NCBI RefSeq assembly: GCF_000299395.1
Contig: NC_018656.1
Coordinates: forward strand, 620,001 to 684,000
Reading direction: 5' to 3'
DNA from: Candidatus Nitrosopumilus sediminis
Lineage (GTDB): Archaea > Thermoproteota > Nitrososphaeria > Nitrososphaerales > Nitrosopumilaceae
DNA length: 64,000 nucleotides
Of the stretch, positions 1-64,000 are shown piece by piece (position 1 is the stretch's first letter; each line of letters starts with the position of its first letter). The notes beneath the pieces are model-generated. The model did not search any database and had not been told where the DNA came from. It worked only from the letters and a program-made list of their open reading frames with translations. The translations under genes and the position numbers were made by a program.

Positions 1-25
1 CCCAAAAATTATCTTATCTTAAATC

Positions 26-685
26 ATGGATTTGGAAAAATTCAGAAATGATGTTTTTGAGATGACTGAAAAACTCTCAAAAAATCTCAATGAAAATGAT
101 GTCTCTAAACTGAATTATGTTAGGCAACAATTAATTGGAATGTACAAAAAAAATCTGGTTAAAATCAATCACTCGATTTTGGAATTAATCTGTGCTAGTA
201 CTTTAATTTCAAGAGGATATGCTGTTGAAGTTGAAAAAGAAGTCACAGATATTCTTGTCTGTGATATTTTTGCAAAGAAAGGTGACGGTAATACTATAAT
301 TGAAATTGAAACTGGTTTTACTCCTCCAGAACATGCAATGGATACTATAGATTATTTTTCTGCCAGAATAATGAGTAAGATTGCAAGATATAGTCAACAC
401 TGTTCAAAATTCTCATTGGCAACACCTGTCGTTGGAATTTTACCCATTTCCAAAATTTTCTTGTTGCCTCCAAATGCAAGAAAGAAAGAGAATGTACAAA
501 AAATCAAGGATTTATGTGATCGATACTATAAAAATCCTCCAATAAAATACGATGATATCTTAAATGCTCATCTCCATTCGATTTTTTTGATTAACATTGA
601 CAAAGGATTTGCCAAAGAACTTGATCCTCAGGGGTATGTTGACTTGACTAATAGCCTTCTTGACAGAAGTGAAGTAAATTACTGA
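26..685 (+). CDS. Predicted PD-(D/E)XK-like nuclease-fold protein
   Basis: This 219-residue soluble protein has a helical N-terminal third. A stretch near residues 68-95 then contains LVCDIF followed by IIEIETGF, an Asp, strand, Glu-x-Glu arrangement that resembles the core of PD-(D/E)XK nuclease or Holliday-resolvase folds, with the usual Lys replaced by Glu. The remainder (residues 96-219) contains no motif I recognise. There is no signal peptide or membrane segment. The ATG lies 25 bases into the window, so the full promoter may not be visible. The fold assignment is an inference from one motif; catalytic activity is doubtful given the ExE variant. The next gene downstream on the same strand is the small zinc protein at 739. 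Confidence 0.6.
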   Translation: MDLEKFRNDVFEMTEKLSKNLNENDVSKLNYVRQQLIGMYKKNLVKINHSILELICASTLISRGYAVEVEKEVTDILVCDIFAKKGDGNTIIEIETGFTPPEHAMDTIDYFSARIMSKIARYSQHCSKFSLATPVVGILPISKIFLLPPNARKKENVQKIKDLCDRYYKNPPIKYDDILNAHLHSIFLINIDKGFAKELDPQGYVDLTNSLLDRSEVNY

Positions 686-738
686 GATCTATTGACAGAG
701 AAAAAATTCAAATTCACCTATTGTTTAACAAAACTAAG

Positions 739-873
739 ATGATTTGTGCTGCATGTGAGACAAGGAAGCATTTTGAATGCATTGACTGTATGAATAATCA
801 CAAGACTCATCTTTGTAGTTGTGATTGCCATGATGAGAATACAGAGCCTCATAAAGTTGGTACAGCCCACTAA
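739..873 (+). CDS. Small cysteine/histidine-rich zinc-binding protein (44 aa)
   Basis: A 44-residue ORF begins MICAACETRK and contains CxxC, a second CxxC, then HxxHxCxCxCH near residues 21-31. Eight Cys and His residues in so short a protein strongly suggest binding of one or two zinc ions. It ends two bases before the end of the convergent PAC2 gene. An in-frame TTG at 721 is possible, but the ATG follows a purine-rich stretch and gives the compact zinc protein directly. Very small zinc proteins are common in Nitrosopumilus-like genomes; partners and function are unknown. Confidence 0.65.
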   Translation: MICAACETRKHFECIDCMNNHKTHLCSCDCHDENTEPHKVGTAH

Positions 874-875
874 AT

Positions 876-1556
876 TTAATTTTTAAATTTTCTTTCTATC
901 TCTTGAGCCATCATTTCTAATTGGCTAGTATCTCCCAATTTTCTATATGTTAATTTTTCAAGAGTTTTGATTATGCTAATAGCTGATCTGTATTGTGGTA
1001 TTTCCGGCTCGTTGAGCTCTCCATACATGCCGATCCCCTGAATATCATTTATTTTTGCAAACCCTAGAATTAATCCATTAAATCCTGTAATGATTGATTT
1101 TTGAGGAGTTGTTTCAACCTCTAACCCCTCCATCTGTTTTGTTAGTTCTTTTGATGTTGTTGTGATGTATGTTTTAGGCTTGTTGTCAAAAATCCGATTT
1201 GTGTGAAATCCTCCAAATGTATAGATGAATTTTGCTGAATATTTTTTTGCAGTATCAATTACATCTTGACACAGAGCGTTTAACTCGCTATTACTTTGTG
1301 GTTGGCCTTTGCCTCCTCCAAATACTATCAAGTCATCAGTGTATTTGTATTCCCATTTTTCATCTGGAAGATCAATATATCCTCCCCTATCTACGATATA
1401 TGTTGGAAATTGTGTTTTTGCTGTTCTGAATGTTTTTGTTCCGAGAGACTCATTGATGAAATTTACTACTATGCTTCCAACATTTCCCATATCTTGCATT
1501 GCTGCAATTATGATTGGTTTTTCTATGTTTGGCTGTTCATTCTGAATGAATTCCAC
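876..1556 (-). CDS. PAC2-family (proteasome assembly chaperone-like) protein
   Basis: The 226-residue protein matches the PAC2/DUF75 family. Features include a strand and turn near residues 16-30 (IIAAMQDMGNVGS, where other members have G(W/M)GNVG), FGGGKGQPQ after the central strands, and TFGGFHTNR near residue 115. Archaeal PAC2 proteins are related to eukaryotic proteasome assembly chaperones and form homotrimers; their in vivo role in archaea is not settled. Length is typical of the short archaeal forms. The gene converges with the zinc protein at 739 and is followed upstream by a 430-base region shared with the SNF2 gene. Confidence 0.8.
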   Translation of the reverse strand: MEFIQNEQPNIEKPIIIAAMQDMGNVGSIVVNFINESLGTKTFRTAKTQFPTYIVDRGGYIDLPDEKWEYKYTDDLIVFGGGKGQPQSNSELNALCQDVIDTAKKYSAKFIYTFGGFHTNRIFDNKPKTYITTTSKELTKQMEGLEVETTPQKSIITGFNGLILGFAKINDIQGIGMYGELNEPEIPQYRSAISIIKTLEKLTYRKLGDTSQLEMMAQEIERKFKN

Positions 1557-1986
1557 ACATTATCAAAAATCTGATGAATTTTAAACGTATGTTGTTAACA
1601 ATGGATTTTTTGTATGCATGAATTTCAATATTGCTGTATTTTTTTCATTTCAAAAATGATCTATTTTCTGACTTTTAGATATCCATTAACAAAAAATTTC
1701 TCATAGATTTGGAAATTCGCCGTGTGGAAATAATTATAATTTAAAATGAAAATGTGATTTGATCTCTTTTTTGTTATTCTGTTTCTATTGAACTAATTCT
1801 ATCTCTGAAAATCCCTTTAAAATTATAGATTTCATTCAATTTTGAGCCTAGGAGTTATCCCAAATATTTCTCCCTAAAGTAGAAACTGGTATCATATTTT
1901 AACTCTTGTAGATTTTTGATTTCTTTTTTAATGATCGAGAAAAATATGAAGATTCATAAGGCAAAAAAACTTTCTGTCGACAAATT
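1557..1986. other. 430-base divergent intergenic region
   Basis: This stretch separates the PAC2 gene (leftward) from the SNF2 helicase (rightward). It is very A/T-rich, with several T-tracts. I find no ORF above about 20 codons with a convincing start, and no hairpin with a stem longer than 6 bp. It presumably contains both promoters. An ATG at 1947 opens a 47-codon frame that overlaps the helicase start out of frame and looks like chance. Confidence 0.5.
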
Positions 1987-3711
1987 ATGGAAACATCCAT
2001 GGAAAACATTGGAACATTGGAATATGTCCTTGACAAATATTCCAAAACCTGGAGCTGGAAAGTTACAGGTGATCGTGCAGTTAGTATGATATCTCGCCTT
2101 GTTTCCGAGGCATGGTATGGAGAAAACGTTAATGAGATTATCATTCCAGACAGTACTGAAACTGTAAAACAGCTAAAATTAATCATGGACAGATATCCTC
2201 TTGAAATTTTATCAAAATCAATCTGGCAAAGAAAAATTGTAAAAACATATGCTCCAAAACCTACACTGCCCCCCGTCAAACTAAAACTAAAACGAGCAAA
2301 AACAGGTGAACAATTTAGAGGAAAATTACTAAACTTTCAAAAGGAAGGATTAGACTTTTTGCTAAAATCCTCTGGCAATGCTTTATTGGCAGATGAAATG
2401 GGTCTTGGAAAAACTGTCCAAACGTTATCTTATGCTGCAACTGAAAAGCAAACATTTCCCCTTCTTGTTGTTGCACCTTTAGTTACCCTAAATAATTGGG
2501 AGAGAGAAATTGAGAAATTTCTGAAAAAGAAAAGTAGGAATGGGAGAATTATTGAATCAGAGTCTCCCAGTGTTACTATTATTAGAACTGGCAAATCCCA
2601 AGAACTTCCTAAAACAGATATTTACATAATTAATTATGAATTGCTTTTCAAAAGAAATGATGATTTATCAAAATTAGGACTCAGGACAATTGTTTGTGAT
2701 GAAGTACATAATTTGAGATCAAAAACAACTCAAAAATACAAAGCAGTAAAAAAATTAGCAGCACTTCCATCTATTCTTTATAGAATTGGACTGTCTGGAA
2801 CCCCAATCTACAACCGTGGTTCGGAAATATGGCCAATCATAGATATCATAAAACCCGGACTACTTGGAAGTTTCAAGGAATTCTGTGAGTATTTTTGTTA
2901 TGTAAATGAAAAAGGAAAAGCAATTGTTTTAGAAAACAAACGTGCATCTCTTAGAAATGAATTACAAAAACATGTAATGCTTCGAAGAAAAAAGGCTGAT
3001 GTGCTAAAAGAACTAAAAGATAAAGTTCGTTATAAGGAAGTTATTGCAGCAGACACTGATTATTATCTTGAAGAGTTGGATAAAATTTGGAAGAAAGTTG
3101 AGGCCGAACAGAAAGATGCTGAAACCGAATTTTCTAAATCTGCTTCTTACCATAGAGCAATTCAAAGTGAAAGACAAATTGCAGGCATTGCTAAACTTCC
3201 ACATGTAATCAATTTTGTTAAAAACATTATGGAAATTGAAGAAAGCGTTGTTGTTTTTTGTCATCATAAGGTAATTCACAAACTATTGCATGACAGTCTT
3301 CAGGAATTCTCCCCTGTCTCAATTATCGGTGGACAATCTGATGCAACTCGTCAGGATCAAATAGACAAATTCCAAAGAGGCGAATCAAAATTAATGATTG
3401 CAGGTATACGTGCTGGAAATGTTGGTATCAATTTGACTAGGGCAAAGTATGTTATTTTTGCAGAATTGGACTGGAGTCCTGCTATTCATAGACAAGCTGA
3501 GGATAGACTTCATAGAATTGGTCAGAAAAATACTGTGTTTGCATATTATTTGATAGGCAATGGAACTTTAGATGATCATGTTGCTAATGTACTAGTAGAC
3601 AAGAGTTATGAGATTGATGAAATCATGGATGAATCAAAAGAGAACTATGAGAATAAAGATAAGGCAGAACTCATACTAGCTCAGATTCAAGACAAGGTTC
3701 GCTCAAAATAA
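1987..3711 (+). CDS. SNF2/HepA-type DEAD-like helicase (SMARCAL1-like subfamily)
   Basis: A 574-residue SF2 ATPase of the SNF2 group, acting on DNA or nucleoprotein. Motifs in order: a non-catalytic N-terminus (1-110), motif I DEMGLGKT ending near residue 143, motif II DEVH near 238, motif III GLSGTP near 270, motif V GNVGINLTRA near 475, and motif VI HRQAEDRLHRIGQ ending near 512. The compact size without chromodomain or bromodomain resembles archaeal HepA/SMARCAL1-like proteins involved in DNA remodelling or repair of stalled forks. The first ATG was used; a second lies four codons on. It converges with the winged-helix gene at 3712, which begins at the next base after its stop. Confidence 0.85.
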   Translation: METSMENIGTLEYVLDKYSKTWSWKVTGDRAVSMISRLVSEAWYGENVNEIIIPDSTETVKQLKLIMDRYPLEILSKSIWQRKIVKTYAPKPTLPPVKLKLKRAKTGEQFRGKLLNFQKEGLDFLLKSSGNALLADEMGLGKTVQTLSYAATEKQTFPLLVVAPLVTLNNWEREIEKFLKKKSRNGRIIESESPSVTIIRTGKSQELPKTDIYIINYELLFKRNDDLSKLGLRTIVCDEVHNLRSKTTQKYKAVKKLAALPSILYRIGLSGTPIYNRGSEIWPIIDIIKPGLLGSFKEFCEYFCYVNEKGKAIVLENKRASLRNELQKHVMLRRKKADVLKELKDKVRYKEVIAADTDYYLEELDKIWKKVEAEQKDAETEFSKSASYHRAIQSERQIAGIAKLPHVINFVKNIMEIEESVVVFCHHKVIHKLLHDSLQEFSPVSIIGGQSDATRQDQIDKFQRGESKLMIAGIRAGNVGINLTRAKYVIFAELDWSPAIHRQAEDRLHRIGQKNTVFAYYLIGNGTLDDHVANVLVDKSYEIDEIMDESKENYENKDKAELILAQIQDKVRSK

Positions 3712-4326
3712 CTAAATTTTTAATTTATCTTTTAGTTTTAATAATTTTTCATTGATTGAATCCTTCTTTATTGGCTCTAATTGGGTATCTTGAATTTCTT
3801 TTTGGATTTCATCTACGATGCTCAAAATCTCAACTTCGGATTTTGGCTCTCCAAACTTTGTGTTTTCAAATCCATCCGTTTCTGTTTTGTCTATCGCCTC
3901 AATACCTTCAGGTAAAATCTCATACACTTTGATTACTTTCTCATCTAATCTTTGCGGGGACATCAATACAAATTGATTTTTTCTTAATTTTTCAATTTCT
4001 GGTAACAATTCTTCTTTTGGTATTTTTAGAATGTCTTCGATCTTCTCCATGTTACATGATTTGATGTATAGTAATCGTAGTATTCTTGCCCATGTTGGTA
4101 TGTTATCATTCCAAAGAATCTCTCGTGCCAATTCCGTGATTGTAAATGACCCATCAGTGTTTAATGAAATCATTTTTCTATCTTTCAAAGTGGCAAGAGC
4201 ATCTAAAAGTTTCCCAACTCCAAGTCTCTTTAATTCCGAATTCTCTAAATTGTTTTCATTAAATGTTCCATTTTCATTAATTGCTAAATGCAAAATTTCT
4301 AAATCAATTGTACCTAGTTTCCTCAT
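3712..4326 (-). CDS. Winged-helix-like protein of unknown role
   Basis: A 204-residue soluble protein. Residues 1-75 read as a winged helix (ILHLAINENG, then LLDALATLKDRKMISLNTDGSFTITELA, a recognition helix followed by a beta wing). Residues 80-130 form a second, similar helical unit. The acidic C-terminal third ends in a predicted helix, EKLLKLKDKLKI. It probably binds DNA or a protein partner. Its start is 73 bases from the superoxide dismutase start on the other strand, so the two share a divergent control region. No closer family assignment is possible from sequence alone. Confidence 0.55.
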   Translation of the reverse strand: MRKLGTIDLEILHLAINENGTFNENNLENSELKRLGVGKLLDALATLKDRKMISLNTDGSFTITELAREILWNDNIPTWARILRLLYIKSCNMEKIEDILKIPKEELLPEIEKLRKNQFVLMSPQRLDEKVIKVYEILPEGIEAIDKTETDGFENTKFGEPKSEVEILSIVDEIQKEIQDTQLEPIKKDSINEKLLKLKDKLKI

Positions 4327-4399
4327 GTTGATCTCACTTTCTTAAGATTTATCATTCTTTGCACTTGAAGAATATATGTGGATTATACTGATTTGATTT

Positions 4400-5023
4400 A
4401 TGGTTAGATATGAACTTCCAAGATTGCCTTATGGTTATAATGAATTGGAACCTTTCATAGATACTGAAACAATGAAAATTCATCATCAAAAACATCATCA
4501 ATCATATGTTGATGGGCTAAACAAAGCACTTGCCGATGTTGGAAGTGCATCTCATCCACAATACATTTCATCTATACTGTCTGATTTAAAATCCATCCCT
4601 GAATCAGGAAGAAGCGCAATCAATTTTTTTGGAGGTGGTTTTGAAAATCATAGATTGTTTTGGGAAACAATGATTCCAAATAGTGATGGAAAACCAGGTG
4701 GGCAATTAGAAGATCAGATAGATGTGTATTTTGATAATTTTGAGAATTTTAAAAAAGTTTTTTCTGAAAAAGCAATCAATATTCAAGGCAGTGGTTGGTG
4801 TTGGTTGGTTTTCAATTCAACATATCACAAAATTGAAATCATAACTACTGAAAATCAAACTAGTCCTTGGACCTTGGGAAAATTTCCATTATTGGGTTTG
4901 GATGTATGGGAACATGCATACTATTTGAAATATCAAAACAAAAGACCTGATTATGTTAAAGCTTGGTGGAATGTTGTTAATTGGGATTATGTTGCAAATA
5001 GATTTTCAGAACTAGCCAACTAA
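4400..5023 (+). CDS. Superoxide dismutase, Fe/Mn type
   Basis: This 207-residue enzyme converts superoxide to peroxide and oxygen in the cytoplasm. It shows the family N-terminus YELPRLPYGYNELEPFID, the ligand region MKIHHQKHHQSYVDGLN (first metal His near residue 28), GGGFENHRLFW with the second His near residue 80, and the signature DVWEHAYY with Asp and His ligands near residues 168-172. Full family length with no signal peptide. It lies alone on the plus strand, divergent from the winged-helix gene. An oxidative-stress role fits an aerobic ammonia oxidiser. Confidence 0.93.
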   Translation: MVRYELPRLPYGYNELEPFIDTETMKIHHQKHHQSYVDGLNKALADVGSASHPQYISSILSDLKSIPESGRSAINFFGGGFENHRLFWETMIPNSDGKPGGQLEDQIDVYFDNFENFKKVFSEKAINIQGSGWCWLVFNSTYHKIEIITTENQTSPWTLGKFPLLGLDVWEHAYYLKYQNKRPDYVKAWWNVVNWDYVANRFSELAN

Positions 5024-5035
5024 TTGCACAATTTG

Positions 5036-5052
5036 GACAAATTCTTTTAAAC
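5036..5052 (+). promoter_or_regulatory. Strong-looking archaeal promoter of the secreted DUF7482-type gene
   Basis: The A/T element TTCTTTTAAAC is centred about 27 bases before the ATG at 5073 and preceded by a purine/AAA stretch suited to a BRE. The spacing predicts a leaderless or nearly leaderless transcript. This is a prediction from spacing and composition only. Confidence 0.5.
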
Positions 5053-5072
5053 AAAATTTCAATTTCAACTGC

Positions 5073-6347
5073 ATGAACAAGAGTCTAAGATACATTGCAC
5101 TTCTTGCAATTTTACCCTTGTTTACAGCAGGTATGACAACAGATTATTTCTCAGATGCTGAAGCACTGAAAAGCAAAGGTATTGGAACCTCGAAATATGG
5201 TTCTTCTACTGGAATCTGTGGTTTACAACTTTGTTCTGAAATTCCAGGCGGTAAAGCCGCTTGGGAAGCAGGGCAAAAAAAAGTCACTCCTGTAGCTTCA
5301 GTTGAAGAAAAAATGGAAGCCATGATGAAACATGATGAATCTATGATGGAAGCGACCATGGAAGATGAGACTGAAGCAGACTTGGGTTCTGTACTTAGAT
5401 TATCAAGAGCAAATGTTCCGGCAACAATTCCTATGCATCAAGGTTACTACAACGGTGAAGATGTTTACTATATCATCACCGATTCTAGTGATCCAACACA
5501 TGCAGAAATAATTACTACAAATCAAGGATGGCAAGTAGAACTTGCTCCGTTGTTGAAGAATACTCCTGAAGAAGCACTATCAAAAGTATACTTGTTTACC
5601 AACGGCATTGAAGGCGATGGTATACACGGATACCAAGGCCAAGTGTTCACTAGTACTCCTGCACAAGCAGATGTTTACAGTGCATTGACTTCACATGTAC
5701 ATGTTACATGGAATGAAGGTGTAACTCCAAGAATACTTGATTCAGAAGCAATGATTATGCAAGCAGCTGAGAACAATGAAATTACATTGACATCCGTTGA
5801 TGTGGTTTTGAATATGCCGCAAATTGTTTGGCCTGAAGGTCAGATGATAATTAAAGATGTGACATTAACTGACACTACGCCTTATGGTGGTGGTCAAGTT
5901 CTTGATATCGATACAGAAGAGATGACTGTAACTTTCATAGCTCATCGTGGATGGGGTCCTGATGGTAGAACTATCTATTACATTGTAACAGATGCTACTC
6001 CAAGTGGTCCTGCCGGAATGATGGGTGTTGTTAGTTCACCAACATCTGCAAGCTTGATTGCAAATTCAGCAGCAGTAGACTTGTATCAATTCAAAAATGG
6101 TTTGACAGGAACAGGTCCATTAGGATTCCAACCTGGAATTGCAGTAGGAGCTCCCGGCGATGCTAATTATTCTCCAATGTGGAGAATCTTTATGATTGGT
6201 TGGGATGATCCTGAAAATGCACAATTACTAGAAACCATTGATGATATCAATGCATACAGGGAAGCTGGTTTGATCAACATTGGTATTGCGCGTCCAATGG
6301 ATAGTGACCATATTGTAAACTGTCCATTCATAGACCCATTCCAATGA
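5073..6347 (+). CDS. Large secreted protein with two DUF7482-type repeats
   Basis: A 424-residue exported protein. A signal peptide (MNKSLRYIALLAILPLFTAG) is followed by a low-complexity Met/Glu/Ala linker near residues 75-105 and two homologous beta-rich domains. The first (about 110-250) contains YYNGEDVYYIITDSSD and the second (about 265-415) contains GPDGRTIYYIVTDATP; both continue into a LYxFxNGxxGxGxxGFQ-like segment. Similar two-domain secreted proteins, annotated DUF7482, are abundant in marine Thaumarchaeota; a surface or copper/envelope role has been suggested but not shown to my knowledge. Codons are regular and the promoter looks strong, consistent with high expression. Confidence 0.75.
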   Translation: MNKSLRYIALLAILPLFTAGMTTDYFSDAEALKSKGIGTSKYGSSTGICGLQLCSEIPGGKAAWEAGQKKVTPVASVEEKMEAMMKHDESMMEATMEDETEADLGSVLRLSRANVPATIPMHQGYYNGEDVYYIITDSSDPTHAEIITTNQGWQVELAPLLKNTPEEALSKVYLFTNGIEGDGIHGYQGQVFTSTPAQADVYSALTSHVHVTWNEGVTPRILDSEAMIMQAAENNEITLTSVDVVLNMPQIVWPEGQMIIKDVTLTDTTPYGGGQVLDIDTEEMTVTFIAHRGWGPDGRTIYYIVTDATPSGPAGMMGVVSSPTSASLIANSAAVDLYQFKNGLTGTGPLGFQPGIAVGAPGDANYSPMWRIFMIGWDDPENAQLLETIDDINAYREAGLINIGIARPMDSDHIVNCPFIDPFQ

Positions 6348-6452
6348 ATTTTTTTTAAACACTATACATTTGTTAATTTATTTTAAAATTTTTTAACAAA
6401 TTTTCAGAAAATCGTCTGCTTAATTTATCTTTGATTGTGAGAATAATATCTC

Positions 6453-6827
6453 ATGAGTATTGCTGGAATGTACATGCTAAACACTGGGGGATACAAGCCC
6501 GAGAAAATTCATCAAGCTTTGGATATGCTGTATCTAGACCGAAAAAATGAATTTCGTGAATTATCTCAAGTTCTTCTAAGTGAAAAAGCTCTTAATGCAA
6601 TGCCTTATTGGAAAGAATTTGTTTTGAATTTCAGTTTGGATGTGGAAGATGCTTTTAAAACATGGTCTGGTCAGAGCCCTTTGTCTTCAAGCTCTCCTCA
6701 GAAAGCTTTGACTTTGTTAAGACAATTAGGTCATGATAAGACGTCTATGAATCAGCTTGCTCATTTACTTAACATGTCATATAACCTATCATGTGAGTTC
6801 AAAGAGATTTACAGACGTCTAAAATAA
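6453..6827 (+). CDS. Conserved-looking small helical protein, unknown function
   Basis: A 124-residue soluble, mostly helical protein with no signal peptide, cysteine motif or recognisable domain. Its C-terminal part (PQKALTLLRQLGHDKTSMNQLAHLLNMSYNLSCEFKEIYRRLK) has the shape of a helix-turn-helix, so DNA binding is possible. A rightward A/T-rich promoter region of about 100 bases precedes it. It is followed by another small acidic helical protein on the same strand, 59 bases later. Confidence 0.5.
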   Translation: MSIAGMYMLNTGGYKPEKIHQALDMLYLDRKNEFRELSQVLLSEKALNAMPYWKEFVLNFSLDVEDAFKTWSGQSPLSSSSPQKALTLLRQLGHDKTSMNQLAHLLNMSYNLSCEFKEIYRRLK

Positions 6828-6886
6828 TCTCTTTTTTCTTTTTTATCTGAATATCTAAATTTGACTATGTTTTTCAGTAATTTATA

Positions 6887-7138
6887 ATGGATTTCATGTT
6901 GGAAGAGGAATTAATAGATCTGATGACATTTTGCCTTCAGAATCCGGATTCAGTAGAAATATCTGATAAACATAAACGCATTACAGAGATTGGTCATGAA
7001 TTGTTTGCTGATGGAGGTGTGGATGCACTTGAGAACTTCTTTTTTGTGTTGAAAAATAGAATTGCTGAAGAAATAGAAAAAGATCCATCCCCAATGCGTT
7101 CGCTATGGAATGGCCTTACTGATGAATGGCAGTACTAA
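6887..7138 (+). CDS. Small acidic protein, unknown function
   Basis: An 83-residue acidic helical protein (many Glu and Asp, ends NGLTDEWQY). I do not recognise the family. It has its own A/T-rich upstream region and a good ATG, and it converges with the DUF5679-like zinc protein at 7157. An upstream T-rich stretch after the preceding gene probably ends that transcript, so this gene is likely transcribed separately. Confidence 0.5.
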   Translation: MDFMLEEELIDLMTFCLQNPDSVEISDKHKRITEIGHELFADGGVDALENFFFVLKNRIAEEIEKDPSPMRSLWNGLTDEWQY

Positions 7139-7156
7139 ATTTCTCTAGTGAGAAAT

Positions 7157-7300
7157 TTATCCTCTACCAATTCTAAAAATGGCTGTACTGCATGTTGGGC
7201 ATGTGCCTTTGATTGCAGGTTTACCATTTTTCATGGTGTATGGTTTAGGGCCGCCGATTTCTCGTTTGTCTCGACACTTAACACAATATCCTATTGTCAT
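7157..7300 (-). CDS. DUF5679-like zinc-ribbon protein (47 aa)
   Basis: A 47-residue protein starting MTIGYCVKCRDKREI, with two CxxC pairs: YCVKC near residue 6 and GTCPTCSTAIFRIGRG at the end. The two Cys pairs around a short basic beta segment form a classic zinc ribbon. The C-terminus CPxCxxxxFRxGR is characteristic of the DUF5679 group, related to zinc domains of topoisomerases. Too small to be listed by most ORF callers. The plus-strand frame across the same bases lacks any such motif and is a shadow. Confidence 0.75.
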   Translation of the reverse strand: MTIGYCVKCRDKREIGGPKPYTMKNGKPAIKGTCPTCSTAIFRIGRG

Positions 7301-7483
7301 ATTTTCTATAGGCTCAAGGTCATATTAGCGAGAACTTGTTGAACTTTTTTCACTATTAGACAAATCTCCGATCTCATTTATTGTGTTACAGACCAATTTT
7401 TTTCGTATCGGGTATTTTTTCAATAAAATCAGGAATAAATTATTCATATTTGTTAAATAATTGATAAATTTTTTATCAAAATT

Positions 7484-7912
7484 TTAACTTACGCTGATCT
7501 GTATGGTTGAGTATTCTGCCAATGCCTTGTGATTAACTGGAAATCCTTCCCAAACAAAAATTTCTGCAGTAAATTCTCCTGCATCTTGCGGTACCCAAAA
7601 CACCGATGTATTCCATTTCTGATGTGGGTTTAATTTTCCACTGAACCAATCGACTTTCATTGTAAAACCTTCTGAATTTTTAATTTGCACGAGATAATAA
7701 AACGTCTGAGATTTTTCTTGATTGTTTGTAATGTCTGCTGCGATCTGAATTTGTTGATCAACATTTATTTTATTTCCAATTGGTACACCAAACGCATTTG
7801 TTACCTTTGGATTATCTATTGATGCTCTTTCTAATTCTGTTAATGCAAATGCTGGTGTGATACTTGCAACAATTATCAGTAATGCTAATAGTCCTATGCC
7901 CTTACCTAACAC
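7484..7912 (-). CDS. Secreted single-domain beta-sandwich protein
   Basis: A 142-residue exported protein. A signal peptide with a cleavage-like ASITPAFA precedes one immunoglobulin-like beta domain (residues 35-142: NKINVDQQIQIAADITNN, then FYYLVQIKNSEGF and FTAEIFVWEGFPVN). The layout resembles the CARDB/FixG-like domains common in thaumarchaeal surface proteins. There is no C-terminal membrane anchor, so it is probably released or bound to another envelope component. It shares the minus strand with the FAD oxidase upstream but 70 bases separate them. Confidence 0.6.
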   Translation of the reverse strand: MLGKGIGLLALLIIVASITPAFALTELERASIDNPKVTNAFGVPIGNKINVDQQIQIAADITNNQEKSQTFYYLVQIKNSEGFTMKVDWFSGKLNPHQKWNTSVFWVPQDAGEFTAEIFVWEGFPVNHKALAEYSTIQISVS

Positions 7913-7982
7913 GATTTTTTGGACATTTTTTAGTTACAAAAGCGTTTCTGCATAGGTATTTTCTTGAATTATTCTGGTTCTT

Positions 7983-9434
7983 TTAAAGTTCTTCCAGATT
8001 TTGTATGATTGTACTTTTTGTGGTTATGATTTTGCCTGGATTGAGGATATTTTCAGGATCAAAATATTTTTTAATATTTTTGAATATTTCATAATTTTTT
8101 GCCCCATATTGTTTTTTAATATACTCTGATCTTGCCAGGCCGTCTCCGTGTTCAGCCGTAATCGTTCCTCCCAGTTTCAAGATTTCATCAAAATATTCGT
8201 TTGCTATGTTTTTGATAATACTAATTTTTTTCCTTTCTGAAATTAACCGTACATGCACATTTCCATTTCCCGCGTGTCCATAAACTATTGACTTTGTATT
8301 GTATTTTTTATTTATTTTATTTAAAATTAAAAATAATTTTGGGAGATACTTTAATGGCACTGCTGCATCTTCTATTACATGTGGAATTCGTTTTTCTTTT
8401 TTAATCGATTTTAAACTATAATGTAATGATAAATCTCTATATTTCCACCAGTCTGCAATTTCTTTATCTGTTTTTAGTTTTTTAACAATCTTTCCTGTTA
8501 TGATCTGATGAATCTTTTTTTCATTTGACTTGATTTTGTCATCGTATTCAACAAAAAGTAAACATTTGCTTTTCTTATCAAATTTGTAATTAATTTGATC
8601 AAATGTAATTTTATCTACAAATTCAAGTGCTGATGGATTTGTCTTGTTGATATCTCTACAGTTTGTTGCAGCTTTAATCACTGAATTATATTCTATCACA
8701 AAAAGTATTCTCTTTTTTGGTTTGTTTTTGATTTTTAATTTTGCAGAAAGTATTATCCCTAATGTTCCTTCTGAACCAATTATAGTTTTATGTGTGTCAT
8801 TAATTGTTTCTATTTTATCTAATCTATATCCAGATGAGTTTTTAGTTACGTTTGGAAATTTTTTACAATCTATCTGATTTGTAATTTTAATAATCTCTTT
8901 GGACTTTTTATTATTTTTTGGAAGGATTATTTTTTTACCATTACCATCAACAAATGTAATTTCTTCAACATTGTCTATCATGCTTCCATATTTCAAACTT
9001 CTACTTCCACTTGAATTATTTCCTAACATTCCTCCAATTGAACAAAATGATCCAATTGATGGGTTTGGTGGTAAAAACTTTTTAGATTTTTCTAATACTT
9101 TATCTAAATTACCTTTGAGAACTCCTGTTCCTACAGTAACGTGATTTTTCCCAAGCCTGATTGAATCAAAATTTTTCATATCTAGTATTATTCCTGTGTT
9201 TAGTGCACTGCCTACAAGACCTGTCCCTGCACCTCTTACAGTAACAGATGTTTTGAATTCTTTTGCAATCTTTACAGTTCTGATAACATCCCTCTCATTT
9301 TTTGGAATAACAATAATTTTTGGGACGATTTTGTAAGAACTTGCATCTACTGAATAAAATTCTCTGAATTCTTTTGTTGAATAGACGTTTCCTTGAATTT
9401 CTGATTCTAATGTTTTTAAAATTGATTTTTTCAT
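7983..9434 (-). CDS. FAD-linked oxidase, glycolate/D-lactate dehydrogenase (GlcD) type
   Basis: A 483-residue flavoprotein of the PCMH/VAO family that would oxidise a 2-hydroxy acid such as glycolate or D-lactate. The FAD domain contains VTVRGAGTGLVGSALN (about 58-73), LPPNPSIGSFCSIGGMLGNNSSG (about 117-139) and IIGSEGTLGII (about 218-228). The C-terminal FAD-oxidase_C domain holds YGHAGNGNVHVRL with a probable metal His, TAEHGDGLARSEY, and ends FDPENILNPGKI. Length matches GlcD. No partner GlcE or GlcF is adjacent, so the electron acceptor is unknown. It lies nine bases downstream of the HD-domain gene, probably in the same transcript. Confidence 0.85.
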   Translation of the reverse strand: MKKSILKTLESEIQGNVYSTKEFREFYSVDASSYKIVPKIIVIPKNERDVIRTVKIAKEFKTSVTVRGAGTGLVGSALNTGIILDMKNFDSIRLGKNHVTVGTGVLKGNLDKVLEKSKKFLPPNPSIGSFCSIGGMLGNNSSGSRSLKYGSMIDNVEEITFVDGNGKKIILPKNNKKSKEIIKITNQIDCKKFPNVTKNSSGYRLDKIETINDTHKTIIGSEGTLGIILSAKLKIKNKPKKRILFVIEYNSVIKAATNCRDINKTNPSALEFVDKITFDQINYKFDKKSKCLLFVEYDDKIKSNEKKIHQIITGKIVKKLKTDKEIADWWKYRDLSLHYSLKSIKKEKRIPHVIEDAAVPLKYLPKLFLILNKINKKYNTKSIVYGHAGNGNVHVRLISERKKISIIKNIANEYFDEILKLGGTITAEHGDGLARSEYIKKQYGAKNYEIFKNIKKYFDPENILNPGKIITTKSTIIQNLEEL

Positions 9435-9443
9435 ATGGTGTTT

Positions 9444-10781
9444 CTATATTTGAATTCTATAGTAATCCCATCTCTCTGGGTCAAACAGAGTGACAAATTC
9501 TGCTTGCTCTTTATCTATCCTAGATCTAATGACATCTCTTAATGCAAAACTGGTCATATACTTGAATTTCATGGAGTGCGATTGCATGATAAACATGTGA
9601 CGCATTTCACTTCCTCCTTTCAATCCCCAATAACCCATTTTCAAAGCCAAAGGTTCTAAAAATATTGTATTTCCTAAACCATAATTTTCATCTCTAATCT
9701 CTTCACGCAATTTGTAATTCTCCAGCGGTCCTCCTTTTGAAAATCCGATTATTTCTCCATTTTTGTCATTTAGTCTTAATGTATTGATAATTACTCGAGG
9801 ATCTTTGACTGATTTTTCAAAATTTTCTTTTTCAAATTGCAGCGGTCTAGGCAATTCTAAAAATATTTTATATAATGATTCTATGAATTTTGGGTCATTT
9901 CTTGTTATCATTGACTCGATCGTAGGAATCATTTTCAAATTTTCGTATGAATAATCTGCTTGAATTGTAATCTCTTGTTGCCTGATTTTCATAAATGATA
10001 ATACTGCATCAAAGAAATTTTTTCGCATTTCTTTTGGTAACACTTTGAGAATTGCTTTTGCCATATCCGTCTCTTTGTTTAACAATTCTTCAAAATATGC
10101 CACTGCACTTCTAACTATCAACGATGGTCTCCATGCTAACGCATGTGCGTTCATTTTTGCCATCTCCATTGCTTTTGCAAAATCTCCCAATGCATAACCG
10201 CTAATTCTATCTACCACAGACAGATACCAACCCATATCCATTACATGTTCTTGATATGCCAAGTTATTTCTTGTTAAATCTGAATTTTCAAAACATTGTT
10301 TGATCTGTTCTTCTGCATTTTGTTTTAATTTTCCGCTCCAAGGATATGTGGTTCTCAAAATCAATACTTTGATTATCTCCAAGTCCAAGTTTGCTAAATT
10401 AATTAAATTCTGCAGTTTTTTATCCATTGAAATAAATTTCAAAACACTTTCTTCGTGAGGCTTATCAACACTTTTTTGTGGATCAAAATCATGAAACAAT
10501 GCTGAAACATACAGATATTTTATGTCTTCATCTGTGAATTGAACTTGATTTTGTTTGGCTGCTAAAAGTGAAACATATGTTACTTCTAATTCATGGTTGA
10601 TGTTGTGATATCCATAATACTCTGTTCCGAGTCCCTGACTCTCAAATAGGTCAATAGTATAATCTAACATCTCCACATAACAATCGTCTTCTAATCTATT
10701 CTCTACCATCAAACTGAGAATCTCATTTCTCATTGAATGGGTATTTGCAAATTGTTGCAATATTCTTTGATCTTGATTCAC
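9444..10781 (-). CDS. HD-domain phosphohydrolase-like protein
   Basis: A 445-residue soluble protein. The N-terminal 200 residues form an HD-type helical domain with YHNINH near 58-63, FHDFD with the defining His-Asp pair at 97-98, and a later Asp in MDMGWYLSVVDRISGY. The C-terminal half is a separate domain with no family I can name (KMGYWGLKGGSEMRHMFIMQSHSMKF). HD proteins hydrolyse phosphate esters, often nucleotides or cyclic nucleotides. The gene is first in a likely two-gene transcript with the FAD oxidase. The region upstream to 10922 separates it from the recombinase islet. Confidence 0.65.
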   Translation of the reverse strand: MNQDQRILQQFANTHSMRNEILSLMVENRLEDDCYVEMLDYTIDLFESQGLGTEYYGYHNINHELEVTYVSLLAAKQNQVQFTDEDIKYLYVSALFHDFDPQKSVDKPHEESVLKFISMDKKLQNLINLANLDLEIIKVLILRTTYPWSGKLKQNAEEQIKQCFENSDLTRNNLAYQEHVMDMGWYLSVVDRISGYALGDFAKAMEMAKMNAHALAWRPSLIVRSAVAYFEELLNKETDMAKAILKVLPKEMRKNFFDAVLSFMKIRQQEITIQADYSYENLKMIPTIESMITRNDPKFIESLYKIFLELPRPLQFEKENFEKSVKDPRVIINTLRLNDKNGEIIGFSKGGPLENYKLREEIRDENYGLGNTIFLEPLALKMGYWGLKGGSEMRHMFIMQSHSMKFKYMTSFALRDVIRSRIDKEQAEFVTLFDPERWDYYRIQI

Positions 10782-10922
10782 GTTTTTAAAGATGATCTAT
10801 GAATCTCGTGATTTTTCTTGCTTTGTTAGAAAGATTCAATAGAATTTGATGAAACCCTACATAACATTCAGACCCTTTTATTCCGTATTGACTAATAAAT
10901 CGTTTAATGGAAGTAAGAATCA

Positions 10923-12050
10923 TTGATCGTCGCAGAACCTACTTTTACCAAGACTCGCAACATTGAGAACTACCTTGATAGAATCCAACTAAAATCAAAA
11001 GGAACAATCAAAAATATTGAGTCCTACCTGAGAAGGTTTGATAGTTATCTGCAAGACACATACAACAAACCAAACGAGGTAATCCTTGATGAAATACTAT
11101 CCATGAAGAACAATCAAGACGTGGTACTTTTTGATATTTTGCAGGATTTTGTGAATTACCTTAGTGGAAAGACAAATCGTCTAAATGCCAACACCATTAG
11201 TTCTGGTTATGTCCGACACACAGTATATGCAATCAAGGGCTATCTTCGATTCTATGGATTCAAGATAACCTCTGATGATCTTAAAGATGCTCTAACCTTG
11301 CCTAGAATTGTGGAGGAAGAAAGAGAACCGCTAACAAGAGAACAATTACATCTGATACTGAATAATCAAACGGGCTTGAGGCGAGTGCTATATCTCGTAA
11401 TGTCCTCTAGCGGAATGCGACCAAGTGAGGTATTGCAAATTAGAAAGTGTGATTTAGAGTTGGAAAAATATGAGCGAATCCTAGTCAAGATTCCTGCAAA
11501 AATCACAAAGACCAAAAAACCTAGAATCACCTTTATCTCAAAAGAGGCCGAAAAGGAACTACTACCATATCTTAAAAAAATCAATGGCAACTCGTTTATT
11601 TTCAATCCTTCAAACAAGACAATGGAGCAAATACGGCTAAGTGAACTGCAAATTTTTGGCAGACTGCGTGAGAAGATTGGATTATCTGAGAAGTACGAGT
11701 CTGGAATATTTCATGTGTCCTTGGGTGATTCATTACGCTCTTGGTTTGTGACTAAATGTAATAGAGTTGATTATGGATTTGGCCATGCTCTAGCAGGCCA
11801 TGATCAATACATGAAAAGATATGATAGATTGACCCTTGAGGACAAGATTGAACTATACCTCAAAGCAGAAAAATCATTACAAGTTTTTGAATATCTGGAT
11901 GACGATAAAGAAAAGAAAATACAAGAACTGGAACAAAAATATGAAATTACCAATAAAAAATTAGAACTTGTATTGAATATGATTGAAAATTCACAGAAAA
12001 ACAAATCTCAAATTGTTATTGGCAGGAAAAATAATTTTGACGACTTATAA
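10923..12050 (+). CDS. Tyrosine recombinase / integrase
   Basis: A 375-residue site-specific recombinase of the phage-integrase family. The N-terminal SAM-like core-binding domain spans about 12-120. Catalytic-domain landmarks are SSGMRPSEVL (Arg166), HVSLGDSLRSWF (Arg272), HALAGH (His293) and MKRYDRL with the nucleophile Tyr300. At the usual HxxR position the His is replaced by Asp269. A coiled-coil tail follows the Tyr (about 325-365). The TTG start is the only one in frame that gives the complete domain. Repeats and hairpins directly downstream (12041-12428) are plausible binding or recombination sites. It could be a chromosome-resolving XerA, but the tail and the islet context favour an integrase. 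Confidence 0.85.
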   Translation: MIVAEPTFTKTRNIENYLDRIQLKSKGTIKNIESYLRRFDSYLQDTYNKPNEVILDEILSMKNNQDVVLFDILQDFVNYLSGKTNRLNANTISSGYVRHTVYAIKGYLRFYGFKITSDDLKDALTLPRIVEEEREPLTREQLHLILNNQTGLRRVLYLVMSSSGMRPSEVLQIRKCDLELEKYERILVKIPAKITKTKKPRITFISKEAEKELLPYLKKINGNSFIFNPSNKTMEQIRLSELQIFGRLREKIGLSEKYESGIFHVSLGDSLRSWFVTKCNRVDYGFGHALAGHDQYMKRYDRLTLEDKIELYLKAEKSLQVFEYLDDDKEKKIQELEQKYEITNKKLELVLNMIENSQKNKSQIVIGRKNNFDDL

Positions 12051-12105
12051 TATACGACTTATAAAACATCAAAAAATGTCTTATAAGTCCTGTATTATAA
12101 GACAT
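12041..12105 (+). promoter_or_regulatory. Repeats and perfect inverted repeat at the integrase stop codon
   Basis: Two direct copies of CGACTTATAA (12041 and 12055), the first ending in the integrase stop codon, are followed by an 11-bp perfect inverted repeat (ATGTCTTATAA, 12076-12086, and TTATAAGACAT, 12095-12105) around an 8-base loop. The arm contains the same TTATAAG core. This could be a terminator hairpin, an autoregulatory operator or a recombinase arm site. A 41-codon frame from the ATG at 12076 crosses it and looks like chance or a relic. Confidence 0.55.
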
Positions 12106-12130
12106 GATTTTTCATTTTCTGAAAAAACGC

Positions 12131-12239
12131 AACAGCTAGACCAGCTACTTTTGACAAATTTTTCATGCGTAAACATTCCATACAAAGAGGCGGGTTGGTA
12201 GCTGGACTAGCTGTTCTAAGGGTAGCTGGTCTAGCTGTT
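12131..12239. repeat. Three copies of an 18-bp repeat after the integrase (candidate att or arm sites)
   Basis: AACAGCTAGACCAGCTAC at 12131-12148 is the exact reverse complement of GTAGCTGGTCTAGCTGTT at 12222-12239. A one-mismatch direct copy (GTAGCTGGACTAGCTGTT) lies at 12198-12215, exactly 24 bases before the third copy. Each unit is itself partly palindromic (AGCT...AGCT). An inverted copy plus a tandem pair next to a tyrosine recombinase is the layout of recombinase core or arm sites. The matching distal copy was not found in the window. Confidence 0.5.
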
Positions 12240-12351
12240 TTCATTTTAATCATTTTTGATTTAAAATGAGGCTAATACAGGGTAAATAAAAAAATGATTA
12301 CTGCTGAAATTTATCGGTGAGGGGCTAAAAAATGAAAAACAGCTCAAACTC

Positions 12352-12428
12352 TGCTATTGCAAAATAGCAACAGCTAAAACTGCCCGTCTAAGGAGTTCCG
12401 AACTGATGTTGTAAAGCCCTATGAGGGC
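12352..12428 (+). ncRNA. Candidate structured RNA in a 400-base gene-free region
   Basis: The gene-free stretch 12240-12462 is less A/T-rich than its surroundings. It contains a 7-bp stem closed by a GCAA tetraloop (TGCTATT at 12352, AATAGCA at 12363) and a second tight stem GCCCT-ATG-AGGGC (12416-12428), with a G/C-rich single-stranded stretch between them. GNRA-type loops are typical of folded RNAs. No known class is recognised. It could alternatively be a terminator region or part of the recombination site. Confidence 0.25.
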
Positions 12429-12462
12429 ACAGTGGATTGAACAGTATTTTTAAGACTATGTT

Positions 12463-13065
12463 CTATGTAATTGAAAACCCGTGTTTTTCTAAAGAATTTT
12501 TTAACTCAAAAAGAATTTTTTGAATTTTATCATCTACATCTTTCATCTTGAACCCTGAGTTAATTTGAATTTGCTCTCCTCTTATTGCCTCATATTTTTT
12601 TGCTGATTTTTTGTATTCTTCTTTAAAATTATTTTTGACGATTAAACTATAGTAAGAAACTAACCCTGCAAGATATTGATAAAACGAAAATGATGTTGGA
12701 AAATTGTATTTTAAAACAATCTCATTTGTTGTTTCTTTGAATTTCCTTCCTCCTTCTTGAATGTGAGATACATAGTTGTTTCTTAGTTCTTTTATTGGTT
12801 TTTTATGCTCTAAAATAGGCTCAACCATTATTTTTATTATTTCATCAAGTTTTTCAAATTTAGAATTTTTTCTCAAATCATTTCTAATTTTGATAAAATT
12901 ATGTAATTGCTCTACAACTATTTCTCGGAACAAATGTTTGAGAAACAATGCTTTTCTTCCTTCTACCATGTGATTTGGATATTCTAAGTATATTGATTCA
13001 AATCTATTATGCACTATACTCAATCGTAAAAGATCAGATTCAAAATCAGTTAATTTTACACTCAT
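12463..13065 (-). CDS. HEPN-like helical protein (RX5H motif)
   Basis: A 200-residue, almost entirely helical protein. Residues 91-105 read IKELRNNYVSHIQEG, an Arg-x5-His arrangement with a polar residue after Arg, as in HEPN RNases. The upstream helix HNFIKIRNDLRKN and the amphipathic C-terminus fit a HEPN four-helix bundle. It lies 32 bases after the next minus-strand gene, which carries a clearer HEPN motif, so the two are likely co-transcribed. HEPN proteins are widespread in antivirus and toxin-antitoxin systems; a defence role here is inferred from motif and islet context. Confidence 0.45.
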   Translation of the reverse strand: MSVKLTDFESDLLRLSIVHNRFESIYLEYPNHMVEGRKALFLKHLFREIVVEQLHNFIKIRNDLRKNSKFEKLDEIIKIMVEPILEHKKPIKELRNNYVSHIQEGGRKFKETTNEIVLKYNFPTSFSFYQYLAGLVSYYSLIVKNNFKEEYKKSAKKYEAIRGEQIQINSGFKMKDVDDKIQKILFELKNSLEKHGFSIT

Positions 13066-13097
13066 GATTATTTCGTCTAATTTGTGTCAGATTAACA

Positions 13098-13805
13098 TTA
13101 TTGAAGTTCAGACATTCCATATAATGGAAAATGTTTGTTTACCTCAGAACTGTGTTTGTTCCAAAAATCTACAGCTTCTGGGGCATAATCTTGAAAATAG
13201 TTGGATGTTATTAGCGTGTAAACTTTTGAAATTGTGAATATTTTGTCTGGAATTTTCGGAAATGGAATTACTGTGATCTCATTTTTCATATCTCTATATG
13301 CTAGACCTTCTTTCTCAAAATACCATGTATCATGTGCCAAAGCATTCCTAAAACCTTCATCAAAGAATTCGTCCATTTTTACATTATAATTTGGAAGTTC
13401 TCTGAACGCCTTTACTAATGCTCCATATGTGGGAACATTTCCGAGTTTAATTTTAGGTGATTTTTCTTTTAATTTCTCAAGCAGTAAGGTTTCAATGAAA
13501 AATCTCTTTAAAAATTCGTAATGAACTAAGCCAAAGTTACAGAAAAATGTTGTAATTTCAACTACAACCTCATTTTTTGTCATTGGTAAATCAGGATTTT
13601 TTTCATTATGCCATGTAATGTATTCATTCAAAAAATCATTTGTAATGTCTTTTTTTCTATTTAGAATATTGAATTGGTGCCCAATACGCAATAGTTGATT
13701 TCCGTACCGAGTATGAAAATCAGTTTTTTGAAAAAGGTTTTCAACTTTTAAAACTGTATAAAATGATTTTACGGTTGTCTCAAATTCATTTGAATAGATA
13801 TCCAT
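13098..13805 (-). CDS. HEPN-domain-like protein (RNALAH motif)
   Basis: A 235-residue helical protein. Near residues 150-161 it has EGFRNALAHDTW, the canonical HEPN signature RNxxAH (Arg153, His158), seen in RNase toxins and Abi proteins. A long helical N-terminus and a beta hairpin after the motif (YFEKEGLAYRDMKNEITVIPF) resemble the AbiV/RiboL-PSP-like groups. It is first of a two-gene unit with the second HEPN-like gene. No nucleotidyltransferase antitoxin of the MNT type is adjacent, so the pair does not match the standard HEPN-MNT module. Confidence 0.6.
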   Translation of the reverse strand: MDIYSNEFETTVKSFYTVLKVENLFQKTDFHTRYGNQLLRIGHQFNILNRKKDITNDFLNEYITWHNEKNPDLPMTKNEVVVEITTFFCNFGLVHYEFLKRFFIETLLLEKLKEKSPKIKLGNVPTYGALVKAFRELPNYNVKMDEFFDEGFRNALAHDTWYFEKEGLAYRDMKNEITVIPFPKIPDKIFTISKVYTLITSNYFQDYAPEAVDFWNKHSSEVNKHFPLYGMSELQ

Positions 13806-13918
13806 AGAAGTGAATCTTCATAGTAATATTAAACATAATTGAATTGATTTCTATATTTCTAGGAATTTATTTTGATAGGATCCAGAATTCTTAAAGCAAA
13901 GTATTCTTATCATACATT

Positions 13919-14830
13919 ATGAGTTCTGAAGAGTTTCAACCATATCTCTATCTTTATGCCGCAATGACTCAACCTGAAGTAACTGGAATTGTTAGAACTT
14001 ATTGCTCTCCAGGTGAAATTTCTGATTTGTCAAATACCTTAACATCTTGGCAGCAGGCAAGATCTTCTCTTGAACAAATACAGACACAAGAAAATGAGGT
14101 CGCAAACAATATGACTATTTTTCCAATAGAACAAAATGAAAAATTAACAACCTTGCAAAACAGCCCTCTTTTTCCAAGAACATTTTCAAATATGCCTTCT
14201 GTTTTTGGATTGGTAGACATTGATACTCTTGTGGCCACACAAAGGAATGTTTATCTAAATTATGTTAATGAAATGGAACAACGAATACCTGATAATCCAT
14301 CTATTGATGATCTTATCGATATTTGTTTGCCTCTAAATCCCTCTCCTCCAGAACCAAAAGTCACTCAAACATCTCAGAGTTCTTGGATTTTTTCTAGCCC
14401 TAGTCCAGACTTTCGATATTTGGGTGGACATCTTAAAGATCAAATCTCTGAAGATGATATTGGTATGACTCAAGTAGGCGGATTTCCTGTTAAAGCAATT
14501 ACTCTTTTTGTGGGATATGGAACTAGCCCTATCAACGTATATCATGCAAATGGTAGACTTATTCTAAATAACGGCTTTCATAGAGTGTATGCATTAAGGC
14601 GAAGAGGTATTACTAGAATTCCTGTAGTTGTTCAACAAGTTTCAAATCCAGAATTAGAATTTCCCCAACAACTACTTGGATTAACAAGGAATTATTTATT
14701 GAATAACCCCCGACCTATTTTAGTAAAAGATTTCTTTACTGATGGATTGACTAAAACATTTCAAAGAAAAAAAATGATAACTACTGTACAAGTAAATGCT
14801 CAAGCAGGCGCTGTAACATTCGAAGTATAA
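13919..14830 (+). CDS. Protein with ParB/sulfiredoxin-fold domain
   Basis: A 303-residue soluble protein. A helical N-terminal region (about 1-140) is followed by a Pro/Ser linker and then a ParB/Srx-like core: INVYHANGRLILNNGFHRVYALRRRGITRIPVVVQQV (split at residues 207-243). The GxHRxxAL segment is the signature of this fold. It lacks the ParB HTH that would bind parS and is not near a ParA. Some Srx-fold proteins have CTPase, ATPase or nuclease activity. The promoter region is shared divergently with the HEPN gene at 13805, so the three genes form a small islet. Confidence 0.6.
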   Translation: MSSEEFQPYLYLYAAMTQPEVTGIVRTYCSPGEISDLSNTLTSWQQARSSLEQIQTQENEVANNMTIFPIEQNEKLTTLQNSPLFPRTFSNMPSVFGLVDIDTLVATQRNVYLNYVNEMEQRIPDNPSIDDLIDICLPLNPSPPEPKVTQTSQSSWIFSSPSPDFRYLGGHLKDQISEDDIGMTQVGGFPVKAITLFVGYGTSPINVYHANGRLILNNGFHRVYALRRRGITRIPVVVQQVSNPELEFPQQLLGLTRNYLLNNPRPILVKDFFTDGLTKTFQRKKMITTVQVNAQAGAVTFEV

Positions 14831-15072
14831 ACAAAAAGGTCTGGCATCAACTAAATTTACAAAACTCGCCAGCAGTACAAGTTAGAATTTAGAGAGTGTA
14901 GAACTAAAAGTTAGACACCGCAATGGAGTTTGGAGTGCCACTCTAATTTCATAAATCTAGTCTCTTTGTAGTCTTTGGTGCATTATTACAAGTACTAATG
15001 TATGGACAAACAAAAAAAACATGTTCCGACCTTTTACAAGGGGAATATGTCTTACATGCAACATAGTGCCTT

Positions 15073-15252
15073 TTATCGGAATTTTTCACATGAACATTTC
15101 TTACAACCCGATCTTTTTTCTTTTGATGAAAAGTATTCCATACCTTTTGTTGAGTCTATTTTCAGATTATGGGAAGTCTCATAATGACCACAATCCTTAC
15201 ATGATCGCCCTTCGGGATTACTCTGGATCAATCTCTTAAGAAAATTTCCCAT
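15073..15252 (-). CDS. Small zinc-ribbon protein (59 aa)
   Basis: A 59-residue protein not visible among longer ORFs. It reads MGNFLKRLIQ, then SCKDCGHYE near residue 18, a spacer of about 27 residues, and GCKKCSCEKF at the C-terminus. CxxC...CxxCxC is a zinc ribbon. The ATG is preceded by a TATA-like ACTATAATTTA about 10 bases earlier, so the transcript may begin at an internal TTG at 15231; both give the same zinc domain. It is the last gene before the cassette island begins and runs opposite to it. The bases between 14831 and 15072 hold only an imperfect inverted repeat and no gene. Confidence 0.6.
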   Translation of the reverse strand: MGNFLKRLIQSNPEGRSCKDCGHYETSHNLKIDSTKGMEYFSSKEKRSGCKKCSCEKFR

Positions 15253-15335
15253 AAATTATAGTTAAAGACGGATTATTTTATAGATGATGGTACTGCCCAA
15301 AACCTTCCACGATGATTTTTGACTGTAAGAGTAAA

Positions 15336-15366
15336 AGATTCGAAGTACTTATGAATATCATAATTT
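15336..15366 (+). promoter_or_regulatory. Promoter repeat P1, copy 1
   Basis: AGATTCGAAGTACTTATGAAT followed by ATCATAATTT is nearly identical to sequences at 18484, 24018, 25548 and 47856. The T/A core TACTTATGAA sits about 30 bases before the TTG start at 15380 and acts in the place of BRE/TATA. The start codon lies 38 bases after the G of GAAGTACTT. Confidence 0.6.
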
Positions 15367-15379
15367 TAGCTTTGGATAA

Positions 15380-15634
15380 TTGAAGATATTTTATACTAAA
15401 CATTTTGATGATCCTACATGTGAAAAATTTACTGAATTCCATGTGGATACTCATAGAACATGGTGGTGTTGTAAACAACTCAAAGAACATGATAAACATT
15501 TTCAACTATGGAACGTTAAATGGGCAAAATTCCACTTTAAAGATATCAGCGCAGATGGAAACATTGCATTTTTTCCAATGAACTATTGTCCATACTGTGG
15601 TGAGAAAATAGAATATGAGGAATTTACAAAATGA
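15380..15634 (+). CDS. Zinc-binding protein, first gene of island array 1
   Basis: An 84-residue soluble protein: MKIFYTKHFDDPTCEKF, then WWCCKQLKEHDKHF, then PMNYCPYCGEKIEYEEF near the C-terminus. The final CPYCG is a zinc-ribbon half, and the earlier Cys and His residues probably complete the site. The start is a TTG 38 bases after promoter P1; no ATG is available upstream. It ends AAA-TGA inside the ATGA overlap with the next gene. It is the first cassette of the longest array (15380-21406) and one of few non-membrane proteins in it. Confidence 0.65.
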   Translation: MKIFYTKHFDDPTCEKFTEFHVDTHRTWWCCKQLKEHDKHFQLWNVKWAKFHFKDISADGNIAFFPMNYCPYCGEKIEYEEFTK

Positions 15635-16311
15635 AAACTAGCAATATTTTACTTGTAATTTCTATTTTTGTAGTTGGTTTTATTCTAATATCCATAAACT
15701 ATTCTGCAATATCTGACTTTTACACATATTCTGTTCCACTAAACAAAGCCAAAATAGTTCCAAACTTCCCTATACAACCAAATGAATTCCAAGAGACACA
15801 TGACAAAAAAGATTCCACATGTTATGCCACTCCGTCAATGAACCAGTATTGCTACAAAAAACCAAAGATACATGACCCACAAAACAGAGACCACCTGAGT
15901 TCATTTATCACTGGAAATAACGGGATTAACGGCGAGATTCACTTTGATAGGGTAGGTCTTGAAGGAGGAATATTTACAATAAAGAACATGAAACTGATTG
16001 ATGAAAATACCGCACTGTTTACGTTTGCAGACAAGGACTATCGCATAGGAAACAAGGACAGAACAACATATGAGATTACAGAGGACTTTGAATTTGATAC
16101 AATTGTTGAAAAATACGATTCGTTTATCACGCATTGCGGAAACTTTGATGGAACTGGTGCAACCATAGTGCAATATCTTGGAACTACGACAATTGATGAT
16201 GTGGATTACTTTTTGACATGGCATGCTGTGATAGAGCCAGAAGACAGATTCCAGTGTGAGTATCCAGAAATCATTCAGTACAGCTTGAATCATGATTTTG
16301 GAGAGTTGTAG
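15631..16311 (+). CDS. Membrane-anchored exported protein, paralogue of the gene at 25590
   Basis: A 226-residue protein with one N-terminal membrane helix (MKTSNILLVISIFVVGFILI) and an outside beta-rich domain with four Cys. It is clearly paralogous to the 25590 gene: both have ILISINY, FY-YS-PL after the helix, and end on a YSLNHDFG or TLEHNFG motif. Start ATG overlaps the previous stop by four bases (ATGA). It ends TTG-TAG followed by AAA-ATG of the next gene, the frame-0 stop of the junction repeat. Function unknown; likely a cell-surface protein. Confidence 0.65.
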   Translation: MKTSNILLVISIFVVGFILISINYSAISDFYTYSVPLNKAKIVPNFPIQPNEFQETHDKKDSTCYATPSMNQYCYKKPKIHDPQNRDHLSSFITGNNGINGEIHFDRVGLEGGIFTIKNMKLIDENTALFTFADKDYRIGNKDRTTYEITEDFEFDTIVEKYDSFITHCGNFDGTGATIVQYLGTTTIDDVDYFLTWHAVIEPEDRFQCEYPEIIQYSLNHDFGEL

Positions 16312-16314
16312 AAA

Positions 16315-16581
16315 ATGAAGACTAGATACAAAATTCCAATTATTATAGCTCTAGTATTTGTTGCAATTGTGCCTCAGACTCCACACATAATTTGGAGTGT
16401 ATGTGAAATATTACCTGATTGTGGCAATGATTTGTCATATGTTTCGGGGATTAACTTTTTTGGAATGCCTGTAGATACAAATCTTTTTGATGATCATCAG
16501 GAAAAACCGCTTGGATTCTTTCTGTTAGGAGTATCGTTTACTTCTATTGGAACATTGGTATTGTGGGGAATTAGAAAATGA
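16315..16581 (+). CDS. Small two-helix membrane protein
   Basis: An 88-residue protein with an N-terminal helix (MKTRYKIPIIIALVFVAIVP), a short outside loop containing two Cys, and a C-terminal helix (FFLLGVSFTSIGTLVLWGIRK). Both termini are predicted inside. The stop is AGA-AAA-TGA, overlapping the next ATG by four bases. This helix-loop-helix-RK* layout recurs at 19647, 26238 and 26465, so it is a repeated cassette type. No known family. Confidence 0.55.
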   Translation: MKTRYKIPIIIALVFVAIVPQTPHIIWSVCEILPDCGNDLSYVSGINFFGMPVDTNLFDDHQEKPLGFFLLGVSFTSIGTLVLWGIRK

Positions 16582-17366
16582 AAACTAAACTCTTGATAAT
16601 TGCTGTTGGAATGGCTGTGTTTGCAGGAGTTGGAATTGCATATGGCATTAATCAGTATGATTACTATCAGGATCAAAAACAATATGAAGAATGGAGGGAT
16701 ATTCGAGAATCCATACTGTCTGAAATAAGAGAAACCAAAATCCGTAATCACACAGTACAGACCATGGACGTTGGTTCGATGTCTGATGAAGAACGATGTG
16801 CATGGACTTTCGATAATTCTATGAATGAGTTTGTAAGAGAACAAGAAAAGTACAGGGATTCACCTAACACAGCATTGAGACCCTTATCAGAAGACCAGAT
16901 AGTACCAACTTCAATACAGTTCGCCAAATGGCGTGGTGATGGATGTGCATTTTCAATTCCAGAGTGGGCACATTTATCAATATACGAGGACTGGGTTTGG
17001 GAAAACATTGCACCAACATTCAAAATTAGAGGACTGCACTCACGTATGGTAGTTGACGAACCGATGTTCATAACGATTGAGAAAATGGGTTATGATATGT
17101 GTGATTCATGGGATGCACGAATAGTTGATTTTAAAGACAATTCTACAATGTGGGAGAAGATGTATCATTCAGGATGTGTTATTGCAGACCATACAACACC
17201 GAAACTATTCCAATATACAATATCTAATGACGTTAATCCCGTGGTAATTTCTACTCTTGGCAACTATACATTTCAGATAGAAATTGGTCATACATTTTTG
17301 AAAAAGGATTTTGCTGTAATAGAATATTTTGAAGACATAGTAATGTATGACGAATGGGACAGATAA
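16578..17366 (+). CDS. Single-pass exported protein, cassette of array 1
   Basis: A 262-residue protein beginning MKTKLLIIAVGMAVFAGVGIAYG, an uncleaved anchor or signal peptide, then an extracytoplasmic domain with five Cys and two N-glycosylation-type sequons. DERCAWTF, the segment MGYDMCDSWDARIVDF and a beta-rich C-terminal half (YTFQIEIGHTFLKKDFAVIEYFED) suggest an Ig-like end domain. The stop TAA shares its last base with the next ATG (TAATG), a variant of the junction. No family recognised. Confidence 0.55.
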   Translation: MKTKLLIIAVGMAVFAGVGIAYGINQYDYYQDQKQYEEWRDIRESILSEIRETKIRNHTVQTMDVGSMSDEERCAWTFDNSMNEFVREQEKYRDSPNTALRPLSEDQIVPTSIQFAKWRGDGCAFSIPEWAHLSIYEDWVWENIAPTFKIRGLHSRMVVDEPMFITIEKMGYDMCDSWDARIVDFKDNSTMWEKMYHSGCVIADHTTPKLFQYTISNDVNPVVISTLGNYTFQIEIGHTFLKKDFAVIEYFEDIVMYDEWDR

Positions 17367-18442
17367 TGAAAACTAGACTCTTGATAATCATTGGAATTTC
17401 ATCTGTGGCGGGAATGTTTTTCCTGTTTTATGTTGGCATTATTGGAGGCTCATGTGTTGAAGGAAAAAATTTTGATGGGACATGCATAGAACCAAAAACA
17501 ATCACAATTCCCACAAGAACTAGTTGGGATTTTTCTGAACAAGAGAAAAATCAAATCTTGACTCAATTAAGACAAGGCCCACAAAATGTCAATGGGACTG
17601 TAAAGCAATTTCTTGTAAATGAGGCATTAGATGATCCACAACTCAAGAATTTGATAAAAGACACTACATACCAGGTAGATTGCTGCATATACACACTAGA
17701 TGGTAATGAATACCATTCTCTTCTTTACATTGGAATGACATTTCAGATAAATGAAAAAGATATGATAGCTATTGTCGAATATGACTTGCAACAAGAAAGA
17801 GTTGCAGATATTGAAATTCAAGAAGGGATTAGAACTGGAGGAATCGGGTTAGATTCTGATTCAGAATCATTATTGTCAACAACACAGTTTGAAGAAATCA
17901 AGTCCAACATAGAAGAAACTCAATACAATATATGCGACATACAACTAGAAGAAAATAAAATCATCCTGCATCTAAACTGGGTCTTTAAAGGTTCACCACA
18001 AGAAGAAAAAATAATATCAAAAATACCTCCAAATATGGATTACCAGACAATATATCATCAAGGATATTCAGATTATTTTATTAATGCTATAACTGCACAA
18101 CAGTGTGACTCATTAGAGGTAGTAAAATTACTTAAAGAAAAATATGATACAGTGATAGAAGGAAATGTAACGTGGTGTATGGGTCACAAAACATATCCCG
18201 TAAGATATCAATGCGACATACAAGTTGATCAGTATATTGAGTTTGATGGTGAAAGAACTGGCAACTTGACAGTATTGTCAGACAAGCATCCTTTGATTAG
18301 CGGAAAACAAGATTCATTTTTTGGGCTAAATTATGTTGCAGATGAAAATTATTATGACCTTGTAGAAACAAGCATAATGGCAAATTATAATGATTTTGTG
18401 GACAGTGGTAGGCCATTAGAAAATAAGAGTTCAAACCAGTAA
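17366..18442 (+). CDS. Single-pass exported protein with a TRPV-like beta domain, last gene of its block
   Basis: A 358-residue protein. The start used is the ATG of the junction repeat (peptide MKTRLLIIIGISSVAGMFF); an in-frame ATG four codons upstream lies inside the previous gene. The outside part (residues 25-358) contains paired Cys (CCIYTLDG, CDIQLEEN, TWCMG, YQCDIQ) and Asn-Xaa-Thr sequons. It repeats a segment of the type LLxIGMTFQINEKDMIAIVEYDLQQE. I recognise no domain. It ends before promoter P1 copy 2, so the next genes may be transcribed from a new start. Confidence 0.5.
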   Translation: MKTRLLIIIGISSVAGMFFLFYVGIIGGSCVEGKNFDGTCIEPKTITIPTRTSWDFSEQEKNQILTQLRQGPQNVNGTVKQFLVNEALDDPQLKNLIKDTTYQVDCCIYTLDGNEYHSLLYIGMTFQINEKDMIAIVEYDLQQERVADIEIQEGIRTGGIGLDSDSESLLSTTQFEEIKSNIEETQYNICDIQLEENKIILHLNWVFKGSPQEEKIISKIPPNMDYQTIYHQGYSDYFINAITAQQCDSLEVVKLLKEKYDTVIEGNVTWCMGHKTYPVRYQCDIQVDQYIEFDGERTGNLTVLSDKHPLISGKQDSFFGLNYVADENYYDLVETSIMANYNDFVDSGRPLENKSSNQ

Positions 18443-18480
18443 ATACTCCACAGTTCAAACCTGTATGGATTTGAACTAAA

Positions 18481-18513
18481 GATTAGAAGTACTTATGAAT
18501 GTCACAACTTTAG
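18481..18513 (+). promoter_or_regulatory. Promoter repeat P1, copy 2
   Basis: GAAGTACTTATGAATGTCAC and the following AACTTTAGCTTGAATTG match copy 1, including the TTTAGCTT stretch after the core. The second TTG (18523) is 37 bases from the G of GAAGTACTT, the same spacing as at the other copies, which decides that start. Confidence 0.6.
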
Positions 18514-18522
18514 CTTGAATTG

Positions 18523-19650
18523 TTGAAAGTTATATTTTTGACAATTATTGGATTTGTTTTGATTGTTGGAATGTTTGCTCCGGTACATGGATACATTGAG
18601 ACTACTCAGTTTGATCTAGATATGTCCGGAATGCATTTCTATGAACCAAACTTGAATAGACCTCATCTTGTCTTGAAACCAGGTGATTCTCAACAAATCA
18701 CTCTGACAATTACCAACAACGATTCAAAACAACACCTCATTAATCTTCAAATGTCTGCTGATGACTCTTTTCATAAAGATAGAATTTTTGATTTTAAACC
18801 GCCTCAACTGAAAATTTCTCCCAACGAGACTAGGACTTCTATTTTGACCGTCAGTGCAAGTCCTGATGCAAATACTGGAACTACAATTTGGCATACATTG
18901 ATTGCAAAAAGCAACACATTTGGTGCAAAAGCACTTGGATTCTATGTAGAAGTATCAGAACAACCATCTCGACCATCCCCCGATCCTGTCAGAAGGGGTT
19001 CTCCTGGAGGCATGTTTCCATTAGAAACTCATTTTGATATTGATGAGGACGATGCAATAAATCAAGTACCGTACAACATCCTTTCTCCCAAAGTTCCTAA
19101 AGAGTACATATTTCAAGGAATGTATGGTTTAGAATACCCTGAACAGATAATCTATTCAAAAAATCCTGTTTCTGCTGATACAACTGAACTTGAATTTTGG
19201 GATGATGGCGGATTGTTGATAAGTTTCTTTGAAAATAAACATTTTACATTTGATGAACGTCTTGGGTTTCTTGATTCAAACCAACAGCAAATAAGACTCA
19301 ACGGATGGAATGGAACTGCTTCTGAATCATTACTGTTAATTTCCTCAAATGATCAAAAGATTTTTTCAAATTCACGTGCAATTGTTTTTCTTGATGACAC
19401 TCAAATCCGAATTGAATCCCAGATGCCATTAGATCAAATTCTACAAATAGCAGAATCCATGATAGTGGAAAAAACGGATGTTAAGATGAAAAACATGGAT
19501 GGTTGTCCTGTAATTCATTTTATTGGATATGCTTGGGAGGATTGCGGTTCTGTTTTTACTTGGGGCATACTTGGAATTCCTCTCTTAGTAATTATTGTTG
19601 TACCTGTAATTATAACTCTGATTTCAATAATATGGAGATATAGAAAATGA
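18523..19650 (+). CDS. Surface protein with an NEW3/Ig-like domain and C-terminal anchor
   Basis: A 375-residue protein with a signal peptide (MKVIFLTIIGFVLIVGMFAPVHG), an Ig-like domain near 25-140 (LKPGDSQQITLTITNNDSKQHLINLQMS and LTVSASPDANTG, typical of alpha-galactosidase NEW3/DUF916-like domains), a middle domain, and a C-terminal helix followed by IWRYRK*. TTG 18520 is equally in frame; 18523 is preferred by spacing to P1. The stop lies in the junction ATGA overlap. Probably displayed on the outer face of the membrane. Confidence 0.65.
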   Translation: MKVIFLTIIGFVLIVGMFAPVHGYIETTQFDLDMSGMHFYEPNLNRPHLVLKPGDSQQITLTITNNDSKQHLINLQMSADDSFHKDRIFDFKPPQLKISPNETRTSILTVSASPDANTGTTIWHTLIAKSNTFGAKALGFYVEVSEQPSRPSPDPVRRGSPGGMFPLETHFDIDEDDAINQVPYNILSPKVPKEYIFQGMYGLEYPEQIIYSKNPVSADTTELEFWDDGGLLISFFENKHFTFDERLGFLDSNQQQIRLNGWNGTASESLLLISSNDQKIFSNSRAIVFLDDTQIRIESQMPLDQILQIAESMIVEKTDVKMKNMDGCPVIHFIGYAWEDCGSVFTWGILGIPLLVIIVVPVIITLISIIWRYRK

Positions 19651-20000
19651 AAACTAGACTGAAATTTCTGATTCCAAACAAAAAGATTGTAGTCATTTTT
19701 GTTATGCTTACAATAATCATGGGGCTTGCAACCCTGCAAGGAGAAAATTTCTCAGAGGATGAACCGTCAATCCTTTACAAAATGTTGAGCTGGGTCACAG
19801 CTCCTGCATGGGAAGTATGGTTGTATCTTAGTGTCCCTGTGTTGTATTTTTTTGGAGTGACGCCTCAATCCAGTATAAGATGGGTTAACTTTGAATCTTG
19901 GGAAATAGTTTACGGCTTGAATTTTGTTTACTATTATTTTGTATCTGTAATATCTACAGGAATATGGACTGGTACATCCAATTGGATAAAAAGAAAATGA
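19647..20000 (+). CDS. Small membrane protein with about three helices
   Basis: A 117-residue integral membrane protein: helices near 14-30 (VVIFVMLTIIMGLATL), 48-66 (EVWLYLSVPVLYFFGV) and 86-108 (LNFVYYYFVSVISTGIWTG). It ends WIKRK*, with AAA-TGA overlapping the next start. The conserved start MKTRLKFLIPN keeps the repeat only through its first four or five codons, showing where identity decays. No family. Confidence 0.55.
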   Translation: MKTRLKFLIPNKKIVVIFVMLTIIMGLATLQGENFSEDEPSILYKMLSWVTAPAWEVWLYLSVPVLYFFGVTPQSSIRWVNFESWEIVYGLNFVYYYFVSVISTGIWTGTSNWIKRK

Positions 20001-20947
20001 AAACAGAATTTAGAATTATTACAATCATGATAATTCTAGCATCCGCAATTTTATTTCTGATTATTCAAAATCCTGATGAGATTCCAAAATCACTGTCATT
20101 TGAAAATCATGCCAAGGAAATCATCTCTATCAATGAAAAGTCAAAAAAATACAAGATGGGTGATGACATGCAACAATTCAACGCATCACGAAAACTCATG
20201 GAAGAAAAATTACAGGATCTCTCATTGGATTTACTTAGAATCAAGATTTCCAAAGTCACATTGCTTGAAGGCCAATACCCTTTCCTAACTGCTCAGGAAA
20301 GAGCAGAAAAATTCGACTATGTTCCATCTTCAATATGCGCCTTTGAGCAAAACATTCCTCTGCAACTGCAAAAAATCTCCCAAACAGAGAATTTTCAGAT
20401 ATTTTCCAAAAAATACGCTTCACACAACCTAGAACTAGACATATTTGATGAGCGAAATGACATATCAAACATTCACTATGGATTGATTGCAACAAATGAC
20501 AACAATCAGGGTGCATCAACTTACTTTCATCTTGATACGTGTACTGATGAGATAACTGACAAGCAACCATACAATTTGAACTGTTTTGATAAAAATACTG
20601 ACTATAGATTTGCTACATTCAATACTGATGATGTTATTTCCAGTTATTCCAATGGGCACTTTTGCAAGATAGAACTTGATTCATGGCGTCAATCTCTTTA
20701 TGAATATTCATTAACATTGCGTGATCAACGCAGACAACTAGAACAAGAATCCATGACAGGAGTTGTTGATCAAGAAACACAATGGAATTTTATCTCAGAG
20801 ATGAACAAACTAGGTGAACTTGGAAACATTGTTGCACAGATTATTCACTATAACTATGATGGGCAAAGATTACAAGAACAAATTGAGCAATATGAGAAAC
20901 AGTATGGAAATATTCCTGATGAGTTGTCAGAACTAATGGAGAAATAG
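19997..20947 (+). CDS. Single-pass membrane protein with coiled-coil, cassette of array 1
   Basis: A 316-residue protein. The start used is the junction ATG (MKTEFRIITIMIILASAILFLII); a longer frame reaching 19898 runs inside the preceding gene and is not used. After the anchor there is a helical region (about 30-90) with ENHAKEIISINEKSKKY and EKLQDLSLDLLRIKISKV, a central domain with five Cys, and a C-terminal coiled coil (LRDQRRQLEQES, then EQIEQYEKQYG). Stop TAG lies three bases before the next ATG, the frame-0 stop. No family recognised. Confidence 0.5.
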   Translation: MKTEFRIITIMIILASAILFLIIQNPDEIPKSLSFENHAKEIISINEKSKKYKMGDDMQQFNASRKLMEEKLQDLSLDLLRIKISKVTLLEGQYPFLTAQERAEKFDYVPSSICAFEQNIPLQLQKISQTENFQIFSKKYASHNLELDIFDERNDISNIHYGLIATNDNNQGASTYFHLDTCTDEITDKQPYNLNCFDKNTDYRFATFNTDDVISSYSNGHFCKIELDSWRQSLYEYSLTLRDQRRQLEQESMTGVVDQETQWNFISEMNKLGELGNIVAQIIHYNYDGQRLQEQIEQYEKQYGNIPDELSELMEK

Positions 20948-20950
20948 AAA

Positions 20951-21406
20951 ATGAATACTATTCATATAATCATTATACTTGGAATTATCATTGGCAGTTC
21001 TGTAATCTTTGCTGTTTTACAACCTATTTCACAAGAGCCAAATCTATCAAAACAATGCGACATTCCATACGATGAAAATTTCATAAAAAATAGATCTATT
21101 TCTTCATCTAGTGATGGAACCCCACGATTTTCTATCAAGGATGAATTTTCAATTTTCTATACTGTTCCAATTGGGGAATTTTCAGTTGATGAAACTGCTC
21201 GTTCATTGATACTAAAACCAGTGTATAATTCTCATGGTTACATCATAATGTGTGATCCATTACCAAACCTAGAAAAAAGATTTGAAACAAAGTTAGATGG
21301 ATTATTTGTTCTTGTAGATGATGGGGAGATTGAACCAAATTTGATAAATGATGTGTTAAGAATTGACATCAATAACAACTCTAGAATTGAGATAGTGGGG
21401 ACTTAA
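20951..21406 (+). CDS. Single-pass exported protein, last gene of array 1
   Basis: A 151-residue protein with an N-terminal helix (MNTIHIIIILGIIIGSSVIF) and a beta-rich outside domain (YTVPIGEFSVDETARSLILKPVYN) with two Cys. The start codon retains AGAAAATGAATACT of the junction. The stop TAA is followed four bases later by the orphan repeat at 21410. No family recognised; the domain may be Ig-like. Confidence 0.5.
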   Translation: MNTIHIIIILGIIIGSSVIFAVLQPISQEPNLSKQCDIPYDENFIKNRSISSSSDGTPRFSIKDEFSIFYTVPIGEFSVDETARSLILKPVYNSHGYIIMCDPLPNLEKRFETKLDGLFVLVDDGEIEPNLINDVLRIDINNNSRIEIVGT

Positions 21407-21451
21407 AACATGAAAACTAGGCTTTTGAAATTATTTTTGATTGGAATTTGA
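21404..21451 (+). repeat. Orphan junction copy ending array 1
   Basis: TAAAACATGAAAACTAGGC starts a 13-codon frame (MKTRLLKLFLIGI then TGA). Identity with active junctions runs through the first six codons and then stops. No gene follows for 310 bases. It looks like the right-hand half-site left after the last cassette. Confidence 0.65.
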
Positions 21452-21761
21452 TATTCTCTCAAATGCAACATTTGGTTTTCTTAATACGTATTTTATGATG
21501 AATATGTTCACAAGATGTTTTTTGCATTTTGCAATAATAGTGATTTGCATGAATAATTTCTACGTGTGCCTTTTATGTGATATTTCACTAACATGATTAT
21601 ACAACTGATGGGAGTCATTCATCTTGTATGTGCCAGACCATAGCGTAGACCTAGGTTGGGTCAGTTTTGACCCGACTATATCATTACTTTATGCGTAAAA
21701 CTGCTACTTTTACTAATGATTCATCAGTATTTTTTATAACGAAAAACCATGTCGATTTTTT
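21452..21761. other. Gene-free spacer with a strong hairpin
   Basis: The 310-base spacer has a 33-codon hydrophobic frame (21495-21596) that I do not support as a gene, and a perfect 6-bp hairpin GGGTCA-GTTT-TGACCC at 21658-21673. The hairpin is unusually G/C-rich for the locus and could be a terminator, an operator or a relic of an insertion. A/T-rich sequence before 21762 presumably carries the next promoter. Confidence 0.4.
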
Positions 21762-23189
21762 ATGGTAAGGCGTGGTATTCTTGGAATTAGTGTTGTTTTT
21801 GCACTGTTTTTTGCCACAAGTACTGCTTTTGCACAAGAATCAGTTGAAACAAGTGAGCAGACCACGCTATCTGGAGATCTTCAAAACAATCCAGTTGCAC
21901 AGGATATTCTAAAAAAGATAGAGCAGACAAAAAAATGGATTGCAGATCTTGAGCAAAGAAACTATGAAAAATTAGAAGCACAAAAGGCACTGGAGGAAAA
22001 AAGAGCACAATCACTTCAAATACTGAATCAGGATTTGGCAGACTGGGAAAAACTCTGGGAGTATTATTCTTCTTACAATGCCTTTGACAGATTTGTAGAC
22101 AAGATTCCTGACCCCCAAGTTCAAGATGTCTTTTGGGATCAGTTTGAGTTCAAGGAACAAAAGGTAAAATCTGGAAGAGATGCATTCAAACAAGTACTTG
22201 CTGATGGCGGTTCCAGACGTGATGCACTACAGGCATATCTTGCAGCAGCTGAGACCAAACGAATTGAGCTTATTGAGACAAATTCCCAGTTCAATGTAAA
22301 CCATAACTTGGCATATTACTCACAGCAAATTCTCTTTGATAAGGATGGTCAGTTTATTGACTCTCCAATAACTGGTGAACAGCTACGAAAATACTATGAG
22401 GATTACAGGTCAAACCCTGCATACTTGCAAGCAAACCCTGATGATGCTGTATCGTGGGAAGACCTTAGCAAAACAACTCCCAACACTGAATGCAGAGAAG
22501 GACATGTTGTAGTGTATAGATTTCATGCAGATGATTATGTCTGTGTAAGTGTCTTTACTGCAGAAATGTGGGTAAGACATGGAATGGGTGAAATAACGGG
22601 AGATACACAAAACAAATCTTCACAAGAGCCAATCACGCCACTTACAAATTGCCATGAAGGATTTGTTGTAATATTTAATCTTGAAACTGAAAAATACTCT
22701 TGCGTGCTTTTTGACACTGCACAAGAGTGGATAGGCCAAGGACTAGCAGAATTTCACAGTGCAGATGACTATGTTGTGACCAGTATTGAGAACAAAGAGG
22801 TATCAGTAAGAGTTGAGGAAGTTAACTTGCAAATTCGAGAAATGAAAAAGGAATTTGAGGAAGAAAAAATTGATCTGAAAAATTTGTATGACAAAAAATA
22901 TGACGAGGCACTAGCCAAATCCAAGTCTGATGAAAAGAACGTAACCATTGACTATAGCCAACGTTCAGGCATGTCAAAAGAGGAACTGAGCACAAAAATT
23001 GGAGAAATCCGCGAAAATTACGAATCAGAAAAAGAGATGATTCTAAAAAAGAAGATTAATGATTTTATGAATCTTGAAAAAGAATTCAACAAAAGCATGA
23101 AAGAACTTGTGTTGCTTTATGAGGATGATCCATATGTGGAGGTTCGACTAAACATGGGCCATACTGGATACGAAGCTGTTTCCAGATGA
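21762..23189 (+). CDS. Secreted protein with two CxxG...YxCV...TAxxW modules and coiled coil
   Basis: A 475-residue exported protein: signal peptide ending TSTAFAQ, a long helical region (about 35-190; VAQDILKKIEQTKKWIADLEQ), then two homologous modules of about 45 residues each near 243-285 (TECREGHVVVYRF, YVCVSVFTAEMWVRHGMGEI) and 295-335 (TNCHEGFVVIF, YSCVLFDTAQEWIGQGLAEF). A highly charged coiled coil ends the protein. The module resembles the Cys...ACV...RGW module of other island proteins. It has its own start with an upstream spacer and is not joined by a junction repeat. Confidence 0.65.
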   Translation: MVRRGILGISVVFALFFATSTAFAQESVETSEQTTLSGDLQNNPVAQDILKKIEQTKKWIADLEQRNYEKLEAQKALEEKRAQSLQILNQDLADWEKLWEYYSSYNAFDRFVDKIPDPQVQDVFWDQFEFKEQKVKSGRDAFKQVLADGGSRRDALQAYLAAAETKRIELIETNSQFNVNHNLAYYSQQILFDKDGQFIDSPITGEQLRKYYEDYRSNPAYLQANPDDAVSWEDLSKTTPNTECREGHVVVYRFHADDYVCVSVFTAEMWVRHGMGEITGDTQNKSSQEPITPLTNCHEGFVVIFNLETEKYSCVLFDTAQEWIGQGLAEFHSADDYVVTSIENKEVSVRVEEVNLQIREMKKEFEEEKIDLKNLYDKKYDEALAKSKSDEKNVTIDYSQRSGMSKEELSTKIGEIRENYESEKEMILKKKINDFMNLEKEFNKSMKELVLLYEDDPYVEVRLNMGHTGYEAVSR

Positions 23190-23202
23190 TGTCAAACATC
23201 CA

Positions 23203-23241
23203 AATCACTTTTCAATGATGTATGGGATTTCATACTGTATG
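23203..23241 (+). promoter_or_regulatory. Promoter/leader repeat P2, copy 1
   Basis: CACTTTTCAATGATGTATGG, then GATTTCATACTGTATGAAG, matches the leaders at 38109 and, on the minus strand, 47060. The ATG of MKYF is 32 bases after the A of ACTTTTC. Conservation runs through the first six codons, as with the junction repeat. Confidence 0.55.
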
Positions 23242-23781
23242 AAGTATTTTTTGATTTTTCTTGTTCTGGCAAGTACAATAATGCTTGTACCTCACGTATC
23301 GGGTCTGCTCATCGATCCATATACCACACATAATGAACTAAACCAAGTCATTGCAACCGGAGATTCCTTTATGTTTACAATGAACGGCAAAGATTTGGAA
23401 AGGCCATTAGGTTTTAGACTACAATACCAAAATGAAGACGATGTACTAAAAGTGAAAATTAAAGATCCAAACGGTAACTTGGTCCTGACATCTATTACTT
23501 ATGACATAAACGAATATCAAAAATCAATTTCTACTGAATTCACACCAGAGTATAAAGGAGCATATCAAGTAGAAGTAATCAACATTGGTCAATCAAATGT
23601 GTCTTTGAGTGGTTATCATGGAGAGATGTTAACCTGGAAAGAGATAGATGCCATCCAAAAAGAACATGGCTATTCTAATGAGCCACATGATCCAATCTCT
23701 GTCATTTTGTTGTTTTTATTAATTGGTAGCAGTGCTGGATTTGTATCTGGATATTTTGTAAGTGGGAGAATTAGAAAATGA
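23239..23781 (+). CDS. Surface protein with Ig/GOLD-like beta domain and C-terminal anchor
   Basis: A 180-residue protein, starting at the MKYF ATG and not at the in-frame ATG eight codons upstream, because the P2 leader is conserved up to this point. Signal peptide (about 1-22), one beta-sandwich domain (FTMNGKDLERPLGFRLQYQ, VKIKDPNGNLVLTS, TPEYKGAYQVEVIN) resembling emp24/GOLD or PPC-like domains, and a C-terminal helix ending SGRIRK*. The AAA-TGA stop overlaps the next ATG by four bases. Likely displayed outside. Confidence 0.6.
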   Translation: MKYFLIFLVLASTIMLVPHVSGLLIDPYTTHNELNQVIATGDSFMFTMNGKDLERPLGFRLQYQNEDDVLKVKIKDPNGNLVLTSITYDINEYQKSISTEFTPEYKGAYQVEVINIGQSNVSLSGYHGEMLTWKEIDAIQKEHGYSNEPHDPISVILLFLLIGSSAGFVSGYFVSGRIRK

Positions 23782-24005
23782 GAACTAGACTCTTGATAAT
23801 AATATTGGTAATCGTTGCATTTGTTCTTATTTCATTTGCAATGCCAAATCTATCCAAAGTTTATGGTAGTTGTGAAATGACTAAAAATGGAACATTACAA
23901 TTTGCCATAGGTTATCAATGGACTAACGGCCTTCTTTACATTGATAATGCTGAATGTACTTGGAAGTTATTTGGTGTAATTCCTATAGCAAACCTACTTT
24001 CTTAA
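23778..24005 (+). CDS. Small exported protein with a single helix
   Basis: A 75-residue protein. MRTRLLIIILVIVAFVLISFAMP is a helix or signal peptide; the outside part has two Cys (SCEMTKNG and AECTWKLFG) likely forming a disulfide. The nucleotide start is the junction repeat with one change (ATGAGAACTAGACTCTTG). It ends LLS* just before a truncated copy of promoter P1. No family. Confidence 0.55.
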   Translation: MRTRLLIIILVIVAFVLISFAMPNLSKVYGSCEMTKNGTLQFAIGYQWTNGLLYIDNAECTWKLFGVIPIANLLS

Positions 24006-24015
24006 GAGGGATACC

Positions 24016-24097
24016 TGTGAAGTACTTATGAATGAAAAAATGCGGTGTTAATTAAATGACAAAAATTGACTGCACACAAATACACGTTTTAATTTGA
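24016..24097 (+). pseudogene. Promoter P1 with a truncated copy of the 47895 gene start
   Basis: GTGAAGTACTTATGAATGAA is followed at the standard spacing by ATGACAAAAATTGACTG, encoding MTKIDC then TQ and a stop after 13 codons. The gene at 47895 has the same promoter followed by ATGACAAAAATTGATTG (MTKIDCAQ). The match ends within about 10 codons. This is a duplicated promoter plus 5' end, so the island has been copied or recombined with partial units. Confidence 0.6.
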
Positions 24098-24118
24098 GAT
24101 GTACGTAATGATAACAAG

Positions 24119-24239
24119 AAACTAATTTTTGAAACCGCAAACGGGCGGCAGACGGTCGGGTCCACCATTTTCATGTTTAACCCTAGTTGTGGTGTCAATG
24201 TGATCTGACAAATCGCCCTCTCAGATTTGAAATTAGTTT
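24119..24239. repeat. Inverted-repeat-bounded, G/C-rich 121-base unit
   Basis: A 10-bp perfect inverted repeat (AAACTAATTT at 24119, AAATTAGTTT at 24230) encloses a region rich in G and C for this genome. Inside, GGGCG (24143) can pair with CGCCC (24214), and TGTCA can pair with TGACA around 24193-24210. It may be a miniature mobile element or a structured noncoding RNA. The segment GGTCGGGTCCACCA resembles a tRNA 3' end but no tRNA arms are present. Confidence 0.35.
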
Positions 24240-24335
24240 TCCAAACTTGCGACAATATATTCTAAAGTATTCTTAGAATTTTTTCATAAAATTTCTAAAT
24301 GGTGTTTACTTTGTACCTACTAGAGAACAACGTTT

Positions 24336-25112
24336 CTAAAATGAATCTTGTAATGAGGTATTTTGAAAAGACTGTATGACTTTGTTAAAAACAACTAGCG
24401 ATACGATGGCTCCAATGCCTGCAAGTACTAACATTGTAATAGTGAAATCACTGCCTGTGAAATTCAATATGCTAGAATATGGATCAAAGTAAGGTGTCCC
24501 AGAACCTGCACCAGGATTTGAAACTACAATGTCTACCTTTGTTTTTGCCATGTACAGTGATTCATCTACAGAATTTGCAATACCTGTTCCTGATAATTTT
24601 ATTGGCAAGCTAAAGTCTGTATACCAACTTTTTAACGGTTCAAACAATCTGCTTTCAGCAGACATTATTACTAGTGATAATGCAGTAATTGCAGATACTA
24701 TTGTCATTCCAAAGAATTTGGAAATGGAATGGAATGAACGTGCCAATGATTTGCTCTGCTTTGTTTTCTCAGTAATTTTTGATGGAGTGAGAACTATTGC
24801 CATCTTTGATGTTTTGTAATAATTCATGTCTCTTGCCTTGGAGTTTTTTACAGTCTTTGATACCTGTATTAGTTCAATCTTTTGCATTTTATCCAAGTAG
24901 TGCTTTACAAGTTGCAACGACATGTTTGTTTTTTGTGCAATTTCATTTGCAGTCATCTCGTTGTAAAATAATAAATTCAAAATCTCTATGCTTGATTTAT
25001 TAGAAATAACTTTGGCTAAAATTTTCATCTTGTCATCATCTAAAGAGAAAATGTTTACAGCGTTGTCTGTTTTGCATTTTTCATCATTCATAGGTGATAT
25101 ACTATATGGCAA
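24336..25112 (-). CDS. Membrane-anchored HTH regulator (ArsR-like) with GSGTP motif
   Basis: A 258-residue protein. Residues 22-105 are an ArsR-like winged helix (IEILNLLFYNEMTANEIAQKTNMSLQLVKHYLDKMQKIELIQVSK, here split as strands and recognition helix near 57-78). It continues into a helix (about 133-152) and a second near the C-terminus (226-246), leaving an outside loop of about 70 residues that contains NPGAGSGTPYFD. The divergent neighbour at 25184 carries NPGTGSGTPMF. The layout is that of a one-component membrane sensor. The regulator at 36531 has the same architecture. Confidence 0.7.
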   Translation of the reverse strand: MPYSISPMNDEKCKTDNAVNIFSLDDDKMKILAKVISNKSSIEILNLLFYNEMTANEIAQKTNMSLQLVKHYLDKMQKIELIQVSKTVKNSKARDMNYYKTSKMAIVLTPSKITEKTKQSKSLARSFHSISKFFGMTIVSAITALSLVIMSAESRLFEPLKSWYTDFSLPIKLSGTGIANSVDESLYMAKTKVDIVVSNPGAGSGTPYFDPYSSILNFTGSDFTITMLVLAGIGAIVSLVVFNKVIQSFQNTSLQDSF

Positions 25113-25132
25113 TATGATATGTAAGTATTAGT

Positions 25133-25165
25133 GAAACAATAATTTCATCAAACGCTTTATGCAAA
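25133..25165 (+). promoter_or_regulatory. Divergent control region between regulator and partner
   Basis: TCATCAAACGCTTTATGCA ahead of the 25184 gene resembles ATCAAACGTTATAAAC at 37433 ahead of the second partner gene, and AACGCTTTATGAAC upstream of the 35212 gene on the minus strand. ATCAAACG would be the BRE and the following A/T stretch the TATA element. Sharing between both regulator-partner pairs suggests a common control. Confidence 0.45.
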
Positions 25166-25183
25166 ATTCACGTAATTAACTCA

Positions 25184-25498
25184 ATGACTGGAAAAAAAAC
25201 AATCATCATGACAGGAGTAATGTTAAGCCTTTTGATATTGCCTTCTGTTAGCAGCCTTGCATTTGCACAATATCTGCCAACTTCCGGTACAACTGGACTT
25301 GATGACATTCTAGACCTCCAACAAGAGAGAGTTAGAATTGCACAAGAAAATCCAGGTACGGGCTCTGGAACTCCCATGTTTGCATTAGAGGGGGTTTTTG
25401 GAGCACTTGTTTTATCTACCGGGATATTTGGTGGAATCGCTTCGGCCTTTTTTGTAATGGGACGCAAGGGAAAATATGCCGCCATGGGAAGAGGATAA
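25184..25498 (+). CDS. Small membrane protein, divergent partner of the 24336 regulator
   Basis: A 104-residue protein: an N-terminal helix or signal peptide (about 6-28; ends SSLAFAQ), an outside stretch with LQQERVRIAQENPGTGSGTPMF, and a C-terminal helix (GVFGALVLSTGIFGGIASAFFVMG) followed by a basic tail. NPGTGSGTP closely matches NPGAGSGTP in the outside loop of the regulator encoded divergently 71 bases away. Probably the sensor's ligand, decoy or inhibitor partner; this is inferred from the shared motif only. Confidence 0.6.
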   Translation: MTGKKTIIMTGVMLSLLILPSVSSLAFAQYLPTSGTTGLDDILDLQQERVRIAQENPGTGSGTPMFALEGVFGALVLSTGIFGGIASAFFVMGRKGKYAAMGRG

Positions 25499-25542
25499 AC
25501 TCTCTTTTCCCTTTTTATCTAATTTTCTAATTTTTTATCGAG

Positions 25543-25577
25543 TAAAAGATTCGAAGTACTTATGAATATCATAATTT
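25543..25577 (+). promoter_or_regulatory. Promoter repeat P1, copy 4
   Basis: TAAAAGATTCGAAGTACTTA then TGAATATCATAATTT is almost identical to copy 1 over about 34 bases. The TTG start at 25590 is 37 bases after the G of GAAGTACTT. Confidence 0.6.
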
Positions 25578-25589
25578 CAGATTGATTGT

Positions 25590-26234
25590 TTGAATTCCCA
25601 TATTCTTTTAGCAATTTCTGTCATTATAGTGGGGATAATTTTAATTTCAATAAATTACCCTTCTATAGACAATTTTTACAAATATTCCAAACCTTTACTA
25701 AAAATGGAATTTGAAACTATTGATCAATTATGTGATTTAGACTGCAAAATAGATTATCAATCCCAAGGGTACAATTGTCATGATATTTCTCATAACACTT
25801 TTTTTTGTTTTCCTCCACTAAACTACAATAAAATTCAAAAACAAAATGACTATTGGGATCAATTAATTCCATACAATTATGGCTATCTTGATTTACTTTA
25901 TGATGATAAAGAGATCTCTTTAGGATTGATAAAAAAAATCAACATTATTGATGAGAAAAACGTTGAGGTGACATTTTCAACTGATGAGCATTCCAAGTTT
26001 ATGCACGCTGAAATCTCTGATTTTGATTATTTTGAAAACAAAATTATCAGCATAGGTGATACATTCATTCCCAAATGCCACAATCAATTCATTCATGTCT
26101 ACAAATTACATGATATTGCAATTCATGAAGATGTGTCATATGCGATATTTATCTATAGGATTGGAACAAGCGATATACAACAATGCGTGTTTCCACAAAC
26201 CTTAGAACATAATTTTGGAATAAAATTTGATTAG
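25590..26234 (+). CDS. Membrane-anchored exported protein, paralogue of the gene at 15631
   Basis: A 214-residue protein starting at TTG, with helix SHILLAISVIIVGIILISI and an outside domain with six Cys, two in CDLDCKIDYQ. Shares with the 15631 protein the helix, the NFY-YS-PL segment, the central INIIDEKNVEVTFS (there KLIDENTALFTF) and the ending -HNFG. Unlike its paralogue it is the first gene of its array and uses the P1 promoter rather than a junction ATG. Stop is TAG in GAT-TAG-AAA-ATG, the frame-0 junction stop. Confidence 0.6.
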   Translation: MNSHILLAISVIIVGIILISINYPSIDNFYKYSKPLLKMEFETIDQLCDLDCKIDYQSQGYNCHDISHNTFFCFPPLNYNKIQKQNDYWDQLIPYNYGYLDLLYDDKEISLGLIKKINIIDEKNVEVTFSTDEHSKFMHAEISDFDYFENKIISIGDTFIPKCHNQFIHVYKLHDIAIHEDVSYAIFIYRIGTSDIQQCVFPQTLEHNFGIKFD

Positions 26235-26237
26235 AAA

Positions 26238-26468
26238 ATGAAGACTAGGCTTTTGATAGTGATTGTAATTGCATTAATGGCCATAGGGTTTTCACCTATT
26301 CTCTATTCATCATTTGTGTTGTTCCCTCCGACAGAACCGCCAATAATGCGACCAATAGAGGGAATTGACTATGTTTTGTTTATGTATAAACAGACATTTT
26401 TGTTTGGTGGAATAATTGGTATCTTTGTAACTCTTGCAGGAATTATTATTTGGAGAAAAAGAAAATGA
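26238..26468 (+). CDS. Small two-helix membrane protein
   Basis: A 76-residue protein: MKTRLLIVIVIALMAIGFSPILYSS, a short outside Pro-rich loop, a helix (FGGIIGIFVTLAGIIIW) and RKRK*. The stop AAA-TGA overlaps the next ATG. Same cassette type as 16315 and 26465. No family. Confidence 0.55.
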   Translation: MKTRLLIVIVIALMAIGFSPILYSSFVLFPPTEPPIMRPIEGIDYVLFMYKQTFLFGGIIGIFVTLAGIIIWRKRK

Positions 26469-26725
26469 AGACTAGATACATAGCCATTGGCGCAACAATA
26501 TTTCTTTTGATGGGAATTACAATAACAATACTTAGCTTTGAGACAATTCCTTCTGAACCTCCAAAAAATCTACCCAAAGGAATGATTCCCATAACTCCAG
26601 AAGTTGGAAAGACATCAATTCCTACAGGACCCTATATCATTTATGCCAGCATTTTTGTTTTGATTGGAACAGGAATTTACTCTTTATCTGGTTTTTTAAA
26701 AGGAACATTGGAAAATGATTTCTGA
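26465..26725 (+). CDS. Small two-helix membrane protein
   Basis: An 86-residue protein from the junction ATG (peptide MKTRYIAIGATIFLLMGITI); the frame upstream to 26450 lies in the preceding gene. Two helices flank a Pro-rich outside loop (IPSEPPKNLPKG), and the tail is GFLKGTLENDF. It overlaps the protease gene by 11 bases, but without the junction repeat. No family. Confidence 0.5.
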   Translation: MKTRYIAIGATIFLLMGITITILSFETIPSEPPKNLPKGMIPITPEVGKTSIPTGPYIIYASIFVLIGTGIYSLSGFLKGTLENDF

Positions 26726-27383
26726 AATTCATGATATTAATCCCAAGACATGGCTAAAGCCATTTCAAAGAAACGATGTTTTCTATCTCCTAAAAATGGG
26801 GCTGTTCTATCATGGATTGAGCCTGATTTTGATGCATGCTGGGTCTAGTCTTGCAACAAGTGTTATTTCAGACTATGAAATTCCACAATTCCCAGTGTCG
26901 GTCTCACTTGCATTGAGCTCAGGATTGCTAGAAGAATCAGTATTTTTTGGAATCCCGTATTTTTTGACTGGCAATCCTCTTGTACTGCTTGGAACCGGAA
27001 TAGTTTGGTCTGCTGCACATCTATTTAGCTTTGGTGTCTTTTCAGTAGAAACTTTGGCATATGGCGGATTCTTACTTACAATTCCGCACATCTTTTTTAG
27101 CATAAGAACATGGATTAGTAAAAAAGGTTGGTTTGTAATTCTGTTTCATTCTACATGGAACTTTGTAATTTTAATTTCTTACTGCATGTTAGGTTGGCGA
27201 CAATGTAGTGTCTTTAATGACATGTCTGATATTCTAAATGTAGTGATGGCAATCTCTGTTGGAATGATTCTGTATCTTGCATATCTGAACAAGAAAAAGC
27301 ATGCCAACAGATTTCTGTATCTGGTACCTACTGTCTTGATAATATTTGCAATGTTTCTTTCATATTCAAATGACCTCATTTGA
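26715..27383 (+). CDS. CPBP-family intramembrane metalloprotease
   Basis: A 222-residue polytopic protein with about six helices. CPBP/Abi landmarks are LEESVFFGIP near residues 71-80 (the EExxxR motif with Phe in place of Arg), WSAAHLFSFG with His near residue 100, and FHSTWNF near 142-148 (the HxxxN motif). The family comprises CAAX and Rce1-like proteases that cut inside or at the edge of the membrane. Replacement of the Arg may alter or weaken activity. As the last gene of an array of small membrane proteins, it may process them; this is inference. Confidence 0.7.
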   Translation: MISEIHDINPKTWLKPFQRNDVFYLLKMGLFYHGLSLILMHAGSSLATSVISDYEIPQFPVSVSLALSSGLLEESVFFGIPYFLTGNPLVLLGTGIVWSAAHLFSFGVFSVETLAYGGFLLTIPHIFFSIRTWISKKGWFVILFHSTWNFVILISYCMLGWRQCSVFNDMSDILNVVMAISVGMILYLAYLNKKKHANRFLYLVPTVLIIFAMFLSYSNDLI

Positions 27384-27993
27384 GATTTTTCTTAAACTCT
27401 TTGTATGATTTTATCATCGAATCCATGTATTCCTCTAGACTTTTTTGCATCCCTGGAAGCTCACCGTATAATTCTGTCCAGAGTTTTTGATATTTGGGAT
27501 TTGATGATAACATCATTGAACTAAAAAATACCTGCATGTCCCGAGATATTGAGTCTTCACCATTTTTTATTTTTTCAATCTGCTCTTCTACTGCACTAAA
27601 ATAATTCATGTATTTTCTAAACACCTGCTTTGATTTTTTTAGATTATCCTTTGATACGTCAAATCCCTCTCCCTCCAGATCCTTTTGGAATTCTTTGTTT
27701 TCAATCCAAATGAGGTAATAGTTTTCAATCTTCTCTGCAAATTCCATGTCTTGCTTGTAAAAACTAACAATCCCATACATTGTAGGCCCGTACTCAATTT
27801 TTTTCCTACCTTTGTCTTTTGACTTGTAAACTCGAATCTTGCCTGATTTGCTTAACTGCTTAAAATGCCTGTGAATTGTGCCTATCGGAATTCTTGTCTT
27901 GCTGTTTGCAGAGTAGAGTGTAAGGGGGCCATGGTCCATTATTGCCCTGAATATGTCCATTGAGGTACGTGCTGATGTGGATATATCCGCCAT
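27376..27993 (-). CDS. Winged-helix transcriptional regulator
   Basis: A 205-residue soluble protein. The N-terminus (about 10-70) is a winged helix: FRAIMDHGPLTLYSANSKT, TIHRHFKQLSKSGKIRVYKSKDKG. The rest is helical, likely a dimerisation domain. The ATG at 27993 gives MADISTSARTS; an alternative ATG at 27960 (MDIFRAIMDH) would leave the GGATATATCC palindrome upstream as an operator. Divergent from the exported protein at 28046, with an 11-bp perfect inverted repeat beside that gene's ATG; this arrangement suggests control of both. Convergent overlap of eight bases with the protease. Confidence 0.65.
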   Translation of the reverse strand: MADISTSARTSMDIFRAIMDHGPLTLYSANSKTRIPIGTIHRHFKQLSKSGKIRVYKSKDKGRKKIEYGPTMYGIVSFYKQDMEFAEKIENYYLIWIENKEFQKDLEGEGFDVSKDNLKKSKQVFRKYMNYFSAVEEQIEKIKNGEDSISRDMQVFFSSMMLSSNPKYQKLWTELYGELPGMQKSLEEYMDSMIKSYKEFKKNLK

Positions 27994-28016
27994 ACTTTAT
28001 GTATTTGATAATAATG

Positions 28017-28042
28017 AATATATCCATTTCTATGGATATATT
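28017..28042. promoter_or_regulatory. Operator-like perfect inverted repeat
   Basis: AATATATCCAT-TTCT-ATGGATATATT has two perfect 11-base arms, 28017-28027 and 28032-28042, ending four bases before the ATG at 28046. Related GGATATATCC occurs at 27978-27987 and GAATATGTCCAT at 27950. The set fits binding sites of the divergent winged-helix regulator. Confidence 0.6.
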
Positions 28043-28045
28043 AGT

Positions 28046-29185
28046 ATGAGATTCCTTCTGGTATTGATTTTAGTAACTGGCCTTGTACCCTATGCGTCAG
28101 CTGTACAACTTGATGCGGCAATTCTTTCAGGCGAGAATCCTACAGAACCATCGTTTCAATTTTTGAGAATAGTTTACATTGAATATCCAAACGGCGGTGA
28201 TCTTTCTGAATCATTGCGCAAAACAAACCAAACTCTTTCTTTTGTTGCAGATTCTGACACTCCCGGCATGGATGAACTTGTGGTACAACTAAACAAAAAT
28301 CTAAAAGAAATTTCAAGTGATGCAGTTGTAACTGATGCCAAGATAATTTACCATGTAATATTGAAAGGAAATCAAAACAGTGCAGTAATAGAATACAAGA
28401 TGCAACTAATTCCAACAATTACAAACCATGTCCTAACAACATCATTTGAAAAGACTGTAATTGATGCAAACTGGAGGGGCATATCAATCGACGAACCGGT
28501 AATTCTTCAAACTATCTACGGATCATTTGATGTGAATAATCCAAAATCTGCACTTGATGTAATGATTCCGGATCTTTCTGAAAAACTACAAGACGTATCA
28601 ATTATGCAGTTGCCATTAATCGATGCAAGTGGAATATTGGATCTTCCATTATACAAATGGCATTCAATGTTTGATAACACTGCGATAATTCCAGGTGCAG
28701 TAGAGTACAAATACATTGGAGAAAATGTCATCACTCATTATTCTATGGGGGAATGCAGCATTGATGTCGGTCCATGTGGTGACAGACAGTGGGTTCAGGA
28801 AATAGATCTTGATAAAAAATACACCATACGAGTGATTGAATCAAGTGATGATGCATCCATTTCATTTGAAGGATATGTGGATACGACTAGAATTGATGGA
28901 TCTGAGGTGTTCTTAACCAGCTTGAAAACCCAAGTCAGTGCAGAACCTGACACTGATGAGTTTCCTGCAACTGTGATGTATGGGATGGCAGGATTTGCAG
29001 CAATTGGTGGAGCTGTGATGTTTGTAGTAAGCAATCGAAAACTAAAGAGAGACAAGAATGAGGGTCAGACAGGCGTGGATCCTGCTCATTTGAAGGCTTA
29101 TGAAACTAGTAGTTCTTCAGGAGGATACAAAACAAACAGAGGCGAATCCCACTTGATTTTAAATGAATCAAAGACCGCAATCTAA
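28046..29185 (+). CDS. Exported protein with C-terminal membrane anchor
   Basis: A 379-residue protein. The signal peptide (MRFLLVLILVTGLVPYASA) decides the start; the in-frame region upstream to 27953 crosses the operator and the divergent gene. The outside domain (20-320) is mixed alpha/beta with repeats of a segment like VVTDAKIIYHVILKGNQNSAVIEYKMQLIP. A helix (FPATVMYGMAGFAAIGGAVMFVV) and a charged cytoplasmic tail follow. Probably regulated by the divergent winged-helix protein. It is followed by an orphan junction copy, as if another cassette once stood next. Confidence 0.6.
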   Translation: MRFLLVLILVTGLVPYASAVQLDAAILSGENPTEPSFQFLRIVYIEYPNGGDLSESLRKTNQTLSFVADSDTPGMDELVVQLNKNLKEISSDAVVTDAKIIYHVILKGNQNSAVIEYKMQLIPTITNHVLTTSFEKTVIDANWRGISIDEPVILQTIYGSFDVNNPKSALDVMIPDLSEKLQDVSIMQLPLIDASGILDLPLYKWHSMFDNTAIIPGAVEYKYIGENVITHYSMGECSIDVGPCGDRQWVQEIDLDKKYTIRVIESSDDASISFEGYVDTTRIDGSEVFLTSLKTQVSAEPDTDEFPATVMYGMAGFAAIGGAVMFVVSNRKLKRDKNEGQTGVDPAHLKAYETSSSSGGYKTNRGESHLILNESKTAI

Positions 29186-29187
29186 AT

Positions 29188-29204
29188 GTAAAAAATGAAA
29201 ACTA
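29188..29204 (+). repeat. Orphan junction copy after the 28046 gene
   Basis: GTAAAAAATGAAAACTAG carries the core without the tail; the next bases belong to the end of the minus-strand glycosyltransferase. The last three bases (CTA on the plus strand) form the stop codon of that minus-strand gene, so the repeat serves as a terminator for both strands. Confidence 0.5.
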
Positions 29205-30356
29205 GCTCCACACTTTTTCTTTGAATGTCCATTTCTTGTTTAACACAAAATTACTAAACGCTGCGATACCGACTGCCAACACTAATGCGATTGGATATGT
29301 GACGTTGTTCATATCTACTAAATAATACACCATTCCAAGCTGGACTAGTGCTCCAATTGAGCTAAACCCTGCAAACTTTCCGTACTGCACAAGAGTTCTT
29401 CTTACTGCAAAATCTTTGTCCTCAAATGTCCAGTACTTGTTTAGAATGAAATTACTAGTGATTGAAAACATGATTCCCATTACAGTTGCATGCAGATACC
29501 ACATGTCTGCACTGAATGAAAATAACACCGATGCAAGATAATTTACTGCTAAACCTGATGCGCCGACTGTAAAGAATCGTGCTGCCTTTGAAAGGAATCT
29601 GACAGATGTGCGTTTCTCGTCTTTTCTTACCTTGCGTCCATACTTGTACAGATTCCAGACTGATTTGCAGTAATCAAAAATTGTTTCTGCACCAAGCTTG
29701 CTTTCCCCTTCTTTCCTGTCTGTGAATGTATACGGAACTTCCTGAATTTTGACTCCTTTGGTCTTTACAAGAATTTCAAGGAGCACCTTGTAGCCTATTG
29801 CATCAAACTTTAATCCCTTTATGATATTTTTTTTAAACAAGAAAAATCCAGACATTGGATCTTGTGATGAAATTCCAAGACCTTTTTTTGCAATTGTTGT
29901 TGCAACTTTACTCATTAGTTTTCTCTTAAAGGGCCACCCTTGGATTGAGCCTCCCTTGACATATCTTGAAGCAATCACAATATCGCAGCTGGTCTTCCTC
30001 AATGTCTCAATCATTTTTGGTATGATGTGTGGGGGATGGGAGAAATCACTATCCATTACCACTATTGTATTTCCAGATGCCTGCTGTATTCCATTAAGTA
30101 TTGCAGAGCTCAGACCGTCTTTTGCTTTTCTCTTGATTACGTTAATTGTATGGCCTGTTTTTTCCCTGATTGATGAAAAATACTCCTCTGCCATCTTTGC
30201 TGTATGATCAGGTGAGTTGTCATCTACTACAATGGTTTCAGCCATAATCTCCTTGGGAATTGATTTTTGAATCCCTTCTAGAATTCTACAAATATTTTCG
30301 GACTCATTATATGTTGGAACGATTATGGATATTTCAGCTGATTTCAATATCCTCAA
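29202..30356 (-). CDS. Dolichyl-phosphate mannose synthase with GtrA domain
   Basis: A 384-residue fusion. The N-terminal GT2 domain (1-235) has ISIIVPTYNESENI, VVDDNSPDHTA, MDSDFSHPP (the DxD-like site) and ASRYVKGGSIQGWP, all typical of DPM1/polyprenol-phosphate mannosyltransferases. The C-terminal part (about 255-384) has four helices of a GtrA-like flippase domain (FLSKAARFFTVGASGLAVNYL). It would attach mannose to a lipid carrier and flip it across the membrane. It is preceded by the mannosyltransferase at 30398, which would use the lipid-linked sugar. Confidence 0.85.
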   Translation of the reverse strand: MRILKSAEISIIVPTYNESENICRILEGIQKSIPKEIMAETIVVDDNSPDHTAKMAEEYFSSIREKTGHTINVIKRKAKDGLSSAILNGIQQASGNTIVVMDSDFSHPPHIIPKMIETLRKTSCDIVIASRYVKGGSIQGWPFKRKLMSKVATTIAKKGLGISSQDPMSGFFLFKKNIIKGLKFDAIGYKVLLEILVKTKGVKIQEVPYTFTDRKEGESKLGAETIFDYCKSVWNLYKYGRKVRKDEKRTSVRFLSKAARFFTVGASGLAVNYLASVLFSFSADMWYLHATVMGIMFSITSNFILNKYWTFEDKDFAVRRTLVQYGKFAGFSSIGALVQLGMVYYLVDMNNVTYPIALVLAVGIAAFSNFVLNKKWTFKEKVWS

Positions 30357-30397
30357 AATCTGTGCTTTGGATTAAAATGTTTAAGGTGCAATTTGCT

Positions 30398-31843
30398 TCA
30401 CTTGTCCCATTGACCTGTCCTTACATCAATTGAGAATCCTTCCTGATTTATTCTCATGTTGGTATATGGGTAGATTCGGGTATCAAAGTCCTTTACTTTG
30501 CCATTGAAGAACTGTATTGACTTTGTGTTGTTGTATGCTTGTACTAGTTTGTCTCCTCTGCTCTGATCTAGCATAAAATGAGCATCTGCAATTACCGTAA
30601 TTTTTTTGGTCTCAACTGGACCAAATAAAATCATTGCATAGTCTTTTGGTACATTATCTATGTCAAAAACATCATACAAAATCCAAGTATATACGGGACT
30701 GGCAAGAATTGTACTTTGTTTGTTTTGATTTTCTAAAACAAATGAGAGGGCCTCAAACTGGTTATATGACACGTCATTTGTTATGATCAGAACGGTGCTT
30801 GAAAATCCAAAGACCAGAATTGCCCCTATTATTCCATAATGGATTGTCTTTGATTGTAGATATTTTACCTTCTTTGGCATGTCAAGTAGCCAAATGCTTG
30901 CAGCGATGCACAAGATAGGAATGACTGGAATCCAATGGAAATACTGTTTGAATCCAATCAATGACAGAAATGCAATAAACGGCACAAACCAAAACATGAC
31001 AAACTTATTTTTTGTTATTGCAGAATAGACAATCCCTGCAAATCCAATCACGAACAGCACTGGATCAATTAGAATAAAATATCCTATAATCTCTAAAATG
31101 CTGTTACTTCTCTGGCTCTGCCATAGTACGTCCTTTACCCACAAGTCAAACTGATCAAGCATTATGCTGTTTGCAGGCCACAGCATTGGTATCAGCAATA
31201 CCGGAATTATCCAAATTAACATGTCTGAAAGTTTTCCCCTCTTTTGGAAAATCAGCCAGATCACTAGAGGAATGAACACAAATGCTGGAACCTTTGTAAA
31301 AATTGCAAGTCCTAACAAAATTCCTGATACTGGTGCAAGCCATGTATTTCCCTGTGATTTTGCAAAATGTATTGCAAGTAAAATTGATGAAAGTAAAAAC
31401 GGCAAGAGAATTGCATCAAGTAAAATCCTATCAAATATCCATGTGTATGGCATTACTGCAAACAGAGAAGATGATAGTAATGCGACATCATTACCAAACT
31501 TTACTTTGGCAATTTCATAGATTAAAAATGTGCTAACAATTGCAACAATCCCCATGAATATTCTTGGGATGAGATACAGGCTTTGAAGCGAATCAGGATC
31601 AGTTGATATGTTGTCTGGAGGATAGTTTGTAATCTGTAAAACTCCTGCAAGAACTATCTGTCCGAAATATGGGTGATCATACAGATAACTCTCCTGTGGG
31701 TTTCCAGTATCAATTGTATTCATTGCCCTTCGCATGTAGATTCCTTCATCAAAGAAAATGTCTGGAAATCCAACTGGATTTACTAGGTGAATGAACGTTG
31801 CAAGCAGCAAAGGAATTAGAATAAAATATTTTTTCTCCATCAT
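30398..31843 (-). CDS. Dolichyl-phosphate-mannose-protein mannosyltransferase (PMT/ArnT-like)
   Basis: A 481-residue polytopic membrane protein with about eleven helices and a short outside C-terminal domain. FPDIFFDEGIYMRRAMN near residues 27-43 is the Asp-Glu catalytic loop of GT-C enzymes (PMT, ArnT), followed by SYLYDHPYFGQIVLAG. It would move a lipid-linked sugar to protein or lipid on the outer face. It is 41 bases upstream of the DPM/GtrA gene on the same strand. The pair lies inside the exported-protein island, so island proteins rich in Asn-Xaa-Ser/Thr or Ser/Thr may be substrates. Confidence 0.8.
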   Translation of the reverse strand: MMEKKYFILIPLLLATFIHLVNPVGFPDIFFDEGIYMRRAMNTIDTGNPQESYLYDHPYFGQIVLAGVLQITNYPPDNISTDPDSLQSLYLIPRIFMGIVAIVSTFLIYEIAKVKFGNDVALLSSSLFAVMPYTWIFDRILLDAILLPFLLSSILLAIHFAKSQGNTWLAPVSGILLGLAIFTKVPAFVFIPLVIWLIFQKRGKLSDMLIWIIPVLLIPMLWPANSIMLDQFDLWVKDVLWQSQRSNSILEIIGYFILIDPVLFVIGFAGIVYSAITKNKFVMFWFVPFIAFLSLIGFKQYFHWIPVIPILCIAASIWLLDMPKKVKYLQSKTIHYGIIGAILVFGFSSTVLIITNDVSYNQFEALSFVLENQNKQSTILASPVYTWILYDVFDIDNVPKDYAMILFGPVETKKITVIADAHFMLDQSRGDKLVQAYNNTKSIQFFNGKVKDFDTRIYPYTNMRINQEGFSIDVRTGQWDK

Positions 31844-32032
31844 TTTAGATTATCATTCGCATTGTCTTATTTTAAGAAAGCAAACTATCTTATTGATTTA
31901 GTCATGTGGTTAACTGATCTGACAAAACCCGACAGAGGATTCAATGTGCAAGCCTGTTAAGATTAGCAAATATTTTATTAAAAATAATTGACATTAACTA
32001 GTCTCAAAAGAACACCTACAAAGGAGTAAGTC

Positions 32033-32071
32033 TTATCGGATTGTTATCAAAAGTCTAGTTTTCATTTTCTA
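32033..32071 (-). repeat. Orphan junction copy ending array 32062-35212
   Basis: Read on the minus strand: TTAGAAAATGAAAACTAGAC then TTTTGATAACAATC, giving MKTRLLITIR then TAA. Twenty-five or more of the bases match the active consensus including the tail. No gene follows for 190 bases. It is the best-preserved orphan. Confidence 0.7.
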
Positions 32072-32235
32072 ATACTGAAACTGAAAAATGGGCCATAAAA
32101 TGAAATTAGCTTGTATTCTCTATAGTTTTTTTTGTATTCATCATTAATTTTGAGATAATATGGCTCGAGTTTTTCTTCTACCACAATTTTAAAAATACTG
32201 AATCCTGAATTATTTTGGAAAATTTTCCAATTCAT
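32062..32235 (-). CDS. Small 57-residue protein, remnant or short cassette
   Basis: This ORF (MNWKIFQNNSGFSIFKIVVE, then EKLEPYYLKINDEYKKNYRE) ends FSIRK* at a junction repeat. Its ATG overlaps the stop of the 32232 ORF by four bases (ATGA). It is too short for most ORF lists. Together with the next ORF upstream it may be one gene split by a frameshift, but both ends obey the island's overlap rules. No family. Confidence 0.4.
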   Translation of the reverse strand: MNWKIFQNNSGFSIFKIVVEEKLEPYYLKINDEYKKNYREYKLISFYGPFFSFSIRK

Positions 32236-32315
32236 AAAGATAGTTGATCTGCATTCTTAATAATTTTTAAAAAATAAAAAAACAATCCTGCTGATGGCAC
32301 TCTTCCTGTTTTCAT
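32232..32315 (-). CDS. Very short cassette peptide (27 aa) with MKTG start
   Basis: From the junction-like AAAATGAAAACAGG, this frame reads MKTGRVPSAGLFFYFLKIIK and seven further residues, and overlaps the next ATG by four bases. The helix-like FFYFL suggests a membrane peptide. The short length suggests a decaying cassette rather than a working gene. Confidence 0.3.
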   Translation of the reverse strand: MKTGRVPSAGLFFYFLKIIKNADQLSL

Positions 32316-32323
32316 TTTAACTA

Positions 32324-32818
32324 TTATAACAAACCATCCGATTCCAAATCTGACAAATACAAAAAGTCTGTATGGTCTGCTGCCTTGCCATATTGAACAG
32401 AAATAGAATAGATTCCATTTTGTTCCCACAATGATCCTCCAATGGGCAAAGACTCTTCAAATGTATTATCATCCGATATTGCCACCTGTAAAATAGATAC
32501 AACCTCCAATAACGGATTGTATATTGTAATTGTCAGATTGGTGTTAGACCCTATATTATCTACATATCCAGATATGATTACGACATCATTTGTGTGGTAT
32601 TCTTGCTTGTCTGTCTCTACATGAACAGCATATACATCATCTGAATGTACATAATGTTGATTTTGGTAAACGGTAAGACAATTCCAAAAATTTGGATTTC
32701 TAGGAGTTTCAGCAAACACTGGTATTGTTCCACATTGGTACATGAACACCTGATAAGCACCAAAAAATAAGATAGTCGACAGACTCACAGTAAGAAATAT
32801 TTTGTATTTAGTTCTCAT
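32324..32818 (-). CDS. Single-pass exported beta-domain protein
   Basis: A 164-residue protein using the junction ATG (MRTKYKIFLTVSLSTILFFGAY); the upstream five codons belong to the previous gene. The outside part contains a MG2-like or Ig-like domain: VHVETDKQEYHTNDVVIISGYVDN, then NLTITIYNPLLEVVSILQVAISDDNTFEESLPIGG and YSISVQYG. This A2M-MG2-like fold is common in archaeal surface proteins. The stop TAA lies before a degenerate junction. Confidence 0.6.
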   Translation of the reverse strand: MRTKYKIFLTVSLSTILFFGAYQVFMYQCGTIPVFAETPRNPNFWNCLTVYQNQHYVHSDDVYAVHVETDKQEYHTNDVVIISGYVDNIGSNTNLTITIYNPLLEVVSILQVAISDDNTFEESLPIGGSLWEQNGIYSISVQYGKAADHTDFLYLSDLESDGLL

Positions 32819-33417
32819 TTTCTTTTTCTCCAAAGAAAAAATACAGACATCCCTACAATTGGCAAAGCAACTCCAAGGGGTAAGAAGATATTGCGGACAA
32901 GTTTCCCAAACTCACATTCTTCTACACTATACAGTCCTGGACCTCTACAATCATGTGATTGTGAAGATTTGATCTCGTGCGCATCACTAAAAGCATGAGT
33001 TGAACCAATAGTTTCAAGAATTTTAACATCGTCATTCCTGCCATCCAAAAACCATGAGCCATCACATGTAGTTGTATGTAGACTGGCATCAACTATCTTT
33101 GCATAAATTAGGTATTCTTTATCCTTGATCAGATTTATTCCACATGCAGTACTGACCTTTGCAGTAGATACAGGAACGTGTCCGTTTTTAATCAAGGGAA
33201 ATGAATCTGCTCCTTTCCATACTTTTTGAACGCTAAATCCTGCTGCAATAGAATCATTTGAAAAATCCCAAGGAACCTCATACACAGTTCCAGAAAAAAC
33301 TACGTCTGCCTGATTAATTCTTTGTTCAACGGTCAAGTCATCACATAAACATGCAAATGCAGTCCCAGAAAATCCAAGTGCCGCAATTACAATTATTATC
33401 AAAAGTCTAGTCTTCAT
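32815..33417 (-). CDS. TIMP/netrin (NTR)-like exported protein with C-terminal anchor
   Basis: A 200-residue protein: signal peptide MKTRLLIIIVIAALGFSGTAFA followed directly by CLCDDLTVEQRINQADVVFSGTV, the hallmark of NTR/TIMP OB-fold domains (Cys at the mature N-terminus), and later STACGINLIKDKEYLIYA and TTTCDGSW. A C-terminal helix ends LWRKRK*. The start is the junction ATG, with an 11-base overlap on the preceding gene's ENED* stop. TIMP-like domains may inhibit metalloproteases; this is family knowledge and not tested here. Confidence 0.65.
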   Translation of the reverse strand: MKTRLLIIIVIAALGFSGTAFACLCDDLTVEQRINQADVVFSGTVYEVPWDFSNDSIAAGFSVQKVWKGADSFPLIKNGHVPVSTAKVSTACGINLIKDKEYLIYAKIVDASLHTTTCDGSWFLDGRNDDVKILETIGSTHAFSDAHEIKSSQSHDCRGPGLYSVEECEFGKLVRNIFLPLGVALPIVGMSVFFLWRKRK

Positions 33418-35212
33418 TTTCCACTCTACAATAGTAATAATCTAATGGTAATCGCTCATATCCAGAATCTCCAACTATCAAATACCTTCCTTCCTTTTCA
33501 CATGTTGGAAAATCTGCAAAGTCTGATTCATCCCAAATTCTTAGAACATCTCTAGGTGGGTAAACGGGCTCATAATATGGACAAGAGTATACAATGTGAT
33601 GTTTGTAGATTAGATTATCCGTTGTGTAATCATTACCAATTTCTTGCTTCATATGATATACTTCTAATGTTGGGGAAGTACAGCCATTTCCCCATCCAGA
33701 TTCAACTACTCTAAATGCTGGTGAAGAACCAAGTTCTACGTTTCTTGTCAAGTCTTCAAGTTTGATGTTAATCCATGTTGGAGGGGTTGTACTTTGAAAT
33801 TTTATTTCGTTGACATCAGATATTTTGTAATGTGAAATCTCAAAACACCTATCCAGAGCTATACCACTGGTATTTTCTCTGTCTAAAGTTGCAGTTTTTA
33901 TTTCGCAAAAATTAATAATTTTACCATCAACCATTGAGAAATACTTTGTCATATCTTTTGGAAATTCATCAGAAGGTGTAAGTACGTAAATGCATTCATC
34001 GTTATAGATTACTTGGTTTGGAAAACAATGAACTTCAGTAAGCGTGTAGGTAGGTTCAGGTTCTGGAGGCGGAGTACTTGGTTCAGAATCTAAACAAGCA
34101 AAATTTTGCAATATTGTTGGAGGAAAAATATCTCCATTGGATACTTCTATTCTATAATATCCAGTTTTATCACAAACAAATTCCTCAAAGTCATTACCCA
34201 TAGAATATGAATTAAAAGTACCATATGTACCATCATGATCAATGCAAAGTTTGTCTAAACTATTTTCAAGCACAGATTGATAATTGATGTCAATTATTCT
34301 TAGTTGAGGATTCGAGCAATCAGATGATATTCCCCACTCTAACAATTCAAACTGAACTTTATCGCCAACATTGTAATGATATTGGTGTGGTGTAATTGCA
34401 TATTCCAGGTATTGTTCTCCTAAATGATACTGTTTGGAATATTCCTCAACTGCCTTTCTTTTCTCATCAAGAGTATCAACAGGAGTACTATTGTATGAAA
34501 AAGTTCCCTCTAACATCATGGACATTATGTTTCTTCCCGTCCACTCCATCTCCTTTTCTGGGAAAGGGCTTGCAGGTAACATCAAACGTAGCTTTGCCCA
34601 TCCTCTACTGAGAAGTTCAGATTCTGTGTCTGCAAAAACACATGCAGGTTTGTAATGAGTGTTCCAGACAGGAACTTTATCTTTGTCACAAATGATATGA
34701 CCCAGTTTAATTCCAAGTTTCATTTGTTTATGTGGAGACGGCATATCAAATGGAACTGGATAAACGGTACGATCAAGTGTTCCTCCTCCATGATTTTGTC
34801 TGACTACAAATTCTTGTTTAATGAATGCATCAACAAATTCTACTTCAAGATAATATTTTCCAGATTCATTGATAATTATAGGCTTATTTTTATCATATCC
34901 AATTTTTGTTTGCACTGGACTTGAAACAATAGCAGGATCACAAGATATGTCTGCACCCCAGCCCAAAATAAAATTGCCGTCATCATCAGTTATTTTTGCA
35001 TCATAAGAATTGCAATTTCTATCGCTTGGTTTTTCTATAATGAATTGTATTGGTTCTCCAATGATATTTACATATGAGAAATCAATGAATTGGGATTGTT
35101 CTTCTAGTTGCATGGGGGAATTATCACATGGCAATGAATCACATAATCCAAATACACTGGGTGCAAATATTACAGAGCCTGCAAAAATCAGTAAAATAAT
35201 GAAAATTTTCAT
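33407..35212 (-). CDS. Large exported protein with LDRTVYPVPF motif
   Basis: A 601-residue protein: signal peptide ending PSVFG, an Ig-like domain (about 40-150) ending EFVVRQNHGGGTLDRTVYPVPF, then SPHKQMKLGIKLGHIICDKDKVP and PACVFADTESELLSRGWAKL, the C...ACV...RGW module, and further Ig-like domains (STPPPEPEP linker near 395). The same order of motifs occurs in the 38143 protein. It has no C-terminal helix; it ends VENED*, the frame-2 stop of the junction. It is first of its array, with its own promoter at about 35230. Confidence 0.65.
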   Translation of the reverse strand: MKIFIILLIFAGSVIFAPSVFGLCDSLPCDNSPMQLEEQSQFIDFSYVNIIGEPIQFIIEKPSDRNCNSYDAKITDDDGNFILGWGADISCDPAIVSSPVQTKIGYDKNKPIIINESGKYYLEVEFVDAFIKQEFVVRQNHGGGTLDRTVYPVPFDMPSPHKQMKLGIKLGHIICDKDKVPVWNTHYKPACVFADTESELLSRGWAKLRLMLPASPFPEKEMEWTGRNIMSMMLEGTFSYNSTPVDTLDEKRKAVEEYSKQYHLGEQYLEYAITPHQYHYNVGDKVQFELLEWGISSDCSNPQLRIIDINYQSVLENSLDKLCIDHDGTYGTFNSYSMGNDFEEFVCDKTGYYRIEVSNGDIFPPTILQNFACLDSEPSTPPPEPEPTYTLTEVHCFPNQVIYNDECIYVLTPSDEFPKDMTKYFSMVDGKIINFCEIKTATLDRENTSGIALDRCFEISHYKISDVNEIKFQSTTPPTWINIKLEDLTRNVELGSSPAFRVVESGWGNGCTSPTLEVYHMKQEIGNDYTTDNLIYKHHIVYSCPYYEPVYPPRDVLRIWDESDFADFPTCEKEGRYLIVGDSGYERLPLDYYYCRVENED

Positions 35213-35281
35213 AATATGATTAGAAAAACAATACGAAGTTCATAAAGCGTTCTAAGATTTTGTGATGGGCCATGATTATTT

Positions 35282-36337
35282 TTATCCAAACCTGCTATCA
35301 AAAAGAGAATTCATTCTGGCAAGACATGTTTTTTGCAAATCTCCATCAAGTTTCTGGCAAAACTGGTCTGCTTTTTCATCAGATACAAATCTGGTAAGTG
35401 ACTCAATTGCACCAATCACGCATTGTTCCTGATATTTTGGAGGAGTGGAATTACACATCAAGATTGTCTTGTCTACGACATCAAAATTGTCTTTTGTCAG
35501 ATGTGCTGCAACCCCTTTATAGCATATTGGAATGTATTTCGGGTCAGGTATTCCAGAACAGAAGGAATATGCAGTCTGCAAATCATAGTTTGCATGAACC
35601 AAAAAATAGTTTGCCTGATATCTGTAACATAAAGTGGCAGCTTCAGAATTTTTTGTGCCATTAATTTGGTTACATGGATAATACATGTCAGATTTGTCAA
35701 AATCGCCACCTCGATTTTCGGCATACTCGCCCATGTTTTGCATGAACAGACCTCCATTGCACATGTAGATTTCATTCCAGTTATCAAACTCATTGCACCT
35801 CTCAAGTGCTTGCGTTGTGTTATAGTTGTAAATTTTGATAAGACTATGGCCCATGCCATGAACGCATTCACTTTTTGCATTATCCCCCAATGCATCACTG
35901 ACAATTTCACATGACTTCTTAATGTCTACAGATTCTATAGGGGTGCCATCAAGCATGTTTTCAATTTGAATTGTATTTTCTAGTAACCCGTGCATAATTC
36001 CTGCAGCACATCTATGATCAGATAGTTCAGATGCCTTTGACAAATCTCTATTAACATATCCGTATAGAAATTCTCCTATATGATGAGCCGATGGATGACA
36101 GTAAAAGTCTGCATCGACATACAAGTCTATCAGTTCATCTAGAGTCAGAAAAACTGTTTGTGTAGAATTGTTACGAGATAATTCATAGAGCATGTCAATG
36201 GTGCATTCATCGTCATCATAGCATGAATCAAAGATGGAATCAGCATACGATACTGGCGTAGGCTGTATGCTAATTACAAACAGCGTAAAAATTCCAGATA
36301 CTGCAACTAGCATGATTGTTAAAAATTCATTTTTCAT
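35282..36337 (-). CDS. Secreted Cys/His-rich protein
   Basis: A 351-residue protein: signal peptide or anchor (MKNEFLTIMLVAVSGIFTLFVIS), then a helical domain with repeated histidine and cysteine motifs: CHPSAHHIGEFLYG, CAAGIMHGLLEN, CVHGMGHSLIKIY, CNGGLFMQNMGEY, CYRYQANYF, CSGIPDPKYIPICYKG. These tetratricopeptide-like Cys-bounded helical repeats resemble an unnamed family in Thaumarchaeota. The His-x-x-Gly-x-Gly-His pattern suggests metal or heme binding. It ends an operon with the HTH regulator at 36531 and the zinc ribbon at 36334, by ATGA overlaps. Confidence 0.6.
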   Translation of the reverse strand: MKNEFLTIMLVAVSGIFTLFVISIQPTPVSYADSIFDSCYDDDECTIDMLYELSRNNSTQTVFLTLDELIDLYVDADFYCHPSAHHIGEFLYGYVNRDLSKASELSDHRCAAGIMHGLLENTIQIENMLDGTPIESVDIKKSCEIVSDALGDNAKSECVHGMGHSLIKIYNYNTTQALERCNEFDNWNEIYMCNGGLFMQNMGEYAENRGGDFDKSDMYYPCNQINGTKNSEAATLCYRYQANYFLVHANYDLQTAYSFCSGIPDPKYIPICYKGVAAHLTKDNFDVVDKTILMCNSTPPKYQEQCVIGAIESLTRFVSDEKADQFCQKLDGDLQKTCLARMNSLFDSRFG

Positions 36338-36534
36338 ATTCGTGCTATCTCTGATTCTAATCGTCTTCTGTTGGTACGTGTAGAGTATCTAACACGGGTA
36401 TTGCAGCAGGGGCAACGCAGGAATCTTTTTTTAAAGTAATAATCACAATTTCTGCAGTAACACCCACCTGTATGATATGCAACATGTCTTGTTGAAGATT
36501 CTGATTGTGCACATCTACCTTTACAGAATGTCAT
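36334..36534 (-). CDS. Small zinc-ribbon protein
   Basis: A 66-residue cytoplasmic protein with CYCRNCDYYFKKRFLRCPCC near the centre: two CxxC-type pairs 12 residues apart plus an extra Cys in each, and an Arg-rich C-terminus (TRTNRRRLESEIARI). Start and stop both overlap neighbouring genes by four bases, so it is translationally coupled between the membrane regulator and the Cys/His-rich protein. Probable nucleic-acid or regulator cofactor. Confidence 0.65.
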   Translation of the reverse strand: MTFCKGRCAQSESSTRHVAYHTGGCYCRNCDYYFKKRFLRCPCCNTRVRYSTRTNRRRLESEIARI

Positions 36535-37394
36535 GAATTTTTACCTCGCAATTTTTTTTGTAGTTTTCTTTTATTGTACCATCGTGAAAGTATTCTTTCT
36601 AAAATTATTCCACCTGCAACTACTGCTACTGGAACTGCAATTGAGATTATGAGTTCTAGTGTAGGATCTCCACTAGTTGCATTTGTTCCATCAAATGGTT
36701 GTGGATATACGGTTCTGTCAAGACTTACAGATCCTGTGTTTGCCCTGTCTTCGCTTAATTGAAATGCAAATTCATCAATTCCAGAACTGCTTGGTTCTGG
36801 TTCAGGATGAGGTTCTGGCTCGTGTATTGGCTCTAATTCTGGGCTTGAAGATACCGTCATATCCGCATCAGAATTTGTAATCTTCTCTGATGCCGAACTC
36901 CACTCATTAGCAACTATCTTGGAACTTTTTTCTTCAATGCTTTCTGACTGTTCCAATACTGGCATCAACTGATTATTGGGTTTAACAGTAAGCCATGAAA
37001 CAATCCCTGCCATTCCTATTGCTGCAAACTTGGAGAATTTCTTTAATGAATTAACTAGAGAACTAGTTGACTTTTCTGATGTTATTAGAAATGATTGGTT
37101 TGTGGAAACATAGTATTTCATTTCCTGACCCTTTGCAGAAATTCCTGTCTTTGATACTTTGATCATCCCTGCGGCCTGCATTCTTTTTAGATGGTGTATT
37201 GTCAATGTCAGCGACATGTTGTTTTCTTGTGCAATTTCATTTGCAGTCATTTCATTGCCGTTTGAGACTAGTTTCAAAATTTTTCTGCTAGAATCATTGC
37301 TAAATATCTCGCCAATCAGCTTGATCTTGTCATCTTCTGTTGAGATGATTTCGATGTCTTCATCCTCGTCGCTCACGATACATCGTGCTATCAT
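36531..37394 (-). CDS. Membrane-anchored HTH regulator (ArsR-like) with LDRTVYPQPF motif
   Basis: A 287-residue protein with the same build as the 24336 regulator: acidic N-terminus, winged helix (about 30-100; SRKILKLVSNGNEMTANEIA, NNMSLTLTIHHLKRMQAAGM), a helix near 127-142, an outside loop with a Pro/Glu repeat (HEPEPHPEPEPSSS), the motif SVSLDRTVYPQPFDGTN, and a C-terminal helix (LELIISIAVPVAVVAGGIIL). Its divergent neighbour has DESVYPVPSAY. First gene of the operon 36531-36334-35282. Confidence 0.7.
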   Translation of the reverse strand: MIARCIVSDEDEDIEIISTEDDKIKLIGEIFSNDSSRKILKLVSNGNEMTANEIAQENNMSLTLTIHHLKRMQAAGMIKVSKTGISAKGQEMKYYVSTNQSFLITSEKSTSSLVNSLKKFSKFAAIGMAGIVSWLTVKPNNQLMPVLEQSESIEEKSSKIVANEWSSASEKITNSDADMTVSSSPELEPIHEPEPHPEPEPSSSGIDEFAFQLSEDRANTGSVSLDRTVYPQPFDGTNATSGDPTLELIISIAVPVAVVAGGIILERILSRWYNKRKLQKKLRGKNS

Positions 37395-37431
37395 ATTTTA
37401 TGAATTAAATGTTCGGTAAAATTTAGATTTC

Positions 37432-37448
37432 ATCAAACGTTATAAACA
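37432..37448 (+). promoter_or_regulatory. Promoter of the 37501 gene
   Basis: ATCAAACGTTATAAAC matches the BRE-TATA block at 25148 ahead of the other partner gene. A 13-codon frame from the ATG at 37472 (MKSILFGGHNWKD) ends at 37513 and overlaps the TTG start of the partner, which could be a leader peptide. Confidence 0.5.
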
Positions 37449-37500
37449 AAAAATCATTCCCAACATTACTAATGAAAAGTATTTTGTTTGGGGGGCATAA

Positions 37501-38067
37501 TTGGAAAGACTAGTAAAAATTGGAATTGTCATAGCAATTGCAATAGGGTTGATTTTCTTTTCATTGTTTTTAATAACGATTATTCCTCACATTGTTGCAA
37601 ACACACAGAGAGATTGGGGCGATATTTTAACGCCAAAACTCACAGATGATGATGCGATGGAAATTTTTAGTAGCGAACAGGTCTATTCAAAATTCAAAGA
37701 AAAATATCCTGATGCCAGTGAGGTTCTTAAAAATAATAACAACAGAAACGCGCGTATGGAATTGACTGCGATGAATTTTACAACTTTTCATTATATCACA
37801 TTGAATATGGATTATGACATACGTGATCAGATGCTGGACTATTCAATCAGGTGCAATCTTTCAGGCGATGAACGACTTCCAAGTGCTAGGGATACATTGG
37901 CAATTCTTTATCTGCAATACACTCAATGCTTGCAAATTCCAAAAAAATCCTTTGTAAATGGGAATGAGGATGTAGTTTATCATGACTATGATGAGAGTGT
38001 TTATCCTGTACCGTCAGCATATCAATTGGCAGTAGAGCGTGAAAGCGCAGGACTACGTGCAAATTGA
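37501..38067 (+). CDS. Membrane protein, divergent partner of the 36531 regulator
   Basis: A 188-residue protein from TTG: one N-terminal helix (MERLVKIGIVIAIAIGLIFF) and an outside helical domain (about 35-165) with two Cys. Near the C-terminus is YDESVYPVPSAYQLAVERES, which shares VYPVP with the loop of the divergent regulator (VYPQP) and with the exported proteins at 33407 and 38143. No family. The promoter is 107 bases from the regulator start. Confidence 0.6.
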   Translation: MERLVKIGIVIAIAIGLIFFSLFLITIIPHIVANTQRDWGDILTPKLTDDDAMEIFSSEQVYSKFKEKYPDASEVLKNNNNRNARMELTAMNFTTFHYITLNMDYDIRDQMLDYSIRCNLSGDERLPSARDTLAILYLQYTQCLQIPKKSFVNGNEDVVYHDYDESVYPVPSAYQLAVERESAGLRAN

Positions 38068-38106
38068 TCTATTGTGATTTTATCAGGCTGTATACAAAAC
38101 ATCAGA

Positions 38107-38145
38107 AGAACTTTTCAATGATGTGCTAGGGTTTCATACAGTATG
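38107..38145 (+). promoter_or_regulatory. Promoter/leader repeat P2, copy 2
   Basis: GAACTTTTCAATGATGTGCT, then GGGTTTCATACAGTATGAAG, matches copy 1 at 23203 with about 85 percent identity by eye. The MKYF ATG is 33 bases after the A of ACTTTTC. Confidence 0.55.
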
Positions 38146-39348
38146 AAGTATTTTGTAATTTTGGGGATTATTGGTATTTTTTCAAGTATTCTAATTGGGT
38201 TTCCGTATTCTGATGCATTTTTTGAAGAAGGTATGGTTATTGAAGTTCCTGGACAAAAAATGAGCATATCGCAAAATGTTATTTCGCCTGGAGAAACTAT
38301 GTTTGTTATTGGAAGCTTTGAGCAACCTGTAGATAATTTTACTGCTAATATTTTCAAAGATTATAAAAATTCCAATGATCTAGTTTTAACATTAAACCTC
38401 CCTTCAAATGAATTTGGAGATTTTAGTTTTAACTTTACAATTCCACAAGATTGGACGGGAAATTATCGCATGGTTTTAGAAAATGGACTTCAATTCATGG
38501 ATGGAGAATTTGCAGTAAGAACAAATCATGTGGGTGGATCTTTAGATCGTACAGTTTATCCGGTTCCGTGGAGCATGTCTCCATTAAAACAAATCAAATC
38601 TGGAACTTATGGGCAAGATATCCAATGCCGTGATGATCGGGTACTGGTATTAAAGAAAAGCAGTGAACTGTATTCCTGTATAAAACCTGAAACAGTTCCA
38701 AAACTTTTTGCACGAGGTTGGGCGTTAAACGAAGTCAGAATTATTAATACTGATACTATGGAGTATGGAAAAACAATTAAAATAACTGGAGTTGTTGACA
38801 GACTGAACACACCTGAAGGTTTTGAGTACCACTTGATTCCTTTGCGTGAAGAACTTCCGCGAATCGAGTATACGGGATATGATACGTTGAACTTGTTTTC
38901 AACAAAAGACACTGTTCATCATTTTCTTCGAAATCTTGAAGGAAAACTTGTAGAAATTGAAGGGAATTTTTTGCTTGATGACGGAGAATATTTCAGGCAC
39001 TTTTCAGGATTTCCAACCGTTCCAGTAGAACAAATGAAGATCATTTCAGACAATGAAGATTTAAAATATTCAATTGACGGTGCAAAGATCGTATCAATTG
39101 TCAAAGTTCCAGACCATATGACTCTTAACATTGTGCTTCAGGAGGCAAAAAAAGGTACTCTGGAGATAACGATTCCACGGGATTTGATTGATGCCAAGAT
39201 TGGAGAATATGATGATGCCTTTTTTGTACTAGTTGATGGAATCGAAGTGGCTTTTGAGGAAGAAAGCAACAGTACTGAAAGGATGTTGACTATTGCATTT
39301 GAAAAAGATACACGAACAATACAAGTGATGGGAACCTCTCCATTGTGA
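38143..39348 (+). CDS. Exported protein with LDRTVYPVPW and SPLKQ...RGW modules
   Basis: A 401-residue protein, first gene of array 38143-44637, with the P2 leader start MKYFVILGIIGIFSS. An Ig-like domain (about 30-130) ends FAVRTNHVGGSLDRTVYPVP; the module MSPLKQIKSG, IQCRDDRVLVL, YSCIKPETVPKLFARGWAL follows directly; the C-terminal half (about 205-401) contains an OB-like NTIKITGVVDR-type strand and a beta-rich end. The same order occurs at 33407. It has no C-terminal helix and ends 10 bases before the next junction ATG. Confidence 0.65.
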   Translation: MKYFVILGIIGIFSSILIGFPYSDAFFEEGMVIEVPGQKMSISQNVISPGETMFVIGSFEQPVDNFTANIFKDYKNSNDLVLTLNLPSNEFGDFSFNFTIPQDWTGNYRMVLENGLQFMDGEFAVRTNHVGGSLDRTVYPVPWSMSPLKQIKSGTYGQDIQCRDDRVLVLKKSSELYSCIKPETVPKLFARGWALNEVRIINTDTMEYGKTIKITGVVDRLNTPEGFEYHLIPLREELPRIEYTGYDTLNLFSTKDTVHHFLRNLEGKLVEIEGNFLLDDGEYFRHFSGFPTVPVEQMKIISDNEDLKYSIDGAKIVSIVKVPDHMTLNIVLQEAKKGTLEITIPRDLIDAKIGEYDDAFFVLVDGIEVAFEEESNSTERMLTIAFEKDTRTIQVMGTSPL

Positions 39349-39357
39349 GAATAGAAA

Positions 39358-40044
39358 ATGAAAACTAGACTTTTGATAATTATTCTAGTAGTTTCAATAA
39401 TGATTCCAACAAACTCTTTTGCAGAGCCTCCACCTAATTATCAAGGAAGTTTTGAATATTCGAAATGGGTTGTAATTGGAAACATTACTACAGTTGAAAT
39501 TTTATCTGAACCTGATACAAATCGTGCAGGATTTGCATTGTACACATTAGATATTGAAAAATATCTAAAAAACCCTATTGACAATTCTACCATTACAATT
39601 CTTGGGCATTATAATATTGAGGAAGTGGGAAGAACTACTGCCTCTAAATTATATGAAATTGATCAAAGGGTTTTGTTTTACATTCAGGAATTGAAGAATG
39701 TTCCTGGATATGATTACATAGTTAGAGATAGGACATCTGGAGTCATTACCGAAAAACTTTGTCCTGAAAATACTTCTTATCAAACAGGCCTTTGTTTTTA
39801 CAACGATGATCCAAATAGGGCACATCCGCCTTGCATCAATCGAACAATGGAAGATTGTAAGCAACATAGAGTGACATTTTATGATGAATCCGAAGAGATA
39901 GTATGCGGTGCAGGCACAGAAAATATTGAGGGAATATGTCAAGTCATACAAACAGACAGAATGAAAACTATGGGCGATGATGCGCCTTTCTTTGGCATCT
40001 TTGCATACTTGGATAATTTTATCTCATGGATATTTGGGAACTAA
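39358..40044 (+). CDS. Exported OB-fold-like protein with EGF-like Cys loop
   Basis: A 228-residue protein: signal peptide MKTRLLIIILVVSIMIPTNSFA, then a beta-rich domain (FEYSKWVVIGNITTVEIL, FALYTLDIEKYLKN, QRVLFYIQ) like the NTR/TIMP protein at 32815 in length and order. A Cys-rich end (TGLCFYNDDP, PPCINRTMEDC, VCGAGTENIEGICQ) and a C-terminal hydrophobic segment (FFGIFAYLDNFISWIFG) follow. Start is the junction ATG with a fully conserved tail. Stop TAA lies one base before the next ATG. Confidence 0.6.
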   Translation: MKTRLLIIILVVSIMIPTNSFAEPPPNYQGSFEYSKWVVIGNITTVEILSEPDTNRAGFALYTLDIEKYLKNPIDNSTITILGHYNIEEVGRTTASKLYEIDQRVLFYIQELKNVPGYDYIVRDRTSGVITEKLCPENTSYQTGLCFYNDDPNRAHPPCINRTMEDCKQHRVTFYDESEEIVCGAGTENIEGICQVIQTDRMKTMGDDAPFFGIFAYLDNFISWIFGN

Positions 40045-40045
40045 A

Positions 40046-41329
40046 ATGAAAACTAGGTTTTTGATAATTACCGTATTTATCATTGCGTTGATTCCAGTGA
40101 CTGCCAAATCATTTGCCGAAGGGTCATTTAATGGGCATTCAAGTATTGATCCTCCCTTGTCAGAAGTAATTGCCGGTCAATCAACTGAAATGAATATCAG
40201 ATTTTCGTATACAACTGGGCCATATGCATTAAATAATTTTACTCCTATAATTGAGGTAAATCCTTCAAGTGCCAAACAATTTGTCAAAGTAGAAGTTGAT
40301 TCTCTTGAAATTACACAAGGACAAATCAAAAGGATTCCTGTAACCCTTACTGTGGATTCACACACTGAACATGAAAAAATATTTCTTAGCATCTCATATG
40401 ATGGATATCACTTTCAATCTGGCGAATTGTACAAAAGTTCATGGAATGATCAAGTTGCTCTTGATGTCAAAGGCGCACTTGTTCCAGAACCCAAGTCAAG
40501 TAAACCAATTTCCCAAAACTGTGGGCCTGGAACTGTTTTGCAAGATGGAATCTGTGTCGAAGAACAGACATCACAGCCAAACTCTGATGGAATATGGGGG
40601 GGCGTAACTGAAATTCCATCAAAAATATCTCCATTAAAACAATCAAAATCAGGTATTCCTTTTGATAAAATACAATGCAATGTAGACTTGATTTTAATTC
40701 AAAAACATGATGGTTCTCCTGCATGTGTAACTGAATCAACCAAACAAAAATTAATTGAAAGAGGGTGGACTGCCAAAGACGATTCGATATTAAAAACCAG
40801 TACAAACTGTATGACACTTGAACAAAGCAAAGAAACTGCACCATTTTTCAAAACTCCTGCATACTTGCCTGATGGATATTCCTATGTGTGTTCACAGTCA
40901 GGCACTCCGTCTGAGTCGTACATAGTGTATCATCATCAAGAAATTCAGGATTGGGACATACCTGAATTGATAAGTGATGGTGCAATTTTCATTTACCAAA
41001 TTGATGAAAGAAATATCGTCAGTGCAGAAAAGTTGGAAACTCTTGGAACCGCAGAGCAGAGAACCCAAGATGATTATGACAGTGTGATGGAGGTAAACCC
41101 TTCACTGCAGCCACAACTGATAAGAATTAACGGAATGTTGGCATATGCAGTTGACTCGTGTCCTGTTTGTGGAATGCAAACTGCAAACTTTCCTGATGGA
41201 ACGTTTATACAAAAATCTACTTCTACTGAAACAAAAATCAAATTCATTGATGAAAATGGAGTTAATTATATGCTAAAAACGACCTTACCGTTAGACGAAT
41301 TAATTTTGGTAGCAGAATCACTTCAGTGA
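40046..41329 (+). CDS. Exported protein with Ig-like domain and C...ACV...RGW module
   Basis: A 427-residue protein from the junction ATG (MKTRFLIITVFIIALIPVTAKSFA); the in-frame region from 39977 lies inside the previous gene. An Ig/CARDB-like domain (about 30-150) with LEITQGQIKRIPVTLTVD, then an EGF-like CGPGTVLQDGICV, then SPLKQSKSGIPFDKIQCN and VLIQKHDGSPACVTESTKQKLIERGWTA (split near 205-255), and a C-terminal domain with YLPDGYSYVC and SCPVCGMQ. It is the clearest example of the SPLKQ module. It ends just before a 17-base spacer to the next junction. Confidence 0.65.
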   Translation: MKTRFLIITVFIIALIPVTAKSFAEGSFNGHSSIDPPLSEVIAGQSTEMNIRFSYTTGPYALNNFTPIIEVNPSSAKQFVKVEVDSLEITQGQIKRIPVTLTVDSHTEHEKIFLSISYDGYHFQSGELYKSSWNDQVALDVKGALVPEPKSSKPISQNCGPGTVLQDGICVEEQTSQPNSDGIWGGVTEIPSKISPLKQSKSGIPFDKIQCNVDLILIQKHDGSPACVTESTKQKLIERGWTAKDDSILKTSTNCMTLEQSKETAPFFKTPAYLPDGYSYVCSQSGTPSESYIVYHHQEIQDWDIPELISDGAIFIYQIDERNIVSAEKLETLGTAEQRTQDDYDSVMEVNPSLQPQLIRINGMLAYAVDSCPVCGMQTANFPDGTFIQKSTSTETKIKFIDENGVNYMLKTTLPLDELILVAESLQ

Positions 41330-41345
41330 TGTTTTGGAGAAAAAA

Positions 41346-42308
41346 ATGAAAACTCGAAACAAAACAATCATAATTTCATCTATCTTACTGGTTTCAATAA
41401 TCCCTATGTGGTATTTTTCAAGTCACTCTTTTACTTTGGATGATGAGAAATTTTGTGAGATAAATGATGAGGGTTTTGACAGAGTCGTCAAGTGTGTGTA
41501 TTTTGATTCTGGAGAGGTTTTACAAAATAATAAACCATACAAACCAGGTCCAGAACAACTTCAAATGGTTTTAGATTATTGTAATGATGCTTCTGAAATG
41601 AAAAACGCAATTGGTTTTGAATATTTCAATGACACACATTACATTAACAATAATCTTTGCAAATGGCAAAAGTTAACCAAATTCCCAAACTCTGACGAAT
41701 ACTGTATTCCTGGTCAAAACATGTGGACAGATGTTAAAGAGATAAGAAATCACACCCACATCTACAACACAGACAAGTGTATGTGGGAACAAGAGTTTAG
41801 TTGGACTGCTCAATATGGTAAATCTGATCCAACTGTAATGATTCTACGAGGTGCAGTTATTGAAGGAAATAAAAGTCTAGATCCTGAGGTAATTACTGTT
41901 GTATTGGGGAAAAACAATACTGTGACATGGGTTAACCGAGATGATGTGGCACATGGATTATCTAGTGATTATGAAAATAACATGTGGTGGACTGGAGTTG
42001 TGGAACCTGACAAATCAGCATATGTGACCTTTAACAATACTGGAATCTTTAGTTATCATGGAACTCCTGGTCCTTGGATATCTGGTACTGTAGTTGTACT
42101 GCCTGAAAACTATAATGAATCAAACTTACCTTCATCTGATGATTATGATTTTGAGCGAATACATGTGATTAATGCTTGTACTTTTCATTCTCTTTGCTTT
42201 GGGGTTTTTGAGAATGGCACTCAGACTATGACTCAGTGTGATTTTCCTATGCATGGGTGTGGGCCAGTTTCATTTGATAGTTATGTAGAGGAAGAAAATG
42301 AAAACTAG
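41346..42308 (+). CDS. Exported protein with degenerate cupredoxin domain
   Basis: A 320-residue protein from the junction ATG (MKTRNKTIIISSILLVSIIP); a TTG at 41334 is in frame but not conserved. An N-terminal Cys-rich region is followed by a plastocyanin/cupredoxin-like domain (about 158-255): ITVVLGKNNTVTWVNRDDVAHGL, then FNNTGIFSYHGTPGPWISGTVVVL. The first His is kept, but the second block reads HGTPGPWIS where copper proteins have HCTPHxxM, so Cys, His and Met ligands are lost. It ends EENEN*, the 11-base overlap form of the junction. Confidence 0.65.
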   Translation: MKTRNKTIIISSILLVSIIPMWYFSSHSFTLDDEKFCEINDEGFDRVVKCVYFDSGEVLQNNKPYKPGPEQLQMVLDYCNDASEMKNAIGFEYFNDTHYINNNLCKWQKLTKFPNSDEYCIPGQNMWTDVKEIRNHTHIYNTDKCMWEQEFSWTAQYGKSDPTVMILRGAVIEGNKSLDPEVITVVLGKNNTVTWVNRDDVAHGLSSDYENNMWWTGVVEPDKSAYVTFNNTGIFSYHGTPGPWISGTVVVLPENYNESNLPSSDDYDFERIHVINACTFHSLCFGVFENGTQTMTQCDFPMHGCGPVSFDSYVEEENEN

Positions 42309-43014
42309 ATTTTTGATAATTATTGGCACGTTTGTTATCGTTACTGCTTTTGTTATTGCATACGGTCCTATTGTATTAGAATCTGAATCTAGATCAAAAC
42401 CTCTTTTGTGTGAAAAAAATTTTATTCAACGAGGAAATGAATGCTTTCCGGACATCAGTTATCTGGATCCCAACACCATTTTGATTTATTCTATACATTC
42501 ACCAAATCAGATAAGAACTACTCCGCTCCCACCTACATCAGTTATTTTTCTAGAAAAAAACAGTACTGTAACTTGGATTAATGAATCGGGTTTTCCTGTC
42601 ACTGTTTATGAAAAAGAGAACAAGTGGGTAATTGAATCAATAGATCCAAAAATGCAAAAACAAATCACATTCAACCAGACTGGATTTTATGAATATTTTG
42701 TACAGAATTCAAATGACCGAGGTCATGGAAGACTAGCTCTTGTTTCTAATGATACGGATTCACTTCCATATGATACAAAGTTGGAGATTGCAAGAGCCAT
42801 TGTGGAACAAGATCGTGACAACTACCCAATAATCGGATTGGGTATTGGTAATGCAGAAAATTCTCTGGGAATTGATATTGATAAAAAATACTTGGAAGAA
42901 AATCCTGATGCATCTTCTTTTTTTATGGACAGATACACCAAAATGATCCCATTTGATGTAAAAATTACAATTGAATTCACTGGACCTATTGTACCAACCA
43001 TGCAGGATAATTAG
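42298..43014 (+). CDS. Exported protein with ligand-free cupredoxin-like domain
   Basis: A 238-residue protein: MKTRFLIIIGTFVIVTAFVIAYG, an EGF-like CEKNFIQRGNECF, then a cupredoxin-shaped domain (about 65-155; VIFLEKNSTVTWINESGFPVTVYEKENKWVI, then FNQTGFYEYFV) without any Cys, His or Met ligand set. The C-terminal part (about 160-238) is mixed alpha/beta. Start lies in the frame-2 overlap with its neighbour; stop TAG lies three bases before the next ATG. Confidence 0.6.
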   Translation: MKTRFLIIIGTFVIVTAFVIAYGPIVLESESRSKPLLCEKNFIQRGNECFPDISYLDPNTILIYSIHSPNQIRTTPLPPTSVIFLEKNSTVTWINESGFPVTVYEKENKWVIESIDPKMQKQITFNQTGFYEYFVQNSNDRGHGRLALVSNDTDSLPYDTKLEIARAIVEQDRDNYPIIGLGIGNAENSLGIDIDKKYLEENPDASSFFMDRYTKMIPFDVKITIEFTGPIVPTMQDN

Positions 43015-43017
43015 AAA

Positions 43018-44637
43018 ATGCAGACTAGACTATTGATAATTGTTGGTTTGATAGTAATTGGTGCTGTTATCGTGACATTGGGAATAGTTGAATCTGAGAT
43101 TCCTGGTGCTAAAACAATAGACTCTTCGAGTCTTGAATACCTGAAATCCTTACAAAAATTATGTAAACAAAATGAAACCAGTGATTCTGTATCACTAATT
43201 GATGGTCCCAGATGGCAAAATACAACTCATTACTTTGATGTGCCTGACTGTCAGTTTGTGCCACTAACCAGTTCAGAACATGCAGACATTATGGAAGACG
43301 CGTTGCTTGTACCTGCACCATTTGTCGAGTTTACAGAAGGTGAAATTATTGACACCCTTTTGCCGCTAATTGACGATTCTGGTGCAAAAAAAGTCTATGA
43401 AAGCTCCAAAAAAGTAAGATATGAAACTGTCAAAGCAGAGCTCAGTATAAGCGCACCTCGAAACACCGGCCTGTCTCGCTATGTTGATTACAACATATTT
43501 GACAAAAATTATGTCATTCCAGCTGATCAAGCGCAAGAATTTGTCAAATCTCTGTTGGATAGAATTGGGTACAAAACCGATGGCTCTGAAGATGTGGATG
43601 TTGAGGAGTCATATCACAAAACAAGTATCATGATTTACCAGACAAAAGACGGCATGAAGATAACAAATGAGATGAACAGATTCCAGTTCAGAGACGGGAG
43701 TATGCTGCTTGAAATTGCACATTGGTATGACAATCTGGATGAATACACCATGAAATACAGCCCTGATGATGCAAAAAACATTGCACATGACTATCTTGTA
43801 AAATTGGTATCTGAAGACCCCAAGTTACGTGACGCAGACATTGTCATAGGCGATGCTGATTATGCATTTGCAGAGTTAAACGCAATTGACAACCGTTTGG
43901 TTTATTCTGTTAGCAGGATGTATTTTCATGTTATAGTCCAAGTTGATGCAGTTACTGGCGATGTCATAAATGCGGACATGATAAACATCACTGGAAAAGA
44001 GATACCTGGCTGTGCATCCGTAGGGGTGTCTAGGCTAACGCAACAAGACATAAAAAATATTGAGGACCGTACGGGAAATCTGCTCTACTATAAACTGACA
44101 GACAAGGACTTGGACCAACTGCCTGTTCTCAAAGAGATGATTAATGCGACAAACTCTAGAACCGAATACAATGACAGGGTACGACTGCCCATATCTATTG
44201 AAGAGTGGGATGGCTATGCATTATTTTTCAAAGAAAAGTTCGACCAACAGCATGATGAGTACTATGAGTCTGATTTGCAAAGCAACTATGTTTTGTATGG
44301 TGACAAAACCTATACTGTAAGATACAATGAAAATTACAAGGACACACCGTTTGCAGTAGAGTTGATTCCTGCAAATGTTGACTATGATCGCAAAGCAATT
44401 ACTATACTAAAAAATGAAACAGACAATATTCCGAAATTTAACGAAGCAATCGATCTGATGGGAACTTGGGAGGTGTCTGTGAGAAACAGTACAGCAATAC
44501 TGGAAAGCAAGCAGCAACAATATCAGGATTACCTGTTTGAAAAAAACACTGAGAAATATGGTGTAGATGCAGAAGAGTATGCCCACGTATTCTATTACAA
44601 CGGAAACTATTACGAGCCCAGTTTTGTCATATGTTAG
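43018..44637 (+). CDS. Large exported protein with PepSY-like domain
   Basis: A 539-residue protein from ATGCAGACTAG (MQTRLLIIVGLIVIGAVIV). The outside part is acidic. Near 245-325 it reads YSPDDAKNIAHDYLVKL, IGDADYAFAELN, LVYSVSRMYFHVIVQVDAVTGDVINAD, a PepSY-like or NTF2-like shape (lysine and strand followed by DAxTGxV). The C-terminal 150 residues may duplicate a short alpha/beta unit. Last gene of array 38143-44637; it ends TTAGAAAATTAAC, a decayed junction. No function is clear. Confidence 0.55.
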   Translation: MQTRLLIIVGLIVIGAVIVTLGIVESEIPGAKTIDSSSLEYLKSLQKLCKQNETSDSVSLIDGPRWQNTTHYFDVPDCQFVPLTSSEHADIMEDALLVPAPFVEFTEGEIIDTLLPLIDDSGAKKVYESSKKVRYETVKAELSISAPRNTGLSRYVDYNIFDKNYVIPADQAQEFVKSLLDRIGYKTDGSEDVDVEESYHKTSIMIYQTKDGMKITNEMNRFQFRDGSMLLEIAHWYDNLDEYTMKYSPDDAKNIAHDYLVKLVSEDPKLRDADIVIGDADYAFAELNAIDNRLVYSVSRMYFHVIVQVDAVTGDVINADMINITGKEIPGCASVGVSRLTQQDIKNIEDRTGNLLYYKLTDKDLDQLPVLKEMINATNSRTEYNDRVRLPISIEEWDGYALFFKEKFDQQHDEYYESDLQSNYVLYGDKTYTVRYNENYKDTPFAVELIPANVDYDRKAITILKNETDNIPKFNEAIDLMGTWEVSVRNSTAILESKQQQYQDYLFEKNTEKYGVDAEEYAHVFYYNGNYYEPSFVIC

Positions 44638-44641
44638 AAAA

Positions 44642-45451
44642 TTAACCCGTAACTATTTTCTCGGGAATTAAATCCATGCCGATTCGTTTTTCATAAATAA
44701 AATCCACACACCATTCAAATTTTTCTTGTGTTACCCCATCAGGTAATCCAATATCTTCAATACTATATTCCCCATCAAATTCTTCATCAAGCAAATTAGA
44801 ATATTTTGTAAGATGTGCAAGTATGGATTGATTACATCCAAGGTCAAACAATTCCTTTTGATCACACCAATCAAAACAATAGTCCTCACCAGCATCCCAT
44901 CCTGTAATCCATCCATAATCAAGTGAAGAATGAATCGGCTGCACTATCTTTTCCAGATATTTTAACTCACATCCATTTCCCTTGTATATCAACTCGCGAC
45001 TACATTTATCAGAAATTATTTCATAAATTTCAACATCTATGTTATCAAGCGATTCATCGGGGTCAAAAACAGTTGCAAGATAATACTGCGTAGAGTTTTT
45101 TCCATCTGCAATGGCTAAAAATGATTTGTAAATTCCCGTTGAATATGACTGATACACATTCTGTACTTTAGAAGTTATTCTATAATCATCTAATTTTAGA
45201 TTAAACGCCATCGTTGCTTTTTTCTCTAGGAATTGATCATAAGGTGATTTTTCTGGAAAAATACAGCCACCTCCAGGCCTATTACAGTCAGGATCAAGCC
45301 ATATCCTGTTACAAGTATAATGACTATCAAACCATCTATCACATAAAAAAATTCCAAAATCATCAAACTCTAACCAATAGTTTGGCAAAATGACAATTAA
45401 AGAAGATGTAATAGAGATCATAACAATAATTATCAAAAGTCTAGTTTTCAT
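44642..45451 (-). CDS. Single-pass exported Cys-rich protein
   Basis: A 269-residue protein starting in a perfectly conserved junction (MKTRLLIIIVMISITSSLIVIL), with ten or more Cys in the outside domain: FLCDRWFDSHYTCNRIWLDPDCNRPGGGCIF, then ISDKCSRELIYKGNGCELKY and DYCFDWCDQKEL. The many disulfides fit an extracytoplasmic binding domain; no family recognised. It is the last gene of the leftward array 47024-44642 and converges with the 43018 gene with four bases between stops. Confidence 0.55.
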   Translation of the reverse strand: MKTRLLIIIVMISITSSLIVILPNYWLEFDDFGIFLCDRWFDSHYTCNRIWLDPDCNRPGGGCIFPEKSPYDQFLEKKATMAFNLKLDDYRITSKVQNVYQSYSTGIYKSFLAIADGKNSTQYYLATVFDPDESLDNIDVEIYEIISDKCSRELIYKGNGCELKYLEKIVQPIHSSLDYGWITGWDAGEDYCFDWCDQKELFDLGCNQSILAHLTKYSNLLDEEFDGEYSIEDIGLPDGVTQEKFEWCVDFIYEKRIGMDLIPEKIVTG

Positions 45452-47024
45452 TTTCTAATTCATTCAAAACAGGTGGATTAAACAAATCAAAGTTTTCTGA
45501 CAAATGTCTCCAATCCTTTATTGTGTCATAACATCCATTATTTCTCCACTCTTCAAAATACTCGGATTTTAATAGAAATTCTTGAGGGGTTGGAGGAGTC
45601 CATACAACATCTTTTTCTTTTTGTTCTTTTACATGATTTGAATACTTGACCATGTTTGAATCAACAAGACGAGCACACTCATTTTTTATCCAACCTCTCT
45701 CAACAAGTTTGATTTTTGTTTCAGGTGTTACACAAGCAGGAGAGCCATCATTCTTTTGAACCAATACCAGAGTTTCTCTGCATTGTATTTCATCAAAGGA
45801 AATTCCTGACTGGAATTGTTTAAGAGGAGAAATAGGGTCTAACTTCATATTTTTCTGCCTAGTTTCAATTAACTGTACGGGATCAGAATATAGTCTCTGA
45901 CATTTCTCTCCTTGAACATAATCTACTGTTTCTTTAAACTCTGCTGTGTTATCATACGTGTTTATGTTCTCAAGAGTGTGTGAAAATATTCTAGAATATA
46001 CACCATGATGATACGTACAACCACTGGTTATTTTATCTCCAATGGTCATTACTGTATCGGCAGTAGTTTCAGGTTCATCATAAACTGCATATTGCAAATC
46101 CATTGAATTATCCAAAGTAATATGGATAGAATCACTGTCATTTATTGTCACATTGTGAATAAAATTTTGTGCATCAGAGCCAGATCGAAATATCTGAAAT
46201 CGGGCATCAGAAAAATAACTGTGTTTGGTTATTGGTTTGCCCAAGTTAAATTTCTTATCTAATGGTGTTACATCTATGCGGATTTTTACATCAGGGTGTG
46301 ATTCATCATAGAATGTGTAATTACCTGTCTTATCAAGCACTTGATAACGTATGTCGTTAAATGGCACAATAAATGATTCGTATACTCCTTCTTGGTTTGA
46401 AATTGTAGTTTTGTAACTTGTATTGTGCCATCGTATAGTGTTGTTTACTCCAAGAGATACGGTAGCTTCGGTAGGACGAAAGATCATCTCTTTTCCAGTC
46501 TCATCAGTTGATGTCAAGAGTATTGTGGGTTGCATGGCAGACTGATGTGCACATTCATAATTCTGAGAATAAGGTTTCTTTGTGCAGACATAGGGGTTGA
46601 CCGATTCGACGATTCTATCTTTGCATGATTCATCACAGGTTCTTTTTTCCAATACGGGTATCTCTACAGGTTTTTGTGATGTTTGTGGGGTATCATTTCC
46701 AAACAATTCATAGTAATTCCAAAAGTACCAGTTCTCTGGGACAAAGTTATAATCCTGTCCAATCCAGTTTTGCAAAAGTTTTTCAGAAAATCCGTCTTTC
46801 ATCAATGCCTCAAATTCATCCGTTTTGTATTTCATCCATTCAGAGCCTTTAAAGTAGTAAAATTCTGCCCAGTCTACTTTTTCTTCTTCATCTGTCTGAC
46901 CTGTATCATGACACGGCACATTCAGCCAATGAAAGGCAGAATCATAGGGTTGTCCGCATGATGCAAATGCATAGTTTACTGAAAATAATGACAATATAAT
47001 CATAGAAATCACAAAATACTTCAT
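45441..47024 (-). CDS. Exported protein with cupredoxin-like domain and C...ACV...RGW module
   Basis: A 527-residue protein. The start is the MKYF ATG of the P2 leader; an in-frame ATG five codons upstream is less conserved. Signal peptide ending NYAFA, helical region, two CxxxC/Cys loops (RTCDESCKDRIV, YECAHQSAM), a cupredoxin-like domain (about 180-255; EATVSLGVNNTIRWHNTS, VLDKTGNYTFYDESHPDV) lacking the copper ligands, a second beta domain, and SPLKQFQSGISFDEIQCRE with SPACVTPETKIKLVERGWI (about 395-445). It ends ENEN*, the 11-base overlap with the next junction ATG. Confidence 0.65.
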   Translation of the reverse strand: MKYFVISMIILSLFSVNYAFASCGQPYDSAFHWLNVPCHDTGQTDEEEKVDWAEFYYFKGSEWMKYKTDEFEALMKDGFSEKLLQNWIGQDYNFVPENWYFWNYYELFGNDTPQTSQKPVEIPVLEKRTCDESCKDRIVESVNPYVCTKKPYSQNYECAHQSAMQPTILLTSTDETGKEMIFRPTEATVSLGVNNTIRWHNTSYKTTISNQEGVYESFIVPFNDIRYQVLDKTGNYTFYDESHPDVKIRIDVTPLDKKFNLGKPITKHSYFSDARFQIFRSGSDAQNFIHNVTINDSDSIHITLDNSMDLQYAVYDEPETTADTVMTIGDKITSGCTYHHGVYSRIFSHTLENINTYDNTAEFKETVDYVQGEKCQRLYSDPVQLIETRQKNMKLDPISPLKQFQSGISFDEIQCRETLVLVQKNDGSPACVTPETKIKLVERGWIKNECARLVDSNMVKYSNHVKEQKEKDVVWTPPTPQEFLLKSEYFEEWRNNGCYDTIKDWRHLSENFDLFNPPVLNELENEN

Positions 47025-47072
47025 ACCATATGAAATCAATATTCGTCACTGAAAAGTACTTCGAATCTATTG
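47022..47072 (-). promoter_or_regulatory. Leader P2, copy 3, carrying the P1 block
   Basis: Read leftward: ATAGATTCGAAGTACTTTTC, AGTGACGAATATTGATTTC, then ATATGGTATGAAG. The first part matches P1 (GATTCGAAGTACTT) and the rest matches P2. This copy joins both promoter families, suggesting P1 and P2 are variants of one element. The ATG is 33 bases after the A of ACTTTTC. Confidence 0.55.
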
Positions 47073-47102
47073 TAGTCCAATTTGTGACATTTCTTTGCTT
47101 CT

Positions 47103-47138
47103 GTCTATAATCCCCCACGAATGACGCGGGGTATAGAC
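47103..47138. repeat. Palindrome resembling an IS200/IS605 end
   Basis: GTCTATA (47103) and TATAGAC (47132) flank CCCC...GGGG, forming a hairpin of at least 13 pairs, followed by a non-island G/C-rich stretch to 47160. Imperfect G/C-rich hairpins with a short loop are typical ends of IS200/IS605 elements, and no transposase is present here. It could be a relic or a small nonautonomous element. Confidence 0.35.
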
Positions 47139-47210
47139 AACGGCTTCCCGTTTGACCTTTTTCAAAATATTTGGAGAAATTCTTAACTAGTTTCATCAAA
47201 AAATCTGCTC

Positions 47211-47828
47211 ATGTATCCTCTGACATGTCACTGTAATCTACAGGATGGCAAAATTCAGGATGCTGTAAATCATACTCTAAAATGGATTCCCCAAATTCGA
47301 GATCAATACGATGAACCAAAATTTTATGAGGCATTTACAGATCTTGAAAATCCAAATATACTGACCTATTTTATGACATTTTCAGATAAAGAAGCAGAGG
47401 AAAGAATAGCAAGTATGGAAAAACCAAGAAAGTTTGGTGAAGATCTTTACAAAATGTGTACTCAAGAACCAAAATGGATAGAACATGAACTTGTCAACTC
47501 CATTAGAAACTCAAAGCCTGACAGCCAGATTCACACTAGAGTAGAATACAAAGTAAAACCTGATGTAGTAAGTGATGTCAAAAAACAAATTGTAAACTAT
47601 ATTGATGCTGTTAGAGATGCCGAACCTGACATTCGTGTTTATGAATCATATCAAAATAAAGAAGAACCTTCAAAATTCACCCATCTTGCCGAATTCAAAG
47701 ACAAGGCAGCAGAGCAAAACCACAAAGATGTCTCTCATACTAAGAAATTTGCAGAATTTTTGTGGCCGTTATGTGAACAAGAACCTAAATTCATCTATAT
47801 GAATATGATTGGTTCGGCAAGACGATAA
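47211..47828 (+). CDS. Protein with two ABM-type (dimeric alpha/beta-barrel) domains
   Basis: A 205-residue soluble protein made of two similar halves: residues 1-100 (KFYEAFTDLENPNILTYFMTFSDKEAEERI, KFGEDLYKMC) and 101-205 (IRVYESYQNKEEPSKFTHLAEFKDKAAEQNH, KFAEFLWPLCEQEPKF). This antibiotic-biosynthesis monooxygenase-like fold is common in heme-degrading or quinone-oxidising enzymes, but catalytic residues cannot be assigned. No signal peptide, unlike its neighbours, and it lies at the right edge of the island. It is followed by promoter P1 copy 5. Confidence 0.65.
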   Translation: MYPLTCHCNLQDGKIQDAVNHTLKWIPQIRDQYDEPKFYEAFTDLENPNILTYFMTFSDKEAEERIASMEKPRKFGEDLYKMCTQEPKWIEHELVNSIRNSKPDSQIHTRVEYKVKPDVVSDVKKQIVNYIDAVRDAEPDIRVYESYQNKEEPSKFTHLAEFKDKAAEQNHKDVSHTKKFAEFLWPLCEQEPKFIYMNMIGSARR

Positions 47829-47851
47829 TCTACTTTATCTCTCAAGAGTTA

Positions 47852-47890
47852 AAGGTTCGAAGTACTTATGAATGAAGAGTATGTGATTTC
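47852..47890 (+). promoter_or_regulatory. Promoter repeat P1, copy 5
   Basis: AGGTTCGAAGTACTTATGAA is followed by TGAAGAGTATGTG before the ATG at 47895, which is 36 bases after the G of GAAGTACTT. The truncated copy at 24016 matches it through the first codons of the gene. Confidence 0.6.
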
Positions 47891-47894
47891 TTAA

Positions 47895-48212
47895 ATGACA
47901 AAAATTGATTGTGCTCAAAATAATGAACTGGAAAAAGAATTAACAAAATTTCTACAAGAACGAAACTATTCTACAAAACAAGAAAATGACCTGTTAATAG
48001 TAAATGAAAAACTACCAAAATCGATATTAGATCTGTTTCTTCAAGAAACAAACCGAGCAAGACACAAGATTACACTTATTGAACCTGATTCTTTTTTGCT
48101 TGCCATTCCAGTTAACATGGAAGAAATTGGGTTAGAAACATGCGAGTTTTGTGGATATACTAGCCATCATGATCTAGTAAGTGTTCATCGAAGAACTCAT
48201 CAAGCTCTTTAG
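47895..48212 (+). CDS. Cytoplasmic C2H2 zinc-finger protein
   Basis: A 105-residue protein: helical and basic N-terminus (MTKIDCAQNNELEKELTKFL), then near the C-terminus CEFCGYTSHHDLVSVHRRTH, a C2H2 finger with the CxxC...HxxxxH spacing. Such single-finger proteins are frequent in Nitrosopumilus-like genomes; probable DNA or RNA binding. It ends CTT-TAG-AAA-ATG, so an orphan junction follows immediately. The 5' end is duplicated at 24056. Confidence 0.65.
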   Translation: MTKIDCAQNNELEKELTKFLQERNYSTKQENDLLIVNEKLPKSILDLFLQETNRARHKITLIEPDSFLLAIPVNMEEIGLETCEFCGYTSHHDLVSVHRRTHQAL

Positions 48213-48260
48213 AAAATGAAAACTAGACTTTTGAAAATTAATTCGATTCTCTTTTCCTAA
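48208..48260 (+). repeat. Orphan junction copy after the 47895 gene
   Basis: TTTAGAAAATGAAAACTAGA then CTTTTGAAAATT gives MKTRLLKINSILFS and a stop. The core and most of the tail are intact, and no gene follows. It marks the right-hand end of the island. Confidence 0.7.
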
Positions 48261-48408
48261 TCTACACTGAATTATCTCAAAAATATGCCTAAAAATGACT
48301 CAAGAGTCCGTGTTATGGCGAACTCTCGGATCAAAGTACGCATAAAGGAAACGGAATCTTATCTATTTTCACGAAACACTCAATAGAATTATTGTTTGAT
48401 TTTTTTGT

Positions 48409-48813
48409 ATGTCGTTTAATATGCAATTGTTAGAAAATTTGATAGATTTTAACGATAAAAATTCTCCAAAATTTACACTATATGTAAATAATCAAATCTA
48501 TCCGATCTCAAACACCTCGATTTCAAATTCCCCAATCCCTGTAAATGAACCAACTACTCGTGGAGGTGTATATTTTTCAGACAAATTTGCATATAAAATG
48601 AAATGTGTTGTTGAAGATCTTTCTGTTGTTCCATTGCTGACAAAGAAAATGCTTGGCCCAAATACTGAGTTTGGTGAACTCAAAATTACTACTCAAATTG
48701 AAACAAATGGTAAACCAGTTTCTATTGAAATTTTAACCAATCTGACAAACAGTGTTCAGACTCCTGAATCTATCGAACTTAGTATGATAATTGTTAAAAT
48801 AAATTCAGTTTAG
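48409..48813 (+). CDS. Beta-rich protein of unknown function
   Basis: A 134-residue soluble protein, mostly beta strands (PKFTLYVNNQIYPISNT, GGVYFSDKFAYKMKCVVED, ELKITTQIETNGKPVSIEILTN). No signal peptide, one Cys, no recognised motif. Its promoter lies beyond the orphan junction at 48260. It overlaps the DnaJ-domain gene at its stop by four bases, convergently. Confidence 0.5.
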   Translation: MSFNMQLLENLIDFNDKNSPKFTLYVNNQIYPISNTSISNSPIPVNEPTTRGGVYFSDKFAYKMKCVVEDLSVVPLLTKKMLGPNTEFGELKITTQIETNGKPVSIEILTNLTNSVQTPESIELSMIIVKINSV

Positions 48814-49364
48814 CCTACCTTTAGGTATCTATCATATCTTTCTCGACTCTCTTTATCTGATAATATTTCATATGCTTTGTTAAGCACAGCCATTTCTTCC
48901 TCTGAATTTTCTTTTGTTTTATCTGGATGAGTTTTTTTTGCCAATTCCCTGAATTTCTTTTTGATTTCTTCTGGAGTGGCATCGTTGGGAACTCCTATGA
49001 TTTCATAATAGTTGGGAAGTTCATCATTATTTGCTGCATCTCGAAACTCTTTGTCTTCTTTTGTATTTCTTCGTTGACCTAATTCTTCATAATCATCACC
49101 CCAGTCTGAGTGGTATTTTTCAAATGTCTTGTCTTTTTTAGATTCTAACTCTTCTTTGTCATATGATGTTTTTCTTCTTAAGACAATATCTCTTGCAAGA
49201 AATAAAAACACTCCTAAAATTGCAATCACAAAACCTGAAAATAAAATAATTTTTTCTTCATCTGTCACTTCTAATTCCATATCAAGATTATTGTTTTGTG
49301 CAGTTGCTGTTTGCCATGCTCCAAAGACTATTACAAAAATCATAAAAATTCCTAACTTGTTCAT
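48810..49364 (-). CDS. Membrane-bound J-domain (DnaJ-like) protein
   Basis: A 184-residue protein: two N-terminal hydrophobic stretches (about 3-22 and 38-57), an acidic linker, and a C-terminal J domain (about 117-182) with NYYEIIGVPNDATPEEIKKKF and the HPD tripeptide in AKKTHPDKT. J domains stimulate the ATPase of DnaK-like Hsp70, so it would recruit a chaperone to the membrane. The gene is 11 bases downstream of the Lrp/AsnC regulator, probably in the same transcript. Confidence 0.75.
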   Translation of the reverse strand: MNKLGIFMIFVIVFGAWQTATAQNNNLDMELEVTDEEKIILFSGFVIAILGVFLFLARDIVLRRKTSYDKEELESKKDKTFEKYHSDWGDDYEELGQRRNTKEDKEFRDAANNDELPNYYEIIGVPNDATPEEIKKKFRELAKKTHPDKTKENSEEEMAVLNKAYEILSDKESRERYDRYLKVG

Positions 49365-49375
49365 TTCTCTCTCTT

Positions 49376-49813
49376 TTACGATAATCTAAAATCTTCTTTT
49401 GTTGTATTTAGTACTACGTGAGTTATTGTGTTTTCCACGTTTGGAATCGTTGCCAAGCCCTTTACAAACTTGCTTAATTCATTTCTCTCCTTAAATTTTG
49501 CAATAATTATGGTATCTGTTGAACCTGTGATATCATATACCCCGCAAACATTTTCAAATTTTGATATTTCATCTTCTACACCTACAACTTTGTCGTTTTT
49601 GGCAATAATTTCAATTATCGCAGTTAACGAATATCCTATTTTCTCATGATCAACAATTACTGAATACCTCTGGATGATTTTTGCTTTTTCTAATTTTTTG
49701 ATTCTGGATAGGACCGTAACTGTTGATAATCCAAGTTTTAATGCTAATTGTCTTGCTGACTGTCTTGCATCCACTAACAAATGTTTGATAATTTTTTCAT
49801 CTGTTTCATCCAT
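49376..49813 (-). CDS. Lrp/AsnC-family transcriptional regulator
   Basis: A 145-residue regulator: HTH (about 9-60; DARQSARQLALKLGLSTVTVLSRIKKLEKAKII), a linker, and the RAM ligand-binding alpha/beta sandwich (about 68-145; AIIEIIAKNDKVVGVEDEISKFENVCGVYDITGSTDTIIIAKF). Length and domain order are standard for the family, which responds to amino acids. First gene of a unit with the J-domain protein. Confidence 0.88.
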   Translation of the reverse strand: MDETDEKIIKHLLVDARQSARQLALKLGLSTVTVLSRIKKLEKAKIIQRYSVIVDHEKIGYSLTAIIEIIAKNDKVVGVEDEISKFENVCGVYDITGSTDTIIIAKFKERNELSKFVKGLATIPNVENTITHVVLNTTKEDFRLS

Positions 49814-49942
49814 GACTCTATCATATAATTGTGAAAAATATATTTAAAATTTCATGAAATTTGTGTAAATTTGTTTGATTTTTTTCATCTCTTTCTCACA
49901 ATTTCTTTTCAGATTTAATACTGATGAAATTAACATTGGTTT

Positions 49943-50170
49943 ATGGGCGATATTGAAGATCTTGTTAAAAAAGGACAATCTTTAATGGATGATGGGAAAT
50001 TTGATGATGCCCTTGGATTTTTTGAACAAGCTCTGCTTTTGAATCAAAATGATCCTGATCTTTGGAATAACAAAGGAATTGCACTACGAAGTTTAGGCAG
50101 ATATGAAGAATCTATGTTTTGTTTTAACAAATCCCTTGAAATTGAACCTAGGGACAAAAATGCCTCTTGA
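49943..50170 (+). CDS. Small TPR-repeat protein
   Basis: A 75-residue protein with about two tetratricopeptide repeats: GKFDDALGFFEQALLLNQNDPDLWNNKGIALRSLGRYEESMFCFNKSLEIEPRD. These pack into a protein-binding groove. It precedes, by 81 bases, the larger TPR gene at 50252 on the same strand and may be co-regulated. No partner is evident. Confidence 0.7.
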   Translation: MGDIEDLVKKGQSLMDDGKFDDALGFFEQALLLNQNDPDLWNNKGIALRSLGRYEESMFCFNKSLEIEPRDKNAS

Positions 50171-50251
50171 CGTTCTATTATGTGTCATGTTTGTTGAATC
50201 ATTGTTTACTGCAAGTCAATCTATATTATTAACAAATTATTATCAAAGACG

Positions 50252-50749
50252 ATGAGTAGTAAAATTGAGAAGATGCTTGTACAAGCTTTTGAACATGTTG
50301 AGGATGGAAATTACTCTGATGCGTTGAAATTATATGATTTAGCACTAAAAGAAGAACCTGCTAATCCTAGCATACTAATTGACAAAGGTGCGACATTACA
50401 AAATTTAGGCAAACTCAAACTTGCCATTAAAACATATGACAAAGCTCTTAAAATTTCTCCAGAGAATCTTGATGCTTTACTAAACAAGGGAGCTGCATTG
50501 CATTCTGAAGAAAAATATCTTGAAGCCATTGAATGTTATGACGCTGCATTAAAAATTGACAAAAAATGTGCAATGGCGCTTGCATACAAAGGCCTTTCAT
50601 TAGGAGAAATGGATAAGCTCCAAGAGGCAATCAAACATTTCAAAAAAGCCTTGTCTATTGACAAACACTATGATTTGGCAAGCATTTCTAAAGACATGGC
50701 ACAAGAATTACTAAAATCAATAAAAGAAAAAAAGTCTAAAACACAGTGA
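50252..50749 (+). CDS. TPR-repeat protein
   Basis: A 165-residue protein with about four tetratricopeptide repeats (GNYSDALKLYDLALKEEPANP, GKLKLAIKTYDKALKISPENLD, EKYLEAIECYDAALKID, DKLQEAIKHFKKALSIDKHYD), each 34 residues with the W/LG/Y/A/F/A pattern. It ends in a basic tail. TPR proteins mediate complex assembly; the partner is unknown. The tail overlaps the C2H2 gene at 50736 convergently by 14 bases. Confidence 0.75.
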   Translation: MSSKIEKMLVQAFEHVEDGNYSDALKLYDLALKEEPANPSILIDKGATLQNLGKLKLAIKTYDKALKISPENLDALLNKGAALHSEEKYLEAIECYDAALKIDKKCAMALAYKGLSLGEMDKLQEAIKHFKKALSIDKHYDLASISKDMAQELLKSIKEKKSKTQ

Positions 50750-50909
50750 CATCGCCTGGTGCTGGTTCTCTGACATTTTGCTTTTCATTTTTTTCAAAAA
50801 AGTCCCTATGTGCGGAATTTTGATGTTCACGTAATTCTTCTATGTTTTCAAAGCCTTTGTGGCAAAGATAGCATTTAGGTTTATGTTCATCAACTAGAGG
50901 AAGTACCAT
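50736..50909 (-). CDS. Small C2H2 zinc-finger protein (57 aa)
   Basis: The ORF begins MVLPLVDEHKPKCYLCHKGF and continues to ELREHQNSAHRDFF, a C2H2 finger (CxxC...HxxxxH) near residues 13-35, followed by a charged tail. The length is below most ORF lists. The finger sequence and a good ATG after an A/T-rich region support it. It is convergent with, and overlaps, the TPR gene by 14 bases. Same type as the C-terminal finger at 47895. Confidence 0.6.
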   Translation of the reverse strand: MVLPLVDEHKPKCYLCHKGFENIEELREHQNSAHRDFFEKNEKQNVREPAPGDVTVF

Positions 50910-51157
50910 AATGAATATTGCATAATTGACTACTTATTTCTTGAGACTGGCAGGATCACAAATCAAACAGAGTAAAAGAATATCGAAAATTTAAACTAAT
51001 ACTGAAATTATTCTAAATTTCATAATTTTCACTCTTGATTATGGGTATTTCATGGAATTCTGGTATTTCGAAGATTAATTGAATATTCATGTGATTTATA
51101 GGATGAAAAAAACTATTCAAAATGGAATAAAGTGTCGGAGAAGTTGATAACAAAATT

Positions 51158-51269
51158 ATGATTAAACAAAAATGCGACCGGTGTGGTGTCAAGTTTGGGA
51201 ACAGAAAGTAGAAAAACTAAACAACGATTTTGTGGAAATTGTAAAAAGAAATTTGATTTGTATAGATGA
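51158..51269 (+). pseudogene. Frameshifted small zinc-ribbon gene
   Basis: Frame 1 starts at ATG 51158 (MIKQKCDRCGVKFG) and stops at 51209. A second frame one base over continues with RKTKQRFCGNCKKKFDLYR to 51269. Joined, the two give CxxC...CxxC with a basic linker, a complete zinc ribbon of about 36 residues. Loss or gain of one base near 51203-51209 would split it. A sequencing error is possible. The rest of 50910-51321 shows no other gene. Confidence 0.4.
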
Positions 51270-51321
51270 TACTCAGGCATAACTTCATCAAATTTTTGTG
51301 TATTTCACTAAGGAATATATC

Positions 51322-52440
51322 ATGATGGAAAAACGAACCAATATGTTAGAACAACTAGTTGGAGATTCACAATCTTTAGATCGTGCTTTGGCTGGGGAAG
51401 AACTCTCATACAAAGATGGTCTTGAATTGATGAATTATGATAATTTACATTTACTTGGTGCTGTTGCAGATAACACTAGAAAAAAACTAGTAGGTGACAC
51501 TGTAACTTTTGCAGCATCATATTACATGAACTACACGAATGTCTGTGCAGCTAGTTGTCAGATGTGTGCATTTTATCGTAAGGATGGTGCAGATGATGCA
51601 TACACACTAACTCCTCAAGAAATTGAACAAAGAGTTGGAATTGCAGAGCAGATGGGTGCAACAGAGGTCCATATAGTTGGAGGCTTTCATCCTAAACTCC
51701 CTTTGGAATATTATGAGGATATGATGAGGGCAATCAAAAAAAGTCATCCTCAATTGAACATCAAGGCACTAACTGCAGCTGAGATTTATTATTTGTCAAA
51801 ATTAACAAAAAATTCTACAAAAGAAATTTTATCTCGTCTAAAGGATGCAGGACTTGATTCAATGCCTGGTGGGGGTGCTGAACTATTTCACCCTGACATT
51901 AGAGGAAAAATTGTGAGAGGAAAATGTACTGGACAGCAATGGCTTGATGTCATAGAAGAGGCTCATAATATGGGAATCAAAAGTAATGTCACTATGCTTT
52001 ATGGCCATATAGAAAAGCCTGAACATATTATTGATCACCTGATTAAGGTCCGTGAATTACAAAAGAAAACAAATGGATTTCTAACTTTGATTCCTTTGAA
52101 ATTCAGCTTAGATAATACTGAATTGGAGCAAGAACATTTGGTAAATAATGAATGTTCATCCGTATATGATTTAAGAATAATTGCATTATCTAGATTGATG
52201 CTTGCAAATGTATTGAACAATATCTCTGTTTACTGGGTAGCATATGGAAAAAAGCTTGCACAGGTTGCATTATCTAATGGAGGAAATGATCTAGTGGGAA
52301 CAGCATTCTCTGAAGAAATCTACAAGGCAGCTGGAAAAACAACATCTTCTTCAGTTGAAGAACTTGCAACAATGGTCAAAGAAATAGGTCGTATTCCTGC
52401 CCAAAGAAATACTCACTTTGATATCTTGAAAAAATTCTAA
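51322..52440 (+). CDS. mqnE: Aminofutalosine synthase MqnE-like radical SAM enzyme
   Basis: A 372-residue radical SAM enzyme of the MqnE/MqnC/CofH group. The iron-sulfur motif CxxxCxxC is NVCAASCQMC near residues 71-80. Further group motifs are EVHIVGGFHPKLPLEYYEDM, MPGGGAELFHP and LIPLKF. GGFHP and PGGGAE distinguish the CofH/MqnE side from MqnC. It would link chorismate-derived enolpyruvyl-benzoate to adenosine in the futalosine route to menaquinone; an MqnD gene lies 2 kb downstream. The GTG-initiated extension from 51298 is possible but the ATG gives a standard N-terminus. CofH is the alternative call. Confidence 0.8.
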   Translation: MMEKRTNMLEQLVGDSQSLDRALAGEELSYKDGLELMNYDNLHLLGAVADNTRKKLVGDTVTFAASYYMNYTNVCAASCQMCAFYRKDGADDAYTLTPQEIEQRVGIAEQMGATEVHIVGGFHPKLPLEYYEDMMRAIKKSHPQLNIKALTAAEIYYLSKLTKNSTKEILSRLKDAGLDSMPGGGAELFHPDIRGKIVRGKCTGQQWLDVIEEAHNMGIKSNVTMLYGHIEKPEHIIDHLIKVRELQKKTNGFLTLIPLKFSLDNTELEQEHLVNNECSSVYDLRIIALSRLMLANVLNNISVYWVAYGKKLAQVALSNGGNDLVGTAFSEEIYKAAGKTTSSSVEELATMVKEIGRIPAQRNTHFDILKKF

Positions 52441-52742
52441 CTCATTTGTTTTTTAATAGACTCTAATTTTTCTTCCATTTTGGCATGTTTGTCTCTTCTT
52501 GAATCTATTTTGATTATTACTTCCACTCTTGCAATTCCTAGATTGTGAACTGTTTCCATCATTTGTTTTGTTGCCGAGTTTATCGTATCAATGTTATCTG
52601 ATTCTAAAATTGTCCCCATGGCATTAATTTCATATCTGAGATTCTTCATTTTTTGAATGGATTCTATTGCTTTTGCAATGTAAAAACTGGCACTAGTCGT
52701 TCTAGTTGCCATGGGATAAATACTGATTTCTGCCTGAATCAA
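52437..52742 (-). CDS. MTH1187/YkoF-type thiamine-binding-like protein
   Basis: A 101-residue protein with the MTH1187 fold: MIQAEISIYPMATRTTSASFYI, GTILESDNIDTI, VHNLGIARVEVIIKID, and a helical tail. Homologues bind thiamine or its pyrimidine and form dimers or tetramers. The start overlaps no neighbour; the stop overlaps the MqnE end by four bases in a convergent arrangement. Role in thiamine traffic is family knowledge. Confidence 0.75.
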   Translation of the reverse strand: MIQAEISIYPMATRTTSASFYIAKAIESIQKMKNLRYEINAMGTILESDNIDTINSATKQMMETVHNLGIARVEVIIKIDSRRDKHAKMEEKLESIKKQMS

Positions 52743-52780
52743 TAATATTGGTTAGATAATTTGAGATTAAAACCTTTGAA

Positions 52781-53056
52781 TTATTCTGCAGGTTTCTTTT
52801 CTTTTCTTTTTGCAGTATCTTTTTTCCGTCTTGCTCCGAAGCTTATCAGTACCAGTAAAAATCCAATACCAATTAAAATTCCTGATAACATCTGATAAGC
52901 TTGGTTTTGGTCTTCGGCTATCATAAGATCAATGATTTCCTCCTCACTCATTCCTGCTTGACCTGTTGGTTGTTCTGCATATGCGCCAGTAAGTACAATT
53001 CCTGCAATTATCATTGCAATTCCCCCTGATAGAATTCTCTTGTCTACTAAAACCAA
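52781..53056 (-). CDS. Small two-helix membrane protein
   Basis: A 91-residue protein: an N-terminal helix or signal peptide (about 8-27; GGIAMIIAGIVLTGAYAE), an acidic outside loop (EEEIIDLMIAEDQNQAY), a second helix (LSGILIGIGFLLVLISFG), and a Lys-rich cytoplasmic tail (ARRKKDTAKRKEKKPAE). No family. 38 bases separate it from the thiamine-binding-like gene, so they may share a transcript. Confidence 0.6.
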   Translation of the reverse strand: MVLVDKRILSGGIAMIIAGIVLTGAYAEQPTGQAGMSEEEIIDLMIAEDQNQAYQMLSGILIGIGFLLVLISFGARRKKDTAKRKEKKPAE

Positions 53057-53189
53057 CTCTACTTATCTTTGATTTTTATCATATATTAGGTATTTTCTCA
53101 TTTTAATTTTTGGCACTAGAAAAAAAATGGTCACTATGTTATATGTAATGTTTCAGAATTTTTAATCACTGAATTCAAAAATTGAATCA

Positions 53190-53795
53190 TTGATTGTATT
53201 TGGAATGATGGGTGGAATACTTTTGCCTGCTAGATTACTCTTTGTGGAATTTGTTACAGATGATTGGTTGGGATCTTTTGGAATAATTGCATTGGTATCT
53301 ATCTCTTTAATTCTTCTTGCAAAGAAGAACAAACTGGGCTTCTTTGGACCTATGCTTGAAAGGCAGATTTTCAAATTCCAAAAAGGCAAAAGAGGAATTT
53401 TGATTTTTGCTGAATCTGCATTCTTACTTGTAATATTAGGTACGATGATTTTTGCAATAGACCAAGGGCACTCTGTTTATGCTGAACAAAAAATGCAACA
53501 CGTTTCTAATTCCCAAAACCAAAAAAATCAAGTAATTGAATCTGCAAAGAACATGACTCCTTCTGATTGGATATATGGGACAATTATGGCCCCTATGGGA
53601 TTTGTGACTGCATTTCCTCAAATGAGTGCTGCCATGGCTTCAATTGATCAAAAATTAGATGGATGGCTAATGCATTTTTACACTGTGGGTTTTGTCGAAT
53701 ATTTGGAATTATTAGGAATTTTGACATATTACAGAATATCCTATAAACAAAAAATATCTCAGAATGTTTTCCAATTTAAAACTCCAATTCGATAA
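53190..53795 (+). CDS. Polytopic membrane protein of unknown function
   Basis: A 201-residue protein from TTG with about four hydrophobic segments (about 3-20, 27-45, 70-90, 130-150 weakly) and a basic C-terminus. A motif KNKLGFFGPMLERQIFKFQKGKRG lies in a cytoplasmic loop. No homologous family recognised; an ATG four codons into the frame is an alternative start. It is divergent from the small membrane gene at 52781. Confidence 0.5.
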   Translation: MIVFGMMGGILLPARLLFVEFVTDDWLGSFGIIALVSISLILLAKKNKLGFFGPMLERQIFKFQKGKRGILIFAESAFLLVILGTMIFAIDQGHSVYAEQKMQHVSNSQNQKNQVIESAKNMTPSDWIYGTIMAPMGFVTAFPQMSAAMASIDQKLDGWLMHFYTVGFVEYLELLGILTYYRISYKQKISQNVFQFKTPIR

Positions 53796-53813
53796 TTATA
53801 ATTTAAAAATATT

Positions 53814-54044
53814 TTAGATTCCCTCTTTGGTTTTTATTGCATTGATTATCCCATCTCGTTTTTTGTATTCAATTTGCAAATTTTTTTCTAGTCGTTTCAT
53901 AGTTTCTAAAAGCCTTTGACTTTCTTCATTTGATTTGGGATTTTTTAATTGTGGTTCTATTGATTTTTTATGTTCTTCGAGTTTTTTGAGTCTTTGATTA
54001 TTTATCTCCAATTCTTTTTTTAATAGGATCGAATCTTCGTCCAT
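53814..54044 (-). CDS. Small coiled-coil protein
   Basis: A 76-residue protein, nearly all charged helix (LKKELEINNQRLKKLEEHKKSIEPQL, ETMKRLEKNLQIEYKKRDGI), predicted as a two-stranded coiled coil. No signal peptide or membrane helix. It lies leftward, converging with the membrane gene at 53190, and 36 bases from the next minus-strand gene. No function recognised. Confidence 0.55.
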   Translation of the reverse strand: MDEDSILLKKELEINNQRLKKLEEHKKSIEPQLKNPKSNEESQRLLETMKRLEKNLQIEYKKRDGIINAIKTKEGI

Positions 54045-54079
54045 ACTGTTTCACCAAATATGGTTAATTGCTTGGATTA

Positions 54080-54370
54080 CTAAAATCCTTCAGGGGGTCT
54101 TTGGACAAAAACATTGCAAACTAGTGCATCTGTTTTTTCATCTCTGTATTGAACATTACATGAAACAAACTTTCCTTTTAGTGCACGTTCCAAATCTTCT
54201 TTAGTCTTTTCTTCATATTGTGGTTGTTCAGGATCATCAATTTTACTCATGATGATTTTTTCAATTTTTCCGTATTGTTCTTGATTATCTTTTCTTGTAT
54301 GGCTAATTAGCAACTCAAAAGCATTGTTTGTTAGAATGTTAAGTACTGCTCCCCCGATTCCGTCTCCCAT
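54080..54370 (-). CDS. Small alpha/beta protein of unknown function
   Basis: A 96-residue soluble protein: helix (AVLNILTNNAFELLISH), acidic linker, then strands with two Cys (GKFVSCNVQYRDEKTDALVCNVFVQRPPEGF). Spacing suggests a compact domain. It is 27 bases upstream of, and likely co-transcribed after, the MqnD gene on the minus strand. No family recognised. Confidence 0.5.
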   Translation of the reverse strand: MGDGIGGAVLNILTNNAFELLISHTRKDNQEQYGKIEKIIMSKIDDPEQPQYEEKTKEDLERALKGKFVSCNVQYRDEKTDALVCNVFVQRPPEGF

Positions 54371-54397
54371 GTTTGGTAATTTTTTTCTGTTCTATAA

Positions 54398-55225
54398 TTA
54401 CTTGCTGGCAATGCTGATTTCAAAGTCTGGGACTAGGCCTTTCTCTTTTGCCATTTTGAATAACCTTCTAATGGCCTCTTCTCCTGGATCTCCCATGTTT
54501 ACAGTAACTTTGTTCACATACATTTTTACAAATTTTTCAATCAAACTTCGTTCTTTTCCTCTAGCATATTGCATGGCATAATCTATGGCATCATCGAAAT
54601 GTTCGATTCCAAACTCAATTGATGATTGGAGATATTTATCAAACTTTACAATTGTATCCATGCCTAGATCTGTTCTCATGACATTGATTCCTAGTGGGAC
54701 TGGTAGCCCTCCGGTTGTTTTATCCCACCATTCCCCAACATCTAAAATTTTGACATTTCCTTCTTGTTCATATGATAATTGGGTTTCATGAATAACTAGC
54801 CCTACATCCACTTTGCCTGATTTTACAGCTTCTGGAATATCACTAAAATTCATTTCAACATAATCAAATTTCCCAATCATTAATTGCAATAGTAAAAATG
54901 CTGAAGTCATTTTTCCCGGTATGGCAATTTTACATTTTTTAATTTCATCAATTGTCATTTGTTTTCGAGCAGTTACAATCGGTCCATAGTTAATTCCAAA
55001 ACTCCCGCCACTTCTCAAGATTGTATATCCTGGAATGAATGCACATGCATGAACTGAAACTGCGGTTACATCAAGCTCTGGATCTGTTGCTTTACGATTT
55101 AATTTCTCAATATCTTCAATAACGTGATTTACCTTAAAATCTGGTGATGGGACCTTTCCTGTAAACATTCCATAAAACATGAATGCGTCATCTGAATCAG
55201 GAGTATGTCCTACAGAAATTTCCAT
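54398..55225 (-). CDS. mqnD: 1,4-dihydroxy-6-naphthoate synthase MqnD-like
   Basis: A 275-residue protein of the MqnA/MqnD family (periplasmic-binding-protein fold). The start MEISVGHTPDSDDAFMFYGMF decides the ATG at 55225, because an in-frame ATG 11 codons upstream adds a nonconserved head. The family motifs GHTPDSDDAFM, ITAVSVHACAFIPGY-type strand, GSGxG-like RSGGSFGINYGPI and VIHETQLSY with the His of the ring are present. MqnD converts cyclic dehypoxanthine futalosine to dihydroxynaphthoate. It complements MqnE at 51322 in a partial menaquinone cluster; MqnA, MqnB and MqnC are not in the window. Confidence 0.8.
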   Translation of the reverse strand: MEISVGHTPDSDDAFMFYGMFTGKVPSPDFKVNHVIEDIEKLNRKATDPELDVTAVSVHACAFIPGYTILRSGGSFGINYGPIVTARKQMTIDEIKKCKIAIPGKMTSAFLLLQLMIGKFDYVEMNFSDIPEAVKSGKVDVGLVIHETQLSYEQEGNVKILDVGEWWDKTTGGLPVPLGINVMRTDLGMDTIVKFDKYLQSSIEFGIEHFDDAIDYAMQYARGKERSLIEKFVKMYVNKVTVNMGDPGEEAIRRLFKMAKEKGLVPDFEISIASK

Positions 55226-55308
55226 ATCTTTTTGCTTAATTTTGGTAATAAATACCAAAACCTATGTTCAACAGTTTTTCTAATATATGCCAAAAACTGA
55301 TTTTAATT

Positions 55309-56211
55309 ATGAATTCAATTGATGCATTTGAGGAAGACATTCAATTACAATTAGATTTTCTGAAATCCTTCAAAAAACAAAAAACATTATCTATTGAAAA
55401 ACAAAAAAATATTCTTTTCACAGGCAGTGGTGATTCACTTGTCTCTTGTTTACTGGCAGAGTCTTTTTCAGGAGGATTGGCAAAGGCAATAGATCCCCTC
55501 GATTTGTATCAAAATAAAGGAATGGCAAAATCAAAACATGTGTGTTTTGTATCTGTTTCTGGAAATACTATTACAAACATCAAGGTTGCAAAAACTGCAC
55601 AAAAATCAACTGCAATCACATCTAAATCTCAAAGTAGATTGGCCAAAGTATCTGATAGTTCCATTATTCTTAATTCACCAAATAGTGGGGTTTTCACTGC
55701 TGGCAGTATCTCTTTTTTGGATAGCGCATTAACTTGCATCTCTTTGGTAAAAAATATCAAAATCCCTGATCCCTCATTATTTAAAACTGCAGAGTCATCT
55801 GCCAAAAAAGCTAAAATCTCAAAACGTATTTTTGTTTTGGGGAATCTTTTCACTTTTCCTGTGGCAATGTATTGCGCTGCAAAGTTTTATGAAATTCTAG
55901 GATACGATGTACATTATTCTAGAATTGAGCAGTTTTCACACATGGAGTTATTTTCAGTCAAAAAAGGTGACACTGTGATTATTTTTGAGGAGAAAAACAT
56001 CCATGCAACACAATTAGGAAATAACCTCAAAAAAATTGGCATTAATGTAGTCCATCCTGCTATCCCATCAGAAAAACTATCTCAGGTGATCTATTGTATT
56101 TTCTTTTCACAATTAATTGCACTCTATGAAGCCAAAAAGATGCGAAAAAAAGAATGTCATTTTGTCACGGCAGAAAAAATTCGTGATGTTTCTAACCGTA
56201 TGATTTACTGA
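55309..56211 (+). CDS. SIS-domain sugar-phosphate isomerase-like protein
   Basis: A 300-residue soluble protein. The first SIS half (about 30-160) has NILFTGSGDSLVSCLLAESFSGG and VSVSGNTITNIKVAK. The second half (about 180-290) has FVLGNLFTFPVAMYCAAKFYEILGYDVHYSRIEQFSHMELF. This resembles glucosamine-6-phosphate deaminating or phosphoheptose isomerases and bifunctional phosphoglucose/phosphomannose isomerases. The start at 55309 is preferred because the preceding 15 codons are not conserved in type. Alternative start 55264. Confidence 0.7.
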   Translation: MNSIDAFEEDIQLQLDFLKSFKKQKTLSIEKQKNILFTGSGDSLVSCLLAESFSGGLAKAIDPLDLYQNKGMAKSKHVCFVSVSGNTITNIKVAKTAQKSTAITSKSQSRLAKVSDSSIILNSPNSGVFTAGSISFLDSALTCISLVKNIKIPDPSLFKTAESSAKKAKISKRIFVLGNLFTFPVAMYCAAKFYEILGYDVHYSRIEQFSHMELFSVKKGDTVIIFEEKNIHATQLGNNLKKIGINVVHPAIPSEKLSQVIYCIFFSQLIALYEAKKMRKKECHFVTAEKIRDVSNRMIY

Positions 56212-56226
56212 TCTTTTCAAAAACTA

Positions 56227-56239
56227 AGGTTTAATACCT
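56227..56239 (+). promoter_or_regulatory. Promoter of aEF-2
   Basis: AAGGTTTAATACC contains a TATA-like TTTAATA about 27 bases before the ATG at 56260, so the transcript would be leaderless or have a very short leader. Confidence 0.5.
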
Positions 56240-56259
56240 GAATCCAAAGTTTTGCGAAT

Positions 56260-58479
56260 ATGGTAAAATTCAAGTCTACATCTGAGGTATTGAAAATTAT
56301 CAAGAACAAAGACAATATTCGTAACTTTGGTGTTATTGCTCACGTAGACCATGGAAAAACAACGATGAGTGACAGCCTTTTGGCAAACTCTGGAATTATT
56401 GCCCCCTCAGCTGCTGGAAAAGCACTTGCTATGGACTTTGATAAAGAAGAGCAAGAAAGAGGAATTACAATTTACCAGGCAAATGTTACATTGCTATTTG
56501 CCCAAAAAGGTCAAGAATATGTAATTAATATGATTGACACACCTGGCCACGTAGATTTTAGTGGTAGGGTAATTCGTAGTCTTAGAGCAATTGATGGTGC
56601 AGTAGTTGTTTGTGATGCAGTTGAAGGTATCATGACACAAACTGAAACTGTAACTAGAATGGCCCTTGAAGAAAGAGTAAAACCTGTTTTGTTTATCAAT
56701 AAAGTAGACCGACTTATCAAAGAACTAAGATTAACCCCAGAAAAAATGCAAGCCCAATTGGCAGAAGTAGTTTCAAATTTCAATACACTAGTTGACACAT
56801 ATGCAGAACCAGAATACAAAGAAAAATGGAAAGTTTCCATTCAAGATGCAAGTGTAACATTTGGTTCGGCCAAAGACAGATGGGCAATTAATACTGATTT
56901 AATGAAAGAGAGAGGTATCACATTCAAAGATGTAATTGATGCATATAATGATGAAAAACTTGAAGCTCTTATAGAGAAAGCACCACTAGCTGATGCAGTA
57001 CTTGGAATGGTTGTAAAACATCATCCAGCCCCACATGATGCAATCAAGTATAGAATTCCACAAATTTGGAAAGGTGATTTAGATTCTGATGTTGGCAAAG
57101 CTTTGCTTGCAGGATCAGATGATGGTCCAACAATTATGATGGTTGTAAACATGGTTTTAGATCCTGCAGCAGGTCCTGTTGCAATTGGAAGATTATTTTC
57201 TGGTACCATCAAAGATGGTCAAACTTTACACATTATAGATGAGAAAAGAGAAGGTCGTGTTCAATCTGTCAACTTCTTTATGGGAAACCAAAGAGAGCAA
57301 GTTGGTGAACTAGGTGCAGGAAATATTCCCGCGTTATTGGGATTAACTGAATGTAGAGCAGGAAACACTCTATCCTCAATTAAAGACATTCCTATGTTTG
57401 AAGGAGTCAAATATGTTTCAGAACCTGTCGTTCAAATTGCAATAGAGCCAAAACATCCTAAAGATTTGCCTAAACTTGTTGAAATTTTAAAACAGCTAAC
57501 TATTGAAGATCCAAATCTAATTGTAAAAATCGATGAGGAATCTGGTGAGACTATTGTCGCAGGAATGGGTGTATTACACCTTGATGTCGCAACACATAGA
57601 ATCCAAGATGCAAAATGTGAAATTGTTACATCTGAGCCTTTGATTAACTATAGAGAAACTGTAAAGGGTGCCTGTGAGCCAATCATGGCAAAGTCTCCAA
57701 ACAGACATAACAAAATTTTCATGAAAGTAGAGCCACTCGAACCAGAAATCGCACACATGCTAAGAACTGGAGAAATCAGTGATATCAAAGACAAAAAAGT
57801 TGTTGCAGATTTACTCAAAGGCGCTGGTTGGGATACTGACACAATCAAGAGAGTGATGAAATTTGATTCCCGTGGTAATGTTTTGATTAATGGTACAAAA
57901 GGTGTGCAGTTTGTTCAAGAATCTACTGATTCTATTAATTCTGGATTTGAAGAAGTTATGAAAGAAGGTCCTTTGTGTAAAGAACAGATGAGGGATTGTA
58001 AATTCATCTTTACTCACTTTGTACCTCACGAAGATACTGCACACAGAGGTTTGTCTCAATTGGGACCTGCATCAAGACGTGCATGTATGGGTGCATTACT
58101 TACTGCCGGTACTGCAGTATTGGAACCAACACTGGCAATCGAAGTTCGTGTCCCAACTGATTTGGTTGGAAACGTTGCAACCATTCTTTCTGGTAAACGT
58201 GGTAAAGTACTTGACATGTCACAAAAGGGTGCATCAAGTATTGTTGTTGGTGAAATTCCAGCTTCTGAAACATTTACTTTATCTGAAGCAATGAGAGGTC
58301 AAACTGCAGGTCGTGCAACCTGGAATACATCATTTAAGGCATGGACTGAAGTTCCAAAATCTATGTTAGCCGCAGCTGTAGCTGATATTAGAAAGAGAAA
58401 AGGATTAGCACCAGAACCACCAAGTGTTAACGAATTTCCCCCCATTTCGTGCTTAACTCACTGCTGTTTTTCGTTATGA
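56260..58479 (+). CDS. Translation elongation factor aEF-2 with a replaced C-terminus
   Basis: A 739-residue GTPase moving tRNAs and mRNA on the ribosome. G1 is AHVDHGKTT near residue 27, G3 DTPGHVD near 94, G4 NKVD near 148. Domain IV contains the diphthamide loop HEDTAHRGLSQLGPASRR with His595. The chromosomal reading frame goes through KGLAPEPPSVNEF, then the last 14 residues (PPISCLTHCCFSL) come from foreign sequence beginning at about 58438. The core gene is intact; only the tail has been exchanged by insertion of a mobile element into the 3' end. Confidence 0.9.
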   Translation: MVKFKSTSEVLKIIKNKDNIRNFGVIAHVDHGKTTMSDSLLANSGIIAPSAAGKALAMDFDKEEQERGITIYQANVTLLFAQKGQEYVINMIDTPGHVDFSGRVIRSLRAIDGAVVVCDAVEGIMTQTETVTRMALEERVKPVLFINKVDRLIKELRLTPEKMQAQLAEVVSNFNTLVDTYAEPEYKEKWKVSIQDASVTFGSAKDRWAINTDLMKERGITFKDVIDAYNDEKLEALIEKAPLADAVLGMVVKHHPAPHDAIKYRIPQIWKGDLDSDVGKALLAGSDDGPTIMMVVNMVLDPAAGPVAIGRLFSGTIKDGQTLHIIDEKREGRVQSVNFFMGNQREQVGELGAGNIPALLGLTECRAGNTLSSIKDIPMFEGVKYVSEPVVQIAIEPKHPKDLPKLVEILKQLTIEDPNLIVKIDEESGETIVAGMGVLHLDVATHRIQDAKCEIVTSEPLINYRETVKGACEPIMAKSPNRHNKIFMKVEPLEPEIAHMLRTGEISDIKDKKVVADLLKGAGWDTDTIKRVMKFDSRGNVLINGTKGVQFVQESTDSINSGFEEVMKEGPLCKEQMRDCKFIFTHFVPHEDTAHRGLSQLGPASRRACMGALLTAGTAVLEPTLAIEVRVPTDLVGNVATILSGKRGKVLDMSQKGASSIVVGEIPASETFTLSEAMRGQTAGRATWNTSFKAWTEVPKSMLAAAVADIRKRKGLAPEPPSVNEFPPISCLTHCCFSL

Positions 58480-58505
58480 CTAGATAATTACGTGAATTAT
58501 GATTT

Positions 58506-59183
58506 TTGAAATATGTTTATAGAATACACACTGTGAGAATTTTTGTGAAAACATTCAAAATTAGAAAAGAGACTGTAAGAAAAATTTCCATCCCATTATT
58601 ACTGAAAATAGGAAGAACTCTAGAAGATGAGATCAAGAACATGGCAAAAAATGAATTTGAGCATTATCCTTATGTGAGATTTGAATTTGATGACAACTAT
58701 GAAAGCCACTCGGATTCAAAAATAGATGAAGTATTGAAAGGACGTATTTTAAAAGAGAATACAAAAATTAATTTCCATTTATATGATGAAAAACGAGGTT
58801 TTTCTATTTATTTAGAATATGGCACAGTACTTACAAATATGCTAAAAATCATGATCCCTAAAGGACAGATTACATTAATGTCCGACGGAGGGGATCAAAT
58901 ATGGTGTGAAGGAATTTCTAATAAATTCTTGAGGTTGATTGAAACATTTGATGATGAATCTTTTGATGCCACTATGATAAAATCAGATGATAAAGAGAAG
59001 TCATTTCAAACTAATCAAACCAAACAAAAGTCTTTACCAAATCAAGAACCAAAAGTTGTACATCCTACATCCATCGTAAAAACTCACTTAACATCTATCG
59101 TAATTGGGACTGTAGCTAGTATAATAGGAGGAATTATTGTGTATTTTGTCATTACAAATTTGGACAAGTTCAATGGCAGTTAA
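58506..59183 (+). CDS. Membrane-anchored protein, first gene of the mobile element
   Basis: A 225-residue protein: soluble N-terminal domain with a helix (RKISIPLLLKIGRTLEDEIKN) and a beta-rich region (INFHLYDEKRGFSIYLEYGTVL), a polar linker, and a C-terminal helix (VIGTVASIIGGIIVYFVITN) ending in a short tail. The start is uncertain: TTG at 58506 gives MKYVYRI, but a TATA-like ATGTTTATAG at 58513-58522 would place the true start at GTG 58533 or 58545. No family. Confidence 0.45.
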   Translation: MKYVYRIHTVRIFVKTFKIRKETVRKISIPLLLKIGRTLEDEIKNMAKNEFEHYPYVRFEFDDNYESHSDSKIDEVLKGRILKENTKINFHLYDEKRGFSIYLEYGTVLTNMLKIMIPKGQITLMSDGGDQIWCEGISNKFLRLIETFDDESFDATMIKSDDKEKSFQTNQTKQKSLPNQEPKVVHPTSIVKTHLTSIVIGTVASIIGGIIVYFVITNLDKFNGS

Positions 59184-59213
59184 TTGTAAAACTTTTTGTT
59201 TGAAATTTTATAT

Positions 59214-60998
59214 TCAAATTTGTTCAGTTTGTAAATAATTTAATGATATTGAAATTGATTTACACATCTTCTTTTCATTTATTGAACTAATTATTTCTAA
59301 CCACATTCTCTTTCTATCTGCATTCAAATTCACTTCCCTGACATACTCTCTAATCTTTCCAATATTGGATATGCAATCCTGTAAAATGGATGATCTTAAT
59401 CGGGAATTTCTCAAAACCTTGAATTTATAGTACAATTTCCCATTTTTCTCAAAAGTCTCTAGATGCTCTATTTCCTTGCTTCCTAATTTTCCAATTCCCC
59501 TCTGCTTCCATTTCTTATTGAACCGATAGAATCCATTCTGCAAGACAAAGACATCATCCGCAGACTCTTCTAGTGAAAATTCGCCTAGTTTCTCAGAATC
59601 AATGTCTAATTCCTTTGTAGTGCATACGGAATCTGTTGCAAAAAAGACCACCTTATCCTCAATGCCGTTTTCCATGACAAATCTGTACATACATGCACGA
59701 GTATACCCAGTAATTGAGGCAAAAATCACTGGATTAAACATATTCCCCATAATTCGATTAACCTTCTGACCTGTCTTGCCATAGATTGAATTCAGAATTA
59801 TCTTGATTGGTAACTGCAACGGATTACCTTCATTTTTGAGTTTCATTCTTTTTTCATACATGGATTCAACAAACTCTTTGAATGGATAGATGACTTTGTC
59901 ATTTGGAACAAACTGAAACGAGTCAATAATTTTGTAATATTTCGTATCAGTTGCTTTCAGTTCATCTAGTGTAACAAATGTCTCAAACTTTCCACTAGGA
60001 AATATTATCAAACCATTTGTTCTAAACGGAAACGGTGGGATGTACTTGCAGTCTGGAATGTCTGTAATTATTCTAAAGAATCCGAGTAACGCATTTTTAT
60101 GAATGGATTTTCTTTTAATCCACTTTCCTTTTGTCAAGTCAGGAATCTTTGTCATTGAATATGGGTATGCTGAATTGATATCATACTTGTATGCAGTTCC
60201 AATGTATCCACGTTTAGTAATCTCAAATCTTCCTCCATAGTATGTCTTCCATGCCATTTCTTGAACCTCATATGGCGTATCATCAAACTTTGGAAAATTG
60301 ATTCCGTTGTTGATCAAGACCTTTTCTGCCAGATATCCTGATGAGACCCACCTTGCAGGATAGAATCCAAATGCCTTGTAAAATAACTTAATCCAGTGTA
60401 TGGTAAGTTCCTTTGTTAGCTTGCAGTCCTGTATGCAATAGTCTCTAACTTGTTTTGTGTTTCTCTTGTAGTATGTAATTGAAAACTGGCTTCTCTTTGA
60501 TTTTATTTCCAGATATTTCTTTGGTAGTTTCTTTATGTTGTTTTGGTATGCATCTGTTAGACTAGCATGGTAAAACTGTGCAATGTCATAAAAAATCACA
60601 GAGTGGTGACCCTTTGAAATCTTTAGACACTTGTTTGGATGATATTCTATCTTGAATTTCTTAAATGAGAATTTCAGTTTGCCTGTATCTCTGTACTTGA
60701 ACAGTTCCGATCCTAACAATTTCAAAATGACTTCTGCATCATATCCCAAATTGTAGCAAAAGCACCAAGACCCCTCATATTTTCTGCAAAACAGCCATTC
60801 TAGGCACGATTCAGGCGTAATTTCATCCAGATATCGACCGTCAGAATCTGCTATCAGAAAGATGTTGCCATTGTATGTCTCAGTGTCTATTGTGTAGACG
60901 GGTCTTTTGTGTGACTTTGCAGGGTCTCTATTCTGAGGCTTTTTTGTAAAAACCCTTTTCAGGTTCATACAGTCTGTTACGGGGACGGATTTTGCCAT
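59214..60998 (-). CDS. Family B DNA polymerase, protein-primed-like
   Basis: A 594-residue polymerase with motifs in order: exonuclease I YTIDTETYNG (about 35-44), YCIQDCKLT near 187-195, the YxGG motif in YYGGRFE (253-259), motif A KYDINSAYPYSM (271-282), motif B KIILNSIYGKTG (399-410), and motif C VFFATDSVCT (451-460) with the catalytic Asp in place of the DTDS form. GIGKLGSKEIE may be the KxY-type tail. Size and lack of a large N-terminal region match the small protein-primed and casposon PolB enzymes. It would replicate the element. No terminal protein is recognised. Confidence 0.85.
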   Translation of the reverse strand: MAKSVPVTDCMNLKRVFTKKPQNRDPAKSHKRPVYTIDTETYNGNIFLIADSDGRYLDEITPESCLEWLFCRKYEGSWCFCYNLGYDAEVILKLLGSELFKYRDTGKLKFSFKKFKIEYHPNKCLKISKGHHSVIFYDIAQFYHASLTDAYQNNIKKLPKKYLEIKSKRSQFSITYYKRNTKQVRDYCIQDCKLTKELTIHWIKLFYKAFGFYPARWVSSGYLAEKVLINNGINFPKFDDTPYEVQEMAWKTYYGGRFEITKRGYIGTAYKYDINSAYPYSMTKIPDLTKGKWIKRKSIHKNALLGFFRIITDIPDCKYIPPFPFRTNGLIIFPSGKFETFVTLDELKATDTKYYKIIDSFQFVPNDKVIYPFKEFVESMYEKRMKLKNEGNPLQLPIKIILNSIYGKTGQKVNRIMGNMFNPVIFASITGYTRACMYRFVMENGIEDKVVFFATDSVCTTKELDIDSEKLGEFSLEESADDVFVLQNGFYRFNKKWKQRGIGKLGSKEIEHLETFEKNGKLYYKFKVLRNSRLRSSILQDCISNIGKIREYVREVNLNADRKRMWLEIISSINEKKMCKSISISLNYLQTEQI

Positions 60999-61294
60999 AC
61001 TGCATCAGGAATTGAGACGTCATCACCACGCTTTCTTTTAGCAAACTGCTTTCTAATCTGGTTGTATGTTACATTTGGAAAGTTGTTTCTAATCTGTCTA
61101 ATGTAATTGTGATATCTTTTGAGTTTGTTTGATCTAGAAAGGTTTGGATGTGGTTTTGGCTTTTCTGGTTTTGTATAATCTAATTTTTTTAATTTATTTT
61201 TAATCTGATTTTTTAATTCTCTTACTAGTTTGCTGTTGGGAAATATCTTTAGTGCATCTAACTGTTTCAAAAGTTTATCTTTGTCTTCTGTCAT
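60977..61294 (-). CDS. Small basic protein, overlaps PolB start
   Basis: A 105-residue highly basic protein (about 27 Lys and Arg residues), with two helices, NKIKKLDY-type charged segments and a Pro-rich linker (KPEKPKPHPN). Its stop overlaps the PolB start by 22 bases, so it is translationally coupled. Likely binds DNA; a terminal protein or recombinase accessory is possible but unproven. No motif. Confidence 0.45.
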   Translation of the reverse strand: MTEDKDKLLKQLDALKIFPNSKLVRELKNQIKNKLKKLDYTKPEKPKPHPNLSRSNKLKRYHNYIRQIRNNFPNVTYNQIRKQFAKRKRGDDVSIPDAVWQNPSP

Positions 61295-61326
61295 AATACA
61301 TCACTATTGTCAAAAAAGGAGAAAGT

Positions 61327-61668
61327 CTAGATTTTCTCTAGACTGTATCTCCTTATTTTTCTTGAATTTTTTGATGTTCCAAGCCACGTCTTTAGATGTA
61401 GTCGTGCTCCTTTCTTGATGTCTTTTGAAAGTCTGCTCCACTGGTTTAGCAATGATGCGTTCTTTGACTCGTGGCTTTTCAGAGGGATGTTGCATTCAAC
61501 CCATGTCTTTTTCTCTTTGATCAATGCCATGACATTGATTGAGAATTCAGTCTCAAAGGTTTCAGTCTCTGCTACCTTGAGTTCTATGATGTCTGGATTT
61601 TCTGGATCTTCAGATTTGTAGTTGCCCCATTTCAAAAAAGGTGGAAATGTTTCACTCAGTTTTCTCAC
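61327..61668 (-). CDS. OB-fold-like single-stranded-DNA-binding candidate
   Basis: A 113-residue protein with strands IIELKVAETETFETEFSINVMALIKEKKTWVECNIPLK and a basic C-terminal part (KKGARLHLKTWLGTSKNSRKIRRYSLEKI). Length and strand pattern suit a small OB-fold or replication accessory. It overlaps the next gene start by 17 bases and is followed by the gene at 60977 after 32 bases, forming one transcript with PolB. Confidence 0.4.
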   Translation of the reverse strand: MRKLSETFPPFLKWGNYKSEDPENPDIIELKVAETETFETEFSINVMALIKEKKTWVECNIPLKSHESKNASLLNQWSRLSKDIKKGARLHLKTWLGTSKNSRKIRRYSLEKI

Positions 61669-61882
61669 CTCCTTTTGTTTTAGCCGGAGTAATTTTGAGA
61701 AATTTCTCCCCGTTTTGCAAAACTAGTTTCACAGATACCTGTGATGTGATTCCGCAGTTTTGCAGAGCAATTTTAGGCAGTGCCACGATTCTTGAAAAAT
61801 TCTGGTGGGATACTTGCCTTTGACCAAAATCGGTTTCGATTGACTCTTCTGGTCTTGTTTTGGATTTTATTTTTGACTCCAT
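61652..61882 (-). CDS. AbrB-like swapped-hairpin DNA-binding candidate
   Basis: A 76-residue protein with SRIVALPKIALQNCGITSQVSVKLVLQNGEKFLKITPAK, which matches the AbrB/SpoVT pattern (I-x-LP-x-LG-x-D-x-V-x-V and I-x-P). Probable transcriptional regulator of the element. It is first in the leftward transcript toward PolB, its start lies 30 bases from the 61912 gene, and it has a basic C-terminus. Confidence 0.5.
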   Translation of the reverse strand: MESKIKSKTRPEESIETDFGQRQVSHQNFSRIVALPKIALQNCGITSQVSVKLVLQNGEKFLKITPAKTKGGEKTE

Positions 61883-61911
61883 AAATAATGGATATTAGTT
61901 GTTCTTAAATA

Positions 61912-62472
61912 ATGCCGAAAAGTATAGTCATAACGTTGGTAAATCGACATAAACAAAAGGGAAAAGATTTGATGGAGCGTTTAGAATCGACATATTTGAT
62001 TCGTAAGCGTGTCTCCAAACTTGACTTGGGAATCATCAATGATTCATCGTATTTTCCAGAAAATAGCAAACCAGACAGACATTACAATAATGGTGTTGTT
62101 CATGCCCGACAGGATTTGAAATTATTAGAATTTTTCATGGTTCAAATGAAGCCACGATATAGGATGAAAATTCTTCACAGTGACGAATTTAAAAATTTCA
62201 TTGAAAGTGTTTTAGACATTGGAGTTACAAAATTCAACAAACAAACAAAGGAAGAAAATGAATCAAGTAGAGCATTTGCATTACAATTGATGAATTATTC
62301 TTTGCAAGTAATGTCAAAAACTATGCCTCCTGAATTTGCAAAACTACTCAACAATGCAATAGAACCATTAGATGATTTACTTAGTGCAATCTACGAGTAT
62401 TCTAAAAACAACAATGTAAAGGATTTACCAAGATTTAGAGAGCTAAGATTGCCAAATAGAGGAATTGCATAG
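61912..62472 (+). CDS. Element-encoded helical protein, unknown
   Basis: A 186-residue mostly helical protein. The centre (RQDLKLLEFFMVQMKPRYRMKILHSDEFKNFIESVLDIGVTKF) resembles a helical nucleic-acid-binding region. No motif recognised. It is divergent from the AbrB-like gene, with a 29-base intergenic stretch. Confidence 0.4.
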   Translation: MPKSIVITLVNRHKQKGKDLMERLESTYLIRKRVSKLDLGIINDSSYFPENSKPDRHYNNGVVHARQDLKLLEFFMVQMKPRYRMKILHSDEFKNFIESVLDIGVTKFNKQTKEENESSRAFALQLMNYSLQVMSKTMPPEFAKLLNNAIEPLDDLLSAIYEYSKNNNVKDLPRFRELRLPNRGIA

Positions 62473-62514
62473 TCATAATCTGGTCTTATTACTCTGAAGT
62501 ATCATAGAGGTATC

Positions 62515-62781
62515 ATGAAATATGTTGTTTCAGTATCTAAAACTTACATTCACCGTGGCAATCACAGACATAAAAAATCTACAAAGAAGAGATGGCACAT
62601 CTATTATTATGATGAAGAAGGAAACTTCAAGACTCAGCGAGTCAGTTGGCTATCTGCGATGTATTACAAGACTCAGAAGAGAAAGCGGTTAAAATATATC
62701 TGTACCTACTGTGGAAATGTGTTTTTGGGATTTGTTAAATCATACAAAGAAGAATTAGAATGTCCTTATTGTGAAATTTAA
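62515..62781 (+). CDS. Small zinc-ribbon protein of the element
   Basis: An 88-residue very basic protein: a KRWHIYYYDEEGNFKTQR beta segment, then ICTYCGNVF and LECPYCEI near the end. CxxC...CxxC is a zinc ribbon, and the basic N-terminus suggests RNA or DNA binding. Start follows the preceding stop by 42 bases; its stop overlaps the next minus-strand gene by four bases. Confidence 0.55.
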   Translation: MKYVVSVSKTYIHRGNHRHKKSTKKRWHIYYYDEEGNFKTQRVSWLSAMYYKTQKRKRLKYICTYCGNVFLGFVKSYKEELECPYCEI

Positions 62782-63371
62782 TATATTTTCTTTTCATTTT
62801 CTGGTACTTTGGAATCAAATTCTTTTGCGAGGGTAGAATAATGAAGCGCAGCCTTTCTATTTGTGATTTGTTTTTTTGATATGTATTCTTTCATTACAAT
62901 ATATGATTTAACTAACATGACACTGTATAACTCAAAAATCATTTTTTTACTAACTAATTCTAGTGTGACCATTGCACATACTTTATCATAATTAGAAAGT
63001 AATTCTTCTACAATTGTTATGAGAGGAATGGATCTACCTTCGTAGATTACTTCTCTATCAAATTCGGGTTTCCCCTTACTTCGTTTCCATTCATCATAGA
63101 TTAATCTTCTAAATGTTCTGCCTTTTTCGTTACTTAGTAATTCATAAATTTTAAACAATGTAGTTGTTTGAAGTTGTTTTTTTTGATATCTGTGATTGAT
63201 TCTATTTGCAATAAATCCACATAGTCCTACAATGGCAGTAATCAAAATACCAAAAAGGGCAATCGAATTATCTGAGGAATTGTTCATCATAGTAATTTGG
63301 TTTTCAGTGGAATTTTGAGCAAATGCAGGAACAATCATTCCAATCAAAAATAACAACAATACAAATTTCAT
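62778..63371 (-). CDS. Secreted/membrane helical protein of the element
   Basis: A 197-residue protein: signal peptide MKFVLLLFLIGMIVPAFAQ, a membrane helix (SIALFGILITAIVGLCGFIAN), then a cytoplasmic-type helical domain (about 60-197; IYELLSNEKGRTFRRLIYDEW, IVEELLSNYDKVCAMVTLELVSKKMIFELY). The pattern resembles DUF4760 proteins. No function assigned. Confidence 0.45.
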   Translation of the reverse strand: MKFVLLLFLIGMIVPAFAQNSTENQITMMNNSSDNSIALFGILITAIVGLCGFIANRINHRYQKKQLQTTTLFKIYELLSNEKGRTFRRLIYDEWKRSKGKPEFDREVIYEGRSIPLITIVEELLSNYDKVCAMVTLELVSKKMIFELYSVMLVKSYIVMKEYISKKQITNRKAALHYSTLAKEFDSKVPENEKKIY

Positions 63372-63405
63372 ATTATTTCATGAACTAGAATGCTTATTTG
63401 CTTTG

Positions 63406-63426
63406 CCAATATGCTTAAGTTCATAC
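63406..63426 (+). promoter_or_regulatory. Element promoter block, copy 1
   Basis: CCAATATGCTTAAGTTCATA lies 33 bases before the ATG at 63439 and is very similar to CCAATACTCTTAAGTTCACA at 63839, 37 bases before the ATG at 63876. The TTAAGTTCA core would serve as the TATA element. Confidence 0.5.
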
Positions 63427-63438
63427 AAAATTTAGATT

Positions 63439-63822
63439 ATGGGGATGTTAGTCGAGATTAGTTTTTTTGAGTGGTTTGCAATTTTTGGAATTGTTCTTGA
63501 AATCTTTGGATTTTTGTTTGTTTTATGGTTTTGGAGGGTTCCTACATACCCTTCATTGAATAAATGGTTTCAATTGTTAAAAATATACAAAATATTTTTT
63601 CGTACAAAAAGATATGAAAACAAACTTACTGATATTGTAGAATTTGATACAGATGAAAAACAAATACAGGTAGGTACTTTAGGCTTGTCCGGTCCTGAAT
63701 ATTCACCTATAGTGCCTAGATCATTCATTCCATTCTGGAATAGAATGAGATGGTTTGGATTTATTTTGGTGATGTGTGGATTAGTTCTTCAAATTGTTCA
63801 AATGCTTGATGTTAATACTTGA
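63439..63822 (+). CDS. Small two-helix membrane protein of the element
   Basis: A 127-residue protein: helix EWFAIFGIVLEIFGFLFVLWFW, a basic loop, and a C-terminal helix MRWFGFILVMCGLVLQIVQML. No family. Its promoter block is shared with the next gene. Confidence 0.5.
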   Translation: MGMLVEISFFEWFAIFGIVLEIFGFLFVLWFWRVPTYPSLNKWFQLLKIYKIFFRTKRYENKLTDIVEFDTDEKQIQVGTLGLSGPEYSPIVPRSFIPFWNRMRWFGFILVMCGLVLQIVQMLDVNT

Positions 63823-63875
63823 TATTTTTGTTAATTTTCCAATACTCTTAAGTTCACACACAAAATTAATTATTT

Positions 63876-64000
63876 ATGACATACACAATTGCAGATTTAA
63901 AAATTTTAGATCAAGTGATGAATGATATTGATTTACAATTGAAAGATTTCAATTATATTATTCCATATGAATATAATCAAGAAGCATATTCTCCTCGATT
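63876..64000 (+). CDS. Partial ORF at the window end
   Basis: The open frame from the ATG encodes at least 41 residues (MTYTIADLKILDQVMNDIDL and more) and continues past 64000. The start lies 37 bases after promoter copy 2 of the element. It would be the next gene of the element. No motif yet visible. Confidence 0.4.
   Translation, partial: MTYTIADLKILDQVMNDIDLQLKDFNYIIPYEYNQEAYSPR

Follow-up and report, generated by a model that had tools for sequence, protein, structure and literature searches.

Two membrane-anchored regulators encoded in the window (the whole 64,000-nucleotide stretch of Candidatus Nitrosopumilus sediminis DNA that was analysed) belong to a family some of whose outside loops, judged from sequence, mimic segments of AmoZ, AmoA or the S-layer protein, and in both cases a private inverted-repeat operator, likewise read from the DNA, separates the regulator from the surface-protein gene that diverges from it. 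These features suggest that ammonia-oxidising archaea (AOA) may switch genes by directly monitoring their ammonia-oxidising enzyme and surface coat. To our knowledge, next to nothing has been established about how these organisms sense and adjust ammonia monooxygenase (AMO) and the S-layer, and they lack genetic tools; regulators carrying 19 AmoA residues, an AmoZ ectodomain or an S-layer strand would tie gene control directly to those complexes. The loop motif pointed out in the original prediction is not private to each regulator and its partner: the segment of the first regulator (R1) copies AmoZ, that of the second (R2) copies the S-layer protein, and those of relatives copy AmoA.

The features at the R1 locus, with its divergent partner P1, are as follows.

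24336-25112, minus strand: R1, membrane-anchored ArsR-like winged-HTH (wHTH) regulator of 258 aa (Pfam HTH_5, AlphaFold model, PDB folds), with the wHTH at about residues 27-101, a transmembrane (TM) helix at 121-152, an outside-loop helix at 182-198 and a TM helix at 220-256.
24483-24572, minus strand: AmoZ-like module of the R1 outside loop, SVDESLYMAKTKVDIVVSNPGAGSGTPYFD, scoring 66 against AmoZ TLEEALEIQARRIAAAEANPSSGSGTPYLD.
25131-25151, no strand: operator between R1 and P1, GTGAAACAATAATTTCATCAA; the right half is ATCAAACG (25147-25154), and a TATA-like CTTTATGC lies at 25155-25162.
25184-25498, plus strand: P1, AmoZ paralogue of 104 aa, comprising a signal-type helix, a helix, GSGTP, a TM helix and a basic tail.
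25280-25381, plus strand: AmoZ module of P1 that is common to R1, TSGTTGLDDILDLQQERVRIAQENPGTGSGTPMF.

By homology, the NPGAGSGTP loop of R1 is an AmoZ ectodomain and P1, which has NPGTGSGTP, is an AmoZ paralogue; both motifs lie where they had been predicted. The score of the R1 loop against AmoZ was reached by 0 of 200 shuffles (best among 70 background proteins, 35), and the 34-residue stretch common to R1 and P1 scored 68, where shuffled loops gave 23.7 +/- 3.9 (p ~1/300). P1 has full-length homology to the AmoZ family, including the GSGTP-TM-GKYAAMGRG tail, and is encoded outside the amo cluster, ~740 kb from amoA. The genome has two AmoZ-family genes, P1 and the amo-cluster copy, which share 51% identity; the latter was identified as AmoZ by gene order and by the published two cysteines and zinc ribbon, seen in other lineages. 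Compared with AmoZ, a subunit of archaeal AMO (PMC10030591), P1 and the R1 loop both have the ectodomain and P1 also has the TM helix and tail, but P1 stands apart from the amo genes, and the R1 module is joined to an HTH. Because P1 ends in motif, TM helix and basic residues, it was searched for a PEFG-CTERM/archaeosortase sorting signal, with no NCBIfam match of any kind; a PDB match for P1 was rejected as chance.

At the R2 locus, with its divergent partner P2, the features are these.

33407-35212, minus strand: exported WING-49 protein (NCBIfam NF058652) beyond R2, NHGGGTLDRTVYPVPF, with LDRTVYP codons at 34758-34777.
36531-37394, minus strand: R2, paralogous membrane-anchored wHTH regulator of 287 aa (HTH_5), 42% identical to R1 across residues 11-132.
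36693-36746, minus strand: S-layer copy inside the R2 outside loop, RANTGSVSLDRTVYPQPF, 17/18 residues identical to the genome's S-layer protein.
37416-37436, no strand: operator between R2 and P2, GTAAAATTTAGATTTCATCAA, with ATCAAACG at 37432-37439 and then a TATA-like TTATAAAC.
37501-38067, plus strand: P2, membrane-anchored exported protein of 188 aa; DESVYPVP lies towards its C terminus (37990-38013).
38143-39348, plus strand: exported WING-49 protein (NF058652), second gene downstream of the R2 operator, NHVGGSLDRTVYPVPW, with LDRTVYP codons at 38542-38561.

The R2 segment corresponds to residues 1009-1033 of the Nitrosopumilus S-layer protein (PDB 8c8k; PMC11153153), from which R2 differs in having this short stretch only, without an Ig-like domain. 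Its match to the S-layer protein was significant, as were those of the 33407 and 38143 products to the same segment (scores 78 and 62, respectively). Both products exceeded the WING-49 cut-off of 22 (50.9 and 63.1 bits), with VYPVP ending ~5 residues ahead of the domain, outside the model; no literature on WING-49 in AOA was found. LDRTVYPQP in R2, SVYPVP in P2 and VYPVP in the two large exported proteins, there as LDRTVYPVP, had all been correctly placed, and an outside segment common to regulator and divergent operon holds at both loci. The octamer D..VYP.P of R2 and P2 was rejected as evidence by itself (p = 0.24). One further partner of the P2 class (L078) has the P2 motif, and a subtilase of 1,265 aa that itself contains GVYPVP is encoded just downstream of the S-layer gene.

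R1 and R2 are members of a membrane-anchored ArsR-like wHTH family (HTH, TM helix, outside loop, TM helix; the variable loop lies between both TM helices) found in 91/250 genomes sampled across the order. The expected likeness of architecture was borne out by Pfam HTH_5 scores above the cut-off of 22 (R1, 23.6 bits; R2, 29.0 bits) and, for R1, by an AlphaFold model predicting a wHTH, TM helix, outside helix and TM helix; the nearest PDB folds for R1 were archaeal ArsR-like (2cwe/1uly). Neither falls in the metal-sensing ArsR/SmtB subfamily (NCBIfam NF033788), against which they scored 23.8 and 28.8 bits at a cut-off of 55. No literature on membrane regulators in AOA was found. Broken family-regulator genes occur.

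Across the family, 38/129 loops (~30%) matched AmoZ (28), AmoA (4) or the S-layer protein (6) above all 200 shuffles, with scores of 56-134, whereas the top scorer among 70 background proteins reached roughly 34-49; none of the 129 matched AmoB, AmoC, AmoX or AmoY. The remaining ~70% (beta-propeller, SIMPL and g8 classes) have no recognisable copy, and the loop of the family regulator R3, considered as a copy of another protein of its genome (G000), was rejected for want of any match there; mimicry is thus not required for family function. The AmoA loop segment is AFKYPRPTLPPYMTPIEPQ. Two family regulators scored above cut-off on the Pfam AmoA profile itself (E 2.9e-11 and 3.6e-8), and one loop (L135) was identical to its own genome's AmoA at 19/19 residues with 11 third-position codon differences, so the protein sequence is constrained. 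That the copies came from recent recombination or an assembly error was rejected, since codons have diverged and complete genomes show the copies. AmoA-epitope copies beyond one per genome, among those examined in 300 genomes, belonged to three regulators of the family, a single partner beta-propeller and one genuine second AmoA, and on the regulator tree AmoA copies fell in two separate clades and S-layer copies in two.

Loop type was compared with the neighbouring gene. An AmoZ-paralogue gene was adjacent in 27/29 regulators with AmoZ-type loops and in 0/100 with other loops; further named AmoZ-type loci comprised 13 with the paralogue and one on a cut contig, with no exceptions. In genus g12 the paralogue is downstream rather than divergent, and the loop still has the AmoZ module. 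On the tree, the AmoZ loops gave few independent changes, two on supported branches, and an independent-pairs test fell short of significance. Among three large partner classes, a motif common to regulator and partner was present in 22/22 cases of the AmoZ-paralogue class, strongly in 2/32 of the beta-propeller class and in 0/27 of the SIMPL/DUF541 class, which refutes the idea that divergent neighbours always share one.

The operator consensus, GTRAAA-N5-ATTTCAYYAA, has only three exact matches in the 1.69-Mb genome, one per regulator/partner pair; its frequency upstream of regulators is 3.25 per kb, compared with 0.031 per kb in other sequence, and the R1/P1 operator is conserved in orthologues. 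The ATCAAACG block predicted in both promoters is thus a common promoter element in that it forms half of a significant inverted repeat; as a bare word it was not significant (4 in the window against 1.96 expected) and was rejected, the inverted-repeat operator taking its place. Because no exact operator match was found at amo or S-layer promoters, R1/R2-type regulators do not seem to control the amo or S-layer gene directly.

The likeliest reading, with a chance a little short of even, is that R1 and R2 are one-component membrane-anchored regulators whose outside sensor is the copied AmoZ (R1), S-layer (R2) or, in relatives, AmoA segment. The loop would present the segment to its native contact partner and occupy or compete for the site used by native AmoA, AmoZ or S-layer segments. 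Incomplete assembly, damage or saturation of the complex would leave contact sites or a binding factor free, with a resulting change in the membrane-held regulator; its HTH would then adjust transcription of the regulator gene and of the local accessory gene (an AmoZ paralogue, or genes of exported proteins that bear the epitope). Since several partner proteins have the same copied segment, the switched gene would in turn act back on that contact site. The wider proposal, that members measure integrity or occupancy of a complex through a fragment of it and control neighbouring genes via the private operator, is offered tentatively, as somewhat less than an even prospect. The earlier suggestion that a regulator reads its partner's state survives in general form, as the reading of a surface protein's state, the best general idea on offer, with the sensing step itself inferred. 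The copied segments would be marked as likely contact sites, AmoZ paralogues, beta-propeller and WING-49 surface proteins would gain regulatory context, and the regulator-loop idea is open to in vitro testing with short peptides.

Plant NLR receptors with integrated decoys, which are eukaryotic intracellular immune receptors, likewise build a copy of the protein they guard into their sensor, an analogy of working only. Bacterial transmembrane activators of the ToxR/CadC type have the same layout of DNA-binding domain inside and sensor outside in one protein; they differ in HTH family, and in having a single TM helix and a folded sensor domain that is no copy of another cell protein. The membrane-bound one-component regulators ArnR/ArnR1 of Sulfolobus acidocaldarius resemble R1/R2 in being archaeal, with an N-terminal HTH and two TM helices, and act at inverted repeats of surface-structure promoters (PMC6396743). 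Their sensor, including a putative HAMP, precedes the TM helices, unlike the variable loop between them in R1/R2, their box is TCGAC-N5-GTCGA, unlike the R1/R2 operator, and their description mentions no copy of an enzyme or S-layer segment (PMC6396743). No description of a self-copied enzyme or S-layer fragment as signal input was found in literature on prokaryotic one-component regulators.

Exported proteins with no regulatory role (L081, L114, L201 and L203) have the copied segments in their linkers too, so a docking tag fits as well as a sensor. The segments lie between membrane anchor and globular domain in beta-propellers (L081, L114, G031) and a vWA protein (G145), just before WING-49 domains, and as AmoA and S-layer segments in tandem in one L081 linker. 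Segments might accordingly dock their carriers onto AMO or the S-layer while something else does the sensing; this is unlikely, as a structural segment of AmoA would normally be occupied within the complex and the tracking of the AmoZ-paralogue gene by AmoZ-type loops is left unexplained. Somewhat less likely still, taking up the cleavage idea of the original prediction, is a common site that a surface protease or chaperone recognises or cuts, at which cutting of the loop would free the HTH by regulated proteolysis and cutting of the partner would shed its domain. The segments are exposed, proline-rich and in linkers, and the subtilase by the S-layer gene bears GVYPVP, but a single protease motif is a poor fit to three unrelated sequences that stand in for one another, two even occurring in tandem, constitutive cleavage within the AmoA TM5-TM6 loop would break AMO, and no protease gene was seen travelling with the regulators. 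It is improbable that the loop serves to lure an external antagonist of AMO or the S-layer (virus, toxin or predator protease), with partner genes encoding decoys or repair proteins: the copied parts are invariant stretches of abundant surface proteins, the G145 regulator is closest to the AmoZ of its own genome (40/46 against 30-32/44) and broken regulator genes occur, yet there is no known antagonist and no link to defence genes was seen. Similarity of one loop (L079) to AmoZ runs on into the second TM helix (60% identity over 60 residues), so AmoZ-type loops are readable as an old HTH-AmoZ domain fusion, but shuffling with no sensing role, the short AmoA and S-layer stretches being passively kept linker insertions, has an equally low probability, since passive linkers should drift. 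Instead, codons have changed beneath conserved residues and copies have arisen on more than one occasion, and L073, the only g12 locus for which the search turned up no downstream AmoZ paralogue, has a decayed motif, SPAAVSGSP.

R1 and R2 are membrane-anchored, ArsR-like winged-helix (wHTH) regulators with an outside loop between two transmembrane (TM) helices, encoded, as is their paralogue R3, in the 1.69 Mb, single-contig genome of Candidatus Nitrosopumilus sediminis (G000; window, 620001-684000). Relatives by sequence were Nitrosopumilus, Nitrosarchaeum, Nitrosotalea, Nitrosotenuis and other Nitrosopumilaceae.

24336-25112, R1, outside loop with NPGAGSGTP
25184-25498 (+), P1, divergent partner of R1, with NPGTGSGTP
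33407-35212 (-), exported WING-49 protein with LDRTVYPVP
36531-37394, R2, with LDRTVYPQP
37501-38067 (+), P2, divergent partner of R2, with SVYPVP
38143-39348 (+), exported WING-49 protein with LDRTVYPVP
402306-403034, outside the window, R3, facing a 738-aa β-propeller protein

All motif strings of the original prediction were found in place. Both R1 and R2 exceeded the Pfam HTH_5 (ArsR-like) cut-off. The closest solved folds to the AlphaFold model of R1 were archaeal ArsR-like proteins. The model had a confident wHTH (residues 27-101, pLDDT ~90). Beyond it, and with low confidence, came the first TM helix, then a helix on the outside at residues 182-198, the GSGTP stretch as disordered chain, and finally the second TM helix.

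P1 had a single other homologue in the genome, 3.5 kb from amoA, where the gene order is amoA, amoX, amoC, amoB, two genes, an 89-aa product, a 110-aa product and uS15. This agrees with the published ammonia monooxygenase (AMO) cluster, which ends in amoY (Nmar_1506) and amoZ (Nmar_1507), amoZ lying immediately upstream of amoY (PMC10030591). The homologues also showed published lineage marks of AmoZ, with two cysteines in the Nitrososphaera proteins and, in those of Nitrosocosmicus, a zinc ribbon at the C terminus. These features, together with homology and gene order, identify the 110-aa protein as AmoZ, P1 as a paralogue of it and the GSGTP-bearing loop of R1 as the AmoZ ectodomain module.

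In R2, RANTGSVSLDRTVYPQPF was identical at 17/18 residues to a 1,700-aa S-layer protein and corresponds to residues 1009-1033 of the N. maritimus S-layer protein, the structure of which is solved (8c8k; PMC11153153). The peptide LDRxVYP occurred at only five places in G000: R2, the 33407 and 38143 proteins, and twice in the S-layer protein. Epitope-bearing products were encoded in the divergent operon of S-layer-type regulators in the window (38143, P2) and at loci L078 (P2-like), L081 and L114; none was found within 6 kb at L082, L091 and L221. Two S-layer segments were present in the L114 regulator and two in its propeller, and the L081 propeller linker carried AmoA and S-layer segments in tandem.

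AmoA segments were found in relatives. The loop of L135 contained AFKYPRPTLPPYMTPIEPQ, identical at 19/19 residues to AmoA of the same genome, and versions were present in the loops of L134, L113, L131 and L333; L135 (E 2.9e-11) and L134 (E 3.6e-8) exceeded the cut-off of the Pfam archaeal AmoA profile. As read from the sequence, the stretch in AmoA links TM segments five and six on the outer face, so AmoA and regulator alike carry it outside, flanked by two TM helices. By DNA pattern search of 300 genomes, the epitope usually had one copy per genome; of the extra copies examined, three were in family regulators (L134, L135 and, assigned by its resemblance to these two, L333), one was in a partner β-propeller (L081) and one belonged to a genuine second AmoA.

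In comparisons with the seven G000 proteins that make up AMO and the S-layer, 38/129 loops beat 200/200 shuffles (AmoZ 28, AmoA 4, S-layer 6), a significance that for short segments hinges on the shuffling model. None of the 129 did so for AmoB, AmoC, AmoX or AmoY, and most family loops had no recognisable copy. The 38 matching loops scored 56-134, versus ~34-49 for the best of 70 background proteins. Residues of the copied segments were retained while codons differed, which points to selection at the protein level. In a tree of the HTH part, in which many forks were weakly supported, AmoA-type and S-layer-type loops each fell in two places.

A profile built from R1-R3 detected the family in 91/250 genomes and 16/59 genera of the order, and ~140 loci were fetched. 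Three large divergent-partner classes were present, β-propeller (34), SIMPL-type (~260 aa; 27) and P1-like (~105 aa; 22), besides small ones. Sharing between regulator and own partner, scored by ungapped BLOSUM62 against shuffled loops, was found in 22/22 P1-like pairs, with other-class partners all scoring lower, was strong in only 2/32 β-propeller pairs and was found in 0/27 SIMPL pairs. The proposal that divergent partners share a motif with their regulator thus holds for the P1-like class and is wrong as a general rule; the R2/P2 octamer taken alone gave p = 0.24 against shuffled loops. SIMPL/DUF541-like proteins stood opposite regulators at L087-L128 (Nitrosarchaeum, Nitrosotenuis, others), whose loops had in common an EMAxKSxP-like stretch that may be a copy of some other protein. 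At L215-L235 (genera g8 and g5), a divergent subfamily with PEPS-rich loops faced small proteins of ~95 or 111 aa. Several regulator genes were split or had in-frame stops (in G095, G089, G135, G247, G176 and G174), so loci often decay.

An AmoZ-paralogue gene lay within 600 bp of 27/29 AmoZ-type loops versus 0/100 other loops, counts that are not phylogenetically independent. The remaining two were L075, where the contig ends, and L073, whose loop motif had decayed and downstream of which no AmoZ paralogue was found. Among further named loci (L255 and L280 recovered by hand), 13 had the paralogue and one lay on a cut contig, with zero exceptions. In genus g12, a propeller was opposite the regulator, the AmoZ paralogue was downstream of it and the loop kept the AmoZ module. 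Genome G145 carried the AmoZ ectodomain in three consecutive genes (L203; G145:C1:1439000-1449000): a broken regulator, whose copy was closest to AmoZ of its own genome (40/46), an AmoZ paralogue, and an exported, 603-aa vWA-domain protein with the full ectodomain in its linker. β-Propeller proteins with an AmoZ-like linker helix (LEEALEIQQRRIESGQAIPSTGFGTS) were also seen at L201:4176-6512 (G031) and G071:C3:197601, with no family regulator noted next to either.

The promoter block ATCAAACG of the original prediction is the right half of an inverted repeat, GTRAAA-N5-ATTTCAYYAA or a close variant, which was present in the intergenic regions of all classes and, towards the partner, directly adjoined TATA-like boxes. 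This operator form occurred exactly three times in G000, at R1/P1, R2/P2 and R3/P3 (reversed control pattern, zero), and no exact site was found in the amo and S-layer promoters of that genome. Across 133 loci, its density in front of family regulators was ~100 times that in the remaining sequence, and 81/135 regulators had it with ≤1 mismatch. From its position and conservation we infer that the family HTH binds the repeat; placement and density suggest that regulation is probably local, the regulator itself included.

The proposed mechanism goes beyond the observed architecture, copied segments, linkage and operator. The loop would make the contact that the native segment makes, a change in AMO or the S-layer (such as free sites, damage or a missing subunit) would be relayed across the membrane to the HTH, and the HTH response would alter expression of the neighbouring accessory gene. 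The strongest rival is a docking tag carried by regulators and exported proteins, because exported non-regulators bear the same segments. The other rivals are a shared protease or chaperone site, an integrated decoy versus an antagonist, and idle domain shuffling.

WING-49 (NCBIfam NF058652) was present in four window proteins (21762-23189, 33407-35212, 38143-39348 and 39977-41329), in two of which the S-layer-type LDRTVYPVP peptide lies shortly ahead of the domain. A candidate processing protease is a 1,265-aa subtilase (L010:2036-5833; G000:C1 ~1422035-1425832) that ends in a TM helix and has a GVYPVP of its own; it is encoded on the strand of the S-layer gene, two genes downstream of it. 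Between the R1 and R2 loci, a glycosyltransferase family 2 protein with a GtrA-like tail adjoins a dolichyl-phosphate mannosyltransferase-like protein, as judged by eye (29202-30356 and 30398-31843), possibly for surface glycosylation.
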